Virus record (IMG/VR): IMGVR_UViG_3300042544_003310
Span: 1-64,000 of that record
Length of the DNA: 64,000 bases
Strand: one strand, 5' to 3'
Source of the DNA: a virus
Positions within the stretch are counted from its first letter, which is position 1; every line of letters begins with the position of its first letter. Shown one piece after another: positions 1 through 64,000 of this stretch. The translations under genes were made by a program, and so were the position numbers. The notes beneath the pieces were generated by a model. That model saw nothing but the letters and a program-made list of their open reading frames with translations. It made no database searches and was not told where the DNA came from.

Positions 1-1085
<1,085 letters not shown>

Positions 1086-1114
1086 TTATCTCTACAACCG
1101 TGCCAATAGTGGGA

Positions 1115-1122
1115 TATTTAGG
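1115..1122 (-). promoter_or_regulatory. T4-type late promoter motif (CCTAAATA)
   Basis: Reads CCTAAATA on the minus strand, 32 bases upstream of the collagen-like gene's ATG at 1082. T4 late promoters consist of a single -10 element, TATAAATA, recognised by gp55. The match is 6-7 of 8 bases and rests mainly on its repeated occurrence in front of genes in this window. Confidence 0.5.
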
Positions 1123-1169
1123 TGCAAGATGGTATTTTGACTTTTGGTATCTAGTCCTGGAAAAATTCA

Positions 1170-1523
1170 TTATGTGTTGGCGCTTTCCACAATACTTAGG
1201 ACTACATCTAAATTATTGGCCCCAGCAGCATCTGTGAAAACTCTCACTCTGTGTCCTTCTTCAAGCACGAGGCGGCCAGTCAAAACACTCAAAGCGTCCT
1301 CAATGGGAATTTTGGCATTACGGACCAAGAAAGTAACTGTAATATCTTTCACATGAGCAAAACTTACTTTTGCAGTAACATTACCCACATTGGAAATTTG
1401 GGCCAAAAGAACAATTGCTGTTACACCTACAGGACATGTATAGATTTCCTCAAAAGAAGCAGGACCTACGGCTGTGATTCTTCTTGTAATAGTTCTAAAA
1501 GTATTCAGCGGCAAAACAGCCAT
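1170..1523 (-). CDS. Small phage structural protein, paralogue of the 28.2-kb gene
   Basis: A 117-residue protein. The ATG at 1523 is preferred over an in-frame GTG at 1535 because a GGAGG site ends five bases upstream of it. It aligns by eye with the 119-residue protein at 28194-28553: both have a beta-rich pattern with ISNV in the first half, an IP..AL.V stretch, LEEG..(I/V)R, then LD.V.S..E at the end. No catalytic motifs are visible. Position between fibre genes and a late promoter suggests a virion or baseplate-associated role, which is inference. No biochemical function is known to me for this family. Confidence 0.75.
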   Translation of the reverse strand: MAVLPLNTFRTITRRITAVGPASFEEIYTCPVGVTAIVLLAQISNVGNVTAKVSFAHVKDITVTFLVRNAKIPIEDALSVLTGRLVLEEGHRVRVFTDAAGANNLDVVLSIVESANT

Positions 1524-1557
1524 AGGAACCTCCACAAAATAACGCTATACGACTGGG

Positions 1558-1565
1558 TATTTATA
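1558..1565 (-). promoter_or_regulatory. T4-type late promoter, perfect TATAAATA
   Basis: The minus strand reads TATAAATACCC, an exact copy of the T4 late promoter octamer, 34 bases upstream of the ATG at 1523. With T4 spacing, transcription would begin near 1552, leaving a leader of about 29 bases that contains the GGAGG ribosome site. Confidence 0.75.
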
Positions 1566-1585
1566 GGTATGTCAACTACCTTGTC

Positions 1586-4500
1586 TTAACCACTAGACTC
1601 AATACTCAAAATAAATGGTGTTACAAGGCCAAACAAGCTTTTGGCAAACACACGTCCACTAAGTGTGCCAGTATTCTGATTGATAACTAATCCTTCGCCA
1701 ATACGGAAGTCACCTTTGTGATCGGTGCTAGTGTAGTAAATTCTCCCACCGCGTCTCATTACAACTTCGTTTTCCTGTATAGGTACACCACCTAACTGAG
1801 GCAAGCAGGTGTTGATATCTGTTCCTGCGCCCACATATTCAAAAGTGTGACTGGATGCAGATGCAACACTTACTTGATAAAAGTTTACAGTTTCATCATC
1901 CAAAGGTGCATAGTCTGTAACTTCTTCAAGTGTGACAGTTGTTTCGTTTTCCACAGTATCGCTGAGCAGTGACCCACCGGCTCCTACTAAATCAGCTGCT
2001 ACTGCATCCACAATAAATCCAGTGTCACGTGTACACAAGCTCAGTTGATCAGCTGTTAAGAACCCTGGACCAAAAGTATTCAACACATATTGCGTTACTT
2101 CTGCTTGAATAAATTGCTTGTTCAATCGTAACAATTGACTGGAATTATTCCAGCGTAGATTTTTGGGACCATAGAGGGGGTTTATTGTGCTGATCAATAC
2201 ATCAAAAGAGGCTTCCAAGTTTTGTGAGCTATAACTGCCATAATTTAATGCTGGGTTGACTACTTGTGGCACAACCCCCTGGATAGGTATAATTGCACTA
2301 TTGGTGATAACGTCCATAACCAACGTGCGTAGTTGGGTCAAAGCAGCGATGGTTTGACTTTCTTGCCCACCAATCAAGCTGGTTACACCGTTCCAGTAAT
2401 TTCTACCACTACGCAAGGCCTCAATTACTCCACCTTTTGTTGCATCAAGTGTCATGCCATCTACAATCAATCCCACATCTCGTTCACACAGTGTCAGTTG
2501 TGCGGGTGATAAAAATCCAGGATAGGTAATACTTACCCATGCACCAATTTCAGCTTGGAGGAATGCTCTGTTGGCCTGTAGGAGCAGTCCTGCATGGGTA
2601 TATCTTATATTGGCTACACTTAAGCCATCGTTAATAAATGTGGTTATATGGTCGAAAAATGCTGTTACGCCATTCAAAGTAGCTGCTCCACCACTCAAAC
2701 TTCCATTTGTAACTTGTGCTACAGAAACTTGCAGCGGAACAACAGCAGTGTTTTGAACTATGTTTTGACTTAGACTCTTGGCGAAATTTATGGCCTGAAT
2801 AGTTTGTGTTGATTGACCAGGTATCAAACTGGTTACACCATCCCAATAGCGTTGGCCACTTCTGAAACTAAGGCTTGCTGCCAATGGTGCTGGTATTACA
2901 GGGCCCCCATTTATTACCAACGGCGTGGCACTACTTATAGTGTAGTATTTTGGATACAATTTAGCCTCAGCAATAGCAGGAGTACCCCCAGCCCCAATGA
3001 TATCACCACTGACGCTGTCAATAACTTGGCCAATGAGTTTGGCAAAATTAGCTTTCTCATCTGTAGTCATAGACACCAAAGTATTTGCATATGCTGTTAC
3101 TTCAGCTTGTAAGAATGCATAATTGGCTTTCAAAAGAGCACTTGCACTATTATATCCTGTAAATGGCAGGCCGTTGGAGATCAAGTTGGTGATAACATTC
3201 ACTGCTGCTGTTAAGTTAGAGGCAGCATACACTCCATTTGTAAGCACTGGATTGACACTTGCGGTCACTGCTGTTTGGAAAGGTGCACCTGGGTACGCAC
3301 CTGGTGGAGTTGATATATTGTTGATAAGATTCAACCCCCATGCCAAGATATAATTGATCGCATCAATAGTTTCCGCAGCTTGTCCTGGAAGCTTACTGAC
3401 TATCCCATTCCAGTAAGATTGTCCTGCTCGTATACTTCTTACAAAGCCGCCAGTTGAACAGTCAATTGAGAGAGCATCAACAATGTATCCAACATCTCTG
3501 CTGCATAGTGCTTGTAGTCTAGCTGCCTCTGTGGGATTACCACCAGCTAATGCGTTGAAGAATCCTGGATACTGCCAATTCACATAAGCCAATACCTCTG
3601 CTTGTAAGAAGGCTTTGTTCAGGAGCAGCAAGCTACTGGCATTGTCGTAAGGACTCAGGCTTGTCCCGTAATTTATTATTTGACTTGTATTTGTAAAGAA
3701 CGCAGTCACCCCAGTTGTGGCATCCAATCCGTTGGGCAAAGCTGGATCAACAACAGGCAGCTCAGTAGCTTGATAAGGACTGCCAACATATCCGGCAGGT
3801 GGGGTTGGGTTGTTATCAATCAGATTATATGCCCAGTCTCTAGCATATGTGATAGCTAGCAATGTATTTGCTGTGTCAATAGGACTGACTGCTGCCTTAG
3901 CAGTCAAAAAGCTGAAGCTTTCAGCATCACCACCTTGGAATCTTACTCGAGGACCAGCACTGTAACTGTTACCGCCGCTTGCTAGATCAATAGCTGCAAG
4001 GCCCATACTGAGATCAAGTAAGCATCCTGTGCCACTTCCACTGAGAACATACTGAGTTTCAACGCCATTTAGTGTAGGCATCTTTGAATATTTGCCAGCT
4101 GTGTCAATAACAACTCTTGTTACAATACCAGACGTAAATCCATTTGATGCGACAGCAACTACTCGGACACGAGTTCTCGCCGTGCCTTCTCCTCCAACCA
4201 CCTCGAGCAGGTCATTTATTTGATAGCCTTGCCCACCATTGAAATAGGTGTTGTTTGAGGTTGTAAAGACACTGTTTACGCTAGCACCAACAGCTTGATA
4301 CCAAATTTGGCCAGCTTTGGCACCAGCGCCCCCGCCTCCTGAGAAGCGCACAGTGGGGTCAATTACAAAGTTTGATCCTGGATTTGTAATCCGTATATTT
4401 GTGACAACACCAGCTGTTACCTCAGTAATAGCTGTTGCACCAGTGTCGCCATTACCTGATCCTCCACCACCCTCAATAGTGACAATGGGTTGAGCTATAT

Positions 4501-7500
4501 AACCACCGCCCTGACTTATGAGTGTGACTTCACGAATTGTGCCAGTTGTGTTGTCATACTCTGCACGACCTTTGGCTGTGATGCCACCGCCACCACTTAT
4601 AGTAACAGTGGGGCTTGTGTAACCTGTGCCACTGCTGGCGAGATTTATACTGTTTACGCCAAAATTGATACTGCAACTGAATCCAGTTCCTATGCCGCTG
4701 CTAGTGGTAGCCGCACCAGAAACTATAGGGAGGTCTGTGTATTCGCCTTCATCAATCACAAAAACTGATGTTACTGCACCTCCCAAACCTACAGCAGCTA
4801 CTTGAAGCAACACTGGCGTATTCACTTGCAGATTTGGGAAAGTTCCTCCACTAATTGTTATGGTGTCGTTAAGTGCATAACCGCGACCACCATTCAAAAT
4901 AGCCACTCCGCTAGCTATATCGCTTCTGCAACTGTAAATCACCGCACCAATAATTGCTCCAGTACCACTGGGATCGTAAATTGTTGCGTATGCGCCGCCT
5001 GTATAACCAGATCCTTTTTCTATATTATTCAACGCGGTAATAGCTCCACTTGTTACTACTGCTTGAAATTCAGCACGCTGTCTTGCGTAACCAATTGGTG
5101 GATCCAACAGCACTAGGGGTGTACTAGTATATCCCTGTCCTTGATCAATTACTTGTATTTCGCTCACATAGCTGAACTCAGGACCAACAGTAGCCACAAG
5201 GCCCACAAATGGACGTTGGATAATATTCTTGATGTCAATAGTATCAACACGGAATCGTCCCGTGCCAGCTTTGATTCTGCCGCCATAGAGATAGGGACTT
5301 ATGCCATCAGCCAAAATACCAATATCTCCGAAGCTGGTATTGCTGTTGCTTATGCTGCATGTTGCACCATTTTCTACCCATGTGCCAATTGTAGTACAGA
5401 TAGTGAAGATTGACACCAACTGTGCGTAACCTTGGTTTGTAATGTAGATGCCAGGACCGCCTTGGTTATATTGAGTGAAGCCATCCAAAACCATACTCTT
5501 CAAACCTTTGGCAAGGTTTCCATCCACTTTCATCCCACCGCCAGTTTCGTTAAAACATGTGCAGTTTTGAACATAAGGACTTGTGCTGATTACTCCTGCT
5601 CCCCCAGGCACACCAGGAGGAAGATCGGGATCGCCTGCCAAAGGAGGATAGGTGATAGCAAATCCTGGCGCCTTACCACCTCTGAAACTCACGCCTGCAA
5701 TGTAACAGGCATTGTTGACCCAAAAGAAGTCTTTTGTAGGATTATTGTAAAAGAGATTTACTCTACGCAAGTTATCGCCAATAACTGACACTCGCTCAGG
5801 CAAATAGATGGGGTTGTTTTCGTAATAGTTGCCGCTTCGGACAAAAATTGTTGTAAATGGTTTTGCGATTGCAGCAGCAGCTTTGACGGTTCTTTTTGCC
5901 CGGTCTTCAGCCAAACCATCATTGTTGTCATCACCATCTTTTGTTACCCAAATTACGTTAGTAACAGCAGGTGCAGTACCTTTGCTAACGCCAGTTACTA
6001 CCAAATCACCAACACTTACTCTGGCGCCTGTCATTACAGGTGTTACACGAGCCGTATTACCAGACGGGCTTGGTTGCACAATTGCTTTGGGTGTATTTGT
6101 GTATCCACTACCACTGCTGTTGACTATGGCAGCAATCAGACCGTAGCTGAGATTTACCCTAGCGCCAGTTCCTGTTCCACCAACTACAGGGTTGTTCAGC
6201 AATGTGGGTAGGAAACTATAGTATCCAGGATCAGTAATAATAAGAGTGTTGATCTCACTCACCATATTGAATTGAACGCCGTAACCGCTGCCGCCAGTGG
6301 CTTTGTTATTGGTCAAAGGTGGCAGGGTGTAGTAAGGTCCTTGATTTTGGAGTTGGCAAGTGCTCTCAGTAACACTGTATTTGGCTGCTGTTTGATATTC
6401 AGTAAGTAGGCCACGGCCACTGCCACCAACAGCGGGGTTAGCCACAATATTGGGCAGTTCTCTATAAGACCCTGAGTTGTTGATTGTTATGTCTGTTACA
6501 CGTCCGCCCAAAATAACAGAAATAACTGAGCCATTACTAGGAGGGTTCACAAAGGTAAGCCTGGTCACACTAGCGGGCTGACTTACTGTGTAGTTTGTAC
6601 CCAGTGTTTGTTTCACGTTGTCAAGAGTCACATACAAATCAAAATAGTCAGCTGGTATAATTGCACGGCTGAGATCAAAGTTTGTTTCAACCCCGTCACC
6701 TGAGAAACTATTGTAAAATACACCAATTACATCGCCAGCTTGCAGAGAAAAGGCTGGCAAGAATGTGATATCTGTTTGCAGGCCGTTGGGCGCAAAGCTG
6801 TATACAGCCCCTAGGATAATCGTGCCATTTAACGTAACAGTAACGCCACTATAATCCAATGGATCAATAGTGAATGGAACTGTATAGGTTTTGATTGCTG
6901 GATTTGTAACAAAATTGTTTGTATCATATTTCCCCGATATTTGAATGGGGTCAGCTGAGATAATAGATGTGGCAGGTGTGCCTGAACCACCAAAAACAGT
7001 GATTTCCTCACCTGTGATGTATCCCACACCTTGTGCAATTATTTGTGGTTCAATCAATTTGACTCTAGTGATAATAATAGTAGCTGATGCTGGTCCATCA
7101 CCACCACTGACAGTGAGAATATCATTGGGCTTATACCCACGTCCTTCATTGTTGGCATCAACAAGTATGCTCTTGATTCTAGCTGTTTCCACTTGTAACA
7201 AAGTGGGTGCAGAGAATACTCCGCCTTGAACTGTCAAGGCGTCGCCTGGCGTATATCCAGCGCCACGATCCCAGGGCACAACGATAGGTACAGCGCCCAT
7301 AACAGCTTCTGCAACAGCTTGCACGCCACCAGGTGGTGGTGGATCAATTGTAATAGCTGGAACAAGTGTGTATCCGCTTCCAGGATTGTTGATATTCAAG
7401 CTAGTAACTTGCCCTTTGGCATTCAAATTCAAAATACCTGTAGCCAAGCTGTTGGTGATTACATCATTATCAATTAAAACTTGGTCTACAGCCAGCTTAC

Positions 7501-9079
7501 TGGCGTTGAGTTTAGATCCGTCCCATTTGAGATCTGCTGATCCAGCAAATGTTCCCCCATTATTGAATTGAACAGCTTGTGTGGGTCCACCAGGTGTGCC
7601 CCCTGGTCCGGCTGGGCCGGTGGGACCTCCTAAGGGGCCGGTTGGGCCGGTTGCACCAACAGGACCAGCAGGGCCGCCTGACGGTGCAGGAATGGGTTGT
7701 GGACCTGTCTCCAAAATGTTGATGATAAGATCAATACGTGCAACAATGTCATTTGTCCAAAGTCCACCATCAGTGTAGGCGATGTCAAATACTTGGGGCA
7801 CCAAACTGTAAACAGGTGCAACTGAGGTGTTTGTAACCACATCGTTCATCAGGGTTTTTAGATGGTTCAAGGCCGCAACAGTAACCTCTACCTGTCCAGG
7901 TATTACTGTTTTCCCAGACTCATAATATTTGTTGCCAGCTAGGTAGCTATTGAGATTGATGCCACTCAAAACATCGCTCATAACACACGCGGCAATCAGT
8001 TGCACATCACGAGCACATTTGTTTTGATCGTAAAAGTAAGGGGCTGGAAATTGGTTGTTGATCCAGCCAACTACTTCTTGACTCAAGAATTCAAGGTTCA
8101 AATATACCAGTGTTTGTGCGCTGAAATTTCCCAACGAGGTGGGAACAAAGTTGGCATATTCAGTGCTGGGTCCAGTTAGGATAATATTATTGATAATCGC
8201 AATATTGCTGGCAATAGGAGCATAGGCTACTACGCCGCCACTGAAGCTGGGTATAATTACTTGACTGGGTGGTACAACAGCTGGATAATCTGGTACAATA
8301 GCGATATTAGCAACGATTTTTTGAACCAAACTCAATGCATAAGTTAACGCATCAACAGTCAATTGTTTCTGCGCAGGTGTATTATAAATTAAAACACTTG
8401 TAACACCGTTCCAGTAAGCGTTGCCAGCTGCAACACTGTTATAAGTAGAGCCCAGCAATGTGTCATTCATTACAGCAAACAGGATAGTAGTCAAGTCTCT
8501 GCTGCATTTTTCCAGTTGAGAGGGGGTTAAAGAATAACCCAGGGGATAATTGCCTTGTACCCAAGAATTAACTTGCGCCCGAATAAATGGCAAATTGTAG
8601 ATAACCAAGGCAACTGCGTTCAATAAACCTTGATTTTGTGTAATTTGACCAGGGCTACCATCTGACAAGAGGTACCAAGCTGTGCCGTTGTAATATTCCA
8701 ACTTGTTATAATCAGTATTGAATCTGATCATACCTGTAGAGGGAGCAAGTGGGTTACTTGCTGGCCGTTGCGCCGTCAAGCCCACTGGAACCCTGATAGC
8801 TCCAGTCCCAGGGAATTGGATGCTGTTTTCTAAATCGCTGTTTTGGAATCTTGTTACAACCAAGGTGCCGTTGGGATCGCTTGTTAAAACAACCTTGTTG
8901 CTTTGAACAGGTCCAGATAACCTCACTGTGGTATTTTGTAGGTTGGAGATTTCAGCAGCCGCAACAGCAAGTTGAACTCTCATTGCCTCAAAATTGTCTC
9001 TGAAACCCTGACTTTCATTGTCAGAACCGGCCACAGGATAGTTGGTGTTGATACTGTCTGGTCTAATGTTGCTGGTCAT
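1586..9079 (-). CDS. Giant virion structural protein (2,497 aa) with beta-helix and collagen-like segments
   Basis: This is the longest gene in the window. I chose the ATG at 9079 (MTSNIRPDSINTNYP) over an upstream GTG at 9124 because a late promoter at 9108-9115 lies between the two. Parts in order: an N-terminal helical segment with SQGFRDNF...EISNLQ, typical of large fibre proteins of marine T4-like phages; a PxGLTAQRP...TGMIRFNT element resembling one at 32.4 kb; several repeats of a helical domain containing CxRDVxxI(V/A)D, YWNGV and QA(E/I)V motifs, near the N- and C-terminal ends; a short Gly-Pro-Thr segment near residues 466-500; many GSGYT..P...GGG units; and a pectate-lyase-like beta-helix near 1040-1300. 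The C-terminus (GDFRIGEGLVINQNTG) is another element I recognise from T4-like structural proteins. It is probably a long fibre or whisker; exact place in the virion is unknown. Confidence 0.85.
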   Translation of the reverse strand: MTSNIRPDSINTNYPVAGSDNESQGFRDNFEAMRVQLAVAAAEISNLQNTTVRLSGPVQSNKVVLTSDPNGTLVVTRFQNSDLENSIQFPGTGAIRVPVGLTAQRPASNPLAPSTGMIRFNTDYNKLEYYNGTAWYLLSDGSPGQITQNQGLLNAVALVIYNLPFIRAQVNSWVQGNYPLGYSLTPSQLEKCSRDLTTILFAVMNDTLLGSTYNSVAAGNAYWNGVTSVLIYNTPAQKQLTVDALTYALSLVQKIVANIAIVPDYPAVVPPSQVIIPSFSGGVVAYAPIASNIAIINNIILTGPSTEYANFVPTSLGNFSAQTLVYLNLEFLSQEVVGWINNQFPAPYFYDQNKCARDVQLIAACVMSDVLSGINLNSYLAGNKYYESGKTVIPGQVEVTVAALNHLKTLMNDVVTNTSVAPVYSLVPQVFDIAYTDGGLWTNDIVARIDLIINILETGPQPIPAPSGGPAGPVGATGPTGPLGGPTGPAGPGGTPGGPTQAVQFNNGGTFAGSADLKWDGSKLNASKLAVDQVLIDNDVITNSLATGILNLNAKGQVTSLNINNPGSGYTLVPAITIDPPPPGGVQAVAEAVMGAVPIVVPWDRGAGYTPGDALTVQGGVFSAPTLLQVETARIKSILVDANNEGRGYKPNDILTVSGGDGPASATIIITRVKLIEPQIIAQGVGYITGEEITVFGGSGTPATSIISADPIQISGKYDTNNFVTNPAIKTYTVPFTIDPLDYSGVTVTLNGTIILGAVYSFAPNGLQTDITFLPAFSLQAGDVIGVFYNSFSGDGVETNFDLSRAIIPADYFDLYVTLDNVKQTLGTNYTVSQPASVTRLTFVNPPSNGSVISVILGGRVTDITINNSGSYRELPNIVANPAVGGSGRGLLTEYQTAAKYSVTESTCQLQNQGPYYTLPPLTNNKATGGSGYGVQFNMVSEINTLIITDPGYYSFLPTLLNNPVVGGTGTGARVNLSYGLIAAIVNSSGSGYTNTPKAIVQPSPSGNTARVTPVMTGARVSVGDLVVTGVSKGTAPAVTNVIWVTKDGDDNNDGLAEDRAKRTVKAAAAIAKPFTTIFVRSGNYYENNPIYLPERVSVIGDNLRRVNLFYNNPTKDFFWVNNACYIAGVSFRGGKAPGFAITYPPLAGDPDLPPGVPGGAGVISTSPYVQNCTCFNETGGGMKVDGNLAKGLKSMVLDGFTQYNQGGPGIYITNQGYAQLVSIFTICTTIGTWVENGATCSISNSNTSFGDIGILADGISPYLYGGRIKAGTGRFRVDTIDIKNIIQRPFVGLVATVGPEFSYVSEIQVIDQGQGYTSTPLVLLDPPIGYARQRAEFQAVVTSGAITALNNIEKGSGYTGGAYATIYDPSGTGAIIGAVIYSCRSDIASGVAILNGGRGYALNDTITISGGTFPNLQVNTPVLLQVAAVGLGGAVTSVFVIDEGEYTDLPIVSGAATTSSGIGTGFSCSINFGVNSINLASSGTGYTSPTVTISGGGGITAKGRAEYDNTTGTIREVTLISQGGGYIAQPIVTIEGGGGSGNGDTGATAITEVTAGVVTNIRITNPGSNFVIDPTVRFSGGGGAGAKAGQIWYQAVGASVNSVFTTSNNTYFNGGQGYQINDLLEVVGGEGTARTRVRVVAVASNGFTSGIVTRVVIDTAGKYSKMPTLNGVETQYVLSGSGTGCLLDLSMGLAAIDLASGGNSYSAGPRVRFQGGDAESFSFLTAKAAVSPIDTANTLLAITYARDWAYNLIDNNPTPPAGYVGSPYQATELPVVDPALPNGLDATTGVTAFFTNTSQIINYGTSLSPYDNASSLLLLNKAFLQAEVLAYVNWQYPGFFNALAGGNPTEAARLQALCSRDVGYIVDALSIDCSTGGFVRSIRAGQSYWNGIVSKLPGQAAETIDAINYILAWGLNLINNISTPPGAYPGAPFQTAVTASVNPVLTNGVYAASNLTAAVNVITNLISNGLPFTGYNSASALLKANYAFLQAEVTAYANTLVSMTTDEKANFAKLIGQVIDSVSGDIIGAGGTPAIAEAKLYPKYYTISSATPLVINGGPVIPAPLAASLSFRSGQRYWDGVTSLIPGQSTQTIQAINFAKSLSQNIVQNTAVVPLQVSVAQVTNGSLSGGAATLNGVTAFFDHITTFINDGLSVANIRYTHAGLLLQANRAFLQAEIGAWVSITYPGFLSPAQLTLCERDVGLIVDGMTLDATKGGVIEALRSGRNYWNGVTSLIGGQESQTIAALTQLRTLVMDVITNSAIIPIQGVVPQVVNPALNYGSYSSQNLEASFDVLISTINPLYGPKNLRWNNSSQLLRLNKQFIQAEVTQYVLNTFGPGFLTADQLSLCTRDTGFIVDAVAADLVGAGGSLLSDTVENETTVTLEEVTDYAPLDDETVNFYQVSVASASSHTFEYVGAGTDINTCLPQLGGVPIQENEVVMRRGGRIYYTSTDHKGDFRIGEGLVINQNTGTLSGRVFAKSLFGLVTPFILSIESSG

Positions 9080-9107
9080 GGATATCCACACTAATCGCGT
9101 TTTTTCA

Positions 9108-9115
9108 TATTTATG
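9108..9115 (-). promoter_or_regulatory. T4-type late promoter motif (CATAAATA)
   Basis: CATAAATA on the minus strand, 28 bases upstream of the giant structural gene's ATG at 9079. One mismatch to TATAAATA. Its position downstream of the alternative GTG at 9124 helps fix the gene start. Confidence 0.6.
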
Positions 9116-9169
9116 GGTTGGCACAATTTGTGTTTTTGATCCATGATTTAACAGTCATCAAGCGTCACG

Positions 9170-9177
9170 CTTAAATA
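9170..9177 (+). promoter_or_regulatory. T4-type late promoter-like motif (CTTAAATA) at phoH
   Basis: CTTAAATA ends only three bases before the ATG at 9181. With T4 geometry the transcript would start at or just inside that ATG, so either the phoH start lies further in or the motif does not serve this gene. Confidence 0.35.
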
Positions 9178-9180
9178 CTC

Positions 9181-9969
9181 ATGGTGCCCAACTCTCTACT
9201 GGAGGAACGCCACTTGCAAAGAAGATTGAAACGCTCTAACAGAGCCAATCCTCGAGAAGATCGCAACATTTTTGACAACAAAAATGTTCGAAACAACATC
9301 ATCGAACTTGAGCAATTTACTAAACATCTCAAACAAAAAGTTGAGTTGATTCCCAAAAACCTCAGTCAAGAAACTTATATTGAAAAGCTGGAAGACCCAA
9401 ACATAAACATTGTGTTTGCCATTGGTCCAGCAGGTACTGGTAAATCATATCTTGGCACACTATATGCCATCCAATGCTTGAAAAATGGCAGTGTTAGCAA
9501 GATTGTGATTACCCGACCAAATATCAGTTTAGATGACAAAGACATTGGCTTTTTGCCTGGTGACATTTTTGCCAAAATGGCTCCTTGGACTAGGCCAATC
9601 TTGGAGATTTTTGAAGAGTTTTATTCAACCAAACAAATTGCTACAATGCTGGAAAACAATGTGATAGAGCTGCTTCCTATGGCTTTCATAAGAGGCAGAA
9701 CATTGAAAAACAGCATTATTCTCCTCGATGAGGCACAGAACACTACAAAACTCAGTATGGTTTCTGCGCTGACCCGAATTGGTGAGAACAGCAAGATGAT
9801 TGTGACTGGAGATACGAAACAAAGTGATAGGGGAACATCAAATGGTCTCACAGATTTCTTACAACGATACAAACCAAACAAACGAGTGGCTGTTGTTGAA
9901 TTTCAACAACAAGATGTTGAACGCCACCCAGTAATCAATACCATACTGGACTGGTACGGAGAAAACTAA
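9181..9969 (+). CDS. phoH: PhoH-like P-loop ATPase
   Basis: A 262-residue PhoH-family protein with a Walker A motif GPAGTGKS at residues 82-89, Walker B IILLDEAQ around 179-185 and the family motif TGDTKQSD. PhoH proteins are ATPases, RNA-binding or helicase-like in some bacteria, and are among the commonest auxiliary genes of marine T4-like phages; their job during infection is not settled. The first ~40 residues are basic and poorly conserved. The start is uncertain: the ATG at 9181 directly abuts a TAAATA motif, while a GGAGGAA site at about 9201 precedes an in-frame TTG at 9214. The reading frame is not in doubt. Confidence 0.9.
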   Translation: MVPNSLLEERHLQRRLKRSNRANPREDRNIFDNKNVRNNIIELEQFTKHLKQKVELIPKNLSQETYIEKLEDPNINIVFAIGPAGTGKSYLGTLYAIQCLKNGSVSKIVITRPNISLDDKDIGFLPGDIFAKMAPWTRPILEIFEEFYSTKQIATMLENNVIELLPMAFIRGRTLKNSIILLDEAQNTTKLSMVSALTRIGENSKMIVTGDTKQSDRGTSNGLTDFLQRYKPNKRVAVVEFQQQDVERHPVINTILDWYGEN

Positions 9970-9985
9970 ACAACCTTTTGTGAAC

Positions 9986-9993
9986 CATAAATA
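9986..9993 (+). promoter_or_regulatory. T4-type late promoter motif (CATAAATA)
   Basis: CATAAATACTGG between the phoH stop and the next gene, 26 bases before the ATG at 10020. Seven of eight bases match the T4 late consensus. Confidence 0.6.
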
Positions 9994-10019
9994 CTGGAAA
10001 ATTGGGCACTTCTAGTATT

Positions 10020-10547
10020 ATGGTTCACAAAATTCTCGAAAATTTTTCAGATCAAGCTGAAGAAGTAATCAAAAAGCTTACAGCCAAACAAGACTTATTG
10101 GATGTTATGCTGGATATTGAGGATTACTTTGATAACAACAATCTCTATGTATTTGACAATTGGTTCAAAGGTGAGCTTGTAAATGGCCCATTGGTAAAAA
10201 AATACTGGATTGAAGTGACCTTCAAATACCCATACCATCACATGCCTGATCCTGAAGGTGGGTTGAGACTTACTCAACATGGCACCAAAATACAATATGA
10301 AAAAACTTTTCAAACGGTGCCTGTGCCTATCCATAGTCCTGATGACTATGAACCTGGTACCAAGAAGCCGCGAATGAAAAAAGAAAAGGTTTGGCTTATT
10401 CACATGAAAATACCACGCCGCTTTGTTGAAACTCTTGATCCTGAAATGCTAGACATTTACGATGAAGAGGTAGAGGACACCGACATGGACAATGCTGAAG
10501 ACCAGATGGCGCAAGGTCAGGCACCTGGGTTGGAGATGAATACATGA
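10020..10547 (+). CDS. Conserved phage protein, unknown function
   Basis: A 175-residue protein. The ATG at 10020 (MVHKILENF) is preferred to a TTG at 10002, which would begin at the predicted transcription start. Features: an N-terminal helical half; a central segment with FDNWFKGELVNGP, KKYWIEVTFKYPY and MPDPEGGLRL; and a strongly acidic, Asp/Glu/Met-rich tail. I recognise the central segment as a family recurring beside phoH-type genes in environmental T4-like phages, but no function is known to me. Its ATG-TGA overlap with the next gene and its own late promoter suggest a late two-gene unit, perhaps structural. Confidence 0.8.
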   Translation: MVHKILENFSDQAEEVIKKLTAKQDLLDVMLDIEDYFDNNNLYVFDNWFKGELVNGPLVKKYWIEVTFKYPYHHMPDPEGGLRLTQHGTKIQYEKTFQTVPVPIHSPDDYEPGTKKPRMKKEKVWLIHMKIPRRFVETLDPEMLDIYDEEVEDTDMDNAEDQMAQGQAPGLEMNT

Positions 10548-11257
10548 ACCTGAAGGAAGGACTGCGCAAAGGTGACTTGGACGGGTTGATACTTCCGCTT
10601 GTTACTGTGGATGAATATGAGTCCAAAATTGGCGATGATGAAGCTGTTGTTGTGGGATTTTATGCATTGGAAGCGGATGCTGCGCACGATTTAAGTAATT
10701 TTATTGAGAGAGCGCCTTACATGGTGTTGGATACTGATGTAAGTCCAGCCCCAACAAAGGACGGTTACTACGTATGCTTTGCTGAACTCAATCGCACACT
10801 GGACTTTCCTAACGCTTTGATTTCCTTGTTAAATGATATAACAAAACTATGTAATATTGATGATTGGCAATTTACTACTGTGAACTTACCCAAGGACAAA
10901 ATTGTGCCCTTGACTGAGAAAAATTTGAAAAAAACTGTAAACTGCAATGTACGTGAAACCAAAAACACTGACGAACAAAATGTCAAAAGGTTCTTCAAAC
11001 ATAGCAGCTTGAAAGAAGTATCGTGGGCAGATGGGCAACTAACTCTCTCTGAACGTGCATACAGAAAAACGTTTCAGGTAGACACCTTGACAAATGTTGT
11101 GCCCCAAGGCCCGGTGGATTTGAGTGAATCAGGCAGTAGCGAATGCAGAGTTCTAGAAAAAGCATTAGCGGGGCCCTACAGCGTCCACAAGCTGGGAGAG
11201 CAGTTGGTTGTGGAAAATTGGAACCTCCAAAAATTTTTAGTGTTAACACCCCTCTAA
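10544..11257 (+). CDS. Conserved phage protein, unknown function
   Basis: A 237-residue protein whose ATG overlaps the previous stop (ATGA), so translation is likely coupled. The N-terminal 130 residues (LKEGLRKGDLDGLILPL, DTDVSPAPTKDGYY, FAELNR) have the look of a conserved phage virion-associated family. The last ~60 residues are less phage-like and basic/polar; they could be a divergent or replaced tail. No catalytic motif is visible. A short hairpin followed by TTTT lies just downstream and probably ends the unit. Confidence 0.75.
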   Translation: MNLKEGLRKGDLDGLILPLVTVDEYESKIGDDEAVVVGFYALEADAAHDLSNFIERAPYMVLDTDVSPAPTKDGYYVCFAELNRTLDFPNALISLLNDITKLCNIDDWQFTTVNLPKDKIVPLTEKNLKKTVNCNVRETKNTDEQNVKRFFKHSSLKEVSWADGQLTLSERAYRKTFQVDTLTNVVPQGPVDLSESGSSECRVLEKALAGPYSVHKLGEQLVVENWNLQKFLVLTPL

Positions 11258-11280
11258 GTGTTGTTACTAGCGTCACCTCC

Positions 11281-11310
11281 CCTATAATCTACGAACTATT
11301 ATAGGTTTTG
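11281..11310 (+). terminator. Probable terminator hairpin
   Basis: CCTATAAT (11281-11288) pairs with ATTATAGG (11298-11305) around a nine-base loop, followed by TTTT. The stem is perfect but AT-rich, so it may be a weak terminator. It lies 24 bases after the stop at 11257. Confidence 0.5.
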
Positions 11311-11847
11311 ATATCGTGGTAATGTGTCCACGGGCGGAAGGGATGGTGACCCATCAGGAACGCAAACAACTCGGCGCCCCTATACGCCGGACCGGGAAGC
11401 ACCGCTGTTTGTCTTGACACATGCTCTCCAGTGCGAACCCGGAATACACAACCAAGTGACAAAGTAGGTTGAAAAATTATCTTTGCGATGTGATGCATCG
11501 CATAAAAAGGATCGCTCTGAGGTGGTCATTCTCATCGATCAGGACGCAATTCAAGGTAGCTGATGCCCTTGGTTGTGTTTGCCGCTGCTGAACCCTGTGT
11601 TCGAGGTAGTGAATGCATACTGGTACCGAGCAACCGCCAGTTTTTGGTTTTCCCAAACATTCATCCAAATCATGCTCTCTATACGGCGCCATACCAGGCA
11701 CTTGAGACAATTTACCTCCCCAATTAGCCGTTGGGGAGAGTATGATCTCTTCCAACACCACCCAGAACATGAATATATGAAAATCTTCTATTGCATCATA
11801 AAATATCAGATGCTATGTTGATCTCAGATAAAAAGGATCGGCAAAAA
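11311..11847. other. Non-coding, structured 0.5-kb stretch
   Basis: No convincing gene lies here, although short frames exist on both strands. The first half is more GC-rich than its surroundings and holds several short inverted repeats: CGTGG/CCACG near 11324-11341, GGATGG/CCCATC near 11340-11356, GCGATG/CATCGC near 11485-11501, and a perfect CTCCCCAA/TTGGGGAG stem near 11717-11739. I see no tRNA (no usable T-arm) and no rRNA. It could be a structured RNA, a replication or packaging-related site, or a decayed insertion; the sequence alone does not decide. Confidence 0.4.
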
Positions 11848-12003
11848 ATGTGGTTTATTCTGCTTATGGCTGTGATAGCCGCAGTGTATGGCCTAGGAAT
11901 GGTAGCTAATATCATAGGCTACTTTTTCCTATTCATTGGGCTTGGAATTGCCGCTCTAGTGGCACTGATCGTTATCGGTGCCGTTCTCGCAGATGGGAAC
12001 TGA
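11848..12003 (+). CDS. Small two-helix membrane protein
   Basis: A 51-residue protein that is almost wholly hydrophobic: a first segment at residues 2-20 and a second at about 23-47, with Gly-rich patches. The ATG at 11848 is chosen because an AGGATCGG stretch lies just upstream and the preceding in-frame residues are polar. The next gene begins two bases after its stop. It might be a small membrane effector or superinfection-type protein, but nothing in the sequence fixes a function. Confidence 0.6.
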   Translation: MWFILLMAVIAAVYGLGMVANIIGYFFLFIGLGIAALVALIVIGAVLADGN

Positions 12004-12005
12004 AG

Positions 12006-12365
12006 ATGACAGTGTGGGACAAAATTGCCGCTAGGGCTTATGATAATCAGGACCCGTGTCCTGTTCACCCGCTACGCCCTACTCTGGGTCCCAATCCCAG
12101 TGCAGGAGAGGCTCAGGCATATGCTGATGCGCTCACGCATTATGAGAAGGTAGCTCTACCCGAACACGAGGTGGCTTATAAGCTATACATAGCTCAATGT
12201 GCCGAGTTGGCTGCACCTTTCCAAGATGATCTCGAAGAGTATTATGGCATGAAGGGTCATCCCAAAGCAGAGCTGCTCTACTGGAAGAGCTATGAGCGTG
12301 GTCACTACGCGGGCTTCAGTCAGATTGCCAGCGCCTACAGTGACCTTGTGGAACTTGTGAAGTGA
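12006..12365 (+). CDS. Hypothetical protein
   Basis: A 119-residue soluble protein, starting MTVWDKIAARAY, with a Pro-rich segment near residues 18-35 and predicted helices after it; the central region is rich in Ala, Glu and Tyr. I do not recognise the family. It sits in a run of small genes (membrane protein, this gene, an aromatic small protein, RNA methyltransferase) with spacing of 14 bases or less, so the four are probably one operon. Confidence 0.7.
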   Translation: MTVWDKIAARAYDNQDPCPVHPLRPTLGPNPSAGEAQAYADALTHYEKVALPEHEVAYKLYIAQCAELAAPFQDDLEEYYGMKGHPKAELLYWKSYERGHYAGFSQIASAYSDLVELVK

Positions 12366-12378
12366 GAGAAAGCTGCTG

Positions 12379-12552
12379 TTGCCCCAGCCTGTCACTGTGC
12401 AGAGTAACCGACAACAGTTGGATGCTCAAATAGAGTGGTGCCAGCAGAATCTGCCACGCTATACCTGGCGATGTTATGTCACTCATTTTTGGTTTGACAG
12501 TCAAGAAACTGCTACCCATTTTGCCTTGATATGGAGCACAAACGATGGTTGA
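12379..12552 (+). CDS. Small aromatic protein with FWF...F.L.W C-terminus
   Basis: A 57-residue open frame that needs a TTG start at 12379, preceded by GAGAGAAAG at a workable distance; this non-ATG start is the main doubt. The sequence IEWCQQNL, then YTW, then HFWFDSQETATHFALIW, matches the pattern of four small proteins at 61.1-62.3 kb (W-C near the middle, YTW, FWF, four residues, DA/TA, F-x-L-x-W at the end). That shared pattern is strong evidence that it is a real gene. It overlaps the methyltransferase start by eight bases (ATGGTTGA). Function unknown. Confidence 0.65.
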   Translation: MPQPVTVQSNRQQLDAQIEWCQQNLPRYTWRCYVTHFWFDSQETATHFALIWSTNDG

Positions 12553-13174
12553 CGTTCGACTGCTGCGTGATGCTGCTATTGCAGAGAGCAACAACGGCTT
12601 CAACGTGCATGATGAGCTAAAAACTCTCACAGTTGAAGAGCTCAAGAATGTAACCCAAGCTAGCCTCAAAAATTTTGAAGTTCTGTGCCTCAACGTGCTG
12701 GGCGACTTGAACATTAGCACCATTATCAGAAGCAGTCACCTTTTTGGGGCTCGTAAGGTGCATGTGTTTGGTCGCCGACGCACTGACAACAGAGGCCTAG
12801 TGGGAGCTCAAAATTACACCCAAGTGGACCGGGTACAAGGACTCCTAGAGGATGGGGTTACTATCGATCCTGATGCCTTTTGGCGTTATGTGGACCAGGA
12901 GAGGCTCTATCCTGTTTTTGTTGAGCAGGGAGGCACCAATGTTTATGAGTTTGATTGGAATGAGAGCCTACTAGATGCCAACAGCCTTGGTCGAACCATG
13001 TGCTTGATCATGGGCACTGAGAACAGCGGCATTCCACAAAGCATTCTCAAGGATGTTGACATGGTAGACCAAGCTGTGAGCATTCCTCAAACCGGCGTCA
13101 TCCGAAGCCATAATGTAAGCATGGCTTTTGCTGTTGTGTGCGGTCAGATGGTTAGCGCACTTAAATGGTATTGA
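12545..13174 (+). CDS. SpoU/TrmH-family RNA 2'-O-methyltransferase
   Basis: A 209-residue member of the SPOUT class. The three family motifs are in order: motif 1 with N56 and R62 (NISTIIRSSHLFGA), motif 2 LIMGTENSGIP at 154-164, and motif 3 SIPQTGVIRSHNVSMAFAV at 179-197, which forms the trefoil-knot AdoMet site. These enzymes 2'-O-methylate tRNA or rRNA; which RNA this one acts on cannot be told. Length is short for the family, with no extra N-terminal RNA-binding domain beyond ~45 residues. With the IF-1 homologue 0.9 kb downstream it hints at phage influence on translation. Confidence 0.9.
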   Translation: MVDVRLLRDAAIAESNNGFNVHDELKTLTVEELKNVTQASLKNFEVLCLNVLGDLNISTIIRSSHLFGARKVHVFGRRRTDNRGLVGAQNYTQVDRVQGLLEDGVTIDPDAFWRYVDQERLYPVFVEQGGTNVYEFDWNESLLDANSLGRTMCLIMGTENSGIPQSILKDVDMVDQAVSIPQTGVIRSHNVSMAFAVVCGQMVSALKWY

Positions 13175-13176
13175 CG

Positions 13177-13244
13177 TAGCGAAGATATTTCGCTATAAAT
13201 GAATTGAGCGTTGTGCTCGATCTTGTGAAAGTGGTTTTCACAAG
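13177..13244 (+). other. Two hairpins in the leader of the 13.3-kb gene
   Basis: TAGCGAA/TTCGCTA (13177-13183 with 13189-13195) is followed by the longer CTTGTGAAA/TTTCACAAG (13222-13230 with 13236-13244). Neither is followed by a T-run. They may be an RNA processing or stability element between the methyltransferase and the next gene. Confidence 0.4.
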
Positions 13245-13283
13245 TTAACTCCAAAAAATGCTGCGGCATAGGAGAAGACTAAA

Positions 13284-13478
13284 ATGGCTCGTAATTTTGA
13301 TATCGCTCAGCGTGCTTTTGATAACCGTTTTGTTGTCTGGGCAGAAATTGATCACCCCGAAGCAGACCGTGATTGGTACCTGAAGAACGGACTTGCAGTA
13401 CCCCAGCAGTGGGTGGCTGTAGCTGTTACTCATACCAAGGAGGCTGCTATCCGCGCCACCAAACAGGTTAAGATTTAA
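13284..13478 (+). CDS. Small hypothetical protein
   Basis: A 64-residue protein with a good AGGAG ribosome site upstream of the ATG. Sequence is soluble and compact (FVVWAEIDHP, WVAVAVTHTKEAAIRA), with alternating beta and helical patterns reminiscent of a small alpha/beta domain. Not recognised. It is followed immediately by a strong terminator, so it is the last gene of its transcription unit. Confidence 0.7.
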   Translation: MARNFDIAQRAFDNRFVVWAEIDHPEADRDWYLKNGLAVPQQWVAVAVTHTKEAAIRATKQVKI

Positions 13479-13508
13479 CCTCAAAAACAAAAAACTTGGA
13501 TACTACCT

Positions 13509-13540
13509 GAGCTGGGAATTATTTTCCCAGCTCTTTTTTT
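13509..13540. terminator. Strong rho-independent terminator
   Basis: GAGCTGGGAA (13509-13518) pairs perfectly with TTCCCAGCTC (13524-13533) around a five-base loop, followed by seven Ts on the plus strand. It lies between convergent genes; the minus-strand gene's stop falls in the loop, so the hairpin sits partly inside its 3' end and could act on both strands. Confidence 0.9.
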
Positions 13541-13905
13541 CTGATGGCTTGATCAAACAGCTCTAGTATCTGTTGTTTTGTTTGAGGTTCAATTTGCTGG
13601 CAACGGGTGATTTCCGCATCAGGAAAATACTGCAAGATTTCAGTCACAGCTTGATTTTCTGACTCGGCAACAATAAACGAAGCCAACTCCACATCTTGAA
13701 TATAATTTTGGTTGATTTCATCTAGCAGTGATTGGTTCTTGGTTTGAAACGCATCAGCTACCAATTCCTCAGTTACAGTCAATGAGCTCTTGCAGGATGT
13801 TCTTTTTTTATACATGTGGCCCTGTTGTAAGGGATACCAGACCCAAGGAGTAGTAACTTCCTCTTCTTGCCATGTTCGCCAACTTATGTAGTGGATGCTG
13901 TTCAT
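13519..13905 (-). CDS. Hypothetical protein
   Basis: 128 residues from the ATG at 13905 (MNSIHYISWRTWQEEE); an in-frame TTG at 13968 would add 21 residues but has no ribosome site. The N-terminal part is aromatic (WYPLQQGHMYKK), and the rest is helical, ending in a basic segment. No family recognised. It is the only minus-strand gene between the giant fibre gene and the 14.3-21.3-kb operon and converges on the strong terminator at 13509-13540. Start confidence is low; the frame is well supported. Confidence 0.6.
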   Translation of the reverse strand: MNSIHYISWRTWQEEEVTTPWVWYPLQQGHMYKKRTSCKSSLTVTEELVADAFQTKNQSLLDEINQNYIQDVELASFIVAESENQAVTEILQYFPDAEITRCQQIEPQTKQQILELFDQAIRKKELGK

Positions 13906-14045
13906 AATAGGTTGAAGCCTTAAATCATCTTCTGAGATGAGTCTACTGGACTCCCTGGAGCTATGCAAAAATAACTGTCAATGCTTTCATATTACACTTA
14001 ATGGTGTTGAGGAAAAAGGCTATCAGGATGGTACATAACGACTTG

Positions 14046-14053
14046 CCTAAATA
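14046..14053 (+). promoter_or_regulatory. T4-type late promoter motif (CCTAAATA), leaderless geometry
   Basis: CCTAAATA ends six bases before the IF-1 homologue's ATG at 14060. With T4 spacing (start five to six bases after the octamer) the transcript would begin at or one base before the start codon. Confidence 0.5.
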
Positions 14054-14059
14054 CCTTAT

Positions 14060-14308
14060 ATGAGCAAAGAAGATTACATCACAGTCAACGGCACAGTTAT
14101 TGAAGTTTGTCCCAACAGTCTGTTCAGAGTACAATTGGAAAACGGACTTACAATACTAGCTCACTTGGCTGGCAAATTGAGAATCAACAACATCAATGTC
14201 CATCATCTTGATCATGTGACCGTAGAGCTAAGCGCATATGATTTGACGAAAGGACGCATTGTCTACCGACAAAAGCGCCCTCCTCGGAATTCCAACGCTA
14301 CTCATTGA
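14060..14308 (+). CDS. infA: Translation initiation factor IF-1 homologue
   Basis: An 82-residue OB-fold protein very like bacterial IF-1: it shares the order GTV.E..PN..FRV.LENG....AH.(A/S)GK.R.N.I......D.VTVEL..YDL.KGRIV.R. Bacterial IF-1 (about 72 residues) binds the 30S A site and regulates initiation with IF-2 and IF-3. Here the core is complete and only a short basic tail is extra. No Shine-Dalgarno site is visible; a TAAATA late motif lies so close that a leaderless mRNA is predicted. The 3' end overlaps the convergent glycosyltransferase gene by 11 bases. The phage protein may alter host initiation late in infection, which is inference. Confidence 0.88.
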
Positions 14309-15476
14309 CCTCAGTTGAGTCCAGTGTAGCCTCATTATCGTTCAGGACTACTGCCACATCATTGTCTGTATTTTGAAGGTTGGGCACTAAGACAACAGTT
14401 TCTGTTGATTTTTCCACATTGCTGTCAAACCAATCTTGGATAATCTTAAGGTTGTTTTTTAGTCTGCCATCATTTGAATTGTGTTCAACCGCCTTGGAAG
14501 CGTAATCTAAGCTTTCTGTTCTTAACCCCAAATTCCAAGCACTTATGCTGGCAAGATCATGTGGTAACCAACTCCATGAGTCTTCGTTACAAGTGTAGTC
14601 CATTGGATGTTGAGTGATCTCTAGGGCTTTTACAGCATGTTTGTAGCATTCACCCCAATTGGCTTTTGTATAATAATATCGAGCTAGCTCAACCAATGGC
14701 TCTCTATGATTTGGAGTTTCCATAGTAGCCATCTTCAACCAGAACTCTTTGTTTTCATCATCCACTGATGCCAAGTTTTGCATTGCAAATCCTCGCTCTA
14801 CATTCCAGCAAGGCATTGTCAAGAACTCTTTGTAAGTTTTGATGCAATCTTCCTTCATACCTCGATACATATATTCTCTGCCCAGATAAGCTCGCATGCG
14901 TGCATCGTGAGGATATTCTCTCACTGCTTCCTGAAGCAATGGTAGATCGCCGTTTTTGTTTTTGAATTCAGGGTAGTGGAGGATACGCAGCTCGGGGCAA
15001 CTGGTTTGAACTTCAGGCACACGGCTGCATAACCCTTCGTGAGTCGCACCTACCCATCGAAAACCTCGTCGCGCATGGATGCGATCTCCATTCCAGATGC
15101 GGCCAGGCACACCAGGTGACAACCAATTCCAAATATATGTATATCTAAGTCTAGTGGTTTCTGGTGTCCATGACTTTTCCAACAGTTCTCGCCAGCCGTT
15201 ATCAAGACGTTCATCCATATGAAGACAAATGCATACATCACAATCAGCTGGTAACAAACTCATTGCGATATTATATGCATCATCAAAACGCCAAGGACTG
15301 ATCAATGTATCATATACAGAAACTTTATTCTCTTGTAAAATTTGTTTTGTATCATCTGTGCTGCCTGTATCTATTACTACTCGGTAATCAGCATCTGCAC
15401 ATGACAGGGCCCAAGCAGCAGCATTTTTGTTCTCGTTCAATGCCGGAGCATAGACGCCTATTTTCAATTTTGTCAT
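14298..15476 (-). CDS. GT2-family glycosyltransferase with TPR-like C-terminal half
   Basis: A 392-residue protein and the last gene of the minus-strand operon. The N-terminal ~200 residues are a GT-A fold glycosyltransferase: a start [11 protein letters not shown], the nucleotide-binding DTGSTDDT near residues 36-43, and HMDERL in the place of the DXD metal site. Residues ~210-350 are helical with TPR-like spacing ([13 protein letters not shown] type repeats), and the last ~35 residues are acidic and low-complexity. It is a close paralogue of the next gene upstream, with which it overlaps by four bases (ATGA). Sugar donor and acceptor unknown. Confidence 0.85.
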
Positions 15477-16537
15477 CCTTTGTTCTCCAGGACAGATTTC
15501 ACAAACTCATAATTGGATTTGATGCGGCCATCTTCTGGCTCAAGACGTGCAGCTTCTTCAAACATTCTGAGGCTTTCGTCCTTTAGGCCGAGGTTCCAAG
15601 CACCTAATCCGCATAGATCATACATTCTTCCTCCCCAAGCGTGCGAATAATCAAGATAGCTGTTGCTCTTGTGAGCACATTTCAAACCTTCTTTAGCAGC
15701 CGCATAGAGATTGGGCCAATCAGCATTGTTGTAGTAATATTCGGCTAGATTTAACCAAACTTCTCGTCGTGTGGGACTTTCAACAGAACTTAGTCTCAGC
15801 CACTTCAATTCTTCATGGGGTAGACATTTGGCTAACCACTTCATAGCCTCGCTCCGTTCATCAGCCCAACCACTTTCAGGCATGGCAAGATACTTTTGGA
15901 AATGTTCAGCAGCATTTTCAGGCTGATTATACCAAGCATACTCTCTTGCCAACCAATAGCACAATTGACTGTCACGTGGCATCTCTTTGTAGCTTGTTTC
16001 CAGCAAGGGTAGATATTGGCCACGACTTTTGCTAGGATCTTGTTTGTGCCACATAACAACACTGGGGGCTACGACGGTTTTTTCATCACCAATGGGAAAA
16101 ATAGTTTCATGCACTGCACGCTTCCATCGATAACCAAATCTACTATGCAGCTTGTCTGCAAGGAATTGACTAAGTGGTTGGTCATTGGCATCAAAGTTGT
16201 GAACATAATGATAGCGCAGTCTTGTTGTGCCAGGTAACCAATGTTTTTCCAGCTCTTCTCGCCAACCGGGGGCCATCATCTCATCCATGTCCATAGAGAT
16301 ACAGACATCAACATCTTCTGGAACCAATGCTAGTGCCATGTTGCGTGCATCATCAAACCTCCAAGGTTTGATTTTAATAACACTTACTTGTACACCACGT
16401 TCTCGCAATGCCTCCACAGTGCCATCTGTGCTGCCAGTGTCAGCTACGACTAGATAGTCAGCTTCTTTGACACTGTCACACCAACGCTCTACAAAATGTC
16501 TTTCGTTAAGGGAGATAGTATATACAGCTAGTTTCAT
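15473..16537 (-). CDS. GT2-family glycosyltransferase with TPR-like C-terminal half
   Basis: A 354-residue paralogue of the 14298-15476 protein with the same layout: YTISLNERHFVERW at the start, DTGSTDGT near residues 34-41, MDMDEM near 86-91 as metal-binding DXD, then a helical TPR-like half ending in EPEDGRIKSN. The pair probably arose by duplication and adds related sugars. Start ATG overlaps the upstream gene's stop by four bases, and its own stop overlaps the next start, so translation is coupled along the operon. Confidence 0.88.
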   Translation of the reverse strand: MKLAVYTISLNERHFVERWCDSVKEADYLVVADTGSTDGTVEALRERGVQVSVIKIKPWRFDDARNMALALVPEDVDVCISMDMDEMMAPGWREELEKHWLPGTTRLRYHYVHNFDANDQPLSQFLADKLHSRFGYRWKRAVHETIFPIGDEKTVVAPSVVMWHKQDPSKSRGQYLPLLETSYKEMPRDSQLCYWLAREYAWYNQPENAAEHFQKYLAMPESGWADERSEAMKWLAKCLPHEELKWLRLSSVESPTRREVWLNLAEYYYNNADWPNLYAAAKEGLKCAHKSNSYLDYSHAWGGRMYDLCGLGAWNLGLKDESLRMFEEAARLEPEDGRIKSNYEFVKSVLENKG

Positions 16538-17277
16538 GTAATCACCTTTGGCAAAGAATCAGGATCAGAAATATATGGAGTATACCACCATCCTGTATAT
16601 CTACGTTGTACCACATTTAACGGCAAATCTGCAAAACAGACTTCAATATTATGGTGTTTTAAATGGGTATCAAACGCTTTGTGAGGATGAAAGTCTTTGT
16701 CTGAGAAGCAGGAAAATCTTTTGCCTGCTTGATTTGCTGTGCTGCTGTTGCCTATAAACCAAAAATCGCAAGGACTGCCACACCCAAATTTACGTTGAAC
16801 CAGAAGTTGGTTGTAATCAAAACACCACTGAGGCAAGGAGTTTTGATAGATGACATCAGCTCGGCTTACAATGACAAAATCGTATTTTTGAGAAAAACAG
16901 CTTGCCATCTCAACAACTCTTTCTTGTGCCCATAAATTGGCCCACATTGCTAGAGGATAATCTTCAACAGAGCCAATATTTGATTTCAACTGTGCAAGTG
17001 AGTTTGAAAAACACTGGGAATCCAAGCTAAATGTCTCAGATTGTAAAGGACATAAGCTTGATAACATTGAAAAATCCTGGTGTGTTGGAAAACCACCAGG
17101 ATTTTTATGTGTGTATCGTGGATGGTTTGAATCTGCAGGATACATTCCCAAGGACGATGCATCGTAAACACAGGCAAACAGGTCTATGTTCAAACAGCTA
17201 AACAAATGAGTTCGCAAGCTAGCTGCAACATTGTTGAAATGTCGATAAGGGCCATACAGGCACAGTGCTAGTTTCAT
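16534..17277 (-). CDS. Predicted glycosyltransferase-like protein
   Basis: A 247-residue protein starting MKLALCLYGPYRHF; I place the start at 17277, where TAATG overlaps the upstream stop, rather than six codons earlier. The opening (a hydrophobic strand, then GPYR), and YDFVIVSRADVIY in the middle match a group of phage and bacterial surface-sugar transferases in which an R-A/R-D..(D/F) motif replaces the usual DXD. The gene at 18451-19119 has the same design (CFSGLPRF, YDVIIRARFDW). Specificity unknown. Confidence 0.65.
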   Translation of the reverse strand: MKLALCLYGPYRHFNNVAASLRTHLFSCLNIDLFACVYDASSLGMYPADSNHPRYTHKNPGGFPTHQDFSMLSSLCPLQSETFSLDSQCFSNSLAQLKSNIGSVEDYPLAMWANLWAQERVVEMASCFSQKYDFVIVSRADVIYQNSLPQWCFDYNQLLVQRKFGCGSPCDFWFIGNSSTANQAGKRFSCFSDKDFHPHKAFDTHLKHHNIEVCFADLPLNVVQRRYTGWWYTPYISDPDSLPKVIT

Positions 17278-17984
17278 TATACTACCTTGATCCAAGGAGT
17301 GTATTTTTGAATATCATGTTGCTCATAAGTGAACTGACTGTTTCGAGTAGTGTGATAGTAGATTTTTTTATGAGTTAGCAGTTCGCCAACGCTGTGAATG
17401 AAGTTGAAAACACTGCTATCAATGAGGTGTATCTCTTGTGCATTTTCAATTACACGTATCCAGGAAAGAAGATTTGATGTAACATTATGTGAGACTTTTA
17501 CAATACGTACATCGTGAGCACTTTCATCTACCCATTTCAAAGGCACCCTTCCACCAATGCTGGGCTCGTCATGGACTAATCTATACGGGGTAGAGTCTCC
17601 CACAACCATATCATACACTGCGTCAACATCAGGAATACATTGTGGTAATTTGAATTGGGAGAATCGGTATTCATAAGGTAAGCCAAATTGCTCATAGTAC
17701 CACCTGTACCACCGTGCACTTGTGGGTCGATGCATATACACATCAGCTTCGATTATAGGTATGCCAAAACAATCTAAGCTGTTTTCAACAGTCTCACTAA
17801 TACCGTCTATTTTTAGTAGTTTTACTTTGGGATTGTCTTGATATAAACAGGAAACTGTGGGCCAGTTGTGAGGTTTCACAGGCACAAATACCTGATCGTA
17901 TATTTCTGAGAAATAGTTGACTAAGCCATTACAAATGAAATAATCACCCAATCCCAGTTGGTGTGCTACTATTACTTCTTTCAT
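17277..17984 (-). CDS. Predicted glycosyltransferase-like protein (GT-B-like)
   Basis: A 235-residue protein with an N-terminal AHQLGLGDYFICNGLV, which resembles the nucleotide-sugar-fold opening (G-x-GD) of ADP-heptose or GT9-type enzymes, and a C-terminal IHLIDSSVFNFIHSV, in the position of the donor-site D-S/T-G-x-x-H motif of that fold. The family assignment rests on these two motifs only. It overlaps both neighbours by one to four bases within the minus-strand sugar operon. Confidence 0.6.
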   Translation of the reverse strand: MKEVIVAHQLGLGDYFICNGLVNYFSEIYDQVFVPVKPHNWPTVSCLYQDNPKVKLLKIDGISETVENSLDCFGIPIIEADVYMHRPTSARWYRWYYEQFGLPYEYRFSQFKLPQCIPDVDAVYDMVVGDSTPYRLVHDEPSIGGRVPLKWVDESAHDVRIVKVSHNVTSNLLSWIRVIENAQEIHLIDSSVFNFIHSVGELLTHKKIYYHTTRNSQFTYEQHDIQKYTPWIKVV

Positions 17985-18454
17985 TGTGCACCTACAGGAT
18001 GCAACAGGCTTATCCAGTCAGAGCATATTCCAAACGCATCCCAGCTCAAGCATTCAGCTAATTTATCAAGTGGGGTGTGCCATTCAGGCATTACTGCTAT
18101 ACTATTTGAGAACAATGGTTTGTTTGGTGATGTCCACCAGTAATTTTGGCTTGTTAATACACGCTCATCATTTTCATGCCAAAAATAGTTCAACATTGGG
18201 TGCAAGTGGTGTAACTGGCTCAACTCTTGGCAAGCTTTTGCATTCTTAGCGTGAATCCATAAGTTTTGCTGTGTTAGGAAATCAGTTGTTACTCTAATTG
18301 ATGGAGCATCATGCCCCAACATCCAGCCGTCTGTGTACCAAACATCAATTTCCACGTCAATTCCCAACTCCAAACAAGTGTGGATTGATTGGGGAGTGTT
18401 TTCAGCTTTGGGATCAGGACCATACAAAAGTCCTCGATGTGCAATCAATCTCAT
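17981..18454 (-). CDS. Glycerophosphodiester phosphodiesterase-like protein (short GDPD)
   Basis: A 157-residue protein starting MRLIAHRG, with ENTPQSI, EIDVWYTDG and MLGHD following in GDPD order: the HR, the E of ENT, the E-x-D pair and the later His are the catalytic and metal-binding residues of the family. It is shorter than usual (about 240-300 residues), so the C-terminal part of the TIM barrel is reduced. It may trim or process a lipid- or glycerol-linked sugar in this operon. Known marine phage operons carry similar short GDPD proteins, but the substrate is unknown. Confidence 0.7.
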   Translation of the reverse strand: MRLIAHRGLLYGPDPKAENTPQSIHTCLELGIDVEIDVWYTDGWMLGHDAPSIRVTTDFLTQQNLWIHAKNAKACQELSQLHHLHPMLNYFWHENDERVLTSQNYWWTSPNKPLFSNSIAVMPEWHTPLDKLAECLSWDAFGICSDWISLLHPVGAQ

Positions 18455-19119
18455 GGTATAATTCCTGTTGGTCTTACTATTCCGTTATGCCAGTTGTGTT
18501 CTTTGACTGGTATGTTGTGTAACAAAAGATGGCTTTTCAAAAACAACTCGCCACAAAAATCCACCTTGTAGTCTTGATAGAGTGTAGGAAGCCAATCCAC
18601 TAGTTGTGCGTAAGTTTTCATAGTTGTACTGCTGCCATATGCAAATTGGTCACTTATGCCCAGATACTCTTGGTCCAAGAACTGGAATCGATGCCCAGAT
18701 AATCCCGGTGTATGGGCTACATTTACTGCGTTGTTCAATTCCAGCTCCACAGTTTGAAGGAACCAATCAAATCTTGCACGGATAATCACGTCATACTCAA
18801 ACCCAAAATTAGTTTGATAGTCAAGCGCCAAGCCAATGGCTTTTTGAATTCCAGTATATTGTGCAAGTTGATTTTGTGGTATAGTACGGTATGCCCAAAT
18901 GCGGTCTGTGTACAGGCTTACATCATATTTTTTAGGTTGTTCCCAGGACAGGATTTTGGGTTGATATAAGCTCCAAAAATTATTGGGGTCAAAATCTAGA
19001 TTTTGCCAAGTGTGAATGAATACGTCAGGTTGATATACGTCTAATAGACATCGTTTCCAGTAACGATGCGTTTCCCTTACAAATCTTGGTAAACCTGAAA
19101 AACAAAGTGCCACACGCAC
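18451..19119 (-). CDS. Predicted glycosyltransferase-like protein
   Basis: A 222-residue protein starting at a GTG (19119) directly abutting the cupin gene's TAG. It begins RVALCFSGLPRFVRETHRYW, continues with DVFIHTW and has YDVIIRARFDW near residue 110, the pattern of a phage/bacterial surface-sugar transferase group related to the 16534-17277 gene. No membrane segment. Sugar donor unknown. Four-base overlap with the GDPD-like gene. Confidence 0.65.
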   Translation of the reverse strand: MRVALCFSGLPRFVRETHRYWKRCLLDVYQPDVFIHTWQNLDFDPNNFWSLYQPKILSWEQPKKYDVSLYTDRIWAYRTIPQNQLAQYTGIQKAIGLALDYQTNFGFEYDVIIRARFDWFLQTVELELNNAVNVAHTPGLSGHRFQFLDQEYLGISDQFAYGSSTTMKTYAQLVDWLPTLYQDYKVDFCGELFLKSHLLLHNIPVKEHNWHNGIVRPTGIIP

Positions 19120-19449
19120 CTAGTCACCCAAGGTCAAGAGTTGTTTGTCATTCATACTGGGAACCTTGACACAAATAATACTTGTGTCCTCAAGAAACTC
19201 AGGATTGGTGATTTCCCAAGGATACAGAATAAAAATATCTCCAGAGCTGAGCTCAGTGTCTTGAATTCTCATTCTCCCGCTGGTAATGAGATTGATCTCA
19301 GTAACTTTTGTGTGAAAGTGCGGATCAGGAGGATCACTGGATTTGTGTGTGCGAAAACCAACTTCAAAGTCTTTTGTGGGCCAAGCAGTGGGCTCAAAAT
19401 CGCCCACAAACCATCCTCGTAGCATATTGTTGTGTTTCAACAACTTCAT
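19120..19449 (-). CDS. Small cupin-domain protein
   Basis: A 109-residue single cupin barrel. HFHTKVTEINLITSGRMRI followed by LSSGDIFILYPWE gives the H-x-H...E and G-D-x-(F/I)-x-x-P elements of cupin motifs 1 and 2. Comparable proteins beside sugar genes are epimerases/isomerases of nucleotide sugars or sensors of small molecules. The context favours a sugar role, but the second metal-site His of motif 2 is not obvious, so it could be a binding protein. Overlaps the nucleotidyltransferase gene by four bases. Confidence 0.7.
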   Translation of the reverse strand: MKLLKHNNMLRGWFVGDFEPTAWPTKDFEVGFRTHKSSDPPDPHFHTKVTEINLITSGRMRIQDTELSSGDIFILYPWEITNPEFLEDTSIICVKVPSMNDKQLLTLGD

Positions 19450-20546
19450 AGACCAAATGACTCCCAGTTCACAATTCCAAACCCTTGATCAGTTAATACA
19501 TTTACAGCCAGTGCTCTATTACTGTCAGCTTCACTAAGCTTGTCATTTACAATTACTCTTGTACCACTTGTAACACCCATCAACAGTTGATCATACGCTA
19601 TACCAATACTCTCAAGCTGTGCAACTGTGGCAGCTCTAGTACTTTCTTTTCTGGCTGTAACAAGTATAATAGTGTGCCCTTGGCTATCCCATTGGTTGAA
19701 CTTTTCTCGTACACCGTGTAGTATTTTTGGCTCAACTCGCAATGCCTCACTTATGGAATGCTGATGTTGAATAAGGGTGCCGTCAATGTCGCAAAAAATT
19801 GTTTTGGGCTTGCTGCTGTAAAACTCCTTCACCTTACCCAAATACCGTGCCACATCTTCTGGAGTGCCCAACGGAATATAAATGTTTGGAGCAACAAAAT
19901 ATGGGAAAATGCTTGAGCCTTGTTGAATGAGATAGTTGTAAGTTTCGCTTATGTAACACTCAGGCCGGCCGTGAAATGTAAATTCTGACAGGAGTTTTTC
20001 TGCACTTTCTACAAAATCACAGCCGCGTTTCCAATAGTGAAAACCAATTAGTGCATCATCTGAGATGGGATTTTTCTCCACAACCTGTACTACTCGACTG
20101 TTTTTGATCTCAGCAAAGCTGTTCTTGGGATCCCTTTCTTTGTGAAGCACAACTGCCCCATCAACTCCGGTATCGCTTGTAAATTTTAAAAACTCTCGAG
20201 GATCCCAATTGATGATTTGATCGCAATTATAAATCACTAGCGGCTCATTGTTGTTGATAAACTCTCGAGCACACAATGCTGTTTGGCTGGCACCATTTGT
20301 GACACGATCTATTTCAATTATCTCACATTCAGGGCGTAGTTGCTTCAATAGACTGTTCAGCTGGTGTGAATATGCTGGGTTCTCATATTTGCGTGTTACA
20401 AAAATAAATTTTCCATCAACATCAAAGCTTTTGATGCTATGCTCAATCAGTGTGCGAGAGTTAACCTCAATAAGCGGTTTAGGCTCTTGTATCCCAATGT
20501 TGGAAAATCTAGAGCCCAACCCTGCCATTGGTATGAGAATATTCAT
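19446..20546 (-). CDS. Sugar nucleotidyltransferase fused to HAD phosphatase
   Basis: A 366-residue fusion. Residues 1-235 are a nucleotidyltransferase with the signature MAGLGSRF at 7-14, then KPLIEV and VTRKYENP, as in enzymes that form NDP-sugars from sugar phosphates. Residues ~245-360 are a HAD-superfamily phosphatase: the nucleophile motif I is FCDIDGTL near 249, motif II VTAR near 290, and VNDK near 340 supplies the acidic end. Such fusions can make an activated sugar in one polypeptide. An AAGGA site precedes the ATG. It provides the likely donor for the downstream glycosyltransferases. Confidence 0.88.
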   Translation of the reverse strand: MNILIPMAGLGSRFSNIGIQEPKPLIEVNSRTLIEHSIKSFDVDGKFIFVTRKYENPAYSHQLNSLLKQLRPECEIIEIDRVTNGASQTALCAREFINNNEPLVIYNCDQIINWDPREFLKFTSDTGVDGAVVLHKERDPKNSFAEIKNSRVVQVVEKNPISDDALIGFHYWKRGCDFVESAEKLLSEFTFHGRPECYISETYNYLIQQGSSIFPYFVAPNIYIPLGTPEDVARYLGKVKEFYSSKPKTIFCDIDGTLIQHQHSISEALRVEPKILHGVREKFNQWDSQGHTIILVTARKESTRAATVAQLESIGIAYDQLLMGVTSGTRVIVNDKLSEADSNRALAVNVLTDQGFGIVNWESFGL

Positions 20547-20587
20547 GACTGATCCTTATCTACAAAATAAATTGTAGTGGATGTCAG

Positions 20588-21259
20588 CTATCTATCAAAT
20601 ATTCGGCCCAGTTGATCTGCCGTTTGTTTCACAATGTCTTCGTTATTACGTACTTGAGCAGCAGGAGTGGGCTCTGTATAGTCAACACCAACAAAGCCCA
20701 AAAGGTCACCATTATTTGAGAAAAATGCACAACGGGTTATGTGCAATGCTGCTCTGGATTCATAATACCAATAGAGTGCACTATCTGGTCGAGCATTGAT
20801 ATTGGTCAAACTCACGCATTTTCTCTTGAGAAATTCAGTACTCATGTTGGTGATCAAACTGCTGGGCAGCCTTTGCCCAAAGTTCATGATCCTATTGGTA
20901 CCAGGTTTAATTACTTCGTGAGTATTTGTGTGGAAAATAAATGGCACATTATTGGGGCTAGGAATACCATTGTGAAATCGGAAAATATATGCACGGTTGG
21001 AATTGGTAGTTGTAAGTATTTGATTTAGTGATTGATTGGCTGCTGTATCCACTGCAACGCTGACTTGTAATTCTCTTGCAAAGTTGTTCATGCTGTTACT
21101 GCGTTGCCAAAGATCAATCACAGGTTGAAAATGAAAAGCAACAATGTAGCTGGTGCTTATCATGCACAGCAGGCAGAAAATCACAAACAAATGCCACAGC
21201 ATCTTCAAGGGATGAACCGTTCGAAAATATGATATTAGGACGCGAGCAATATCAGACAT
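20588..21259 (-). CDS. T4 gp t-like holin (single N-terminal membrane anchor)
   Basis: 223 residues, close to the 218 of T4 holin T. There is one transmembrane segment at about residues 19-41 (LFVIFCLLCMISTSYIVAF), and the rest would be periplasmic. The end, DIVKQTADQLGRIFDR, resembles the end of T4 T (about ...CAQAARILGRAK), and the strand pattern AYIFRFHNG...LLGFVGVDY also fits that GAF-like periplasmic fold. T4 T times lysis and senses superinfection through this domain. The gene heads the minus-strand late operon behind a TGTAAATA motif. An alternative is a membrane-bound sensory protein. Confidence 0.55.
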   Translation of the reverse strand: MSDIARVLISYFRTVHPLKMLWHLFVIFCLLCMISTSYIVAFHFQPVIDLWQRSNSMNNFARELQVSVAVDTAANQSLNQILTTTNSNRAYIFRFHNGIPSPNNVPFIFHTNTHEVIKPGTNRIMNFGQRLPSSLITNMSTEFLKRKCVSLTNINARPDSALYWYYESRAALHITRCAFFSNNGDLLGFVGVDYTEPTPAAQVRNNEDIVKQTADQLGRIFDR

Positions 21260-21277
21260 GTAATTTTCCCATCAACA

Positions 21278-21285
21278 TATTTACA
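21278..21285 (-). promoter_or_regulatory. T4-type late promoter motif (TGTAAATA)
   Basis: Minus-strand TGTAAATATG, 18 bases upstream of the holin-like gene's ATG at 21259. It is the only candidate promoter for the minus-strand operon from 21.3 to 14.3 kb. Confidence 0.5.
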
Positions 21286-21324
21286 AAGTTTTGTGTGTTC
21301 AATAAGTTGCTAGTTTTTCCTGCA

Positions 21325-21353
21325 TTGACAAGGCAGCAATATAAAAATATAAT
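21325..21353 (+). promoter_or_regulatory. Consensus sigma70 promoter of dnaJ-clpA
   Basis: TTGACA (21325-21330), a 17-base spacer, then TATAAT (21348-21353): a perfect match to the bacterial housekeeping consensus. The expected start, about seven bases later, falls at the A of the dnaJ ATG (21360), so the mRNA would be leaderless. No TAAATA motif is present in this orientation. Confidence 0.85.
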
Positions 21354-21359
21354 ATACAT

Positions 21360-22217
21360 ATGAAAGATTATTATAGTATCCTTGCCGTGCAAGAAAATGC
21401 AACTCAAGATGAGTTGAAAAAGGCTTATCGCACACTTGCAATGCAGTATCATCCAGACCGTAACAAAAGCAGTGAATCTGAGAGTAAATTCAAAGAGATC
21501 AATGAGGCTTATGATACTCTAGGTAACGAAGACAAGCGTCAAGCTTACGATCAGCAACGCAAGTTTGGTGGAAGTCAGCCAGGTGGATTCCATTTTGAAT
21601 TCCGTGGAGGAGGATCACCCTTTGGTGATATTTTTGAACAAATCTTCCGAGGTCAAGGATTTGACCACTTTAGCCAACGACCAAGTCGTAATCCTGACAC
21701 GCAAGTTCAGTTGAATATAACCTTGGAAGAAGCGTTCACAGGAAAAAGTGTACCAATTCAATTTACTGATAGTGCTGGCCAAAACATCAATTTAGTTGTG
21801 AACATACCTGCAGGTATTGATAGTGGGTATAGGTTACGATATGCTGGCAACGGTAGCCGAACACATGCCAATTTAGCACCTGGAGATTTGTATATTACTG
21901 TGTTTGTTACGCCGCACTCTGTGTTCGAGAGGAGTGGGCCTCATTTGTTGACTACACTGAAGGCCAACATTTGGGAAACATTAGTGGGGGTTGACAAGCT
22001 TGTTAGTGTGATTGAAGGCGGTGCAGTTTCCATGAAAGTCCCGCCTTTGTCCAAAGATCAAACTCTACTTAACGTCAAAGGCAAGGGCATGCCGCTCAGT
22101 AGTAATAGTTCTTCACGTGGTGACCTCATGGTCAGACTCCATGTAGAGCTGCCACAAAAGCTGGATCAAGATCAGCTTGATGCCATTTCAAAATGGGCAC
22201 ACCCCCAAACATCTTAA
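21360..22217 (+). CDS. dnaJ: DnaJ/CbpA-type co-chaperone
   Basis: A 285-residue Hsp40. The J domain (residues 2-70) has the essential HPD at 31-33. A Gly/Phe-rich linker follows (to ~105), then the two C-terminal substrate-binding domains. The CxxCxGxG zinc-finger repeats of classic DnaJ are absent, so the layout is that of CbpA (type II). It would stimulate the host DnaK ATPase. It is preceded by a consensus sigma70 promoter placed so that the transcript begins at the ATG, and is followed after 22 bases by a clpA homologue, with which it should be co-transcribed. Confidence 0.93.
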   Translation: MKDYYSILAVQENATQDELKKAYRTLAMQYHPDRNKSSESESKFKEINEAYDTLGNEDKRQAYDQQRKFGGSQPGGFHFEFRGGGSPFGDIFEQIFRGQGFDHFSQRPSRNPDTQVQLNITLEEAFTGKSVPIQFTDSAGQNINLVVNIPAGIDSGYRLRYAGNGSRTHANLAPGDLYITVFVTPHSVFERSGPHLLTTLKANIWETLVGVDKLVSVIEGGAVSMKVPPLSKDQTLLNVKGKGMPLSSNSSSRGDLMVRLHVELPQKLDQDQLDAISKWAHPQTS

Positions 22218-22239
22218 ATCTTTCACCAGGACAGCACAT

Positions 22240-24546
22240 ATGAAAGAGCCCTTTAATTCAAAAAATGATTTTGAGCAAGTAATAAATCGAAGTTACTCTA
22301 TTGCAATAAAACATCATCACGAATATGTGGTGGTAGAGCATGTGCTGATAGCACTATTGGAATTTCAAGACATTGACACCATGTTAACAGCCTTGGGTTG
22401 TTCTCCAAAAAAGCTCAAAGCTGATGTAGTCAGTTATCTCAAAGATTCCAAATATCATAGTATTGTGCCTGACGGAGTGTATCAACCCAAATACACCTCC
22501 ACACTGATGAGTGTAATCAAGCAAGCCAAAGCGCAAAGCTTGTTCATGGGCAAAACTGTTATGAACAGTGTGGACATGTTGCTGGCACTTTACAATGCAG
22601 AACAAAGTTGGGCTGTGTATTTTTTACAAAAACACAACATCAACAAAAGCAATATCACCTCGTATCTTACACAAAATAGTCAAGAAACGGATGAGATGGG
22701 CATGAGTGAAGACGATGCAAGAATGGTGTTGTTTCAATTTGCCACCAATTTAAATCAACGTGCCAAACAGGGCAAGATCACTGCACTTATTGGTAGAGAC
22801 ACTGATGTTGATCAACTAGTTGAAACGCTGGCCCGAAAACTCAAGAACAATGTTATACTTGTGGGCCATCCAGGGGTAGGCAAAACACAACTTGTGGAAG
22901 GACTTGCCAAGAGAATAGTGGAACAAACCGTGCCAAAAGTTCTTTTGAATCAAGAAATCTGGAGCTTGGATATCAATAGCATTGTTGCTGGGACCAAATA
23001 TCGTGGCGACTTTGAAGACAGAATGAAAAACATTATTACGGCGTTAAAAAGTTTGCCCAATGTTATTATTTTCATTGATGAAATTCATATGATTATGGGT
23101 GCTGGCGGCAACAGCAGCAATGCAATGGATGCAGCCAATATTCTCAAGCCAGCGTTGGGTCGGGGAGAAATTCGCACTATTGGTTCCACAACATATGACG
23201 AATATCGGAAGTATTTTGAAAAGGATCGAGCACTACTTCGGCGTTTTGAGAAACAAGATGTAGTTGAGCCCAGTGTAAGTGATGCTAAAAAAGTAATTCA
23301 AGGATTGATCAAAACTTTTGAAAAGTTTCACAATGTAACTTATGCACCAGGATGTGCAGAGGCAGCAGTTGATCTCAGTGTAAAATATATTTTCAACAAG
23401 TATCTGCCAGATAAGGCAATTGATTTGATTGATGCAGCTGGTGCAACAGTGAAAATCAAAGGAAAAACCAAAAAGGTTGTTCAAGTAGAGAATATTGAAC
23501 AACAAGTTTGTAGGATTGCCAAAGTCAGCCTTGAAAACTTGGAAACATCTGAGAGTAATAAATTATCTACTCTAGATAATGATCTCAAAAAAGTAATTTA
23601 CGGCCAAGACACAGCAGTAGACACTCTTGTTGATGCAGTGTATTTGGCTTATAGTGGACTACGAGAACAAAACAAAACACTGGGAAGCTTCTTGTTCACA
23701 GGGCCAAGTGGTGTGGGCAAGACTGAACTGGCCAAGATGTTAGCAGACAAACTGGGTTATAGTTTTGTTCGCTTTGACATGAGCGAGTTTCAAGAAAAAC
23801 ATTCTGTTGCTAGATTTATTGGCAGTCCCCCTGGATATGTGGGTTACAGCGACGGCAGTGCTGGCAGTGGTGCTCTTATCAACGCACTAGAGCAAACACC
23901 CAGTTGTGTGCTGCTGTGTGACGAAGTGGAAAAAGCTCATCCTGATGTATTGAATGTTTTTCTGCAAGCGATGGATCAAGGCAGCATCACAAGCCAAAAT
24001 CAAAAAACAGTGAGTTTGAAAAATGCAATCTTGATTTTTACCAGTAATCTTGGTGCTGTGGAAATGGAAAAGCATAGTATTGGCTTTGGTGCTACCAAAA
24101 ACAGTGATGCAGACAAAGAAGCTGTAAAACAATTTTTCCGTCCAGAGTTCAGGAATCGATTGGATGCAGTAGTGCCATTTGGTGCGTTGAACAAAGAAAC
24201 CATGCAGAAAGTTGTTATCAAATTCATTCAACAACTGAATCAAGCTTCACAAAGCAAAAATGTGTGTGTAGTAGTTGATCCTGATGCGCAAGAATGGTTG
24301 GTGAAGAATGGTTTTGACCCTTCGATGGGAGCTAGGCCTTTGAGTCGGGTAATTGACAACCATATCAAAAAGCCCATGAGCCGCCAGATGTTATTTGGAA
24401 AGTTGAAGTCAGGAGGAAGAGTGTTAGTTACACTTGATGCAGCAGCACATAAGCTGAAATTGGAATTTTTAGGCACAGTATGTAGTCTCCCCACAGGCCC
24501 AAATGAGGCCTTTAATGAAAACAACTCAGAGGTGTCTGCGCAATGA
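22240..24546 (+). CDS. clpA: ClpA-type AAA+ unfoldase
   Basis: A 768-residue double-AAA+ protein; the ATG at 22240 is preferred (AGGA upstream, preceding stop at 22217). Residues 1-145 are a Clp N-domain. The first AAA+ has Walker A GHPGVGKT near 208 and Walker B IIFIDEIH near 275; the second has GPSGVGKTEL near 488, followed by sensor and arginine-finger regions (FRPEFRNRLD). A KHSIGFG segment near residue 614 matches the IGF/IGL loop with which ClpA/ClpX dock onto ClpP. No ClpP is in the window, so it probably directs the host ClpP peptidase. The long middle domain of ClpB is missing, supporting ClpA. Confidence 0.95.
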   Translation: MKEPFNSKNDFEQVINRSYSIAIKHHHEYVVVEHVLIALLEFQDIDTMLTALGCSPKKLKADVVSYLKDSKYHSIVPDGVYQPKYTSTLMSVIKQAKAQSLFMGKTVMNSVDMLLALYNAEQSWAVYFLQKHNINKSNITSYLTQNSQETDEMGMSEDDARMVLFQFATNLNQRAKQGKITALIGRDTDVDQLVETLARKLKNNVILVGHPGVGKTQLVEGLAKRIVEQTVPKVLLNQEIWSLDINSIVAGTKYRGDFEDRMKNIITALKSLPNVIIFIDEIHMIMGAGGNSSNAMDAANILKPALGRGEIRTIGSTTYDEYRKYFEKDRALLRRFEKQDVVEPSVSDAKKVIQGLIKTFEKFHNVTYAPGCAEAAVDLSVKYIFNKYLPDKAIDLIDAAGATVKIKGKTKKVVQVENIEQQVCRIAKVSLENLETSESNKLSTLDNDLKKVIYGQDTAVDTLVDAVYLAYSGLREQNKTLGSFLFTGPSGVGKTELAKMLADKLGYSFVRFDMSEFQEKHSVARFIGSPPGYVGYSDGSAGSGALINALEQTPSCVLLCDEVEKAHPDVLNVFLQAMDQGSITSQNQKTVSLKNAILIFTSNLGAVEMEKHSIGFGATKNSDADKEAVKQFFRPEFRNRLDAVVPFGALNKETMQKVVIKFIQQLNQASQSKNVCVVVDPDAQEWLVKNGFDPSMGARPLSRVIDNHIKKPMSRQMLFGKLKSGGRVLVTLDAAAHKLKLEFLGTVCSLPTGPNEAFNENNSEVSAQ

Positions 24547-24860
24547 ACAAAACATCAGCTATTCAAAGCTTGTGCCAAAAAGGATTGATAAGCAAAGGCA
24601 CAGTCATAGGGGTTGCTGAGTCAGCATCCTCTAGAGTCTATCATAGATTTGTAGTTGCACATGCTATACTTGCGCCCTGTGTAAAAATTACAGGAGTGCA
24701 TACACAAAACAACAGCAGTCTTGACTTGGATATCAACAAGATTGTGGAAGTGGATGGCATGGGGCTAGATCGCTATCTGCAACATGCAGATCTTGACGCC
24801 AATGGCCTACAAATCAATCGTGGAAAAAAGCGTGGCAGAAGGCCAAAAAACAGAGGATAA
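24543..24860 (+). CDS. Hypothetical protein with basic AT-hook-like tail
   Basis: A 105-residue protein whose ATG overlaps the clpA stop (ATGA), so the two are translationally coupled. The N-terminal part is mixed; the tail GKKRGRRPKNRG is strongly basic and resembles an AT-hook (RGR-P core), which suggests DNA or RNA binding. The stop codon lies within the late promoter motif of the next gene. Not otherwise recognised. Its place in a chaperone operon may mean it is an adaptor, but nothing proves that. Confidence 0.7.
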   Translation: MNKTSAIQSLCQKGLISKGTVIGVAESASSRVYHRFVVAHAILAPCVKITGVHTQNNSSLDLDINKIVEVDGMGLDRYLQHADLDANGLQINRGKKRGRRPKNRG

Positions 24861-24863
24861 ATA
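24856..24863 (+). promoter_or_regulatory. T4-type late promoter motif (GATAAATA)
   Basis: GATAAATACTC overlaps the stop of the preceding gene and lies 21 bases before the ATG at 24885. Seven of eight bases match the T4 late octamer. Confidence 0.55.
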
Positions 24864-24884
24864 CTCTAATCAAGGACCTTATAA

Positions 24885-25061
24885 ATGGCACAAATAGCCT
24901 GTCAAACTATTTCAATTTCCATCAGCAAACTTATCAAGGATGATGAACAACTGGCTAGTGTGCTCTCTTCTGAGCAGCTTTTGGCATTGTTTGAAAGCTT
25001 GCCCAGTGTTGTAGAGCAGCTACTTGAAGACAGTAAACTGGTTATTGAAGTCTCTATTTGA
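24885..25061 (+). CDS. Small acidic helical protein
   Basis: A 58-residue frame starting at the ATG of ATGGCACAA with an AAGGA site upstream. It is acidic and leucine-rich in the second half (SSEQLLALFESLPSVVEQLLED), so largely helical and perhaps oligomeric. It stands alone between two late promoter motifs. Not recognised. Confidence 0.6.
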   Translation: MAQIACQTISISISKLIKDDEQLASVLSSEQLLALFESLPSVVEQLLEDSKLVIEVSI

Positions 25062-25067
25062 CCTTTC

Positions 25068-25075
25068 CATAAATA
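25068..25075 (+). promoter_or_regulatory. T4-type late promoter motif (CATAAATA)
   Basis: CATAAATATCG, 25 bases before the ATG at 25101 with GAG just upstream of the ATG. It probably drives the adhesin operon from 25.1 to about 31.3 kb, which shows no other promoter motif. Confidence 0.6.
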
Positions 25076-25100
25076 TCGACAAATCAATTGTTGAGAAATT

Positions 25101-25808
25101 ATGGAAAGTCTTGTCTTATTACCAACTACTAGCGGTAAGGTCAATGTAACTGGCGAAAAGCAAAAAGGCGCAGGCTACACCAATTTTCTTGGCGGTAGTC
25201 ATACAGTAGCCCTAACGTTAACAAATTTTACAGGCCGGATTTTAATTCAAGCCTCGTTGGCAGATAATCCAGTTGAACAAGACTGGTTTCCTGTTTATCT
25301 ACAGTCAGACCTGCCTTATGTACAATTCCCTAGAGATTTGTTCAATCCCAGTGGCCTATTTGGTGGGGACACCGGCAGCTTTGCATATACATTTGTAGGC
25401 AATTATGTTTGGGTAAGAGCTGTTGTAAGCAGAGATTATTTGACTCCAGCACCTATTGACGACAGCACGGTTGGCAGTGTTTCTGAAATACTTTTGAACT
25501 TTGGTGCCCTGAGTCCTGGATTTATCCCCAAAGGCCCCATACAAGGTCCCACCGGTCCTGCTGGCCCTCCTGGGTCTGCCCCAGTCACCAGCTTCCAAAT
25601 GCCGTTTTCATCTCAAAATATTGTGACCGATGTGTTGACCGTTGTTCATGGCCTTGCACAGAGACTTGTGTTTGTTCAAGTATATGACACCAACTACCAA
25701 CTGGTAAATCCCACAACAATAACCTTAATTGATGAGATGACTTGCCAATTGAATTTATCTGGGCAAGTGCCTATTTCTGGAGTTTGGTATGTTTTGGTGT
25801 CTAAATGA
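25101..25808 (+). CDS. Virion protein with a short collagen-like linker
   Basis: A 235-residue protein. Residues 1-135 are beta-rich (TGRILIQASLADNP, NYVWVRAVVSRDY); this domain resembles small baseplate or fibre proteins. A short Gly-X-Y linker (GPIQGPTGPAGPPGS) at ~143-157 connects it to a C-terminal ~75-residue domain with VHGLAQRLVFVQVYD and VWYVLV. The two-domain, linker-joined design and the late promoter support a fibre or adhesin base. Not assigned to a named family. Confidence 0.75.
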   Translation: MESLVLLPTTSGKVNVTGEKQKGAGYTNFLGGSHTVALTLTNFTGRILIQASLADNPVEQDWFPVYLQSDLPYVQFPRDLFNPSGLFGGDTGSFAYTFVGNYVWVRAVVSRDYLTPAPIDDSTVGSVSEILLNFGALSPGFIPKGPIQGPTGPAGPPGSAPVTSFQMPFSSQNIVTDVLTVVHGLAQRLVFVQVYDTNYQLVNPTTITLIDEMTCQLNLSGQVPISGVWYVLVSK

Positions 25809-25829
25809 CAAACATATGTGGTGTAAAAT

Positions 25830-26159
25830 ATGAGAGCTAAAGAATTTATTCGAGAATTTACTGTAAATGTGCCTGTTACAATCAACATCCCCTTGGGCGA
25901 TGTGTTGAAAGCGCAAGCTGACAGTGATGTGATAAATCCTGGAGTGCGTTATGGTGAAGAGGGCGATGCCAAGTGGAGTCCACCACTCCAACAACACCTT
26001 GACACTGTAAAAGACAGCGTGGGGCCCACAACTGAAGATCCCACTGTGATAAACCCAGAGGATGATTTTCATACACCTCAACAGTCCAATATCTCAAAAA
26101 TTACAGCAAAAAAAGATTTCATACCAACTGTAAGTATCAAACCCTCTATTTTGGGTTGA
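25830..26159 (+). CDS. Conserved small phage protein starting MRAKEFI
   Basis: A 109-residue polar protein. The N-terminus MRAKEFIREF is a signature that I recognise from many T4-like aquatic phages (MRAxEFI), of unknown role; the rest is rich in Pro, Asp, Ser and Thr and looks poorly ordered. It begins 21 bases after the preceding stop and ends seven bases before the next start, inside the adhesin operon. Confidence 0.65.
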   Translation: MRAKEFIREFTVNVPVTINIPLGDVLKAQADSDVINPGVRYGEEGDAKWSPPLQQHLDTVKDSVGPTTEDPTVINPEDDFHTPQQSNISKITAKKDFIPTVSIKPSILG

Positions 26160-26166
26160 AGCTCTT

Positions 26167-28179
26167 GTGACTCAAATTCGTAAAATTTGGACCAGCAAGT
26201 TCACAAATGATATAAATGAGTATGTTGGTCGCGATGGGGAGATATTCTACGCAAGCGGGGAAGTTGAGTTACGTTTTTCTGACGGCGTAACTCCTGGTGG
26301 GTTACCATTTACCCCTGGCGGTGGAGGGGGTACTGGCACAACTGGCGCACAAGGACCCACTGGGCCAACAGGGGCAAGAGGCATTAGTGGTTATTCTGGG
26401 GTAAGCACCCTTGGCTCAACTGGACCAACTGGGCCCAACAGTGCTAGTGGTTATTCTGGGATATCAGGTTACTCAGGCGAGTCTGGAACAAGCGGCTACT
26501 CTGGCAGCGGAGTATCAGGCTACTCTGGTCAAGGTGGTTATTCAGGAACTTCAGGAAAATCTGGAGAATCTGGGTATTCTGGTGCCAGTGGGTATTCTGG
26601 TGCCAGTGGGTATTCTGGTGCCAGTGGGTATTCAAGTGAGTCTGGCCGGTCAGGTTACTCTGGTGAAAGTGGTTATTCTGGCAGTGGAGTATCAGGCTAC
26701 TCTGGAGAGAGTGGGTACTCTGGAGAGAGTGGGTACTCTGGAGAGAGTGGGTACTCTGGAGAGAGTGGTTATTCAGGTTATTCAGGTTACTCTGGTTATT
26801 CAGGTTACTCTGGTTATTCAGGTTATTCTGGAGAGAGTGGTTATTCAGGTTATTCTGGAGAGAGTGGTTATTCTGGGATATCAGGTGAGTCAGGCTATTC
26901 TGGAGAGTCAGGTGTCTCTGGATATTCTGCCTATTCAGGATACTCTGGAGAGAGTGGTTATTCAGGGGCATCAGGTGAGTCTGGCTATTCAGGAGAGAGC
27001 GGATATTCTGGAGGCAGCGGAACTAGTGGAACTAGTGGTGTAAGTGGATGGAGCGGCACAAGTGGAACTAGTGGATGGAGCGGCACAAGTGGAACTAGTG
27101 GATGGAGCGGCACAAGTGGAACCAGTGGATGGAGCGGCACAAGTGGAACTAGTGGAACAAGTGGCACAAGCGGCTGGAGTGGCACAAGTGGAACTAGTGG
27201 ATGGAGCGGAACAAGCGGCTTTAGTGGTGTCAGCGGAACTAGTGGGTTCAGCGGAACTAGCGGAGCAAGCGGCTTTAGTGGTGTCAGCGGAGCAAGCGGC
27301 TTTAGTGGTGTCAGCGGATTCAGTGGAGCAACTGGCTTAATAGGACCTACTGGTAGTGGCGCAACTGGTGCAACTGGCACCCCAGGTGTAACAGGTGTAA
27401 CAGGACCAACAGGTCCTGTTGGTCCTGCGTCTACATTAGCAGCTAGTTCTTACATTTTAACTGCTATCTTAACAAGTGATCAAACAGTTGCTAGCGCAAG
27501 TACGTTAGTTTTACCCTTAGCTGATTATTATGATCCACAAAACTGGTGGAACGCCAGCACATATACATTCAAACCAACTGTTGCAGGTTATTATAATTTA
27601 AGTTTCGGTGTTTGGGTCAGTGCAGCGTCTGTGGCAACTAATCAATATAACGGCCAGATACTTAAAAACTCTGGAACTATATTAATTGCCCAAGTTCAAA
27701 CTGTAACGTCTACGGGAATTTCACTTGGTGGCAGCAAAGTTGTTTACTTCAATGGATCTACTGACTCTGCTCAAGTTACTGCCTTTAACGGTACCGGAAG
27801 TAATGTTACAGTGCAATATGGCACTGCTGACGGTCCAGGAACTTGGCTTTCAGCACATTTAATTGCATATGGCGCTGATGGAGTAACAGGACCTACAGGC
27901 GCTAGCGGAACTAGTGGCGTAAGTGGATGGAGTGGCACAAGTGGCTGGAGTGGCACCTCTGGGTTCAGTGGATTCAGTGGCACAAGTGGATTCAGTGGCA
28001 CAAGTGGATTCAGTGGAACAAGCGGCTTTAGTGGTGTCAGCGGAACTAGTGGCACAAGCGGCTTCAGCGGAGCAAGCGGCTGTAGTGGTGTCAGCGGCTT
28101 TAGCGGAACTAGTGGATTCAGTGGCGGAGCAGGTGTTACTACAGGCAAAGCTATTGCGATGGCAATTGTTTTTGGATAA
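26167..28179 (+). CDS. Modular fibre protein: attachment head, Ser-Gly repeats, C1q-like domain
   Basis: A 670-residue fibre, with GTG as start. Residues 1-45 (IRKIWTSKFTNDIN, GEIFYASGEVELRFSDG) form an N-terminal domain found on many phage fibres and tropism determinants. Residues ~50-415 are low-complexity with a Gly every third residue: first Gly-Tyr-Ser (SGYSGESGYSG), then Gly-Trp-Ser/Gly-Thr-Ser (SGWSGTSGTSG), then a few Gly-Pro-Thr. Residues ~420-565 are a compact beta domain (AGYYNLSFGVWVS, GSKVVYFNGSTDSAQVTAFN, WLSAHLIAYG) with the features of a C1q/TNF-like jelly roll. A second Ser-Gly block follows to residue ~655. Sugar or receptor binding by the C1q-like head is inferred from the family. 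Confidence 0.85.
   Translation: MTQIRKIWTSKFTNDINEYVGRDGEIFYASGEVELRFSDGVTPGGLPFTPGGGGGTGTTGAQGPTGPTGARGISGYSGVSTLGSTGPTGPNSASGYSGISGYSGESGTSGYSGSGVSGYSGQGGYSGTSGKSGESGYSGASGYSGASGYSGASGYSSESGRSGYSGESGYSGSGVSGYSGESGYSGESGYSGESGYSGESGYSGYSGYSGYSGYSGYSGYSGESGYSGYSGESGYSGISGESGYSGESGVSGYSAYSGYSGESGYSGASGESGYSGESGYSGGSGTSGTSGVSGWSGTSGTSGWSGTSGTSGWSGTSGTSGWSGTSGTSGTSGTSGWSGTSGTSGWSGTSGFSGVSGTSGFSGTSGASGFSGVSGASGFSGVSGFSGATGLIGPTGSGATGATGTPGVTGVTGPTGPVGPASTLAASSYILTAILTSDQTVASASTLVLPLADYYDPQNWWNASTYTFKPTVAGYYNLSFGVWVSAASVATNQYNGQILKNSGTILIAQVQTVTSTGISLGGSKVVYFNGSTDSAQVTAFNGTGSNVTVQYGTADGPGTWLSAHLIAYGADGVTGPTGASGTSGVSGWSGTSGWSGTSGFSGFSGTSGFSGTSGFSGTSGFSGVSGTSGTSGFSGASGCSGVSGFSGTSGFSGGAGVTTGKAIAMAIVFG
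26380..27340 (+). repeat. Coding repeat (GYSG / GWSG units)
   Basis: Tandem 9- to 27-base units encoding Gly-Tyr-Ser-Gly and then Gly-Trp-Ser-Gly-Thr-Ser-Gly repeats. Several 18- to 39-base units are exact copies, for instance at 26580-26630 and 26700-26765. The minus strand reads as long open frames here, but only as a mirror of the repeat. Confidence 0.85.
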
Positions 28180-28193
28180 GGATTTAAAAAGTT

Positions 28194-28553
28194 ATGTCAG
28201 CCCCTAATATAGTAAATGTCACAACAATTATTGGTAAAACTGCGGTACAAGCAGTTGGTACAAGTGCTACAGCAATAGTTACCAATTCAGCAGCAAGTAA
28301 CAAAGTCTTTAAAATCAACAGTCTAGTAATTTCAAATGTTGACGGGACCAACAATGCAGACATTACTGTGGATTTGTTCAGAAGTTCTGTAGCGTATAGA
28401 CTAGCGAATACCATTTCCGTACCAGCAGACGCATCGCTAGTTGTTATCAGCAAAGATACTTCAATTTATCTTGAAGAAGGCGACAGCATACGTTTGACTG
28501 CTAGTGCTGTAAGTGATCTGGAAGCTGTGTGTAGCTATGAGGAAATCAGTTAG
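28194..28553 (+). CDS. Small phage structural protein, paralogue of the 1.2-kb gene
   Basis: A 119-residue beta-rich protein with INSLVISNVDG, ADITVDLFRS, ISVPADASLVV and YLEEGDSIRLTA. It recurs, by eye, in the minus-strand protein at 1170-1523 and is a type that I recognise beside fibre genes of large phages. No enzymatic motif. It starts 14 bases after the fibre stop; the next gene's GTG overlaps its TAG by one base. Confidence 0.75.
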   Translation: MSAPNIVNVTTIIGKTAVQAVGTSATAIVTNSAASNKVFKINSLVISNVDGTNNADITVDLFRSSVAYRLANTISVPADASLVVISKDTSIYLEEGDSIRLTASAVSDLEAVCSYEEIS

Positions 28554-29584
28554 TGAATACTAACTTTGATAACGGCGGTGTTATTGGGATTGAAAATAAT
28601 CCTACATCAACTACGGCCAAAGGAGTCTGGAGCTCAGAAGCACAAGCTGATGCAAAATACGGGAATACCTGGCCTGGGCAAGCACTCTACGGATTTACGT
28701 CAGCTACATTTACACCTGGCACTGCTAGCGGCAGTTCAGGACCAACACTGGCACAGGCACAGGGTGGGATGACCGGCACGCCTACACCGTCAGGATGGAA
28801 CACCAACACAGCATATTTCAGCGTAACATCCGGGATACAGCTATGGACGGTTCCTTTGACAGCGTCATACCGGATAACAGCAATAGGTGCTAGGGGAGGC
28901 AGCGGTGCTACCGGTGTTGGTGCCGGTGCACGCATGATAGGCACCTTCTCCCTTACCCAGGGCGAAAAACTCAAGATATTGGTAGGACAACAGGGTGTCA
29001 CCGGTAATAATGCGTGCGGTGGTAGCAAGGGCGGCGGCGGCGGCAGCAGCTTCGTGACTAAACAGGACAACACCATACTGATCATAGCTGGCGGAGGCGG
29101 CGGAGGTTCGGCAGGCACATGGGCCAACAAGGATGCCAGCATACTCACCTCTGGCAATGCCGGGGGAGATACCGGAGGAGGTGGAGGCACACTTGGTTCT
29201 GGCGGTGGTGCCACCAATGGATGTGTTTCAGTTGGTGGTGGCGGTGGTGGCTATAGCGGCAACGGCGCAGCTGGCGGCGGCGGTGAAGGCGCTTCAAGCG
29301 GCGGTAACAGTTTTCTCAATGGCGGCACGGGGGGGACCGGAGGTGTGCAATACGGTGGCACGGCGGCTAACGGCGGGTTTGGCGGTGGAGGCGGTGCCAG
29401 CAGCTACCTAGGTGGTGGTGGTGGTGGCTACAGTGGCGGCGGTGCTGGCGGTGTGGGGGCGTGTACCTGTCCTGCCTTGGGACCAGGAGGTGGCGGTGGC
29501 AGCATCAACAACGGCAGCAACCAATCCAACACAGCCGGGGTAAACACCACCGGAAATGGCAGCGTACTCATTGAAAAACTCTAG
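28553..29584 (+). CDS. Polyglycine adhesin (ALK-type Gly-rich domain)
   Basis: 343 residues from a GTG that overlaps the preceding stop. Residues 1-90 are a head that shares the pattern (N)..GVIG...NPT..TAKGVWS with the next gene. Residues ~95-340 are more than a third glycine in runs (GGGGG, GGYSGGGAGG), starting with LWTVPLTASYRITAIGARGG and GEKLKILVGQQG, the layout of the Gly-rich domain seen in ALK/LTK-type and many phage and bacterial surface proteins. T4-like gp38 adhesins also use polyglycine loops for receptor recognition, so host-receptor binding is a reasonable inference. Confidence 0.8.
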   Translation: MNTNFDNGGVIGIENNPTSTTAKGVWSSEAQADAKYGNTWPGQALYGFTSATFTPGTASGSSGPTLAQAQGGMTGTPTPSGWNTNTAYFSVTSGIQLWTVPLTASYRITAIGARGGSGATGVGAGARMIGTFSLTQGEKLKILVGQQGVTGNNACGGSKGGGGGSSFVTKQDNTILIIAGGGGGGSAGTWANKDASILTSGNAGGDTGGGGGTLGSGGGATNGCVSVGGGGGGYSGNGAAGGGGEGASSGGNSFLNGGTGGTGGVQYGGTAANGGFGGGGGASSYLGGGGGGYSGGGAGGVGACTCPALGPGGGGGSINNGSNQSNTAGVNTTGNGSVLIEKL

Positions 29585-29603
29585 CAGATAAAAGACCGTA
29601 TAA

Positions 29604-30479
29604 ATGGGCAAAGGCAATATCATAGGCAAACCAAATGATCCAACTACTTCAGTAGCTTCAGGAGTATGGTCTTTGAGAGAAAATTTTTTGGCAGTAAAGC
29701 ATAATCGTTGGCCACCCGTAATTCTTTCCCTTGGACAACAGGCATATACCACTCCCGGTACATACACATGGACATGCCCTGCGGGAGTAAATAGCGTGAG
29801 TGTAGTATGCGTTGGGGGAGGGGGCGGAAAAGGTGCCACAGCGACCACATATCTAGGTGGCGGTGGCGGTGGTTTGGGTTATAAAAATAACATCAGTGTT
29901 ACGCCAGGCACATTATATACTGTGGTTGTTGGTGCAGGTGGCGGTGCTGGTGCAAATGGTGCTGCTAGCTATTTCATATCCGCTTTAACCGTACAAGGTG
30001 GAGGTGGAACTTATGCAGGTGCAGGTGGAACTTATGTTGGAGACGGCGGAGGTAATGGTGGTGCTTCAAATACTGGCGCGTATTCTGGTGGTGGTGGCGC
30101 AGGTGGCTACACAGGTAATGGTGGTGCTGCGGGCGTTACAAGTGGCGCATCAGGACCTGGCAACGCTGGTTCCGGCGGTGGCGGCGGTGGAGGTAGCTCT
30201 TATTATGCAACAGCTGGGGGCGGCGTAGGAATACTGGGACAAGGAGCAAATGGAACAGCAGGGGGTAATGGGGGAGCGAGTAGCAGTGCAGGCGGCGGCG
30301 GCGGCAGTGGTGGCGAAAATGGCAAGGGTTACACAGGTACAGGTGTGGGTGCATTGTATGGCGGCGGTGGGCTTCAGAGTGACGGCGGCGGTAGCGTTAG
30401 TGGCGGGAATGGGGCCGTTCGCATAATATGGCCAGGAACCACTAGACTGTTCCCGACAACCCAGACTGGGAATCTATAA
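29604..30479 (+). CDS. Polyglycine adhesin, paralogue of the preceding gene
   Basis: A 291-residue protein. The short N-terminal part (MGKGNIIGKPNDPTTSVASG) parallels the upstream gene's head. It is followed by GTYTWTCPAGVNSVSVVCVGGGG and long Gly-rich runs (VVVGAGGG, GGGGSSYY) to the end, closing with AVRIIWPG. The strand-Gly-rich pattern is that of the Gly-rich phage tail/fibre family. Two adhesins of the same kind in a row suggest alternative receptor specificities or a hetero-oligomer. Confidence 0.8.
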   Translation: MGKGNIIGKPNDPTTSVASGVWSLRENFLAVKHNRWPPVILSLGQQAYTTPGTYTWTCPAGVNSVSVVCVGGGGGKGATATTYLGGGGGGLGYKNNISVTPGTLYTVVVGAGGGAGANGAASYFISALTVQGGGGTYAGAGGTYVGDGGGNGGASNTGAYSGGGGAGGYTGNGGAAGVTSGASGPGNAGSGGGGGGGSSYYATAGGGVGILGQGANGTAGGNGGASSSAGGGGGSGGENGKGYTGTGVGALYGGGGLQSDGGGSVSGGNGAVRIIWPGTTRLFPTTQTGNL

Positions 30480-30542
30480 GATGTTGTTGACAAACCTCAA
30501 GCTGCTGGATGACCCTTCAAAATACCATGAACGGAAGGATTC

Positions 30543-30833
30543 ATGCCAATCATGTTCGAGATTTACTATAATGAAGACTTGCCAGGAATGCGGATGCATC
30601 ATGCTAGCGAAATGGAAGTTCCATTTCGCCAAATGCCCATTGGGCAAGTGGTAGATTACAAGATGATATTTGTCAAGACAATCACTACTGTCGCAGTCAA
30701 TTACTATTGCAATCATTCACTATTGCAAAATAGTGCTTATAGTATCTCACTTGATAACAACAACAAAAACTCTATCTCGGAGGTCTCATCAATACTACTA
30801 TGCCAAGATTCTCAGGAACTTAAGGAGACATAA
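30543..30833 (+). CDS. Questionable small protein
   Basis: 96 codons from the ATG at 30543. Only the first ~45 residues (FEIYYNEDLPGMRMHHASEMEVPFRQ) look like a normal protein; the rest has biased composition, and the DNA beneath contains two perfect palindromes and a short inverted repeat. It may be a real short gene, a degraded one, or a regulatory leader to the tail-assembly gene that begins two bases after its stop. Confidence 0.35.
   Translation: MPIMFEIYYNEDLPGMRMHHASEMEVPFRQMPIGQVVDYKMIFVKTITTVAVNYYCNHSLLQNSAYSISLDNNNKNSISEVSSILLCQDSQELKET
30607..30646. other. Two adjacent perfect palindromes
   Basis: GCGAAATGGAA-G-TTCCATTTCGC (30607-30629) is a 23-base perfect inverted repeat around one base, followed after four bases by TGCCCA-T-TGGGCA (30634-30646). 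They lie inside the questionable small frame. A protein-binding or RNA-structural site is possible; there is no T-run. Confidence 0.5.
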
Positions 30834-30834
30834 T

Positions 30835-31338
30835 ATGCTGTATTCCTATAAAAACCAATGGCCTCAGTCGTTGCCATTCAGGATAAGACTATTAGATGGT
30901 AGAACACGAACTGATCCTAGCACTTTCACTCCAGAAGAAATTGATGATGCTGGATATGTGCCTGTAAGTGATCCTCCTCAACTACAGGACAATGAGAAAT
31001 TGTTGTGGAATGATATCACAGGTGCGTGGATAGTGACCGAATATACCCTGGAAGAACTTGAAATGCTGAAGCAGACAAAATGGAAAGATGTGCGACAACA
31101 GAGAGATATACTTATTCAGTCGGTTGCATGGAGAGTTGAACGCTGTAATCGATACTTAAGATTGGGTCTCACTCCAATTGATGATATCCTCACTCTCGAA
31201 CGCTATATTCAAGAACTAGCTGATATACCTCAAACACAACAAGATCCTTTCAATATTATTTGGCCTAGTTTACACATTGTTCCTGTGGAATCAGTGAATC
31301 CTTATCCTCCGGGATTCCTTCCGGAGATGAACGTGTAG
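30835..31338 (+). CDS. Tail fibre assembly/adaptor protein (XkdW-like)
   Basis: A 167-residue protein; the ATG at 30835 has AAGGAG upstream and is preferred to a start 55 codons earlier. Residues ~80-150 (KWKDVRQQRDILIQSVAWRVERC, LRLGL, ILTLERYIQELADIPQTQ, DPFNIIWP) match the helical domain of phage tail-assembly chaperones of the XkdW/Phage_tail_APC kind. Such proteins sit just downstream of fibre genes and help the fibre fold or attach, which fits the context here. Confidence 0.75.
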   Translation: MLYSYKNQWPQSLPFRIRLLDGRTRTDPSTFTPEEIDDAGYVPVSDPPQLQDNEKLLWNDITGAWIVTEYTLEELEMLKQTKWKDVRQQRDILIQSVAWRVERCNRYLRLGLTPIDDILTLERYIQELADIPQTQQDPFNIIWPSLHIVPVESVNPYPPGFLPEMNV

Positions 31339-31387
31339 TTTCAATCTCTAAATTGTAGTGCTATCAAAAAGTTTGTATAATTTTGTT

Positions 31388-31786
31388 GTGACTCTACAAT
31401 TCAAATACTCTATTATCATACCAACCTACAACCACTGCAATGACTTGTTAGAACCTTGCACTACAAGCCTTTGCTCTCATAACAAAATGACTGACGTTGA
31501 ATTGATAGTCAGCGCCAATGGTTGCACAGACAACAAATGTGACTATCTACAAGATCTACAACAGCAATTTGTCAGTGTTGGCATGGCTGATCACTGTCAA
31601 ATTGTATGGAGTGATCAACCCTTGGGATAAAGTGGTGCCAACAATCTAGCTATCAAGCTAGCCAAAGGTCAACGCATAATTTTGCTCAACAATGATGTTG
31701 TGTTTCTGCCTCAAGAGAGAAATTTTTGAATTTGAGCTCTCAATCAACCATTTGAAATCAACCCCCGAGCAGGAATAAGCTGTGTA
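31388..31786 (+). pseudogene. GT2 glycosyltransferase remnant with three in-frame stops
   Basis: Read in one frame, the DNA encodes KYSIIIPTYNHCNDLLEPC, VELIVSANGCTDN, SGANNLAIKLAKG, IILLNNDVVFLPQE and INPRAGISCV: in order, the start, the first Asp/Asn motif, the SGANN loop and the LNND donor site of a GT2 glycosyltransferase. The frame is broken by TAA at 31628 and TGA at 31727 and 31733, without frameshifts. Neighbouring genes end normally at TAA and TGA, so a recoded genetic code is unlikely. Both TGA could be one-base changes from Trp. The 3' end runs directly into fibre sequence. Confidence 0.8.
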
Positions 31787-32332
31787 TTCAAAAGCTGGAG
31801 CGGAACAAGTGGATGGAGCGGATTTAGCGGTGCGGGCACAAGTGGATTTTCTGGCACTAGTGGATGGAGCGGAACAGCCGGCAGCTCAACCTCAATTACT
31901 GCTACAAATACCACAACAAATTCAACATTTTATCCGGTTTTTGTGGACACTGCTGGCTCTAGCACTACTCCTAGGATACGCAGCACTGCAACAGCATTCA
32001 CCTATAATCCTGGCACTGGTGAAGTGGCTGCTGTTGACTTCAACAGCATCAGTGATGCTGCGTTCAAAACAAACATCTCAACAATTACCGACAGTTGGGC
32101 TATTCTCAAGGAACTCAATCCCGTTAGTTTTGACTGGAAGCATGCCAGCAAACACAGTTTTGGTTTATTGGCTCAAGAAGTAGAGCAAGTTATACCATCT
32201 CTTGTGAGTACAACCGCGTCAGGGAAAACTGTGGCATATATTCAGTTGATACCGCTGTTGTTGAAGGCATTGCAAGAGCAGGCCGAAAGTATTGAAGTAT
32301 TGAAAAAACACTTGGGACTAAATCAAAGTTAA
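31787..32332 (+). pseudogene. Fibre C-terminal fragment with S74 intramolecular chaperone domain
   Basis: In the same frame as the glycosyltransferase remnant, the sequence changes to SWSGTSGWSGFSG repeats, a short linker, and then a peptidase S74-type intramolecular chaperone (SISDAAFKTNIST...ILKELNPVSFDWK, GLLAQEVEQVIP, YIQLIPLLLKALQEQ) to the stop at 32332. S74 domains fold trimeric fibre tips and then cut themselves off. There is no normal start: the only internal candidate, a GTG at 31943, has no ribosome site. It is probably a displaced fibre tip, retained as a recombination donor, or a product of a fusion/deletion. Confidence 0.7.
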
Positions 32333-32350
32333 GTAATGTTCTCACGTCTC

Positions 32351-32358
32351 TATAAATA
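32351..32358 (+). promoter_or_regulatory. T4-type late promoter, perfect TATAAATA
   Basis: An exact TATAAATA, 33 bases before the ATG at 32392, with AAAAGGAGC in the leader. It appears to be the only promoter for the RCC1 propeller array that follows, and perhaps for the sugar-modification operon beyond. Confidence 0.8.
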
Positions 32359-32391
32359 AGTGCAACCGAGTACTCTAAAAGGAGCGCGAAG

Positions 32392-32649
32392 ATGGCCATA
32401 AAAATATCAGGCGTTACAGTCATCGCCGATAACCAAAATTTGACTATTACTGGGTATGCCAATTTCAGCGGCACATCTGCACTAAAATTGCCTGTGGGCA
32501 CAGATGGTGAAAGACCAACAGCAGCAACAGGACAAATCCGTTACAATACTACGCAAGCCAGTTTTGAAGGCTACGACGGCACAGTTTGGGGCAGTTTTGG
32601 TGGCCAAGACAACACTGCTCGAACACTAGCTTTGTTGGCACTGACTTAA
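32392..32649 (+). CDS. Small fibre-head protein
   Basis: An 85-residue protein with good AAAAGGAGC upstream. The second half (LPVGTDGERPTAATGQIRYNT, FEGYDGTVWGSFGG) is a widespread phage structural module, and a related element (RVPVG..AQRP...TGMIRFNT) occurs near the N-terminus of the 2,497-residue protein. It lacks the usual long fibre behind it, so it may be a stand-alone connector for the RCC1 proteins whose first gene starts four bases downstream. Confidence 0.75.
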   Translation: MAIKISGVTVIADNQNLTITGYANFSGTSALKLPVGTDGERPTAATGQIRYNTTQASFEGYDGTVWGSFGGQDNTARTLALLALT

Positions 32650-32653
32650 TCAC

Positions 32654-34003
32654 ATGTCTGTGGCTGCTGGCAAACTCATCACACAAGCCAACGCATGCAT
32701 TGTCTTGGCCAATCAAGATGTTCTGCAAACTGCTCAGTTGGCAGGTATTCAAGCGGCTTTGAATGGGATCTATTGTGTAGCAAATTGTGCAGCATTGCCA
32801 ACAGCATGTGACAATACAGGCAGGTTTATTTGGATAACGGACATTGGCGACTATCGCTACAGTGATGGCACCCAATGGACCAATGACTTCAATACAAATT
32901 GGACAGGCGCATGTGTGTTTGGGTGGGGTTGGAACCTCTGTGGAGGTTTGGGCAATAATACAACAACTTCCCAGAGTTCACCTGTTCGAGAAATAAGCTC
33001 AAGCTGCAATTGGGTTACTGTCACTAGCAATACAACATCAGCAGGAATAAAATCAGACCTTTCACTATGGACTTGGGGTTACAACAATTGTGGTGCACTG
33101 GGCAATAATGCAACAGCTAACCAAAGTAGTCCAGTTCGTGAAATAAGTAGTTCTTCAACCTGGACAAGTGTAGGGTCATTTGCGTTCCATCTTTTGGCTT
33201 TAAAATGTGATAGCACACTGTGGGCATGGGGCGACAACTTTTGCGGTAATTTGGGCGATGGCACCAAAACAACCCGCAGTTCTCCAATCCGCGAGGTATC
33301 ATCAAGTACAAATTGGTGTTCAATCAGCAGTGGAGGGCTGCGACACTCTGCTGCTGTCAAGTCTGATGGCAGTCTGTGGACCTGGGGAGTCAACACATGT
33401 GGAGTACTGGGAACCAACAACACAACTAACTTCAGTTCACCAGTGCGAGAAATAACAAGCGGAACCTCCTGGTGCAGAATACAAAACGGTTACAACCTAG
33501 CAGTTGCGTTGAAAAAAGACAATACACTTTGGAGCTGGGGCTCAGGTGGATATGGCGTTCTCGGTAACAACTCTACCTCAAATGCCAGCAGCCCAGTTCG
33601 AGAAGTTTCCAGCTCTACAAATTGGTGCACATTTGGGCCTGGCAAGTATCATTCAAATGCTATAAAAACCGATGGCACTCTGTGGGCATGGGGTTTAAAT
33701 ACATGTGGAGAGCTGGGAAATAATACTGCAACCAGCCGGAGCAGTCCTATACAAGAAATTTCATCATCAACAACTTGGTGTCAAGTATCTGGTGGATGCG
33801 CGCATACCGCGGCGTTAAAAACAGATGGCACATTGTGGACCTGGGGAAATGCATCATGTGGCGCGTTGGGGAACAACACAGTTACATCAGTTTCCAGTCC
33901 TGTGAGAGAGATAACATCAGCCACGTCGTGGAGTTGTGTAACTAGCAGTACAAGGCAAACAATGGCCATTCAAGGTAAAATTTCAGGATTTGTAGCACTA
34001 TGA
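32654..34003 (+). CDS. RCC1-type seven-bladed beta-propeller, paralogue 1
   Basis: 449 residues. Residues 1-90 are an N-terminal adaptor (helical start, then VANCAALPT...GRFIWITDIGDYRYSDGTQW). Seven RCC1 repeats follow, each about 50 residues, with the core W-x-W-G-x-N-x-C-G-x-L-G-N-N and SSPVREI. Seven is the number in human RCC1 and closes one propeller. This copy is the least similar to the others (WAWGDN, WTWGVN). Eukaryotic RCC1-like domains bind proteins or chromatin; a phage role is unknown. Late promoter and neighbours suggest a surface or receptor-binding protein. Its stop overlaps the next ATG by four bases. Confidence 0.88.
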   Translation: MSVAAGKLITQANACIVLANQDVLQTAQLAGIQAALNGIYCVANCAALPTACDNTGRFIWITDIGDYRYSDGTQWTNDFNTNWTGACVFGWGWNLCGGLGNNTTTSQSSPVREISSSCNWVTVTSNTTSAGIKSDLSLWTWGYNNCGALGNNATANQSSPVREISSSSTWTSVGSFAFHLLALKCDSTLWAWGDNFCGNLGDGTKTTRSSPIREVSSSTNWCSISSGGLRHSAAVKSDGSLWTWGVNTCGVLGTNNTTNFSSPVREITSGTSWCRIQNGYNLAVALKKDNTLWSWGSGGYGVLGNNSTSNASSPVREVSSSTNWCTFGPGKYHSNAIKTDGTLWAWGLNTCGELGNNTATSRSSPIQEISSSTTWCQVSGGCAHTAALKTDGTLWTWGNASCGALGNNTVTSVSSPVREITSATSWSCVTSSTRQTMAIQGKISGFVAL

Positions 34004-35319
34004 ACTTAAATCAAATTGAATTTGCCCTTAGCCAAAAAATCGCAGCAGGCAACGACAATCTAGATTTGCTCACATATACACGGGCTATTCAACAACTGAG
34101 AACAGGCGCTATGTTTGTTGTAGCCTGTTCTCAATTATTACCTACTGCATCAGCCAGCAATGGTAAATTGTATTTGGTTGAAGACGCTCAAAGAGTAGTT
34201 TTCAGTAATTCTGTATTTTGGATTCCTATTGTATCACAGTCTAACACAGGTTGGGCGTGGGGGTCAAACAGTTGTGGACAATTGGGCACAAGTAATACAA
34301 CCAATCAATCAAGTCCTGTCAGAGAGATTACAAGCTCCTGCAACTGGCTGCAACTCAGAGCTGGTTCGGTAAATTCAATGGGGTTAAAACAGGATAGTTC
34401 CTTATGGCTTTGGGGCAATAACGTATGTGGTCAGTTGGGAGACAACACTGTTACCAGTAAGTCAAGTCCTGTAAGAGAAATCACCAGCAGCACAACTTGG
34501 TGTCAAATAGGTACGTCTTTTTACACAATGTCTGGTGTTAAAAGTGATGGCAGTTTGTGGGCATGGGGAAAGAACACATATGGCCAAGTGGGTGATAACA
34601 CTATAGTTAACAAATCTAGCCCAGTGCGTGAAATCAGCAGCAGTGCCACTTGGTGCCAAACCTCACCTGGATATTCGCATACTGCTGCACTAAAAACAGA
34701 TGGAACCCTTTGGGGTTGGGGAAATAATGGGACTGGGCAACTGGGCACATGCAATCTGTCTAATAGGTCTAGTCCTGTGCGAGAAATTTCCAGTTCAACC
34801 AATTGGTGTCAAGTTTCTGCCGGCCTCTACGGTACCCTAGCACTCAAAACAAGTGGTACTTTATGGGGATGGGGGTCAAACGAGTGTGGCAAATTTGGCA
34901 ATAATAGCACTAGCAATGTATCAAGTCCCGTTCAAGAGATAAGTAGCTCCACCACTTGGTGTCAAACTTCCGCTGGGTTTGCTCACTCTATTGCCTTAAA
35001 AACAACTAACACACTATGGGCATGGGGTTGCAACGCTTGTGGTGCTTTAGGAGACAACTCTACTGTATCCAGGAGCTCACCAATTCAGGAAGCAACAAGT
35101 GCAACCAATTGGTGCCAAGTCACTGCCGGCTTTGGCAGAAGTGGCGCTTTAACAACCGCAAGCACTTTATGGATGTGGGGTAATAACAATTGTGGCCAAC
35201 TTGGTAACAACTCTACAATCAGAAGTTTATTGCCTATACGTGAAATATCCAGTTCAAGCTCCTGGAGTGAAGTTAGCATAGGACAGGGCCTGTTTACTGT
35301 AGCCCGGCAAACAATTTAA
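34000..35319 (+). CDS. RCC1-type seven-bladed beta-propeller, paralogue 2
   Basis: 439 residues. An N-terminal adaptor (LSQKIAAGNDNLDLLTYTRAIQQL, then GKLYLVEDAQRVVFSN) differs in sequence from paralogue 1 but has the same plan: helical segment, VV/VA...LPTA, then (Y/F)..D...Y/F. Seven RCC1 blades follow (WAWGSNSCGQLG, WLWGNNVCGQLG and five more) to the C-terminus. Overlaps the preceding stop (ATGA). The next gene is an unrelated DUF4376-type protein. Confidence 0.88.
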   Translation: MNLNQIEFALSQKIAAGNDNLDLLTYTRAIQQLRTGAMFVVACSQLLPTASASNGKLYLVEDAQRVVFSNSVFWIPIVSQSNTGWAWGSNSCGQLGTSNTTNQSSPVREITSSCNWLQLRAGSVNSMGLKQDSSLWLWGNNVCGQLGDNTVTSKSSPVREITSSTTWCQIGTSFYTMSGVKSDGSLWAWGKNTYGQVGDNTIVNKSSPVREISSSATWCQTSPGYSHTAALKTDGTLWGWGNNGTGQLGTCNLSNRSSPVREISSSTNWCQVSAGLYGTLALKTSGTLWGWGSNECGKFGNNSTSNVSSPVQEISSSTTWCQTSAGFAHSIALKTTNTLWAWGCNACGALGDNSTVSRSSPIQEATSATNWCQVTAGFGRSGALTTASTLWMWGNNNCGQLGNNSTIRSLLPIREISSSSSWSEVSIGQGLFTVARQTI

Positions 35320-35336
35320 GATAAAAGGAATAAAAT

Positions 35337-35987
35337 ATGTATGTGTTAGTACATAACGAAAGAGTGTTGGTAGGTCCAATGAGTTGGAATAGGCCAATGT
35401 TTGAAGGCGGTCTGGACCGCCTTAAGATTTCAGCATTGCTGCCGCGCAATGACCCTGAAACCGTTCCTATTGTGATAGACGATGCCACCTATTTGACCAC
35501 AGCACAGCTGGTGATACCCGATCATAACTCTCGAACACAAACCTATTATGGTCCGTTCTGGGATTTCACTAATCCTGCAATTGCCGTTGGTACATTTGAG
35601 ATCAAATACAAGCAAATTTGGGAGATACAAGCTCAGTTGCGAGACGAGGCACAAGCCAATCGCTACACTGCTGAAGTGGGTGGCACACACACTGTGATAC
35701 AAGGTAAAAAAGTTACTATTGACACTAGCAGAGAAGGTAGGAACATTTTTGTGCAAAAATACTCTCTTATGGCAACTGATGAAACAGTGAATTGGAAGTT
35801 TCCGGAAACTTGGCTCACTCTCACAAAAGATGAATTAGGCCAATGCGTCGCTGCTGGTGCAGCGCATATTCAAGCCACATTTGACTGGGAAAAACTCAAA
35901 GATGATGAAATCACTGCCTCAACCACTATAGAGGAGTTGGAAGTGTTAGTGGTAGGCAACGTGCCCAATCTAGTGAGTGGTGGTTAA
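35337..35987 (+). CDS. DUF4376-type tail fibre-associated protein
   Basis: 216 residues after an AAAAGGA site. Residues 1-105 are a beta-rich N-terminal part (YVLVHNERVLVGPM, TTAQLVIPDHNSRTQTYYG), and residues ~105-195 (RYTAEVGGTHTVIQGKKVTIDTSREGR, then WLTLTKDELGQCVAAGAAHIQA) match the DUF4376 module found in phage tail proteins, usually near fibres. It interrupts the RCC1 array between paralogues 2 and 3, with short spacings on both sides. A fibre-assembly or bridging role is inferred. Confidence 0.75.
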   Translation: MYVLVHNERVLVGPMSWNRPMFEGGLDRLKISALLPRNDPETVPIVIDDATYLTTAQLVIPDHNSRTQTYYGPFWDFTNPAIAVGTFEIKYKQIWEIQAQLRDEAQANRYTAEVGGTHTVIQGKKVTIDTSREGRNIFVQKYSLMATDETVNWKFPETWLTLTKDELGQCVAAGAAHIQATFDWEKLKDDEITASTTIEELEVLVVGNVPNLVSGG

Positions 35988-35998
35988 GGAAGCGCAAG

Positions 35999-37372
35999 AT
36001 GGCCAATAACCTCTGCTGTGCAACACTTCTCAACTCTGTGGTGAGCGAAATATGCTCAAGTGGCACACTCACATGCAGTATGGATGTGGTGTTAGCAGCA
36101 GCATCACAAGACGCTGTTGACAGTAATCGGAGTAGTTTCATCAGCATAGATACCTTATTTGGTTGCAGTTGTTCAACTGGGTTACCAAATGGGCATGTTG
36201 TTTTTTTGTGCGATGCACTTGTGCCCGTAGTGAGCCTCAATGGCTGTTGGATTGGTTTTGATGGCAGGAATTTCACTCCTACAGTGGGAGGAGCTCTTTG
36301 GAGTTGGGGCGGCAACAACAACGGTCGATTGGGAGACAACACTATTACCAATCGCTCAAGCCCAGTAAGAGAAATCACCAGCAGCACCACTTGGTGTCAA
36401 ACTTCAGCTGGCTTTTATCATACCAGTGCATTAAAAACAGATGGCACACTTTGGAGTTGGGGCAGAGGCAACTACGGTCGATTGGGAGACAACACTGCTA
36501 CAAGTAAGTCAAGTCCTGTAAGAGAAATCACCAGCAGCACCACTTGGTGTCAAACTACGTCTGATAACAGAAGTACACATGCAATAAAAACAGATGGTTC
36601 ACTTTGGAGTTGGGGCAGCAATGCCTCTGGTCAGTTGGGAGACAACACTATTACCAATCGCTCAAGCCCAGTAAGAGAAATCACCAGCAGCACCACTTGG
36701 TGTCAAACAGCATCCAGTAATTATACTGCCAGTGCAGTAAAAACAGATGGCACACTTTGGAGTTGGGGCTCCGGCGGCTATGGTCGATTGGGAGACAACA
36801 CTGCTACAAGTAAGTCAAGTCCTGTAAGAGAAATCACCAGCAGCACCACTTGGTGTCAAACTTCAGCTGGTGGTATAAGCACTAGTGCTATAAAAAAAGA
36901 CGGCACACTTTGGAGTTGGGGAGGAGGTTTGCAGTTGGGAGACAACACAACAACAAACCGGTCAAGTCCAGTGAGAGAAGCCAGCAGCAGCACTACTTGG
37001 TGTCAAACATCAGTTGGATATCGGCACGCGTCTGCAATAAAAACAGATGGCGCTCTTTGGAGTTGGGGCTCTAACGGGTGTGGTCAGTTGGGAGACAACA
37101 CAACAACTGGTCGCTCAAGTCCAGTGAGAGAAATCACCAGCAGCACCACTTGGTGTCAAACTTCGGCTGGTTGTGTCAATAACAGTGCATTAAAAACAGA
37201 TGGTACACTTTGGACTTGGGGAGGCAATTTGTGTGGTCAGTTGGGAGACAACACTATTACCAATCGATCAAGTCCAGTGAGAGAAATCACCAGCAGCACC
37301 ACTTGGTGTCAAACTTCGGCTGGTAAAGTGGATACTAGTGCTATTAAAACTATATTAGTTGTTCCGCAATAA
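35999..37372 (+). CDS. RCC1-type seven-bladed beta-propeller, paralogue 3
   Basis: 457 residues with a Cys-rich adaptor of ~95 residues (LCCATLLNSV, CSCSTGLPNG, VVFLCDALVPVVSLNGCWIGFDG) and seven RCC1 blades (WSWGGNNNGRLGDN, WSWGRGNYGRLGDN and five more). Four blades share nearly identical DNA, including the block TTGGGAGACAACACTATTAC, so recent duplication or gene conversion is clear. One blade, WSWGGGLQLGDN near 36912, lacks three residues of the core. Confidence 0.88.
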   Translation: MANNLCCATLLNSVVSEICSSGTLTCSMDVVLAAASQDAVDSNRSSFISIDTLFGCSCSTGLPNGHVVFLCDALVPVVSLNGCWIGFDGRNFTPTVGGALWSWGGNNNGRLGDNTITNRSSPVREITSSTTWCQTSAGFYHTSALKTDGTLWSWGRGNYGRLGDNTATSKSSPVREITSSTTWCQTTSDNRSTHAIKTDGSLWSWGSNASGQLGDNTITNRSSPVREITSSTTWCQTASSNYTASAVKTDGTLWSWGSGGYGRLGDNTATSKSSPVREITSSTTWCQTSAGGISTSAIKKDGTLWSWGGGLQLGDNTTTNRSSPVREASSSTTWCQTSVGYRHASAIKTDGALWSWGSNGCGQLGDNTTTGRSSPVREITSSTTWCQTSAGCVNNSALKTDGTLWTWGGNLCGQLGDNTITNRSSPVREITSSTTWCQTSAGKVDTSAIKTILVVPQ

Positions 37373-37373
37373 C

Positions 37374-38735
37374 ATGACCACATCAGCAAAAACACTACAA
37401 ACACAAATTACTTCACGTTTGGCAGCAGGTGGGCTTACTCCATTAAGCTGTTGTCAGTTGCAGGGTGCACAATGTATTCTCGACACTCAAGCAGTGGTTT
37501 CTTTTTCCAATCTCGCTGCTTTGCCCACTGCGACCTTGAATCAAGGAAGGATGGTGTATCTACAAGACACTTGCCAGTATCGCGTCAGTGATGGCATTTG
37601 TTGGACAACAGACTTTCGAAGCATCGTGCAGCGTGTTGAACCCAGCGTTTTTTCTTGGGGAGCCAATGGGTTTGGTCAGTTGGGAGACAACACTGTTACT
37701 TGTCGGTCAAGTCCGGTGAGAGAAATCAGCAACAGCGGCAATTGGTGTCAAACTTCGGCTGGTGGTGGTCACACCAGTGCAATAAAAACAGATGGCTCGC
37801 TTTGGAGTTGGGGCTATAACACGGGTGGTTCGTTAGGAGACAACACAACAACAAGTCGCTCAAGTCCCGTAAGAGAAATCAGCAGCAGCAGTAATTGGTG
37901 CCAAACTGCGGCTGGTAGTAATAGTCCCACTAGTGCAATAAAAACTGATGGCACACTTTGGGTGTGGGGACTCAATCTCTGTGGGCAGTTGGGCGATAAC
38001 ACAACAACAAGTCGCTCAAGTCCGGTAAGAGAAATCAGCAGCAGCAGCAATTGGTGCCAAATTGCCTTTGGTGCGAGCATAGCTAGTGCAGTTAAAACAG
38101 ATGGTTCACTATGGACTTGGGGATGTGGTATTTGGGGTCAGTTAGGAGACAACTCCACCAATACGCGGTCAAGTCCAGTGAGAGAAATCACCAGTTCCAC
38201 CAATTGGTGCCAAACTTCCCCTGGAAGTCAAGTATCCAGTGCAGTGAAAACAGACTCCACATTGTGGGTTTGGGGACGCAATTTCTGCGGTACATTGGGA
38301 GACGGAACCTCAACCAATAGATCAAGTCCAGTGAGAGAAGCCCTCTCTAGTACTTCTTGGTGTCAAACTGCCTCAGGTTCCAATGCCGGCACCGCAGTAA
38401 AAACAGATGGCACACTTTGGACCTGGGGGTACGGCAGTTGTGGTGTGTTGGGAAACAACACCACCGCATGTACTGGAGTACCAGGGCGAGAAATCACCAG
38501 CAGCAATAATTGGTGTCGAACCTCAACTTCCAGAAATCAGACAGTCAGTGCATTGAAAACCGATGGTTCACTTTGGAATTGGGGCCGGAACCAGTATGGT
38601 CAGTTGGGAGACAACACAACAACTGGTCGCTCAAGTCCAGTAAGAGAAATCAGCAGTTTTACTACTTGGTTTCAAACTTCGGCATCTGCCCATATTAGTG
38701 CCTTAAAAATCCTAACCTGCAAAGGATTCCTTTGA
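37374..38735 (+). CDS. RCC1-type seven-bladed beta-propeller, paralogue 4
   Basis: 453 residues from the ATG at 37374, one base after the previous stop. Adaptor of ~85 residues (LQTQITSRLAAGGLTPLSCCQLQGAQ, LAALPTATLNQGRMVYLQD, YRVSDGICW) followed by seven RCC1 blades (FSWGANGFGQLGDN to WNWGRNQYGQLGDN). The adaptor has the clearest match to the N-terminal parts of other phage tail proteins (LPTA...G...Y..D...Y..SDG..W). Its TGA overlaps the next ATG by one base (TGATG). Confidence 0.88.
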   Translation: MTTSAKTLQTQITSRLAAGGLTPLSCCQLQGAQCILDTQAVVSFSNLAALPTATLNQGRMVYLQDTCQYRVSDGICWTTDFRSIVQRVEPSVFSWGANGFGQLGDNTVTCRSSPVREISNSGNWCQTSAGGGHTSAIKTDGSLWSWGYNTGGSLGDNTTTSRSSPVREISSSSNWCQTAAGSNSPTSAIKTDGTLWVWGLNLCGQLGDNTTTSRSSPVREISSSSNWCQIAFGASIASAVKTDGSLWTWGCGIWGQLGDNSTNTRSSPVREITSSTNWCQTSPGSQVSSAVKTDSTLWVWGRNFCGTLGDGTSTNRSSPVREALSSTSWCQTASGSNAGTAVKTDGTLWTWGYGSCGVLGNNTTACTGVPGREITSSNNWCRTSTSRNQTVSALKTDGSLWNWGRNQYGQLGDNTTTGRSSPVREISSFTTWFQTSASAHISALKILTCKGFL

Positions 38736-40075
38736 TGTCTACCATCAATGTAGCTAATCTAGTGTTCACAATGCAGCAAAAAATATCCAGCACTACTAAT
38801 GAGCAGGATTTGTTTTACTACAGCAAGGTATTGCAGCAGTTGAGAAGCGGCAAGGTGTATGTGGTGAACGCAGTGACTGATTTACCAACAGCCGCCGCAA
38901 ATGTGGGTGAATTGTATTATGTTGTGTTGAATACCTCACTGTATGTGGCCACAGTTACGGGATGGGGTGTTATAGGTACTACTCCCCTAAACCAAATTTG
39001 GAGTTGGGGCTTTAACGGGTGTGGTCGGTTAGGAGACAACACTGTCACTAGTCGCTCAAGTCCAGTGAGAGAAATCACCAGTTCCACCACTTGGTGTCAA
39101 ACTTCAGCCGCCGCTGCCAACGGTGGTAGGACTAGTGCAATAAAAACAGATAGCACACTGTGGACTTGGGGCTACAATGTCTCTGGTCAGTTGGGAGATA
39201 ACACTGTTACAAGTCGCTCAAGTCCTGTAAGGGAAATCACAAGCTCAACCACTTGGTGTCAAACTTCAGCTGGTAATGCCCACACAAGCGCATTGAAAAC
39301 AGATAGCACACTTTGGAGTTGGGGAAATGCATCCTGTGGTACGCTGGGAAACAACACTGTCACTAGTCGCTCAAGCCCAGTGAGAGAAATCACCAGCTCA
39401 ACTACTTGGTGTCAAACTTCGTCAGGCGGGTTTAACAGCGGCAGCCATACCAGTGCATTAAAAACAGATGGCACACTTTGGACTTGGGGCTGGAACGGTT
39501 GGGGTCAGTTGGGAGACAACACTGTTACGGCTAAGTCAAGTCCAGTGAGAGAAAGTAGCAGTTCAACCACTTGGTGTCAAACTTCAGCAGGCCCTACGAA
39601 TACTGCTGCAATAAAAACAAATGGCACACTTTGGACTTGGGGAGAAAACGGGTCGGGCCAGCTGGGAAACAACACCATCACTAATAGTTCAAATCCAAAC
39701 ATAGAAATTACCAACAGCACCAATTGGTGTCGAACTTCAGCTGGTATCCATACCGCTGCAATAAAAACAGATGGCTCCCTGTGGACTTGGGGATACAATG
39801 GCTCTGGTCAGTTGGGAGACACCACTGTTACCAATCGCTCAAGTCCTGTAAGGGAAATCACCAGTTCCACCACTTGGTGTCAAACTTCTGTCGGGTGGAT
39901 ACATACCAGTGCATTAAAAATATATGGCACACTTTGGACTTGGGGCGGCAATGGCTCTGGTCAGTTGGGAGACACCACTGTTACCAATCGCTCAAGTCCT
40001 GTAAGGGAAATCACCAGTTCCACCACTTGGCGTCAAACATCAGCTGGTGGTTTTCACACCAGTGCCTTGAAGTAA
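38735..40075 (+). CDS. RCC1-type seven-bladed beta-propeller, paralogue 5
   Basis: 446 residues. The adaptor (INVANLVFTMQQKISSTTNEQD, VLQQLRSGKVYVVNAVTDLPTAAANVGELYYV) is related to that of paralogue 2. Seven blades (WSWGFNGCGRLGDN to WTWGGNGSGQLGDT) follow. The last two blades are almost identical to each other in DNA. The protein ends HTSALK at the close of the last blade, without a tail. Confidence 0.88.
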   Translation: MSTINVANLVFTMQQKISSTTNEQDLFYYSKVLQQLRSGKVYVVNAVTDLPTAAANVGELYYVVLNTSLYVATVTGWGVIGTTPLNQIWSWGFNGCGRLGDNTVTSRSSPVREITSSTTWCQTSAAAANGGRTSAIKTDSTLWTWGYNVSGQLGDNTVTSRSSPVREITSSTTWCQTSAGNAHTSALKTDSTLWSWGNASCGTLGNNTVTSRSSPVREITSSTTWCQTSSGGFNSGSHTSALKTDGTLWTWGWNGWGQLGDNTVTAKSSPVRESSSSTTWCQTSAGPTNTAAIKTNGTLWTWGENGSGQLGNNTITNSSNPNIEITNSTNWCRTSAGIHTAAIKTDGSLWTWGYNGSGQLGDTTVTNRSSPVREITSSTTWCQTSVGWIHTSALKIYGTLWTWGGNGSGQLGDTTVTNRSSPVREITSSTTWRQTSAGGFHTSALK

Positions 40076-40088
40076 ATGGAGACAGAAC

Positions 40089-41438
40089 ATGCCAACACCC
40101 TCTGAAATCCAAACTAGTATTGACTCATTAATAACTGCTTGCGACAGTGTTTGTTTTCCTTTGTTAGCAGCCCAAACCAGTGCTGCTGGAGTTGGCATTA
40201 GTTTTGTTGTTAACACAGTATCAGACTTACCTGACCTAGCTACAAAGTGCATAGGTTTTGGTCAAACAGTTTTTGTCAAAAGTATTTGTGTACCTGTAAT
40301 ATCCACTTGTACTTCATGGGTGGGATTGGATGGTAGGGTTTTACGTCGAGATTGGCCTCTTAGACAGATGTGGACTTGGGGTCGTAATATATGCGGTCCG
40401 TTAGGAGACAACACTGTTACAAGTCGCTCAAGTCCAGTGAGAGAAATCACCAGTTCTGTCACTTGGTGTCAAACTTCGGCAGGCAGCGCCTTCACTAGTG
40501 CAATAAAAACAGATAGCACACTGTGGACTTGGGGATACAATGTCCAGGGTCAGTTGGGAGTCAACACTGTTACAAGTCGCTCAAGTCCTGTAAGGGAAAT
40601 CACCAGTTCAACTACTTGGTGTCAAACTTCAGCTGGTAATTCTCACAACAGTGCATTAAAAACAGATGGTACACTTTGGACTTGGGGATATAACGGGTGT
40701 GGCAGATTGGGAGATAACACTGTTACAAGTCGCTCAAGTCCAGTGAGAGAAATCACCAGTTCAACCACTTGGTGTCAAACATCAAGTGGTAGTTTTCACA
40801 CCAGTGCATTAAAAACAGATGGTACACTTTGGAGTTGGGGAAATAACTATTGCGGTATGTTAGGAGACACCACTGTTACCAATCGCTCAAGTCCTGTAAG
40901 GGAAATCACCAGTTCCACCACTTGGCGTCAAACATCAGCTGGTAAAGGTATTACCATCAGTGCAGTAAAGACAGATGGCACACTTTGGAGTTGGGGGTGT
41001 AATAGGTGTGGGCAGTTGGGAGATAACACTGTTACCAATCGCTCAAGTCCGGTGAGAGAAATAAGCAGCAGCACCACTTGGTGTCAAACTTCGGCAAGCG
41101 CCTGGACTAGTGCAATAAAAACAGATGGCACACTTTGGAGTTGGGGATTTAACCAGTGTGGGCAGTTAGGAATCAACAACACAGGTCTACTATCAAGTCC
41201 AGGGAGAGAAATCACCAATTCCACCACTTGGTGTCAAACTTCAGCTGGTAGTAATCACAACACTGCAATAAAGACAGATGGCACACTTTGGACTTGGGGA
41301 TTTAACGATTGCGGTGTGTTAGGAGATAACACTGTTACCAATCGCTCAAGTCCGGTGAGAGAAATAAGCAGCAGCACCGCGTGGTGTCAAACTTCGGCCG
41401 GTTCCATGACGGCTGCAATTCTCCAGTGCTATAACTAG
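40089..41438 (+). CDS. RCC1-type seven-bladed beta-propeller, paralogue 6
   Basis: 449 residues. A Cys-rich adaptor (SIDSLITACDSVCFPLLAAQTSAAG, VVNTVSDLPDLATKC, VISTCTSWVGLDGR) resembles that of paralogue 3. Seven blades (WTWGRNICGPLGDN to WTWGFNDCGVLGDN) follow, several sharing long identical DNA with paralogue 5. It is the last of the array; the next gene (DUF5672) starts 32 bases on. Confidence 0.88.
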   Translation: MPTPSEIQTSIDSLITACDSVCFPLLAAQTSAAGVGISFVVNTVSDLPDLATKCIGFGQTVFVKSICVPVISTCTSWVGLDGRVLRRDWPLRQMWTWGRNICGPLGDNTVTSRSSPVREITSSVTWCQTSAGSAFTSAIKTDSTLWTWGYNVQGQLGVNTVTSRSSPVREITSSTTWCQTSAGNSHNSALKTDGTLWTWGYNGCGRLGDNTVTSRSSPVREITSSTTWCQTSSGSFHTSALKTDGTLWSWGNNYCGMLGDTTVTNRSSPVREITSSTTWRQTSAGKGITISAVKTDGTLWSWGCNRCGQLGDNTVTNRSSPVREISSSTTWCQTSASAWTSAIKTDGTLWSWGFNQCGQLGINNTGLLSSPGREITNSTTWCQTSAGSNHNTAIKTDGTLWTWGFNDCGVLGDNTVTNRSSPVREISSSTAWCQTSAGSMTAAILQCYN

Positions 41439-41470
41439 CACACAGTCAAATCGCCAACTAAGCTTACTGG

Positions 41471-42301
41471 ATGACCCTTACTCTATTCACCATCACAAAC
41501 ATCCAGCACGAACTCACTAGTTTCTCACTTCAAAAAACCCTTGCCTCTACACCGATCACCACCACAATTGTGGTGTCAGATCAACCATTAACTCTTGCAC
41601 AACCCCATACACAATATCCAATTCCAGAAAACTTTGGCATGCTGGAATACTGTGATTTCTGCCTCAAGAGCATGCACAGCTACATCAACACTGATTTTGT
41701 GTTGATAGCACACTATGATGGCATAGCCACAAACCCCAAAGCCTGGACTGATGAATATTTTGAATATGATTACGTGGGCAGCCTCTCGCATCCTGAATTT
41801 CCGCCAATGAAAGGCAGCCTGCAAGCCAGTGGCCACTACCAAGAATTTAAAAACGCAGATTGGTTCACCTGTGGCGGAGGATTAAGCTTGCGAAGCCGTC
41901 GCCTCCTCAAAATCCTAGCTGAAGATCCCCAGATCAAAACCCGGAACTACACCCCCAATCACAACACGCCCTTCATCAGTGAGGATGCTGTGATTACACT
42001 GCTCAACCAGAATTACCTTGAAACTGCCTACAACATTCGATTCGCTCCAGCACATATCAGCTTAAAATTCTGTGCAGAAGTGCTCACTGGTTACACCTCA
42101 GCATTGGGATTTCATGGTTGGTACAACGCACCTTTGTATCTCAGCGAACAAGAATGCCTCTTCTACTTTGAACATTTGGAAAAAATTGACTACAACAAAA
42201 ACACCATGCAAGGGCAATTATTGAAATTTCACACCATGATGAAGGGATATTTACATTTACGTGATTATTTGATTTCTCAGGACAAATGGCTATTATACTA
42301 A
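41471..42301 (+). CDS. DUF5672-family predicted glycosyltransferase
   Basis: 276 residues. The segment YCDFCLKSMHSYINTDFVLIAHYDGI, then DEYFEYDYVG and WFTCGGGLSLRSRRLL, is typical of the DUF5672 family of presumed sugar transferases; D of HYDG is a candidate metal ligand, and SEDAVIT further on is the typical acidic site. It opens the sugar-modification cluster on the plus strand. No membrane segments. Acceptor unknown. Confidence 0.8.
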   Translation: MTLTLFTITNIQHELTSFSLQKTLASTPITTTIVVSDQPLTLAQPHTQYPIPENFGMLEYCDFCLKSMHSYINTDFVLIAHYDGIATNPKAWTDEYFEYDYVGSLSHPEFPPMKGSLQASGHYQEFKNADWFTCGGGLSLRSRRLLKILAEDPQIKTRNYTPNHNTPFISEDAVITLLNQNYLETAYNIRFAPAHISLKFCAEVLTGYTSALGFHGWYNAPLYLSEQECLFYFEHLEKIDYNKNTMQGQLLKFHTMMKGYLHLRDYLISQDKWLLY

Positions 42302-42304
42302 GTT

Positions 42305-43909
42305 ATGAACATATTGGGAATGAATTTTTCTCACGACGGTGCTGTGGCAGTTGTGAAAAATGGCAGATTAACAGCAGCTTTGGGAACAGAACGTGTTACT
42401 AGAGAAAAAAAGGCTTTTGGTGTAACCAACAAAACAATTGAGGCTATACTTCAGGAAGCTTCACTTAAACCTGAGGACATCAGTTGCATAGCATTGGCTG
42501 ACTACAAGGCCAACCACAGCAACGGTGTCTTGGCACTATATGACAGTGATGGCAACACTGTGGAGAGAACTGCCTACTCACTCTACAACAACGACGTGCG
42601 AACGCTTACAGGTGTTTTCCTCGGCAGCCACAAAATACCAGTGTATGTGCTGCCACATCATTTGGCGCATGCCAGCAGTGCCTACTACACTAGCAATTTT
42701 GATAAGGCCATTTGTTTCAGCTTAGACAGCAGTTTTGGCGAACTTGGCGACAACAACATGGTGTTTTTTGGTGAAGGCACTAAGCTTCAAGCTCAAATGT
42801 GCCCAACACTCATCTCAGGTATTGGGTATGCCATCTTCACCGAGCTGTTGGGTTTCTCCCCAGCCTACAGCAAGGCAGGCACCACCATGGGACTCAGCAG
42901 TTATGGTAAATCACTCACTGGCCCTATTTTTGATGAGATTTTGAAAAAACAATGGTTCAGTGTTCAAGAACACGCTGAGTTGGAATACAGGAAGTTCTGG
43001 AGCAATGTGTGGGAAAAACTCATTGCCAAGCACCCACATGAGCTCACACACAAGGAAAGCAGTGATTTGGCTGCTACTATTCAAGAGCTACTGGAGAAGA
43101 GTGTTCTGGAAACACTAGCTACACTGCACCAAATTTATCCGCAACGACAGTTATGCCTCAGTGGTGGCAGCATGCTGAACTGCATCTTGAACAGCCGGAT
43201 AGCTGAAAGCAAGCTTTGGGAGGGCATTCATCACTTTCCTGCATGTGGCGATGACGGCAATGCGGTGGGCGCCGCTCTTTGGGTAGCGCACCATTTGTTT
43301 GACTTACCAAGGCAAAATTATCAACCGCAGAATTTATGTTATTTGGGACCTTCTCAAAACACTACCTCCATTGTGGACTACACTAGAGTTTGTGAGCTAC
43401 TGGCTCAAGGAGCTATAGTGGCCTGGCACTGGGGCAGAAGCGAATATGGGCCTCGAGCACTGGGCCACAGAAGTCTTTTGGCTGATGCACAAAGCTATCA
43501 CATGCGTGAGAAAATAAATTTCGCAGTGAAAAACAGAGAATGGTTTCGACCTATTGCGCCTGTGGTGTTGCAGGAACACGCCCACGATTGGTTCTCCTTG
43601 CCAATACCCTCGAGCCCCTACATGCTTTACACTGCACAAGTGCTGAAGCCGCAACTGATTCCAGCAGTGTGTCATGTGGACAACAGTGCACGCCCGCAAA
43701 CTGTTACAGCTGAACAAAATCCCCAGTTGCACCAACTGCTCACTTGTTACCATCAATTGACAGGCGTTCCTGTGCTGTGCAACACCAGCTTGAATGGCGC
43801 TGGAGAGCCCATTATGGAAACTCCTGAACAGAGTTTGAGATTTTTTGAAACCAATGACAGCGTTGCCGCACTGATGTTGAATGGACAGCTTTTGGAGAAA
43901 TCACAATGA
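42305..43909 (+). CDS. NodU/CmcH-family O-carbamoyltransferase
   Basis: 534 residues, standard for the family. The N-terminal ASKHA-type domain begins ILGMNFSHDGAVAVV and carries PHHLAHASSAYYTS, whose His118 and His122 match the metal-binding His pair. GRSEYGPRALGHRSLLADA and WFRPIAPVVL are the hallmarks of the C-terminal domain, which makes the carbamoyl-adenylate intermediate. The enzymes add a carbamoyl group to a sugar or antibiotic hydroxyl. It starts four bases after the DUF5672 gene and ends by overlapping the methyltransferase ATG. A sugar acceptor in this cluster is inferred. Confidence 0.92.
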   Translation: MNILGMNFSHDGAVAVVKNGRLTAALGTERVTREKKAFGVTNKTIEAILQEASLKPEDISCIALADYKANHSNGVLALYDSDGNTVERTAYSLYNNDVRTLTGVFLGSHKIPVYVLPHHLAHASSAYYTSNFDKAICFSLDSSFGELGDNNMVFFGEGTKLQAQMCPTLISGIGYAIFTELLGFSPAYSKAGTTMGLSSYGKSLTGPIFDEILKKQWFSVQEHAELEYRKFWSNVWEKLIAKHPHELTHKESSDLAATIQELLEKSVLETLATLHQIYPQRQLCLSGGSMLNCILNSRIAESKLWEGIHHFPACGDDGNAVGAALWVAHHLFDLPRQNYQPQNLCYLGPSQNTTSIVDYTRVCELLAQGAIVAWHWGRSEYGPRALGHRSLLADAQSYHMREKINFAVKNREWFRPIAPVVLQEHAHDWFSLPIPSSPYMLYTAQVLKPQLIPAVCHVDNSARPQTVTAEQNPQLHQLLTCYHQLTGVPVLCNTSLNGAGEPIMETPEQSLRFFETNDSVAALMLNGQLLEKSQ

Positions 43910-44448
43910 AAATCTATATTGGCGCAGGTGAAGACAGGATTGATGGATATGTGCACTGTGACTACGATCCCAACTGCAATCCTGATTTTTGTTTTGACCT
44001 TGAAAAAGACATTTTCCCATTTCCCACCAACAGTGTAGATGTGTTGAGAGCCACTCATGTGTTAGAGCACTTGGGCGAGGGGTATTTTCACTGTCTGCAG
44101 GAAATTTATCGAGTGTGCAAACCTGGGGCAAGAGTACATATTCATGTACCTCATCACCGCAGTGATGACTTCTTCAGCGACCCCACGCACAAACGCCCAG
44201 TCACTGTAGATGGCTTGCGCTTGTTTGGCTGCAAATACAACCAATTGGCACGCAAGCAAGGTGCACATGCCAGTAGGCTTGCCGAACGCTACAATGTGGA
44301 TTTTGAGGTGGTGGACTACAGCTTGCGACCCATGGAAAAATACAAAGATCAATTTGTGGGGCAACCTAAAGAACAGGTAGAGCAGTATCTTGAACAGCAC
44401 TGTAACATAATCGACGAAGTCTACATTCAGTTAGTGGTAGTAAAGTAA
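43906..44448 (+). CDS. Class I SAM-dependent methyltransferase
   Basis: 180 residues. IYIGAGEDRIDGYVHCDYD is the strand-loop AdoMet-binding start, with DLEKDIFPFPTNSVDVLRATHVLEHL as the family's motif II to III region, and EIYRVCKPGARVHIHVPHH as post-motif. It resembles small methyltransferases of surface-polysaccharide clusters. The ATG overlaps the carbamoyltransferase TGA (ATGA). Substrate is probably a sugar or peptide of the same product. Confidence 0.85.
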   Translation: MKIYIGAGEDRIDGYVHCDYDPNCNPDFCFDLEKDIFPFPTNSVDVLRATHVLEHLGEGYFHCLQEIYRVCKPGARVHIHVPHHRSDDFFSDPTHKRPVTVDGLRLFGCKYNQLARKQGAHASRLAERYNVDFEVVDYSLRPMEKYKDQFVGQPKEQVEQYLEQHCNIIDEVYIQLVVVK

Positions 44449-44451
44449 CCC

Positions 44452-45807
44452 ATGAGCTCAACATTTGAGCATGTGAAAACCACAGCACTGGAGTTGGCCA
44501 AACAGGAAAATCATCCACTGGCATTTCAACTCTTGGACCATTATTGGCCCAGAGCGCAAACACTGCTAGAGCTGGAAACTTTGGGCACAGTGAGCCTAAA
44601 GATTGGTCATACAGACTTGGCTGTCAAGTGTGCTGAAACTGTTGCAGGTATGTGCACTACACCTGAAGAATCTTATGTAGCAAGAGTGAACTTAGGCAAA
44701 GCCTATTATCGTGCAAATCAGCCAGAAAAAGCATTATTTTACAATAAGATAAATTTGGAAATGCGCCCAAATGACTTTGACGCTATAGTGAGTTATGCTG
44801 CCAGTTTGAAGTTAAATGGTGAGCGTGGCGAGAGCGAAAGAGTAATAAATGATTTGAAGTGTCAGCCTTGGGTCACAGCTGACCAGTGCGAGAATCTGCG
44901 CATAACTGACACTCATCCACTGCTCCGAGCTGGACAAACTGCTGAAGGAATTCGGTGGTTCCTACACACGGACAGAGATCGCACAACTGTTTTTGACATC
45001 AAAGGAATGAGAATTTGGAATGGAGTGAAGGTGCCAGGCCAAACTCTCTATGTGAATGCCTGCGGAGGAGCTGGTGACGAGCTCATCAACATCAGGTTCT
45101 TCAACCATCTCAAAAACTTGGGTATGCAACCAAAACTTTTCAGCATATTAGACCGCCCTGGATTAGCCCAAGTGTTCCGCCGACATGGATTTGAAGTGTT
45201 GGTGAATGAGGAGGAGATTGATGTTCATCAGCCCTGGACTTATCTCATGAACTTGCCTATTGATTTGGGTGTTGGCGAACAAGACCTTTGGAAAGGGCCT
45301 TATCTCACAGCGTCTGGCCAACCTCATACCAAACTGCCTGCGTCAAAAAAACTACGTGTTGGGGTAAAATGTCAAGGCAACCCTTATTTTGAGCAGGACA
45401 TTTATCGCTGTATTCCTTTGGAGCAGATGCTGAGTGTGATACCCTCGGATGTTGAAATCTACAATTTTGATCTACAGCACACGCACGAGAGATGCCATAA
45501 TCTTCGAGCCAGGATCAACTCCTGGGACGACACACTGGACTATCTCAGTCAAATGGATATTGTGCTCAGCAGTTGTACTAGTATAATACATGCAGCCGCC
45601 AGTATGGGAGTGCCTGGGATTGTGTGTGTGCCTATTTTGGAATATTATGTTTGGACCAGCACACATACTGACGAGAGCACGCCATGGTATTCAAAAAGCT
45701 TACGTGTACTGAAGCAACAGACTCCAGGGTGTTGGTCTACACCATTGCAGAGAGCAGGTGAAATTATTAAAACAACTCTACGAGAAAAACAACAAAATGA
45801 CAACTGA
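44452..45807 (+). CDS. TPR protein with GT9-like C-terminal domain
   Basis: 451 residues. Residues 1-170 are TPR-like helical pairs (VNLGKAYYRANQPEKALFYNK). Residues ~195-430 are GT-B-like: LYVNACGGAGDELINIRFFNHL is the N-terminal Rossmann loop, and QMDIVLSSCTSIIHAAASMGVPGIV is the C-terminal donor-site motif, D...(S/T)...(H)..(A/G)..G.P. This design (TPR plus heptosyltransferase-like fold) occurs in bacterial protein O-GlcNAc-type and phage enzymes. A nucleotide-sugar transferase is the best guess. Confidence 0.75.
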   Translation: MSSTFEHVKTTALELAKQENHPLAFQLLDHYWPRAQTLLELETLGTVSLKIGHTDLAVKCAETVAGMCTTPEESYVARVNLGKAYYRANQPEKALFYNKINLEMRPNDFDAIVSYAASLKLNGERGESERVINDLKCQPWVTADQCENLRITDTHPLLRAGQTAEGIRWFLHTDRDRTTVFDIKGMRIWNGVKVPGQTLYVNACGGAGDELINIRFFNHLKNLGMQPKLFSILDRPGLAQVFRRHGFEVLVNEEEIDVHQPWTYLMNLPIDLGVGEQDLWKGPYLTASGQPHTKLPASKKLRVGVKCQGNPYFEQDIYRCIPLEQMLSVIPSDVEIYNFDLQHTHERCHNLRARINSWDDTLDYLSQMDIVLSSCTSIIHAAASMGVPGIVCVPILEYYVWTSTHTDESTPWYSKSLRVLKQQTPGCWSTPLQRAGEIIKTTLREKQQNDN

Positions 45808-46576
45808 AAAACACTATCACATGATAAGCGGGCTACCACGGAGCGGAAGCACCTTGCTAAGCAGCATTTTGCGGCAGAATCCAGTGATGCATGCCAGCAT
45901 TACTGATCCACTGGCCACTATGGTTCGAGGAGTGATTGAAACTAGTGTAGACAGTCCTGGTATGCGAACAGAAGTACCAGTGAGTCGCAGAAAAAATCTT
46001 GTGCGAGCATTGTTTGACGGCTACTACCAAGATGTAGACAAAAGTATTTGTTGGAACACCAACCGAGCCTGGACCCGACTCTTGCCACAAATCCAGGAGG
46101 TTTATCCCAGCTCACGAGTGTTGGTTTGTGTGCGTGACCTCAAATGGGTTTTGGACAGTTTTGAAACTGCACATCGACGACACCCTTTTGACAAAAACAC
46201 CATTTTTGGTGGGATTGGCGACAGTGTGTATGATCGGATGAACTTGTTGATGGAGAAGAATGGCATAGTGGAATTTGCCTATACTGGAGTGAAACAAGCT
46301 ATTACTAGTGCAGAAAAACATATGTTGATGTTGATCGAATACGAACAGTTGTGTCGAAATCCCCAAGGCGTGCTCCAGGCAGTGTATAATTTCATCGGAG
46401 AACCCTACTACCCTCATGATTTTGACGCGGTAGAGGCCAGTTGGGACGAGTATGATGCAGAGATTGGTATGCAATTACATAAAATACACAGCAGAGTAGA
46501 ATGGCGGCCTAGAGAAACTATTTTGCCTCCAGATATCTTAAGCCAATACTCCAATATGGAAGTTTGGAGATATTGA
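45797..46576 (+). CDS. Sulfotransferase
   Basis: 259 residues from the ATG at 45797, overlapping the preceding stop by 11 bases. The 5'-phosphosulfate loop SGLPRSGSTLL is at residues 11-21, and the 3'-phosphate site lies in RVLVCVRDLKWVLDSF near 104-119 (R-x-x-x-x-x-x-x-S); both bind PAPS. The enzymes transfer sulfate to a hydroxyl or amine of sugars, lipids or tyrosine. The sugar context makes a glycan the best guess. A predicted APS-kinase-like protein lies 3.5 kb downstream in the same operon. Confidence 0.88.
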   Translation: MTTEKHYHMISGLPRSGSTLLSSILRQNPVMHASITDPLATMVRGVIETSVDSPGMRTEVPVSRRKNLVRALFDGYYQDVDKSICWNTNRAWTRLLPQIQEVYPSSRVLVCVRDLKWVLDSFETAHRRHPFDKNTIFGGIGDSVYDRMNLLMEKNGIVEFAYTGVKQAITSAEKHMLMLIEYEQLCRNPQGVLQAVYNFIGEPYYPHDFDAVEASWDEYDAEIGMQLHKIHSRVEWRPRETILPPDILSQYSNMEVWRY

Positions 46577-46578
46577 GC

Positions 46579-47394
46579 ATGAGTATTCAAAATACCAATC
46601 CTCTTGAGTTGCATGTGATTTTGCGCACTTGTGATCGAGCCAATGTACACAATGATTGGCGGGTGCGCTATTGTGACATGGAAAAAATTGACTTGGTAAA
46701 GGGCTGTTTCAACAGCCTTGTGGCTGCCATCCTACACTGCACTTGGTTTCACGTAAAACTCACTGTGTTGGACGACAGCAGCAGCCCGGCGTTAGTGGAA
46801 TTTCTTAAGGAAAAGGGATCTCTCTTACCAAATTTTGAACTGGTTCAATTGGAAACGCAAGGCTATCAAAACTCAGGACATGAGGTGTTTTTGCGTGCCA
46901 AAAACAGCAGTAGTGACTTAGTGTATTGTGTGGAAGATGACTACTTACATGCGCCATCCTCTCTACAAGAGATGGTGGACAGCTATTTCCTCTTCAAACA
47001 AAAATTGAACAATGATCAGATAGTATTATATCCATTCGACGCGCCTGAATGCTATGATCCACCTACCCCACCCTGTTGGCTAGTGCATGGCACAGCTCGC
47101 CACTGGAGAAGCGGCATCTACACAACTTTTGTGATGTTGACTGTGCCAAGCTTGATAGAACAAAATTGGGGTTTGTTTGAGGCCTTGAGTTTGAACTACA
47201 GCGGCATGTATTTGCGCAAGGGCAAGGAAAATGAGTTTCGCTACACAGAAGACAACACTATCTGGAATATTTGGCGGAACGGACCAGCCATTAGATTCAA
47301 TCCTATTCCCAGCTTGGCTCTGCACATGCAATTTGATGCGCAAATGGATCCATTCTTAGACTGGAAACAGTGGTGGCAAAATTATGCCCAATAG
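46579..47394 (+). CDS. GT-A-type glycosyltransferase
   Basis: 271 residues from the ATG at 46579, two bases after the preceding stop. LHVILRTCDRANVH opens the fold, LTVLDDSSSPALVEFL is the first nucleotide site and DLVYCVEDDYLHAP carries the E-D-D metal site. Residues ~140-260 form a variable acceptor part rich in aromatics. The last bases overlap the next gene by 11. Sugar donor unknown. Confidence 0.8.
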   Translation: MSIQNTNPLELHVILRTCDRANVHNDWRVRYCDMEKIDLVKGCFNSLVAAILHCTWFHVKLTVLDDSSSPALVEFLKEKGSLLPNFELVQLETQGYQNSGHEVFLRAKNSSSDLVYCVEDDYLHAPSSLQEMVDSYFLFKQKLNNDQIVLYPFDAPECYDPPTPPCWLVHGTARHWRSGIYTTFVMLTVPSLIEQNWGLFEALSLNYSGMYLRKGKENEFRYTEDNTIWNIWRNGPAIRFNPIPSLALHMQFDAQMDPFLDWKQWWQNYAQ

Positions 47395-47761
47395 AAGTTG
47401 CGGGAGTTGCACTGCCTGTTGTGAAGGCCATCTCTATGGCAATGCCTATGGAAACATTCAAACTCGCGGCACCCCCTGCAGATTTTTGCACACCACAGGT
47501 TGCACCATTTACATCACTAAACCTGAATTCTGCACTCGGTTTCAATGCCTTTGGCTACAAGGGCTGTTGGACGACAGCATGCGTCCCAGTGAGTGCGGGC
47601 TCTTGGTCACTGTTGAAAGAATGGCAGACAAAACACAAAGGTTGCATGCGACAGAAGTTTGGCCGCAAGTGCCTCTCAGCAGCTATCAAAACTTGGCAAA
47701 ATGGGCCAAAGACTTAGACACCACCTGGGAATTGCGAAAGTACCATGAGCTACAATCCTGA
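47384..47761 (+). CDS. YkgJ-type Cys-cluster protein
   Basis: 125 residues. SCGSCTACCEG (residues 5-15) gives C-x-x-C-x-x-C-C, and further Cys at CRFL, GCTIY, FCTRFQC complete the metal-binding set of the YkgJ family (zinc or Fe-S chelating). Function of YkgJ is unsettled; related proteins stand beside modification enzymes. It lies between a glycosyltransferase and a methyltransferase gene with overlaps on both sides. Confidence 0.8.
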   Translation: MPNRSCGSCTACCEGHLYGNAYGNIQTRGTPCRFLHTTGCTIYITKPEFCTRFQCLWLQGLLDDSMRPSECGLLVTVERMADKTQRLHATEVWPQVPLSSYQNLAKWAKDLDTTWELRKYHELQS

Positions 47762-48410
47762 TTTTTTCAAACCCGAAAGTTTTGAACATGCACAAAGCTT
47801 GATCTTAACTCCTGAAGGTGGCACCACTGCTGGCAGATGGGAAAAAGAAACCCAATGGGCACTCAATATGTTGACCACATTCTCCCCTGTTGATGAAAAC
47901 AGTAGAGTGCTGGATTGGGGGTGTGGTGTGGGTCGATTAAGCCAGGCATTGATTCAAGCGCATAGCTGTAGTGTAGTGGGTGTGGATCTGCAACCAGAGA
48001 TGCTGGAATTGGCAAATGATTATGTGAATCACAAAAACTTCTCTTCTGTGGCATTGAGTGATGCGCCTGGCTTGTTGAAATCAGGAACTTTCACTCATGT
48101 GATGTGTGTTTGGGTTTTGCAACATAGTCCTTATATAGAGCAGGAAATTCCCCTTCTGTGGCACCTTTTGCAGCCAGGGGGAACAATTTTTGTGGTGGAA
48201 AACATCACTAAAGCCATTCCCAATCAAACAAGTTTTTATGATGATGGGGTTCCCACCACTACAGTTTTGGAGAAAACAGGATTTGAAACACAAGCACAAG
48301 GGCTCATCCCTTCCCACGTTACCACACCAAGAGTTCACAAAAACAGCTGGTGGCGATTGCTCACCAAACCCAACAAAAGGATCCTCAATGAACACGACAT
48401 TCATCATTAA
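47745..48410 (+). CDS. Class I SAM-dependent methyltransferase
   Basis: 221 residues. VLDWGCGVGRLSQALI (near 54-69) is motif I, VVGVDLQPEMLELA motif II, and HVMCVWVLQHSP motif IV of class I methyltransferases. A small C-terminal extension contains several basic residues (VHKNSWWRLLTKPNKR). It overlaps the upstream gene by 17 bases and the downstream by 23. Substrate unknown, probably a sugar precursor or product of the cluster. Confidence 0.88.
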   Translation: MSYNPDFFKPESFEHAQSLILTPEGGTTAGRWEKETQWALNMLTTFSPVDENSRVLDWGCGVGRLSQALIQAHSCSVVGVDLQPEMLELANDYVNHKNFSSVALSDAPGLLKSGTFTHVMCVWVLQHSPYIEQEIPLLWHLLQPGGTIFVVENITKAIPNQTSFYDDGVPTTTVLEKTGFETQAQGLIPSHVTTPRVHKNSWWRLLTKPNKRILNEHDIHH

Positions 48411-49317
48411 CGGTGGCGCCGGCCGTGTGATTGCAGCCATACCAGCACTGGAGAAATATGCACGATTGAACCCAACAGACGACTTCAAGGTGCTGATACA
48501 TGGCTGGGAGTTGCTGTTCTGGAGCCACCCATTACTGCAAAATCGCAGTTTTAGTATTAGCCAAAAAGGTGCGTTTGACTTGTTCATCCGAAACAATCGT
48601 GTGGTGTGTCCAGAGCCTTATTATATTCACGGCTACTACAATCAGCGTTTGAGCTTAGCTGAGGCCTTTGATGAGGAAATCAACAAAACTGATGATCACT
48701 GTGATTTGGAACATCCACATCTCTACATCAGCAATCTGGAAAGAGACACTGTGAGACGACTTATCAAGGAAAAGCTAGCCGAAACCAACAAACGTCGACT
48801 TGTTGTAATCCAACCCTACGGCAGCGGCATTGGCATGATGAATGGAAAACCCTATGACAGCAGCCATCGCAGCATGGATCCTGATGACTATCTCAGCCTG
48901 GTTCAAAAATTCAACAAAGACATTTTGGTAGTGTATTTTGGCTTGCGTGAGCTTAAGCACCCTGGAGACAAAACCAGTATTGATCTTGACACCATGAATC
49001 CAGATCTCAGAATGTATTTGAGTTTTATAGCAGAGTGTGACTATTTTGTTGGGTGCGACAGCGTAGGGCAACACATGGCGCGCTCTATGGCGAAGCCTGG
49101 TTTGGTGATGATGGGCAGTACAGATGAAATCAATGTCAGCTATCCCAACCATTTCAAAATCTACCGTAATGGGCAAAAGCCAGTATATAGCCCTATCAGA
49201 CTTACTGGCACAGATTGTGAATTTGCGGACCGGATGAATGATGGCATAATGCGGTTCAGCAACAAACAAATTGACGAAATCGCACAAATTGTAAATTTTG
49301 AAGTGTTTAAAAACTGA
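48388..49317 (+). CDS. GT9/heptosyltransferase-like protein
   Basis: 309 residues from the ATG at 48388 with AAAAGGA upstream. FIINGGAGRVIAAIPALEKYA is the N-terminal nucleotide-fold loop (G-G-x-G), and CDYFVGCDSVGQHMARSMAKPGLVMMG is the C-terminal donor site of GT9-like enzymes (D-S-x-x-x-H). Several Lys and aromatic residues point to a nucleotide sugar. It ends by overlapping the Mrp-like ATG (ATGA). Confidence 0.75.
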   Translation: MNTTFIINGGAGRVIAAIPALEKYARLNPTDDFKVLIHGWELLFWSHPLLQNRSFSISQKGAFDLFIRNNRVVCPEPYYIHGYYNQRLSLAEAFDEEINKTDDHCDLEHPHLYISNLERDTVRRLIKEKLAETNKRRLVVIQPYGSGIGMMNGKPYDSSHRSMDPDDYLSLVQKFNKDILVVYFGLRELKHPGDKTSIDLDTMNPDLRMYLSFIAECDYFVGCDSVGQHMARSMAKPGLVMMGSTDEINVSYPNHFKIYRNGQKPVYSPIRLTGTDCEFADRMNDGIMRFSNKQIDEIAQIVNFEVFKN

Positions 49318-50102
49318 TGACAGGGTCAAGTGGATTGACAGGTGTGAAGCACCATTTGCTGGTCAGCAGTGGCAAAGGCGGTGTAGGCAAAAGCACTGTA
49401 GCTGCAAACTTGGCAGCCAGCTTAGCTCATCAAGGCTTGCGTATAGGACTATTGGATGCTGATATTTCTGGTCCCAGTCAAGCAGTGATGTGGGCATTAC
49501 CAGAAAACACCAGTGTAAAAGTCAGCACTGACCCCCAGCTGAGCTTGCCTTTTGTTCAATATGGTGTAAAAATAACCACGTTGGCCACGAGAATAAGTGA
49601 AAGTCAAGCTGTTAGTTGGCGAGGTCCAATGATGAGTATGGGTGTAATCAATTTGTTGTGCCACACTGATTGGGGAGAACTAGACTGTTTAGTAGTGGAC
49701 ATGCCTCCAGGCACTGGAGATGTTCACACCAGCATTTGTGACAAATTACCCTCTGCAGGAGTAGTGACTGTGACAACCCCGCAACGGGTGGCTGTTGCTG
49801 ATACAAGACGAGGCATGCAAATGTATCAAAACAGAGGATTACGGTTGTTGGGCGTCGTGGAAAACATGAGCACACATGTTTGTGAGAATTGCGGACATAC
49901 TAATCATGTTTTTGGTCACTCTGGTGCAGCCACGTTGTGCCAAGAATTTGATACCAAAATTTTGTGCAGTTTGCCCTTGAATGCTGAGTTGCGATGGCAA
50001 GGAGATGAAGGCGCTCCACTGGTGGTAGCTGACCCCTCACATATTTTGAGTGCCTTGTTCCTAGATACAGCCAGTGAGATTTGGAGACTTTTGAATGACT
50101 AG
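49317..50102 (+). CDS. mrp: Mrp/NBP35-type P-loop Fe-S carrier
   Basis: 261 residues. The deviant Walker A SSGKGGVGKST at residues 17-27 (K20 and K25), DADISGPSQAVM and VDMPPGTGDVH, are the signature of the Mrp/NBP35 group. CENC at ~189-192 is the C-x-x-C that binds a bridging 4Fe-4S cluster in a dimer. Bacterial Mrp delivers Fe-S clusters to apo-proteins. A phage copy is unusual; a possible client here is the RfbH-like 2Fe-2S dehydratase at 54.5 kb. Confidence 0.9.
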   Translation: MTGSSGLTGVKHHLLVSSGKGGVGKSTVAANLAASLAHQGLRIGLLDADISGPSQAVMWALPENTSVKVSTDPQLSLPFVQYGVKITTLATRISESQAVSWRGPMMSMGVINLLCHTDWGELDCLVVDMPPGTGDVHTSICDKLPSAGVVTVTTPQRVAVADTRRGMQMYQNRGLRLLGVVENMSTHVCENCGHTNHVFGHSGAATLCQEFDTKILCSLPLNAELRWQGDEGAPLVVADPSHILSALFLDTASEIWRLLND

Positions 50103-51024
50103 CACACCAATGGTGAGAGGCATGGTGAAATTGATCCATGCTGACAATTTTTTAAATCCACAGGATGCACAACGAGCCGCACAAGTGGTGCAGGGGCTGA
50201 GATTCACGCCCAACAGTTATGGAATGGAGTTGGAAAACTTCAACATGGTGCTGGATCGACTTGAGCCGGTAATGAGCAAGGTATTGGGCGAGCGTGTGGT
50301 TATTGATCACAAGCGCAGCGGAGTGTTTCGCCGTCCCTTGAACAACGTGATTCATTTTGAAGAGTTTGACTCACCCAATGAGTGGGCCTTTGTCTGTGCA
50401 CTGGAGAGAACAACTCTCAACCTCTATCATCATATTAACTCCTCTGGCGAAGTTGATGCAGAAACAGCACTTGACGGCTACAACTTCAACTACATGAATT
50501 TGTTTGAGTGGAATTTGCACACCAACATTTTGTTGGAACCCAGCCAAGGTGTGTTTTTCAGGCCGTGGGTATTTCACAGCCTTGATCAGGGTATGGTGCA
50601 GTATTATCGTCTGTGTACTGATCGCAAGTTTAGAGTGTTGGTGATGGGTGCACCTGGCAGCAATCGTGCAGAGATGTCTCGAAAGCTGCATGAGAAATTG
50701 CCAAGCAGTGCTTTGATGCGCAGTTGGGACGTGAGAGTGCGTGACAAAGACATTGATTTTAGCATTGATGGCAGAATGAGACAAAGCTATCGCATGCTAA
50801 CTATGGCACGTAACGATCGAAGCAGTTGTGTGATTTTAGATCATGCATGTCCTCTTGACGATCAACGGCAAGTCATCAATCCTGATGTGTTGGTGTGGAT
50901 GCGCAGCGGTGATGAAGCTGAGCTTGAGCCACCACAATATTATGATTTTGAGCTGCTCACAGCGGATGACGAGTCTGTGGACAAAATAATCAAAAAGATT
51001 GAAACCAAAAAAATCACACTCTAA
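50095..51024 (+). CDS. Two-domain protein: hydroxylase-like N-terminus, APS-kinase-like C-terminus
   Basis: 309 residues. Residues ~20-165 have a cupin/dioxygenase-like pattern (VIHFEEFDSPNEWAFV, FEWNLHTNILLEPSQG, FRPWVFHSL) but no clear H-x-D...H iron triad. Residues ~178-300 resemble adenylylsulfate kinase: a P-loop at ~184-194, then DFSIDGRMRQSYRMLTMA and VILDHACPLDDQRQVINPDVLVWM, with the order DFS.EGR.....RM..L(A)...D..CP(L)..R known for APS-type kinases. The P-loop reads GAPGSNRAEMS, so the Lys and Ser/Thr that bind phosphate are replaced. It may be inactive or a regulatory or binding protein. The sulfotransferase gene is in the same operon. Confidence 0.6.
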   Translation: MTSTPMVRGMVKLIHADNFLNPQDAQRAAQVVQGLRFTPNSYGMELENFNMVLDRLEPVMSKVLGERVVIDHKRSGVFRRPLNNVIHFEEFDSPNEWAFVCALERTTLNLYHHINSSGEVDAETALDGYNFNYMNLFEWNLHTNILLEPSQGVFFRPWVFHSLDQGMVQYYRLCTDRKFRVLVMGAPGSNRAEMSRKLHEKLPSSALMRSWDVRVRDKDIDFSIDGRMRQSYRMLTMARNDRSSCVILDHACPLDDQRQVINPDVLVWMRSGDEAELEPPQYYDFELLTADDESVDKIIKKIETKKITL

Positions 51025-51027
51025 ATA
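51020..51027 (+). promoter_or_regulatory. T4-type late promoter motif (TCTAAATA)
   Basis: TCTAAATAACC overlaps the end of the preceding gene and lies 26 bases before the ATG at 51054, with AAGGAG in the leader. Confidence 0.5.
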
Positions 51028-51053
51028 ACCAAAAACCTCAAGGAGTAAATTAT

Positions 51054-51377
51054 ATGGATACAACCGTCGCTCTGGAAGAAGCTCTTGAAGAACCAGTAGT
51101 GGAGCCTGTTATTTGTTGGTGCCTGCATCTTATTGATGCCACAGGTAGGCATTATGTGTTCAATATTGACCAGGAACCTATCACAATGTTGGTGAATCAA
51201 GACCAGTTTGTATGGAATGGGGGTGACAACAATTTGCACGGTAAATTTGTAGATCTCTATAACCGACTTATGGTTGAAAAACAAAGCATATGCGTGATGA
51301 CTCTACGCAACAGTTTGATGTTGGGTAGTGACAAAATTGCAGGAGTTCAGTTGTGTATGGATGCATGCTATTTGTGA
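51054..51377 (+). CDS. Hypothetical acidic protein
   Basis: 107 residues after a good AAGGAG site. The N-terminal ~20 residues are acidic and low-complexity (VALEEALEEPVVEPV); the rest (CWCLHLIDATGRHYVFNID, then IAGVQLCMD) forms an alternating beta pattern. Not recognised. Preceded by a late promoter motif and followed 15 bases after its stop by another such motif. Confidence 0.7.
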   Translation: MDTTVALEEALEEPVVEPVICWCLHLIDATGRHYVFNIDQEPITMLVNQDQFVWNGGDNNLHGKFVDLYNRLMVEKQSICVMTLRNSLMLGSDKIAGVQLCMDACYL

Positions 51378-51392
51378 CCTCAAACCAATTTG

Positions 51393-51400
51393 AATAAATA
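51393..51400 (+). promoter_or_regulatory. T4-type late promoter motif (AATAAATA), leaderless geometry
   Basis: AATAAATA ends five bases before the ATG at 51406. T4 spacing would place the transcription start on the A of the ATG. Confidence 0.5.
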
Positions 51401-51405
51401 GCTGC

Positions 51406-51984
51406 ATGAGTAATTATATATCGTTGATTGTGCCACAAAAACTGTCTAAATCTGTTGTATTGCAGTGGTTTACCTGTGTTGAAACACAACTACCTAGTGG
51501 TCTTATTGGAAAGACCACTTTATACAGTCACGATATCACACGAGAAAGTAATTTTTATGCCAAAAAAACCCGTTCAGGCAAATTTTGTTATACAATTCCT
51601 TTGGTTCGCGACATAACTGATAGTGAATTGTACTTCCTGGTTCAAGAATGGAACAAAACTTTCCCCAAAGGCGACTTCCTCATTGACAGTAGCCAAAATA
51701 CTGTTACAGCCTCTCCTGGAGCTACACGCATACAAGACACTGCTATTGACGAAATCTTAAATCTTTGGGCAAAACACCAGCACACTCGCTGGATGAAAGA
51801 AGCAGTTGACAAGGGATGGAAATTTGGTATCAAAATGAGCACAGCCCAGAAAACACACCCACTTATACAACCTTGGGAACAATTGCCCTCTACAGCTAGA
51901 GAACAAAACATAGAGGCTGTAAAAGACTTATTGAGTATCCTAGACAATTTTGGTTACCAGATCAGTCAAAAAACTACCGCCTAA
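51406..51984 (+). CDS. Protein with C-terminal RyR domain
   Basis: 192 residues. Residues 1-115 are an unrecognised alpha/beta domain. Residues ~122-190 match the RyR repeat of ryanodine receptors and its bacterial and phage relatives: KHQHTRWMKEAVDKGWKFG, then KTHPLIQPWEQLPSTAREQN and LLSILDNFGYQI (pattern W-x-x-x...GW-x-(F/Y)-G...K.HP...P(Y/W)..L...). RyR domains bind phosphorylated nucleotides or ligands and occur in bacterial conflict proteins; here the ligand is unknown. No ribosome site is visible, consistent with a leaderless start. Confidence 0.75.
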   Translation: MSNYISLIVPQKLSKSVVLQWFTCVETQLPSGLIGKTTLYSHDITRESNFYAKKTRSGKFCYTIPLVRDITDSELYFLVQEWNKTFPKGDFLIDSSQNTVTASPGATRIQDTAIDEILNLWAKHQHTRWMKEAVDKGWKFGIKMSTAQKTHPLIQPWEQLPSTAREQNIEAVKDLLSILDNFGYQISQKTTA

Positions 51985-52010
51985 AAACTTGCACCCTTAA
52001 AATTATCACC

Positions 52011-52018
52011 GTTAAATA
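52011..52018 (+). promoter_or_regulatory. T4-type late promoter-like motif (GTTAAATA)
   Basis: GTTAAATA lies 74 bases before the vWA gene's ATG at 52093, with a structured leader between. Six of eight bases match; the A of TAAATA overlaps the 5' arm of the hairpin. Confidence 0.4.
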
Positions 52019-52074
52019 AACATGCTGGATACAGTGTTCAGCATGTTTGTATCTCCAGGCAGTTTAGACCTGGA
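52018..52074 (+). other. Structured leader of the vWA gene (two hairpins)
   Basis: AAACATGCTG (52018-52027) pairs with CAGCATGTTT (52039-52048); then TCCAGG (52054-52059) pairs with CCTGGA (52069-52074). Both sit between the promoter motif and the AAGG ribosome site. They may stabilise the mRNA or regulate translation. Confidence 0.5.
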
Positions 52075-52092
52075 CGTGAAAGAAGGCAAGTA

Positions 52093-52845
52093 ATGCAACA
52101 AAATAATAACCCAGTCTGGGCAAATCCTTTTCCTGCACAATCACTAGTGAATTGGACACCAGCCGCAGCTGGTCGCAATGGAACTCTTATTGCAGTGGTT
52201 CTTGATGAAAGTGGAAGCATGGGCCGTGTGCGCGATGCTACAATTTCTGGATTGAATGAGTTTGTTGAAGGACAAAAGACTGCCGAAGGCGCTGGTGATG
52301 CCTATCTCACTATTGTTAAATTTGACGCCCCACAAATCACTACATTGTTTGAAAATCAACATGTGAAGTCTGTTAAGGCACTTACATCAGCTGACTATCA
52401 GCCTGGTGGTGGCACCAACCTAATGGATGCTATTGGGCACACTTTGGAAAAGATCAACAAGGTTCTTAACTCAGTGCCTCAGGCCGAACGGCCAGGTGTG
52501 CTGGTTGTGATTGTAACTGACGGCGAGGAAAACTCAAGCCGCAGCTACAACACAGCTCAAATCAAGGAAATGGTCAAGCTGAGTGAAGCCTCTGACTGGA
52601 CTTTCACCTTCCTTGGTGCCAATGTAGATGCATTTGCAATGGGTCACACATTTGGTATGCAACAAAGTAACACAGTAACCTACTCAACCAACAGCATGGC
52701 AGACACCATGGATGTGCTAAGCAAGACCACTACTCGTGTTCGCATGGCCAAAAGTGCTGGAGTATCTACCGCTGATCTCTATGCAAGCGAGACTATGTAT
52801 AGCGCAGTTGATCGCAACACGGTAATGGGCAACAAAAATGCGTAA
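52093..52845 (+). CDS. von Willebrand factor A (vWA) domain protein
   Basis: 250 residues. A complete metal-ion-dependent adhesion site: DESGS at residues 38-42 (D-x-S-x-S), the Thr in GGGTNLMDA near 116, and VTDGEE near 152. The vWA fold covers ~30-205; the last ~45 residues are helical. vWA domains mediate protein-protein contacts and often act with AAA+ or stress-response partners. It overlaps the next gene by eight bases. Partner is unknown. Confidence 0.9.
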   Translation: MQQNNNPVWANPFPAQSLVNWTPAAAGRNGTLIAVVLDESGSMGRVRDATISGLNEFVEGQKTAEGAGDAYLTIVKFDAPQITTLFENQHVKSVKALTSADYQPGGGTNLMDAIGHTLEKINKVLNSVPQAERPGVLVVIVTDGEENSSRSYNTAQIKEMVKLSEASDWTFTFLGANVDAFAMGHTFGMQQSNTVTYSTNSMADTMDVLSKTTTRVRMAKSAGVSTADLYASETMYSAVDRNTVMGNKNA

Positions 52846-53575
52846 CGGCTATGGGTTGGATTTTATTATTCGGCCCAAAGGTCGCTCTCCAGCTGATGAA
52901 TACCCTCATCGTGGCCAAACCTGGATTGAGGGTCGAGCGGGCAGTAACTATGTTATTGAACTTCAAAACCACACCTTAAGCCCAGTGATGGCTGTAGTGT
53001 CTGTTGACGGCATCTGCGTAATTGATGGCAAGCCCGCCAGTTATGAAAGCAATGGGTTTTTGATTCCAGCACAGGGAACCACAAGCGTTCCTGGCTGGAT
53101 GTTGAATAGGGAACAGGCAGCTGAGTTTGTATTTGGCAGCAAGAAGCATAGTTATGCAGCAGAATCTGGTTCAGACACCAGCAATGTTGGGGTGATTGGT
53201 GTAGCTTGGTTTCTCCAAAAAGAGCCCAGCTACACTGGGCAACCCTTTCCATTTTATGGAGCCGTTGACATTCATCAACTTGGCAAGAGTGTGCTGCGAG
53301 CCTCTGGGTCAATAGCTGCTAGTTCAATGAGTATAGGCAGTGTTGGTACTGGATTTGGTCAAGAAACGTCCTTCAATACCACTCATGTGAGATTTGAACG
53401 AAACAGCAATCAACCGCAGGTTGTTCAAACCATCTTTTATGACAGTGCTGACAACCTTCAAAAAATGGGTATCCGTCTCAAGGAAAGAAACAGTTATCAG
53501 ACTCGAGTCGCCTTCCCAGGTAGCGAGCCTGGCTTCTGCAAGCCTCCACCCAGTTGGGTACGAAAAACTCAATGA
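52838..53575 (+). CDS. Conserved protein paired with vWA gene
   Basis: 245 residues, starting MRNGYGLDFIIRPKGRS. The core (YVIELQNHTLSPVMAVVSVDGICVIDGKPA, GFLIPAQGTTSVPGWML, VGVIGVAWFLQ) is a beta-rich domain recurring with small vWA proteins in large phages by my recognition, function unknown. The C-terminal third is Gly/Ser-rich then basic. No active-site motif. It overlaps the vWA gene and probably works with it. Confidence 0.75.
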   Translation: MRNGYGLDFIIRPKGRSPADEYPHRGQTWIEGRAGSNYVIELQNHTLSPVMAVVSVDGICVIDGKPASYESNGFLIPAQGTTSVPGWMLNREQAAEFVFGSKKHSYAAESGSDTSNVGVIGVAWFLQKEPSYTGQPFPFYGAVDIHQLGKSVLRASGSIAASSMSIGSVGTGFGQETSFNTTHVRFERNSNQPQVVQTIFYDSADNLQKMGIRLKERNSYQTRVAFPGSEPGFCKPPPSWVRKTQ

Positions 53576-53613
53576 CAAATTGACATTGCTGTTTCTGTGC
53601 ACAAATATAATGC

Positions 53614-54459
53614 ATGGAAACAGCAATTTCAGTTTTTGGGGCCACAGGATTTGTGGGCAGTGCATTTGTTCAAAAAACCCAACACAAATGCATAGGTGTT
53701 CCTCGAAATTCCCGAACTCCTCCCACAAACAACATACTGTATCTCATCTCTACAACTGACAATTATAATGTATTCAGTGACCTGCACAAGGACATCAATA
53801 CAAATTTAAATGTATTGATGGAGACCCTACAACACTGCAATCAACCAGATGTTGTTTTCAATTTTGTGTCATCTTGGTTTGTGTATGGAAGTCATACACA
53901 ATTACCTGTTCCTGAAACTGCGCATTGTGATCCTCGGGGATTTTACAGCATTACCAAGAGAACAGCAGAGCAGCTCTTGATGAGCTGGTGCAACACCTTT
54001 GGCGTCAAGTATCGTATCCTGCGTTTGTCTAACATTTATGGGCCAGGAGACGCTGGAGCAAGCACAAAGAAAAACGCTATCCAACACATGGTCTCACAAT
54101 TGTATCATAACAAACCCATTGACTTGTATGAGAATGGTATGGTTTACAGAGACTTACTCTATATTGACGACGCAGTAAGAGCCATCAGCTTGGTGCTTGA
54201 AAAAGGTGAGCTCAACACTATCTACAACATTGGCTCAGGGCATGCCACGCTATTGCGTGATGTGATTGACATATCTGCCCATCTAACAAATAGTAGATCT
54301 CAGATCAATGGCATACCAACACCTGAATTTCATCAAAAAATACAAAGTCGAGATTTTTGGCTTGATACGACCCTGCTTCAAAGTTTGGGGTTTGCGCCTC
54401 AAGTGTGTTTGACACAAGGCTTAACTGATCTTATCCGCAGCATTTCCACACACTCTTAA
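53614..54459 (+). CDS. NAD-dependent epimerase/dehydratase (extended SDR)
   Basis: 281 residues. The GATGFVGS (9-16) binds NAD(P); FYSITKRTAEQ (Y111, K115) is the catalytic Y-x-x-x-K. LRLSNIYGPGDAGAS and YNIGSG are typical of nucleotide-sugar SDRs. It acts on an NDP-sugar, probably as dehydratase, epimerase or reductase for the same pathway as the next gene. A weak sigma70-like TTGACA-N20-TATAAT stands close before the ATG; no ribosome site is evident. Confidence 0.88.
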   Translation: METAISVFGATGFVGSAFVQKTQHKCIGVPRNSRTPPTNNILYLISTTDNYNVFSDLHKDINTNLNVLMETLQHCNQPDVVFNFVSSWFVYGSHTQLPVPETAHCDPRGFYSITKRTAEQLLMSWCNTFGVKYRILRLSNIYGPGDAGASTKKNAIQHMVSQLYHNKPIDLYENGMVYRDLLYIDDAVRAISLVLEKGELNTIYNIGSGHATLLRDVIDISAHLTNSRSQINGIPTPEFHQKIQSRDFWLDTTLLQSLGFAPQVCLTQGLTDLIRSISTHS

Positions 54460-54480
54460 CAAAAAGGCCTTGAGTTTTTC

Positions 54481-55785
54481 ATGAGCATTCGCGCCCACAT
54501 ACAAGATTTTCTTAACCAAGTTGGTAATGAAGAACCCAATTTGTTTCCTTACATGGCCAACTCAGGTGATTTTGAACCTGGTAAATCCACTGTTTATTAT
54601 TCTGGTCCCTACTGGGATCAAGATGAAATTGCCGAAATGATGCACAGCATATTGAAGGGCAAATGGTTGAGCAGTGGTGAAAAGGTTGCTCGCTTTGAAA
54701 AGGGTTTTGGCGAAAAGTTCAATCTACCCCATAATGTGATGGTAAACAGCGGGAGCTCGGCCAATCTCGCAATGATTGCAGCACTGAAAAAGAGTTTTGG
54801 GTGGAGTGACGACAGCGAGATTTTGGTTTGTGTGTGTGGCTTCCCCACTACTATTGCTCCCATTGTACAAAACAATCTCAAGCCAGTTTTTGTGGACATT
54901 GACTTCTCTGATCTCAACTGGGATTTGACACAACTGGAGTCAAAAATCACATCAAAAACGGTTGCGGTGTTCAGCAGTCCCGTGTTGGGCAATCCCTATG
55001 ACTTTGATAGGATTCAAGAGATTGCAGCCCGGCACAAGCTCCAGCTCATCTCAGACAACTGTGACAGCCTAGGCAGCAAGTGGCGAGGACAGTATCTCAC
55101 CGACTTCAGTGTGGCAGCATCTTGTAGCTTTTATCCAGCACACCATCTCTGCACCATGGAAGGCGGTATGGTGAGCAGCAAGAGTAAAGAGATCGTCACC
55201 CTGGCACGGAGCATCAGCTGGTGGGGTCGCGACTGCCATTGTGTGGGGGCACAAAATCTCATTCAGTGTGGCATGTGTGGCGAGAGGTTCAAAAAGTGGA
55301 TCCAAGAGTATGACACGGTCATGGACCACAAATATTTGTTCAGCAACATGGGCTATAATCTCAAGCCACTAGACATGCAAGGTGGAGTTGGCTTAGTTCA
55401 GCTGAAAAAATGGGAAAAGATACACGCTCTTCGCCGTATCAACAAAACTCGCATCCAAGATATTTTAGAAACTGTGCCGGGGGTGCGTGTGGTGAATGAG
55501 CGAAGAGAAGCCGAGACCAGTTGGTTCGGTGTGCCTGTGATTTGTGAAAGCAAAGAACAGAAAGAGCACCTTGTGAGCTTCCTAGAGGGAAATAGGATTC
55601 AAACCAGAAATTATTTTGCTGGCAATATCCTAGTGCATCCTGGGTATCGCCATCTCGGTGACTATCGAGATTATTCCAATGCCAACTTGGTGCTCGACCG
55701 CGTGTTTTTCCTGGGTTGCAGTCCCACAATCACAGAGGGTATGTGCGACTACATCGCTTCAGTGGTGCAGCGAGCCACAAGCTAA
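54481..55785 (+). CDS. rfbH: RfbH/E1-type PMP- and [2Fe-2S]-dependent 3-dehydratase
   Basis: 434 residues, length and fold of the DegT/DnrJ/EryC1/StrS family, but with the E1 (CDP-6-deoxy-4-hexulose 3-dehydratase) changes. The usual PLP-Lys is replaced by His: SFYPAHHLCTMEGG, with H221 or H222 at the site. Four Cys are at E1-like spacing: C194, C252, C254 and C263 (C-X57-C-X1-C-X8-C; E1 has C-X57-C-X1-C-X7-C by my recollection). These residues bind a 2Fe-2S cluster for radical deoxygenation at C3 to form 3,6-dideoxy sugars. The epimerase next door fits such a pathway; an E3 reductase partner is not in the window. Confidence 0.85.
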   Translation: MSIRAHIQDFLNQVGNEEPNLFPYMANSGDFEPGKSTVYYSGPYWDQDEIAEMMHSILKGKWLSSGEKVARFEKGFGEKFNLPHNVMVNSGSSANLAMIAALKKSFGWSDDSEILVCVCGFPTTIAPIVQNNLKPVFVDIDFSDLNWDLTQLESKITSKTVAVFSSPVLGNPYDFDRIQEIAARHKLQLISDNCDSLGSKWRGQYLTDFSVAASCSFYPAHHLCTMEGGMVSSKSKEIVTLARSISWWGRDCHCVGAQNLIQCGMCGERFKKWIQEYDTVMDHKYLFSNMGYNLKPLDMQGGVGLVQLKKWEKIHALRRINKTRIQDILETVPGVRVVNERREAETSWFGVPVICESKEQKEHLVSFLEGNRIQTRNYFAGNILVHPGYRHLGDYRDYSNANLVLDRVFFLGCSPTITEGMCDYIASVVQRATS

Positions 55786-55793
55786 ATCTCCTG

Positions 55794-55821
55794 TTGACAT
55801 TTTTCCTGAGTCAGCTATTAT
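55794..55821 (+). promoter_or_regulatory. Sigma70-type promoter (TTGACA-N16-TATTAT)
   Basis: TTGACA at 55794-55799, a 16-base spacer and TATTAT at 55816-55821, with AGGAGG and the ATG at 55845 downstream. An inverted repeat, CCTGAGTCAGC (55805-55815) with GCTGACTCAGG (55847-55857), flanks the -10, start and ribosome site and may be an operator. Confidence 0.7.
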
Positions 55822-55844
55822 GAGCTCCATAACAGGAGGCACAT

Positions 55845-56204
55845 ATGCTGACTCAGGAAGCTTTGGTTGAGAGTGGCTACAAGAGGTTTCCTAATCCTCT
55901 TCCTTCCCGACTTGATCCAGAGTTCAACCAATACGGGTATCAAAAGCGTGTGTCAGATGAAAAGGGCATTCGTTATTTCATCGATGTGATCCAGTACAAC
56001 TGGAAGAATGTGCCTGGCTATCCGGGTGCGCAACTCACTTATGAGCCGGAAGTGCATCTATACACCAGCGATTGTGCAGCGTTGATTCGGGTCATTGTGC
56101 TCAATGACGCGCATTGCGCTAGTGTTGAAGCCCTTGAAGCATATGTGGATCAACTTTGGCGTCAAACAGGCGCCGGATATTACGAAAGGTTTGGCTATGA
56201 GTGA
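55845..56204 (+). CDS. Hypothetical protein
   Basis: 119 residues with an excellent AGGAGG site. The sequence is aromatic and charged (YFIDVIQYNWKNVPGYPG, TYEPEVHLYTSD), suggesting a small alpha/beta enzyme-like fold, and I do not recognise a family. It heads an early-type operon: the HD-hydrolase ATG overlaps its stop by eight bases, so the two are probably linked in function. Confidence 0.75.
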   Translation: MLTQEALVESGYKRFPNPLPSRLDPEFNQYGYQKRVSDEKGIRYFIDVIQYNWKNVPGYPGAQLTYEPEVHLYTSDCAALIRVIVLNDAHCASVEALEAYVDQLWRQTGAGYYERFGYE

Positions 56205-56736
56205 TCTAGTTCACAGTGCAAAGATCTTCTCAATTGCTGCTCACTCTGCTGTGGGACAGCGACGCAAGTATTCAGATGCACCTTACTGGACACACTGCGA
56301 GCGTGTGGTGGCTACCTTGGACAAGTTCAGCCAGGCCCCTGTCTCGGATGAGATGCGTGCTGCCGCCTGGCTTCACGACGCAGTTGAGGACACCAATGTG
56401 GACCTTGAACTGATTCGTGACCTGTTTGGTAACAATGTGTATCACCTCGTGGAGATGCTAACTGATGTTAGTCGGCCTGAAGATGGGAACCGGCGAGCAC
56501 GCAAAGCTCTAGACCTGGAGCACACCAAGCTAGCTAGCACAGAGGCTCGGAACATCAAGCTTGCAGATCTTATTGATAATGCTGAGAGTATTGTTGACAA
56601 TGACCCAGGTTTCGCTGTAGTATGGCTTCGAGAGAAGCGTGCTCTCCTAGAGGTGCTGGCGGATGCTGATCCAGGTCTATATGCTGAGGCACTTCGTGTA
56701 TATAAGGAGTGTGATCGGAAACTGAACAAAAATTGA
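56197..56736 (+). CDS. HD-family (p)ppGpp hydrolase-like protein (MESH1-like)
   Basis: 179 residues from the ATG at 56197, overlapping the preceding stop. The order H33 (in PYWTHCERV), HD at 60-61 with E64-D65 (AAAWLHDAVEDT), and the late Asp in NIKLADLIDN is the metal-binding set of RelA/SpoT hydrolase domains and of small hydrolases like MESH1. QRRKYSDAPYWTH matches the substrate-loop start. No synthetase domain. It may lower the host alarmone, or hydrolyse another nucleotide; only sequence similarity supports this. Confidence 0.85.
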   Translation: MSDLVHSAKIFSIAAHSAVGQRRKYSDAPYWTHCERVVATLDKFSQAPVSDEMRAAAWLHDAVEDTNVDLELIRDLFGNNVYHLVEMLTDVSRPEDGNRRARKALDLEHTKLASTEARNIKLADLIDNAESIVDNDPGFAVVWLREKRALLEVLADADPGLYAEALRVYKECDRKLNKN

Positions 56737-56769
56737 TAACTCTTTGAAACGTTTTTGACTGGCAGGGTG

Positions 56770-56798
56770 TTGACAGCACAAAAACTACGCGCTATATA
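56770..56798 (+). promoter_or_regulatory. Sigma70-type promoter (TTGACA-N17-TATATA)
   Basis: TTGACA at 56770-56775, 17-base spacer, TATATA at 56793-56798, followed by AAGGAGAG and the ATG at 56834. Confidence 0.75.
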
Positions 56799-56833
56799 CA
56801 GATACACTACAAACACACAAAGGAGAGACTCAA

Positions 56834-57028
56834 ATGGTAATTTATTCTGCTGAACCTCGTCGGGGCTTTGTGGCCAACATTGGTGATCGAGTTGTGTATG
56901 GCGAAGATGAAAACAACCTCCGCGGTGTGGGCTCAGTGACAGTGAACGAAAAGGGTCGACTGGTGGTAAATGAGCAGCCGCTGGAAACACTGCTTCGCAA
57001 ATATGGCTACCTGCGCCTAGCAGCCTAA
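56834..57028 (+). CDS. Small hypothetical protein
   Basis: 64 residues with its own promoter and a strong AAGGAGAG site. NIGDRVVYGEDENNLRGVGSV resembles the strand-turn pattern of small SH3- or KOW-like barrels, and the C-terminal part is Leu-rich. Not assigned. A hairpin with the ligase promoter begins six bases after its stop. Confidence 0.65.
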   Translation: MVIYSAEPRRGFVANIGDRVVYGEDENNLRGVGSVTVNEKGRLVVNEQPLETLLRKYGYLRLAA

Positions 57029-57033
57029 ATTTT

Positions 57034-57068
57034 GTGCGGGAGTCACAATTTGGTGTTGACTCCCGCAC
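57034..57068. other. 12-bp hairpin overlapping the ligase promoter
   Basis: GTGCGGGAGTCA (57034-57045) pairs perfectly with TGACTCCCGCAC (57057-57068) around an 11-base loop. The second arm contains most of the TTGACT -35 of the ligase promoter. No T-run follows, so it is either a weak terminator for the small gene or an operator. Confidence 0.75.
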
Positions 57069-57083
57069 ACACTGCTGTATAGT
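57056..57083 (+). promoter_or_regulatory. Sigma70-type promoter (TTGACT-N16-TATAGT)
   Basis: TTGACT at 57056-57061, 16-base spacer, TATAGT at 57078-57083; GAGGGAAGAGAG precedes the ATG at 57110. Same TATAGT -10 as at 59159. Confidence 0.75.
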
Positions 57084-57109
57084 GTGCTGACAAAGAGGGA
57101 AGAGAGCGT

Positions 57110-58459
57110 ATGCAAACCGCAGCTGACGTAATTGTTGCACTAGAAGCCACCAACAGTCGGCTGGACAAGGAAGCGATTGTTGAGCAGGCTTGGAAGCTGG
57201 GCATCACAGACTTTTTTAAAGGTGCAATGCTGGCGTTTGATGCGCTCGTGACCTTTGGCATCAAGAAGGTTCCGCTTATTGATGATACTGAGCAGGGACC
57301 AGCTGCGGGCAGCTACACGTTTGCACACTTCAAAACTCTCGCAGATGCACTGAAGAATCGCAAGCTTACCGGGCATGATGCTCGTGACGCTGTGTTGGAA
57401 GCTGCTGAAAGCTGCAACACGCACGAGTGGAACAATTGGTATAGGCGCGTGCTACTCAAGGACTTCAAGTGCGGCCTGAGTGAGACCACCATCAACAAGG
57501 TGCTAGGCAAGCTCGGCAAAGACGCCAAAGCTTACACTGTGCCAGTGTTCACTTGCCAGCTGGCCAAGGACAGTGACGATCACCCCAATGACATGCGGGG
57601 CAAGAAGCTGTGCGACTTCAAGCTGGATGGAGCAAGGTTGCTCACTGTGTTGAACAAGGCTACTGGCGAAGTAATCCAATACAGCCGGAATGGCCACATC
57701 AACAATAACTTCCCTCAACTAACTGAGGCGCTGGCTACACTCTTGCCCCAACTAACTGAAAGCGTTGTGCTGGATGGGGAGGTTGTGTCTGCCAGCTTTC
57801 AGGCTATGATGAAGCAGTTCAAGCGCAAGAAGAACGTTGACACTTCTGATGCACATCTTGCACTGTTTGACATTGTGCCCTTGAGTGCATTTCTCAAGGG
57901 CGAATACAAGGTCTCGCAGCGTGATCGTCACCTCGCACTGTGTGAGCTGGAACCGCTCCTGAAGTCTGCTACCAAGGACCAGGTCAGTGTTGTGCCCAAG
58001 GTGGAAATTGACCTAGACACAGAGGAGGGGCAGGCTCGCCTCAGCGAGTTCAACCGCGAGGCACTTGACAGTGGCGTAGAAGGAATCATGGTGAAGGATC
58101 CCGGGGCTCCTTACAAGTGCAAGCGAAGCTCAAATTGGTTGAAGACAAAACCATTTATTTTTGTAGACCTTGAGGTAACTGCTGTTGTTCCAGGTAAACC
58201 TGGCACCAAGTATGAACACACCATGGGTGCTGTGGAGTTTGGTGGCGAGGATCAAGGACGAGTGATCTCGGTTAGTGTAGGCAGCGGCTGGAGCGACGAG
58301 GATCGTGATGTGATCTGGAAGCACCGGAAAAAGGCAGTTGGGCGTATTGGTGAGATACGAGCAGATCTCATCTCCAAGAGTGAGAACGGTGACACGTATA
58401 GCCTGCGCTTTCCTCGCTTTGAGCGTTGGCGTGGCTGGGCCCCAGGCGAGAAGATCTAA
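57110..58459 (+). CDS. ATP-dependent DNA ligase
   Basis: 449 residues. The nucleotidyl-transfer motif FKLDGARL contains the catalytic K171 (K-x-D-G-x-R). Motifs III (VLDGEVV), IIIa (LALFDIVPL), IV (GIMVKDPGAPY) and V (WLKTKPF) follow in order, then an OB-fold (~350-449). The N-terminal 160 residues form an extra helical domain of the T4/T7-like kind. It seals nicks in phage or host DNA. It ends with TAATG overlap onto the next gene. Confidence 0.93.
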   Translation: MQTAADVIVALEATNSRLDKEAIVEQAWKLGITDFFKGAMLAFDALVTFGIKKVPLIDDTEQGPAAGSYTFAHFKTLADALKNRKLTGHDARDAVLEAAESCNTHEWNNWYRRVLLKDFKCGLSETTINKVLGKLGKDAKAYTVPVFTCQLAKDSDDHPNDMRGKKLCDFKLDGARLLTVLNKATGEVIQYSRNGHINNNFPQLTEALATLLPQLTESVVLDGEVVSASFQAMMKQFKRKKNVDTSDAHLALFDIVPLSAFLKGEYKVSQRDRHLALCELEPLLKSATKDQVSVVPKVEIDLDTEEGQARLSEFNREALDSGVEGIMVKDPGAPYKCKRSSNWLKTKPFIFVDLEVTAVVPGKPGTKYEHTMGAVEFGGEDQGRVISVSVGSGWSDEDRDVIWKHRKKAVGRIGEIRADLISKSENGDTYSLRFPRFERWRGWAPGEKI

Positions 58460-58719
58460 TGAAGTATGAGAAACTGCCCAAGAGCCCAGGCTGGATATTT
58501 TTCAGCACTGCAACAAATGCCAAGGAAAGGCGTGCTGAGCTCAAGCCCATTATGGTGCTATGCAAGAGTACCCTGGGACGCAGCCATGGACCCCACAATC
58601 AAGGCAGTCGGTGGTATTACTGCCATGCTCGCAGTCCCAACGGCTGGCTCAACAATAGAGACAGTGTGGTGATCGTGGACCCTGGCGTGGCTGCCCAGGT
58701 TATTTTGACATTTTTCTGA
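58459..58719 (+). CDS. Small hypothetical protein coupled to ligase
   Basis: 86 residues from the ATG at 58459, which overlaps the ligase TAA by one base. Aromatic and basic (WIFFSTATNAKERRAELKPI, SRWYYCHARSPNGWL), ending VAAQVILTFF. The last hydrophobic residues loosely resemble the small-protein family at 61-62 kb but the diagnostic W is missing. Not recognised. Probably in the ligase operon. Confidence 0.65.
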   Translation: MKYEKLPKSPGWIFFSTATNAKERRAELKPIMVLCKSTLGRSHGPHNQGSRWYYCHARSPNGWLNNRDSVVIVDPGVAAQVILTFF

Positions 58720-58735
58720 AAAAGGAAACCCAGAG

Positions 58736-59134
58736 ATGCTACTAGCTACCCTGCCCAACTTCCTGCTGTATTTTGGCAGCAGCCTTGTGATGATTGTCAT
58801 CAGCCTCTACATCTACATCCGGATCACGCCCTATGATGAGATCCAACTCATCCGAGAAGGGAACACAGCCGCAGCACTGAGTTTTGCTGGCACCCTGCTG
58901 GGCATGACAGTAGCTATGGCCTCTGTGATCATCTACAGCACTGGTTGGCTTGACAAGGTCATTTGGTGTGCTGTGGCACTGGCTATGCAACTCCTAATGT
59001 GGGAGATCATGAACTGGGTGTTTGGCAACCTACAGCGCAGTATTGCAGTTGACCGCTGCATGGCTGATGCAATCATGTTGGGTACCAGCAGCCTGGCTGT
59101 TGGTATCCTACAGGCAGCCTGCTTCACCTACTAA
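58736..59134 (+). CDS. DUF350/YjfL-like membrane protein
   Basis: 132 residues with four predicted membrane segments, at about residues 8-28, 47-68, 75-97 and 109-130. EIQLIREGNTAAALSFAGTLLGMTVAMASVI is the characteristic stretch of DUF350 (YjfL), a short repeat-type membrane family. In bacteria yjfL lies beside yjfM (DUF1190) and yjfC (GSP-synthetase-like), the same order as here. Function unknown. It starts 16 bases after the preceding gene with AAGGA upstream and has no own promoter. Confidence 0.82.
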   Translation: MLLATLPNFLLYFGSSLVMIVISLYIYIRITPYDEIQLIREGNTAAALSFAGTLLGMTVAMASVIIYSTGWLDKVIWCAVALAMQLLMWEIMNWVFGNLQRSIAVDRCMADAIMLGTSSLAVGILQAACFTY

Positions 59135-59136
59135 GC

Positions 59137-59164
59137 TTGACACTTTCCTTAAACCTGCTATAGT
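59137..59164 (+). promoter_or_regulatory. Sigma70-type promoter (TTGACA-N16-TATAGT)
   Basis: TTGACA 59137-59142, 16-base spacer, TATAGT 59159-59164, then AGGAG and the ATG at 59182. Confidence 0.75.
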
Positions 59165-59181
59165 CCTCGCAGGAGACACAC

Positions 59182-59898
59182 ATGCGACACAGTCAAAAAA
59201 TTGCTCTAGTGCTGTTGGGCTCAGTAAGCGCCATCAGCCTCACAGCTTGTGATGACAAGCCCAAGGATGGTGATCCCATCTACGAGAGTGCTGACCAATG
59301 CAAGAGCATGGGAGGCACAAATTGTGATGATCGCTGGTACAAGGCCATGAGCGATCATGTGTCTACAGCGCCGAAATACAATGACGAGCAAAGCTGTATT
59401 GCTCGTGGACACGAGCGTTGCACGTCGGTAACTGGACCGGGAAATTCGGGCAACATTTGGCTACCAGCCATGGTTGGCTTCATGGCAGGACGCATGACAG
59501 CAGATACTCGGCCGGTTTACTTTCAAGGCTACAACAGCCCTACAAATGCCCGAGAGCGCGAAGATCGTCGAGTGATGGCTGGTGGTTACCACGGCGGCGG
59601 TGGGGCCACTACACCAGTTATGGTAGGAAACTACTACGGAGGCGGCTCGAGTTATGACAGCGGGCGCTTGGGCAGTGGCATGAACCAGGGCGCAGCCCGC
59701 GCTGGATGGAATGTAAAGCCCGCCTCTCCAGGTGCTCCGGCTGCAAGCAGTGCAGGCACAGTGGCCCGGACTATGCCCACCTCTGTAAGCCGCGCGAGTG
59801 TCCCCTCTAGTGGCTCAAGTGCTGTGAGCACCAGCAGTGCTAGCCGCGGTGGATTTGGTGGTAGTGGTGCTGGTATGGGCAGCTCGGGCGGCGGTTGA
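59182..59898 (+). CDS. DUF1190/YgiB-YjfM-like lipoprotein
   Basis: 238 residues. The N-terminus is a lipoprotein signal: KK-like basic start, hydrophobic ALVLLGSVSAIS, then LTAC with the lipobox Cys at residue 23. The mature part has the DUF1190 pattern: DPIYESADQCKSMGGTNCDDRW, CIARGHERCTS, then W(L)PAMVGFMAGRM. The C-terminal ~100 residues are Gly/Ser-rich and probably unstructured. In E. coli ygiB/yjfM lie beside GSP-synthetase-like ygiC/yjfC, as here. Localised to the cell envelope by its signal. Confidence 0.85.
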   Translation: MRHSQKIALVLLGSVSAISLTACDDKPKDGDPIYESADQCKSMGGTNCDDRWYKAMSDHVSTAPKYNDEQSCIARGHERCTSVTGPGNSGNIWLPAMVGFMAGRMTADTRPVYFQGYNSPTNAREREDRRVMAGGYHGGGGATTPVMVGNYYGGGSSYDSGRLGSGMNQGAARAGWNVKPASPGAPAASSAGTVARTMPTSVSRASVPSSGSSAVSTSSASRGGFGGSGAGMGSSGGG

Positions 59899-59922
59899 CA
59901 AACCCAAAAATTCTGCTACAGT
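59895..59922 (+). promoter_or_regulatory. Sigma70-type promoter (TTGACA-N16-TACAGT)
   Basis: TTGACA 59895-59900 overlaps the lipoprotein gene's stop; TACAGT at 59917-59922 after a 16-base spacer; AAGGAG and the ATG at 59945 follow. Confidence 0.7.
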
Positions 59923-59944
59923 AAGGCTCAGAAGGAGACATCAT

Positions 59945-61096
59945 ATGCGACGTCACACAATGCAGGCCCGTCCCAACTGGCGCGAGCGTGCCGAGGAAGT
60001 GGGCTTCACGTTTCACACAAGTGGCAACCCCAGCACTGGTGGAGATGGCACCTACTGGGACGAGACTGTGGCCTACGAGTTCACCAGTGCCGAGATTGAT
60101 GAGCTGGAAGCTGCTACCGAAGAGGTGCATGCTCGCTGCCTCGATGCTGTGGACCGAGTGTTCAATGACCGTGAGCTGATGACGCGCATGGGCATCCCAG
60201 CTGACTATCACGACTACATCCAGTGGAGTTGGGCACGGAACGACCCATCACTCTATGGGCGATTTGACTTCGCCTATGACGGCAAGGGTCCGCCCAAGAT
60301 GCTGGAATACAACGCTGACACGCCCACTATGGTGATTGAGTCGGCTATGATGCAGTGGTTTTGGCTACAGGACGAGCGCCGTGGCGCAGATCAGTTCAAC
60401 AGCCTACATGAGCGCCTCGTGGAGCGATTTACTGAGATTCGCGTGCTCATGCCACCGGGTGAGCCCTTTTACTTTGCTGGCTTTGGGGACAATGAGGAAG
60501 AGCGGCAGACTTGTGTGTATCTTCAGGACCTGGCCACACAGGCTGGCCTTGATGCACGCTTCATCAACCTAGGCGACATTGGCTGGCTCAACAATCAGTT
60601 TGTGGACCTGGAAGATCGCCCCATCAAGTATTGGTTCAAGCTGTATCCGTGGGAGTGGATGTTCTCGGATGAGTTTGGCCAGCACACAAGGAATGATGTC
60701 AGCGGCATCATTGAACCCATCTGGAAGTGCATACTGAGCAACAAAGGCATTCTGCCTGTGCTCCACGAGATGTTCCCGGATCACCCCAACATTCTGCCTG
60801 CCTACTGGACCTCAACAGAAGCTGGTGGCAGCGACTACGTGGCTAAGCCCATGCTCAGCCGTGAGGGTGCCAACATCAGTATTGTGAGCAATGGACGCGA
60901 GGTAGCGAGCACTGCGGGCAAGTATCACGGGCACCGGATCTACCAACAGCGGGCGCGACTGTTCCAGCAAGATGGCCATCATGCTGTGATTGGCAGTTGG
61001 GTGGTGGGAGACAAGCCAGCTGGGCTCATCATTCGAGACAGTGCCCGAGAGATTGTGCAGGACACCAGCCGCGTGGTGCCACATTGGTTTCTGTGA
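59945..61096 (+). CDS. Glutathionylspermidine-synthetase-like ATP-grasp ligase (YgiC/YjfC)
   Basis: 383 residues from the ATG at 59945 with AAGGAG upstream. It matches the C-terminal synthetase domain of GSP synthase: MLEYNADTPT (glutathione/ATP pocket), YWFKLYPWEW, AYWTSTEAGGSDYVAKPMLSREGANI (ATP-grasp Lys and the R-E-G-A-N loop), and QQRARLF. The amidase half is absent, as in E. coli YgiC and YjfC, whose substrate is not fully known. It would ligate an amine or peptide carboxylate with ATP. The four-base overlap with the next gene (GTGA) couples it to the small-protein family that follows. Confidence 0.9.
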   Translation: MRRHTMQARPNWRERAEEVGFTFHTSGNPSTGGDGTYWDETVAYEFTSAEIDELEAATEEVHARCLDAVDRVFNDRELMTRMGIPADYHDYIQWSWARNDPSLYGRFDFAYDGKGPPKMLEYNADTPTMVIESAMMQWFWLQDERRGADQFNSLHERLVERFTEIRVLMPPGEPFYFAGFGDNEEERQTCVYLQDLATQAGLDARFINLGDIGWLNNQFVDLEDRPIKYWFKLYPWEWMFSDEFGQHTRNDVSGIIEPIWKCILSNKGILPVLHEMFPDHPNILPAYWTSTEAGGSDYVAKPMLSREGANISIVSNGREVASTAGKYHGHRIYQQRARLFQQDGHHAVIGSWVVGDKPAGLIIRDSAREIVQDTSRVVPHWFL

Positions 61097-61353
61097 GGGA
61101 CTGGTTTGCACCAATTGGGACAGACATCAGCAAGTGGCGGAAACTGCCTCCGAACCAAAGAGTCTCTAGCAATAATCTATTGGCTGCTGGTTATCCGTAT
61201 GTTCTGGTTCAAAATTCACAGAGTAATAAATGGAGTGAGATTCACGCATGGTGCCAAAATGTTTTGGGACAAGACAACTACACCTGGACTGGTGATGTGT
61301 TTTGGTTCCTCACAGAAGATGATGCAGTAAAATTCTCACTTGTGTGGGGCTAA
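61093..61353 (+). CDS. Small aromatic-motif protein, member A
   Basis: 86 residues from a GTG at 61093, overlapping the synthetase stop (GTGA). It carries the shared pattern: KWSEIHAWCQ, then YTWTGDVFWF, four residues, DAVKFSLVW, then one Gly at the end. The last 24 residues are identical to those of the next gene, so the pair is a recent duplication. The family has five members in the window (also 12379, 61434, 61672 and 61971). Function unknown. Confidence 0.75.
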   Translation: MRDWFAPIGTDISKWRKLPPNQRVSSNNLLAAGYPYVLVQNSQSNKWSEIHAWCQNVLGQDNYTWTGDVFWFLTEDDAVKFSLVWG

Positions 61354-61433
61354 CATGGAAAAAAACATTGGTTTTCCTAGTTGACATTGATATTCGAGTT
61401 ACCATATGGCCCTATCTTTCAGCAGAGACGCCC

Positions 61434-61670
61434 ATGTTTGATATAACAAAATGGACTCGGCTTCCTAAAGACAGAATTGTGTACGGCAAAGATCTTCAGG
61501 ACGCCGAGTATCCTTTTGTCTACACGTCAAAAGAACATTTTGGCAAGTGGCAGGAGATACATCAATGGTGCAACACTGTGATTGGCGCTGACAGATACAC
61601 TTGGACCGGTGATGTGTTTTGGTTTCTCACGGAAGATGATGCTGTGAAATTCTCATTGGTATGGGGGTAG
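61434..61670 (+). CDS. Small aromatic-motif protein, member B
   Basis: 78 residues from the ATG at 61434 (MFDITKWTRLP). It is about 45 percent identical to member A by eye and identical over the last 24 residues, with KWQEIHQWCNT and YTWTGDVFWF. A poor TTGACA-N18-TATGGC lies in the 80 bases between the two genes. Function unknown; the copies may be selected for dosage or divergence. Confidence 0.75.
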   Translation: MFDITKWTRLPKDRIVYGKDLQDAEYPFVYTSKEHFGKWQEIHQWCNTVIGADRYTWTGDVFWFLTEDDAVKFSLVWG

Positions 61671-61671
61671 C

Positions 61672-61980
61672 ATGAAAATCCAAAGAAGTATTGATGGCTA
61701 CGAGCGCAAAGACCTCTTGCAATATGTGTTTGCTTACTGTGTGAGTATTGAACAGGATATCCTCAACAGCGCCAAATTGCAAGAAATGCAGGCCTGGTGT
61801 GAAAAAGAGCTCTGTGAAGAAAGAGCAGGCAACATCATCCAGGAGGCAATGTGGGGCTGGTTGGACTACTTTGAAGGAGATTGGTGTTTCATTTACGATG
61901 ATCTCCACGACAATGGCGACTGGGTGTTTTGGTTCGCCAACAAAAGCGACATGACTAGGTTTCAACTCACATGGCTATAA
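61672..61980 (+). CDS. Small aromatic-motif protein, member C
   Basis: 102 residues from the ATG one base after the previous stop. KLQEMQAWCEKEL, then WGWLDYFEGDWCFIYDDLHDNGDWVFWFANKSDMTRFQLTWL: the W-C, the FWF and the final F-x-L-x-W are kept, with an inserted acidic loop between them. It overlaps the next gene by 10 bases. Unknown function; related to members A and B. Confidence 0.7.
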   Translation: MKIQRSIDGYERKDLLQYVFAYCVSIEQDILNSAKLQEMQAWCEKELCEERAGNIIQEAMWGWLDYFEGDWCFIYDDLHDNGDWVFWFANKSDMTRFQLTWL

Positions 61981-62312
61981 ACGAGATTCGCTGGCAAGAC
62001 ATCTTTGTGGAGAAGGTGCATGAGTTTGAAAAAGTGCTGCCCATCTACAGGTGGTGCCTAGAAAGCTGGGGCAAAGAAGTGCCCGCCAATGCCTACACGT
62101 GGTTCAGGGTAGTGTTCTCAGCTGGTGAGCCCGGTGGTTGGACCAACAGTTGGCGAGACAGTGGCTTCAGCTTGATACACATGAACAGCAAGGTAATTGA
62201 AGACATCAAAGAGGACGCGGGAAGCTATCCGGACCTACTGAAACGCTTCCCACTCTATGTTCTATTTTATAGCCAAGAGGCAGTAACTGAGTTTCGGTTG
62301 ACCTGGCAATAA
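61971..62312 (+). CDS. Small aromatic-motif protein, member D
   Basis: 113 residues. The W-C appears as VLPIYRWCLESWG, YTW as AYTWFRVVFSAG, and the C-terminus is VLFYSQEAVTEFRLTWQ, so the final F-x-L-x-W holds while FWF has become VLF. The middle contains a WTNSWRDSGFSLIH insert. The most divergent of the four tandem members, and the last before UVDE. Confidence 0.7.
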   Translation: MAINEIRWQDIFVEKVHEFEKVLPIYRWCLESWGKEVPANAYTWFRVVFSAGEPGGWTNSWRDSGFSLIHMNSKVIEDIKEDAGSYPDLLKRFPLYVLFYSQEAVTEFRLTWQ

Positions 62313-62366
62313 GTTTTGACGCAACAGCAAACTATGTTAAAAAAGTGTGTAACACAGGAGACTCTG

Positions 62367-63392
62367 GTGACTGACAAGCGAATTGGTTTTTGCTGTAAAT
62401 TTGTATCTGAAACAGAGTTCAAAGACAAGAAGAGCGCAGCAGAGTGGCACAGCCTCTACAACACAAAAGGCACAACTGTAACCTCACTGGAAAAGCTCAC
62501 ACGTACACAAGCCATTGACAAGCTGTGTGGCATTGTGCGCTACAACACTGAGGTACTTATGAGGCAGTTTCAGCTTGTAGGCAGTTGGCCACAAGAACTC
62601 CGAATGATGCGAATTGGCAGTGAGATTCTCCCTGCTCGCACACACGCCAATTGGAGCTCTGCCTATCAAGAATCTGTGATGATTGAAGCACTGCGCGGAT
62701 TTGGGGAGGTAGGCAAACTAGCACGTGACTTCGACATTCGACTCAGCACGCATCCTGGACAGTTCACTATGCTTGTGAGTCATGAGCCCGAGGTGGTGGA
62801 GCGTGCTATTGAAGACCTCGAGTACCACTCGGAGATTTTCCGGCTCATGGGCTTTGATGGAAGTGATCAGCGACAGGAGATCAACATCCATGGTGGTGCC
62901 CGTCGAGACGATTTCCTTGATTACTTTCAACACAGCTTTGCTCGGCTGAGCAGTGACACAAAGCAATGGCTGAGTGTGGAGAATGATGAGTACAGTTACG
63001 GTCTCGATCATCTCTTGCCCTTGAAAGACAAGGTGAAGATCTGTCTCGACATCAACCACTACTGGATTCATCAAGGAACGTATCTCAGTCCAGATGACCC
63101 AAGGCTGACCCAGGTGATTGAAAGTTGGCGTGGTGCACGTCCAGAAATTCATGTGGCTTGGCCGCACGAAGATGTACTTCCCTCCCACAGCAACACAACC
63201 AGGCCAGACATTGCGTTGCTCGAGTCAAGTGGTATCAAACGAAGCAAGCTGCGTGCCCACAGCAAGCGACCTTGGAACAAGGCGTTGAACAGCTACTGTC
63301 TTGAGTTTTGGGATAGGATGGATCTCATGTGCGAAGCCAAGGAAAAGAATTTAGCTGCTAGAGAATTATATGACTATTCTCAAACACTATAA
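62367..63392 (+). CDS. uvdE: UV damage endonuclease (UVDE)
   Basis: 341 residues from a GTG at 62367, chosen because AGGAG lies six bases upstream; ATG at 62334 is an alternative without a ribosome site. TIM-barrel UVDE motifs are in order: IGFCCKF, RIGSEILP, STHPGQFTML, EINIHGGAR, VENDEYSYGL, CLDINHYW, HVAWPHEDVL. The His and Glu residues in them bind the metals. UVDE cuts 5' of UV photoproducts in one step, so it gives the phage an alternative to excision repair; T4 itself uses the unrelated DenV. The gene's end overlaps the late promoter of the next gene. Confidence 0.92.
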   Translation: MTDKRIGFCCKFVSETEFKDKKSAAEWHSLYNTKGTTVTSLEKLTRTQAIDKLCGIVRYNTEVLMRQFQLVGSWPQELRMMRIGSEILPARTHANWSSAYQESVMIEALRGFGEVGKLARDFDIRLSTHPGQFTMLVSHEPEVVERAIEDLEYHSEIFRLMGFDGSDQRQEINIHGGARRDDFLDYFQHSFARLSSDTKQWLSVENDEYSYGLDHLLPLKDKVKICLDINHYWIHQGTYLSPDDPRLTQVIESWRGARPEIHVAWPHEDVLPSHSNTTRPDIALLESSGIKRSKLRAHSKRPWNKALNSYCLEFWDRMDLMCEAKEKNLAARELYDYSQTL

Positions 63393-63395
63393 ATA
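63388..63395 (+). promoter_or_regulatory. T4-type late promoter, perfect TATAAATA
   Basis: Exact TATAAATA at the end of the UVDE gene, 40 bases before the ATG at 63436. Confidence 0.7.
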
Positions 63396-63435
63396 ACCAC
63401 TTAAACCATCTTTTATACCAAGGAGCACATATGAG

Positions 63436-63816
63436 ATGAAAAACCTACCAAGCTGGGGCAAACATTTGGTCGTCGATGCAGCAGGGTGCAATGAAGCCAT
63501 CAACGACAAAGAGACTGTAACCAAATGGGTTGACCAACTGGTTAACGATATTGATATGATTGCATTTGGTCGACCAGAGATTCATTGGTTCGCAGACCAC
63601 GATGTTACTAAAGCTGGTATCAGTGCTGTGCAACTTATTACTACATCGGCTATTGTATGTCATTTTGTACCTCACACTTGGACACTTCACCTAGACGTGT
63701 TTTCTTGTAAGGACTTTGATTCCAATATTGTGCTCAAGCTGTTGCAGGAATATTTTGGGGTGAAAGCTTGGAATATCAAGGAGTTTGAACGCGAAGCTCC
63801 TGACCTCAATAGCTGA
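63436..63816 (+). CDS. speH: S-adenosylmethionine decarboxylase-like protein
   Basis: 126 residues, the size of bacterial class 1B AdoMetDC. GKHLVVDAAGCN opens the fold, and GISAVQLITTSAIVCHF then TLHLDVFSC follow. Ser71, His76 and Cys91 keep the exact spacing of S63, H68 and C83 in the Thermotoga enzyme (self-cleaving pyruvoyl Ser, processing His, catalytic Cys). The Glu before the Ser is Thr here, so processing should be tested. The product, decarboxylated AdoMet, feeds spermidine synthesis. An AAGGAG site is ideally spaced to an ATG at 63431 that reads ATG-AGA-TGA; the real start overlaps it at 63436. Confidence 0.8.
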   Translation: MKNLPSWGKHLVVDAAGCNEAINDKETVTKWVDQLVNDIDMIAFGRPEIHWFADHDVTKAGISAVQLITTSAIVCHFVPHTWTLHLDVFSCKDFDSNIVLKLLQEYFGVKAWNIKEFEREAPDLNS

Positions 63817-63838
63817 ATTATATTATAAGGAAAAAGTA

Positions 63839-64000
63839 ATGCTTATAGGTTATGCAAGGACTAGCACACATGAACAATCCGCAAGTCTAGAATCTCAAAT
63901 TGCAGCATTGCAACAGGCTGGGTGTGAAAAAATCTTCGCAGAACAAACCAGTGCTGTTGGAAGTAGACCGCAGCTCACCGCAGCGATGTCATATATTCGT
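63839..64000 (+). CDS. Serine recombinase/resolvase (N-terminus; truncated by window)
   Basis: 54 residues are visible. LIGYARTSTHEQSASLESQIAALQQAGC is the resolvase/invertase catalytic start: Y-x-R-x-S-T-x-x-Q with the nucleophile Ser9. AAGGAAAAAGTA precedes the ATG. Whether it is a small resolvase, an IS607-type transposase or a large integrase cannot be told from the part inside the window. Confidence 0.88.
   Translation, partial: MLIGYARTSTHEQSASLESQIAALQQAGCEKIFAEQTSAVGSRPQLTAAMSYIR

Follow-up and report, generated by a model that had tools for sequence, protein, structure and literature searches.

Six phage genes encode proteins that each carry one seven-bladed RCC1 propeller behind an N-terminal adaptor of one of three homologous types, A, B and C, with two proteins of each type. 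These proteins are probably host-binding parts of the tail or virion surface, with three dedicated sockets and with heads homogenised by recombination or duplication. The genes lie in a 64,000-nucleotide stretch (the window), part of a 223-kb record of a phage known from metagenomic contigs, in the following layout:

26167..28179, + strand: collagen-like tail fibre protein, upstream context (profile matches)
31943..32332, + strand: Peptidase_S74 chaperone end belonging to a tail-fibre-like protein, immediately upstream (profile matches)
32392..32649, + strand: 85-aa ORF, partial phage virion-protein domain, first ORF past TATAAATA (phrog_6005)
32654..34003, + strand: R1, adaptor type A (residues 1-88) and seven-bladed RCC1 propeller (repeats, profile matches, adaptor tree)
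34000..35319, + strand: R2, adaptor type B (1-84) and seven-bladed RCC1 propeller (same evidence as R1)
35337..35987, + strand: DUF4376 companion gene of a tail-fibre family, between R2 and R3 (profile matches)
35999..37372, + strand: R3, adaptor type C (1-100) and seven-bladed RCC1 propeller (same evidence as R1)
37374..38735, + strand: R4, adaptor type A' and seven-bladed RCC1 propeller (same evidence as R1)
38735..40075, + strand: R5, adaptor type B' and seven-bladed RCC1 propeller (same evidence as R1)
40089..41438, + strand: R6, adaptor type C' (1-94) and seven-bladed RCC1 propeller, the member modelled with AlphaFold2 (repeats, profiles, tree, model)

The start of R2 overlaps the stop of R1, and ATG codons at 37374 and 38735 are the likelier starts of R4 and R5, whose ORFs are open from 37359 and 38732, respectively. 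An earlier note on this DNA had described six tandem genes; they do form a series in one region, but not all are adjacent, the DUF4376 gene separating R2 from R3. DUF4376 genes also sit between RCC1 genes of related arrays, including gp336 of Synechococcus phage S-SRM01. The array region recurs in IMG/VR contigs from other metagenome records and is thus not a one-off assembly artefact. Five of the six loci of a first comparison were identical to the window across 21,347 bases and the sixth (L017) showed four differences, all outside the array; in a second comparison of seven loci, on contigs partly shared with the first, six had no difference and L105 had one, again outside the array. Hence, no micro-variation between samples was seen inside the array among the window-phage loci compared. 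Two other loci, L114 and L115, differ from each other at two positions, both in one adaptor.

Each of R1-R6 contains exactly seven W-x-W-G repeats, spaced 49-55 residues apart. The Pfam RCC1 profile PF00415 gave 42 matches (E <= 1e-3; two of them below the family cut-off) in the whole 223-kb record, all within 32915-41420, and 42 in each of two further contigs of this phage (328 and 310 kb), compared to none in any of 14 control genomes, confirming the 42 blades counted in the earlier note. PF25390 matched above cut-off in all six proteins. An AlphaFold2 model of R6, the one of the six modelled, was built from 98 sequences and indicated a closed propeller, as had been proposed, at approximately residues 89-449 (pLDDT 92.1, pTM 0.84); a run on the six window proteins alone was poor (pLDDT 47.9) and was discarded. 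The best solved-structure match of the R6 model was the RCC1-like domain 2 of HERC2 (Z 53.7, rmsd 1.6, 357 aligned residues), with scores of Z 48.7-53.7 across HERC2, UVR8 and RCC1 and Z 33 for BLIP-II. Eukaryotic RCC1 is a Ran exchange factor that binds chromatin (nucleosome/DNA); its likeness to the R6 model (1a12, Z 48.7) is one of fold alone. Each of the six genes thus encodes one seven-bladed RCC1 propeller, the fold being modelled for R6, and an adaptor of about 90 residues precedes it in all six, also as noted earlier; that of R6 is predicted to form two helices and a small beta domain. The fetched loci contributed 165 complete, non-redundant ORFs; with the ends of two adaptors placed by hand, 141 of these had seven blades, five had 14, and one each 21 and 28, the remainder having 5 (one ORF), 6 (12), 8 (two), 12 (one) or 27 (one).

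What the earlier note had missed is that the adaptors fall into three types, two of each. Comparison by hhalign (A-B 98%, A-C 92%, B-C 93%) indicates that the types are homologous. When 39 adaptors of six phages were placed in a tree, with the adaptor/propeller split taken from the alignment, A (support 0.955) and C (0.998) formed groups and B was the remainder. Between phages, adaptors of the same type were more similar (identity 0.31) than those of other types (0.19), with an additional small phage effect (reached by 5 of 2000 permutations). The types were first spotted by eye, so this agreement is partly built in; independent tests of the typing are gene order, numbers and the propellers. 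A, B and C were equally numerous in all six long-adaptor arrays compared (2:2:2 or 3:3:3), while gene order varied (ABCABC, ABBCAC, ABABCCABC). Block duplication alone could suffice for equal numbers. Trees and counts exclude L110, which is truncated, and L112, whose reading frames are broken, and the L089 array ends 350 bases from its contig end. Searched with one sequence each against 50,697 phage records, types A and C had no match at E <= 0.01 and the only match of type B was weak, to a Lactobacillus phage. A search of genome_contigs for type A was negative, scans with the C' and B alignments recovered only contigs already in the set, and no convincing adaptor match emerged from PHROG or, for types A and C, from the PDB. 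A search of one open-access library did not find the three-type rule in print.

On average, the propellers follow the phage and not the adaptor. Between phages, propeller identity was 0.426 within an adaptor type and 0.427 across types (a type effect reached by 1693 of 2000 permutations, i.e. no type signal), whereas propellers of the same phage were 0.53 identical, a phage effect that none of 2000 permutations reached. At the DNA level, each of the ten pairs formed by R2-R6 has exact matches exceeding those in any of 20 synonymous shuffles, for example 81 bp between R5 and R6 (control maximum 32), and R3 and R5 contain internal exact repeats of 81 and 82 bp (control maxima 23 and 21). The adaptors share exact DNA of at most 11 bp, and R1 carries no footprint exceeding the shuffle control. 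The heads do not evolve strictly in concert: among the 39 propellers of the long-adaptor set, just 18 had their nearest neighbour in their own phage, L089 heads are scattered in the tree, and L114 and L116 heads are mixed. The most variable blade columns map to two loops predicted on one face of the R6 model. Positive selection at these columns was not shown: pN/pS stayed below 1 (0.8), and synonymous changes were almost saturated.

A second family, with short adaptors of about 33-45 aa (types a, b and c), is exemplified by S-SRM01 (Kyanoviridae), in which a single set of three RCC1 genes (gp335, gp337 and gp344) starts directly after baseplate and long-tail-fibre genes and a propeller is up to 50% identical to R6. 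The window array shares with this triplet the equal three types (here 2:2:2) and the DUF4376 gene, but its adaptors are not of the short a/b/c kind. Indeed, none of nine hhalign comparisons between short and long adaptors detected similarity (about 1.1% or less). All 22 short-adaptor loci holding all three sockets, 11 of which had been used to define the types, have their first a, b and c in this order, and 20 of them are balanced, the exceptions being the abcc arrangements of L033 and L061. Ten more of the 32 loci in this census, where loci with the same RCC1 protein entered as one (as also in the array count below), show only part of a, b and c; eight of these, by eye, are situated at the end of a contig or include an open ORF, while L052 does not and neither does L057, a lone a gene with about 10 kb on either side. 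Single-gene arrays account for seven of 32 arrays with clear flanks, a set that excludes the window, L111, L114, L116 and L089 (too short on one side). The heads behave as in the long family: across 64 propellers from 20 loci, mean identity between phages was 0.590 for the same type and 0.589 for other types, and 0.66 for different types within one phage, with a mean of 0.57 for the four same-phage, same-type pairs; the nearest propeller came from the same phage in 29 of 64. The examined text of PMC8557907 on S-SRM01 does not mention RCC1, and in that of PMC10218006, PMC5723332 and PMC8066274 'RCC1' stands for unrelated names only.

The phage itself is T4-like, as claimed before, since the 328-kb contig carrying the same region encodes a complete gp23, whose nearest relatives are those of the jumbo phages Phosso (75%), PA5oct (68%) and GAP32 (65%). 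No RCC1 match was found in Phosso or Atu_ph07, relatives by neighbouring genes or capsid, and psbA, a photosystem gene indicative of a cyanobacterial host, was absent from three of three records, all of the window phage. Of the perfect late promoter previously placed ahead of the array, the word TATAAATA is indeed present at 32351, but it precedes the 85-aa ORF, which matches phrog_6005 (virion structural protein) over 46 aa (E 1.8e-15). Three such words occur in the window, against a shuffle mean of 1.20, and 15 of 100 shuffles reach three; with the count within chance, the promoter was rejected as evidence. Nor did promoter- and terminator-like sites between 30400 and 41700 exceed shuffles.

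A tail or surface role, in line with the earlier note, is most likely given the module context, RCC1 domains inside fibre proteins and mass spectrometry of related virion proteins. RCC1 lies within collagen and S74 proteins in L040 and L056 and within an S74 protein in L052, and PollyC gp12 combines it with a T7-fibre N-domain (a weak match below cut-off, E 6.7e-5); in these four, the propeller is fused into a long fibre, whereas in the window it sits on a separate adaptor. We infer that the six proteins are located in the virion, bind receptors and co-assemble as A+B+C. As outer virion parts of the tail fibre, baseplate or whisker region, they would bind the host surface through the C-terminal propeller, with each adaptor docking its protein at one of three sites, A, B or C, and the array would comprise two copies of the A+B+C set. 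The sockets would be fixed and old, while recombination or duplication between genes and blades would keep the heads alike within a genome, such that the set would shift its binding specificity together.

How the three chains meet is less certain. Gene numbers and adaptor homology suggest that A, B and C could assemble as a heterotrimer, to which we give somewhat less than an even chance; that these heterotrimers are obligate and bear three propellers, two in the window phage and three in that of L089, with recombination-homogenised heads on fixed sockets, is put forward slightly more tentatively still. Alternatively, A, B and C might dock apart as three separate homo-oligomeric fibres that never meet, with gene conversion alone keeping the heads alike. 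Phage fibres are usually homotrimers, and three sockets in equal numbers are explained equally well this way. Hairs of phAPEC6 at multiple sites of the tail and the capsid (PMC7247149, partial text) would likewise suit separate fibres, a reading we consider rather unlikely because the adaptors are homologous and of similar length, as expected of pseudo-symmetric partners. Moreover, a heterotrimer has a precedent in the virophage DSLV2, for which the consulted part of PMC12724248 reports three consecutive tail genes whose products form a 1:1:1 heterotrimer binding Synechococcus, albeit in another kind of virus and with a gp37-tip-like fold instead of a propeller.

The earlier note had offered either a bank of alternative receptor-binding heads or a hetero-hexameric structure. 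A hetero-oligomer fits better, but as two A+B+C sets and not as six unrelated parts. A head bank on one common site would account for tandem paralogues and predicts one adaptor kind whose heads diverge, the pattern of 121Q and Munch. Like the window phage, the Asteriusvirus-type jumbo phages (121Q, PBECO4, phAPEC6) and Salmonella phage Munch are T4-related with tandem RCC1-like genes, theirs of ~370-400 aa. From the 13 proteins annotated in 121Q and the 13 of the Munch stretch, 8 and 12, respectively, were examined; all 20 start with M-[LI]-P-F-x-R-..-Y-G-N, as does gp1 of GAP32, where the RCC1-like gene is single-copy; the 20 have strongly diverged heads, with no long adaptor and no A/B/C types seen. 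R1-R6, by reading, lack this motif. Here, by contrast, three adaptor types are retained over deep divergence, heads from one phage resemble each other more, on average, than heads from different phages, the array is free of differences among the window-phage loci compared, and PF00078, the reverse transcriptase expected of a DGR, had no match in seven of seven possibly incomplete records (three of the window phage, four of relatives). A head bank is therefore improbable.

Equally doubtful is a role as internal DNA-condensing proteins. Such arrays, considered unusual in the earlier note, were already known in 121Q, PBECO4, phAPEC6 and W70, and at least 589 RCC1-related stretches occur in viral contigs; the module is common and already named, but the name is unsupported by gene context. 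Annotation as 'regulator of chromosome condensation' or 'DNA condensation protein', carried over from eukaryotic RCC1, is echoed for phAPEC6 and by the authors on Escherichia phage W70, who suspect a role in encapsulating DNA (PMC11370258, in the part available). As described there, W70, like the window phage, has multiple RCC1 proteins, three and consecutively numbered (W70_237-239, phrog_4219), all in the virion with spectral counts of 233, 196 and 141. The GAP32 and phAPEC6 proteins were likewise detected in virions by mass spectrometry, which fits a place inside or outside. However, the best fold matches, HERC2 and UVR8, are protein-binding propellers, collagen and S74 fibre proteins can contain RCC1 domains, the genes lie near fibre genes with a DUF4376 companion, and DNA binding needs no three distinct sockets. 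That the proteins act outside the virion as host-modifying or decoy proteins, such as soluble inhibitors like the RCC1-like propeller BLIP-II, is very improbable, since related phage RCC1 proteins occur in virions and the context is a tail module.

Viral contigs often encode RCC1-like proteins, and a sizeable group of annotations would have to be corrected if the role of these proteins lies at the tail or virion surface. Conserved sockets with concerted heads make a testable rule, by which a phage could keep several different fibre parts functional as the heads change jointly, and may point to fibre heads of three different chains, for which the partial text of PMC12724248 on DSLV2 provides the one experimental viral precedent seen. 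If true, this would be a phage host-recognition system whose head set evolves in concert, and its three-socket rule would have emerged at least twice, in adaptor families that show no recognisable similarity to each other.

All six genes that the earlier note had described as carrying seven RCC1 repeats each (R1–R6) indeed do so, and the 42 matches to Pfam RCC1 in the 223-kb record lie without exception within the array they form. Each protein combines an N-terminal adaptor, or socket, with a C-terminal propeller, or head, made of seven repeats (blades):

32654-41438, + strand: R1–R6 array; per gene, an adaptor of 84-100 residues followed by seven RCC1 repeats
35337-35987, between the second and third RCC1 genes: DUF4376 gene of the tail-fibre family

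For several of R1–R6, stop and start overlap or abut. Contigs of 328 kb and 310 kb carrying the same region again hold 42 Pfam RCC1 matches apiece, and the region is the same in contigs from several other metagenome records. Given this recurrence, an assembly artefact is unlikely; no head switching was seen among these contigs.

The window phage is a T4-related jumbo phage. A contig of its population encodes the full T4-type capsid protein gp23, closest to those of Sinorhizobium phage Phosso (75%), PA5oct-like phages (68%) and GAP32 (65%); the full protein was seen only in this longer contig, and the record of the window itself holds two gp23-like partial matches (79523-79837 and 143804-143983). 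A ClpA-like ATPase (window 22177-24546) shares 46.5% identity with that of Phosso. Searches for psbA in three records of the window phage, and for RCC1 matches in Phosso and Atu_ph07, returned none.

Collagen-like and S74-bearing fibre proteins are encoded ahead of the array. Baseplate wedge and long-tail-fibre genes in S-SRM01 are followed by its first RCC1 gene. Among the related loci that were fetched (L-numbers), RCC1 propellers lie inside collagen-like S74 proteins in L040 (28 blades) and L056 (7), an L052 RCC1 protein (7 blades) carries S74 only, and in PollyC gp12 RCC1 is attached to a T7 fibre N-domain, whose match falls below cut-off (E 6.7e-5). On account of the fibre neighbours, the S-SRM01 context and these fusions, R1–R6 most likely sit on the outside of the virion, on the tail. 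Upstream, window 31358-32332 holds by eye an apparent N-terminal glycosyltransferase-2-like fragment and then, in another frame, an S74 fibre end, resembling a decayed or rearranged fibre/transferase gene. Genes 3′ of the array (41471-48407) encode DUF5672, a carbamoyltransferase, two methyltransferases, a sulfotransferase and a glycosyltransferase, and in S-SRM01, too, sulfotransferase, glycosyltransferase and epimerase genes lie close to RCC1; those of the window possibly serve modification of surface sugars or fibres. A NUBPL/Mrp-like P-loop NTPase follows at 49317-50102 (E 4e-79). ORFs near RCC1 arrays in L107 (8196-9059) and L110 (7938-8774) start alike by eye, the start of the latter also resembling that of such an NTPase.

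The predicted structure of R6 (98 sequences in the alignment; pLDDT 92.1, pTM 0.84) matched HERC2 RLD2 (VIA-align Z 53.7), UVR8 (about 50), human RCC1 (48.7) and BLIP-II (33). Its two N-terminal helices score low (55-60), which would fit a need for partners. Over 1301 blade matches of other phages, variability is highest in six of the 51 blade columns (39, 40, 5, 8, 7 and 18), and in the window, counted on the 26 of 42 blades of exactly 51 residues, columns 40, 5, 39 and 7 varied most. All six lie in two blade loops (columns 5-18 and 38-40, with strands taken from the R6 model), which, judging from the topology of an antiparallel blade, should share one face. Diversifying selection at these columns is not shown by the pN/pS of 0.8, with synonymous change near saturation.

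When viral contigs were scanned with the six window proteins, at least 589 related stretches emerged, the best 80 of which were kept. The fetched loci gave 165 complete ORFs once redundancy was removed, and 141 of these have seven blades; the others had 14 (five ORFs), 21 (one), 28 (one), 5 (one), 6 (twelve), 8 (two), 12 (one) or 27 (one), the counts of 5, 6, 8, 12 and 27 perhaps partly reflecting missed blades. Where more than 2 kb on each side lacked RCC1 (32 loci), arrays comprised one (7 loci), two (1), three (19), four (3) or six genes (2). Several RCC1 genes also occur in named phages, among others S-SRM01, 121Q and Munch, and the cultured K-12 phage Sharanji (OR545507) shows 11 matching places. 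Published reports mention eleven RCC1-like proteins in phAPEC6, whose virion table has six 'DNA condensation proteins' with 2-5 unique peptides each (PMC7247149), multiple RCC1-like copies in 121Q and PBECO4 with one in the GAP32 virion (PMC5259590), and three RCC1 proteins in the W70 virion (PMC11370258). Tandem phage RCC1 arrays are an already known kind; what is new is the combination of three sockets with heads that change in concert. No description of the three-type rule was found in the one open-access library searched.

Three adaptor types, A, B and C, were first suggested by reading N-termini. Scanning with type-A adaptors added arrays; scans with C′ and B returned only contigs already collected. 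Six long-adaptor arrays were thus compared, those of the window, L109, L111, L114, L116 and L089. In a tree of 39 adaptors, A (support 0.955) and C (0.998) separate, the remainder being B. Gene order is A B [DUF4376] C A B C in the window and L109, A B B [DUF4376] C A C in L111, L114 and L116, and A B [DUF4376] A B C C A B C in L089. All six arrays include the Pfam DUF4376 gene (for L089, from the contig that it shares with L107), and in all six A, B and C are equally numerous, for which the chance under random types is 0.12 with six genes and 0.085 with nine, values that cannot simply be multiplied across arrays because of their common ancestry. The three adaptors are homologous (hhalign 98, 92 and 93%), with no convincing match to known families. 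Subtypes A, A′ and C′ are common to several phages (supports 0.904, 0.915 and 0.821), and the doubling of the set is therefore old, at least for A and C; its age is less clear for B. Between phages, adaptors of the same type are 0.31 identical versus 0.19 for other types, and each of the 39 has its nearest neighbour within its own type, an agreement that is in part circular, adaptors having served to define the types; a small phage effect exists here too (reached by 5 of 2000 permutations). In L112 (8559-10908), long-adaptor RCC1 genes are split over several frames, pointing to a decaying array or sequencing errors.

The heads of the same 39 proteins follow the phage on average. The six window heads fall into a single clade (0.961) and those of L111 into another (0.962); L114 and L116 propellers are mixed inside one clade that also holds L111 (1.000); L109 propellers group together (0.756) and those of L089 are scattered. 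Between phages, propeller identity is 0.426 for the same adaptor type versus 0.427 for other types; within a phage it averages 0.53, an effect reached by none of 2000 permutations. For 18 of the 39 propellers the nearest one comes from the same phage, and for 10 it shares the adaptor type, so that likeness within a phage is a rule of averages. Exact shared DNA stretches likely reveal the cause in the window: all ten pairs among R2–R6 exceed the maximum of 20 synonymous shuffles (R5–R6, 81 bp versus 32), and R3, R5 and R6 contain internal repeats of 81, 82 and 57 bp (controls 23, 21 and 23). None of the five R1 pairs stands out, and the longest exact stretch common to window adaptors is 11 bp.

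A separate short-adaptor family (a, b, c; the S-SRM01 kind) repeats this pattern in the averages of its propellers: between phages, identity is 0.590 for the same versus 0.589 for other types (64 propellers, 20 loci), and within a phage 0.66 for different types and 0.57 for four same-type pairs, with 29 of the 64 having their nearest propeller in the same phage. Long adaptors show no similarity to short ones (none of nine hhalign comparisons above about 1.1%); the short types a, b and c are weakly alike (83, 36 and 52%). All 22 loci holding the three types, 11 of which had been used to define them, have the order a, b, c, and 20 are balanced, with an extra c in L033 and L061; L057 has a alone, and L040 carries one more RCC1 fibre gene without a/b/c assignment. 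L110 (3510-12138) has a short-adaptor set with DUF4376, and slightly further on in this contig a long-adaptor set begins. A third group (L048, L083, L091 and others) also has three genes that, by eye, each begin with a different N-terminus.

The earlier interpretation of the array, as a bank of alternative receptor-binding heads or a hetero-hexameric surface structure, is supported in part: a surface structure fits, and a bank of heads better describes 121Q and Munch, where, unlike in the window, one N-terminal motif recurs in 20 of 20 proteins examined and heads are strongly diverged. This motif, M-[LI]-P-F-x-R-..-Y-G-N, also opens GAP32 gp1 and is perhaps a common virion docking signal. Homologous and equally numerous adaptors make an A:B:C heterotrimer plausible, if tentative, and a virophage report offers a precedent (PMC12724248); three separate homo-oligomers of A, B and C are somewhat less likely. 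In our proposal, A, B and C would each dock at one of three different, conserved sites, every docked protein bearing one propeller, with two such sets in the window phage. Recombination would keep the heads alike, and host specificity would therefore change as a set.
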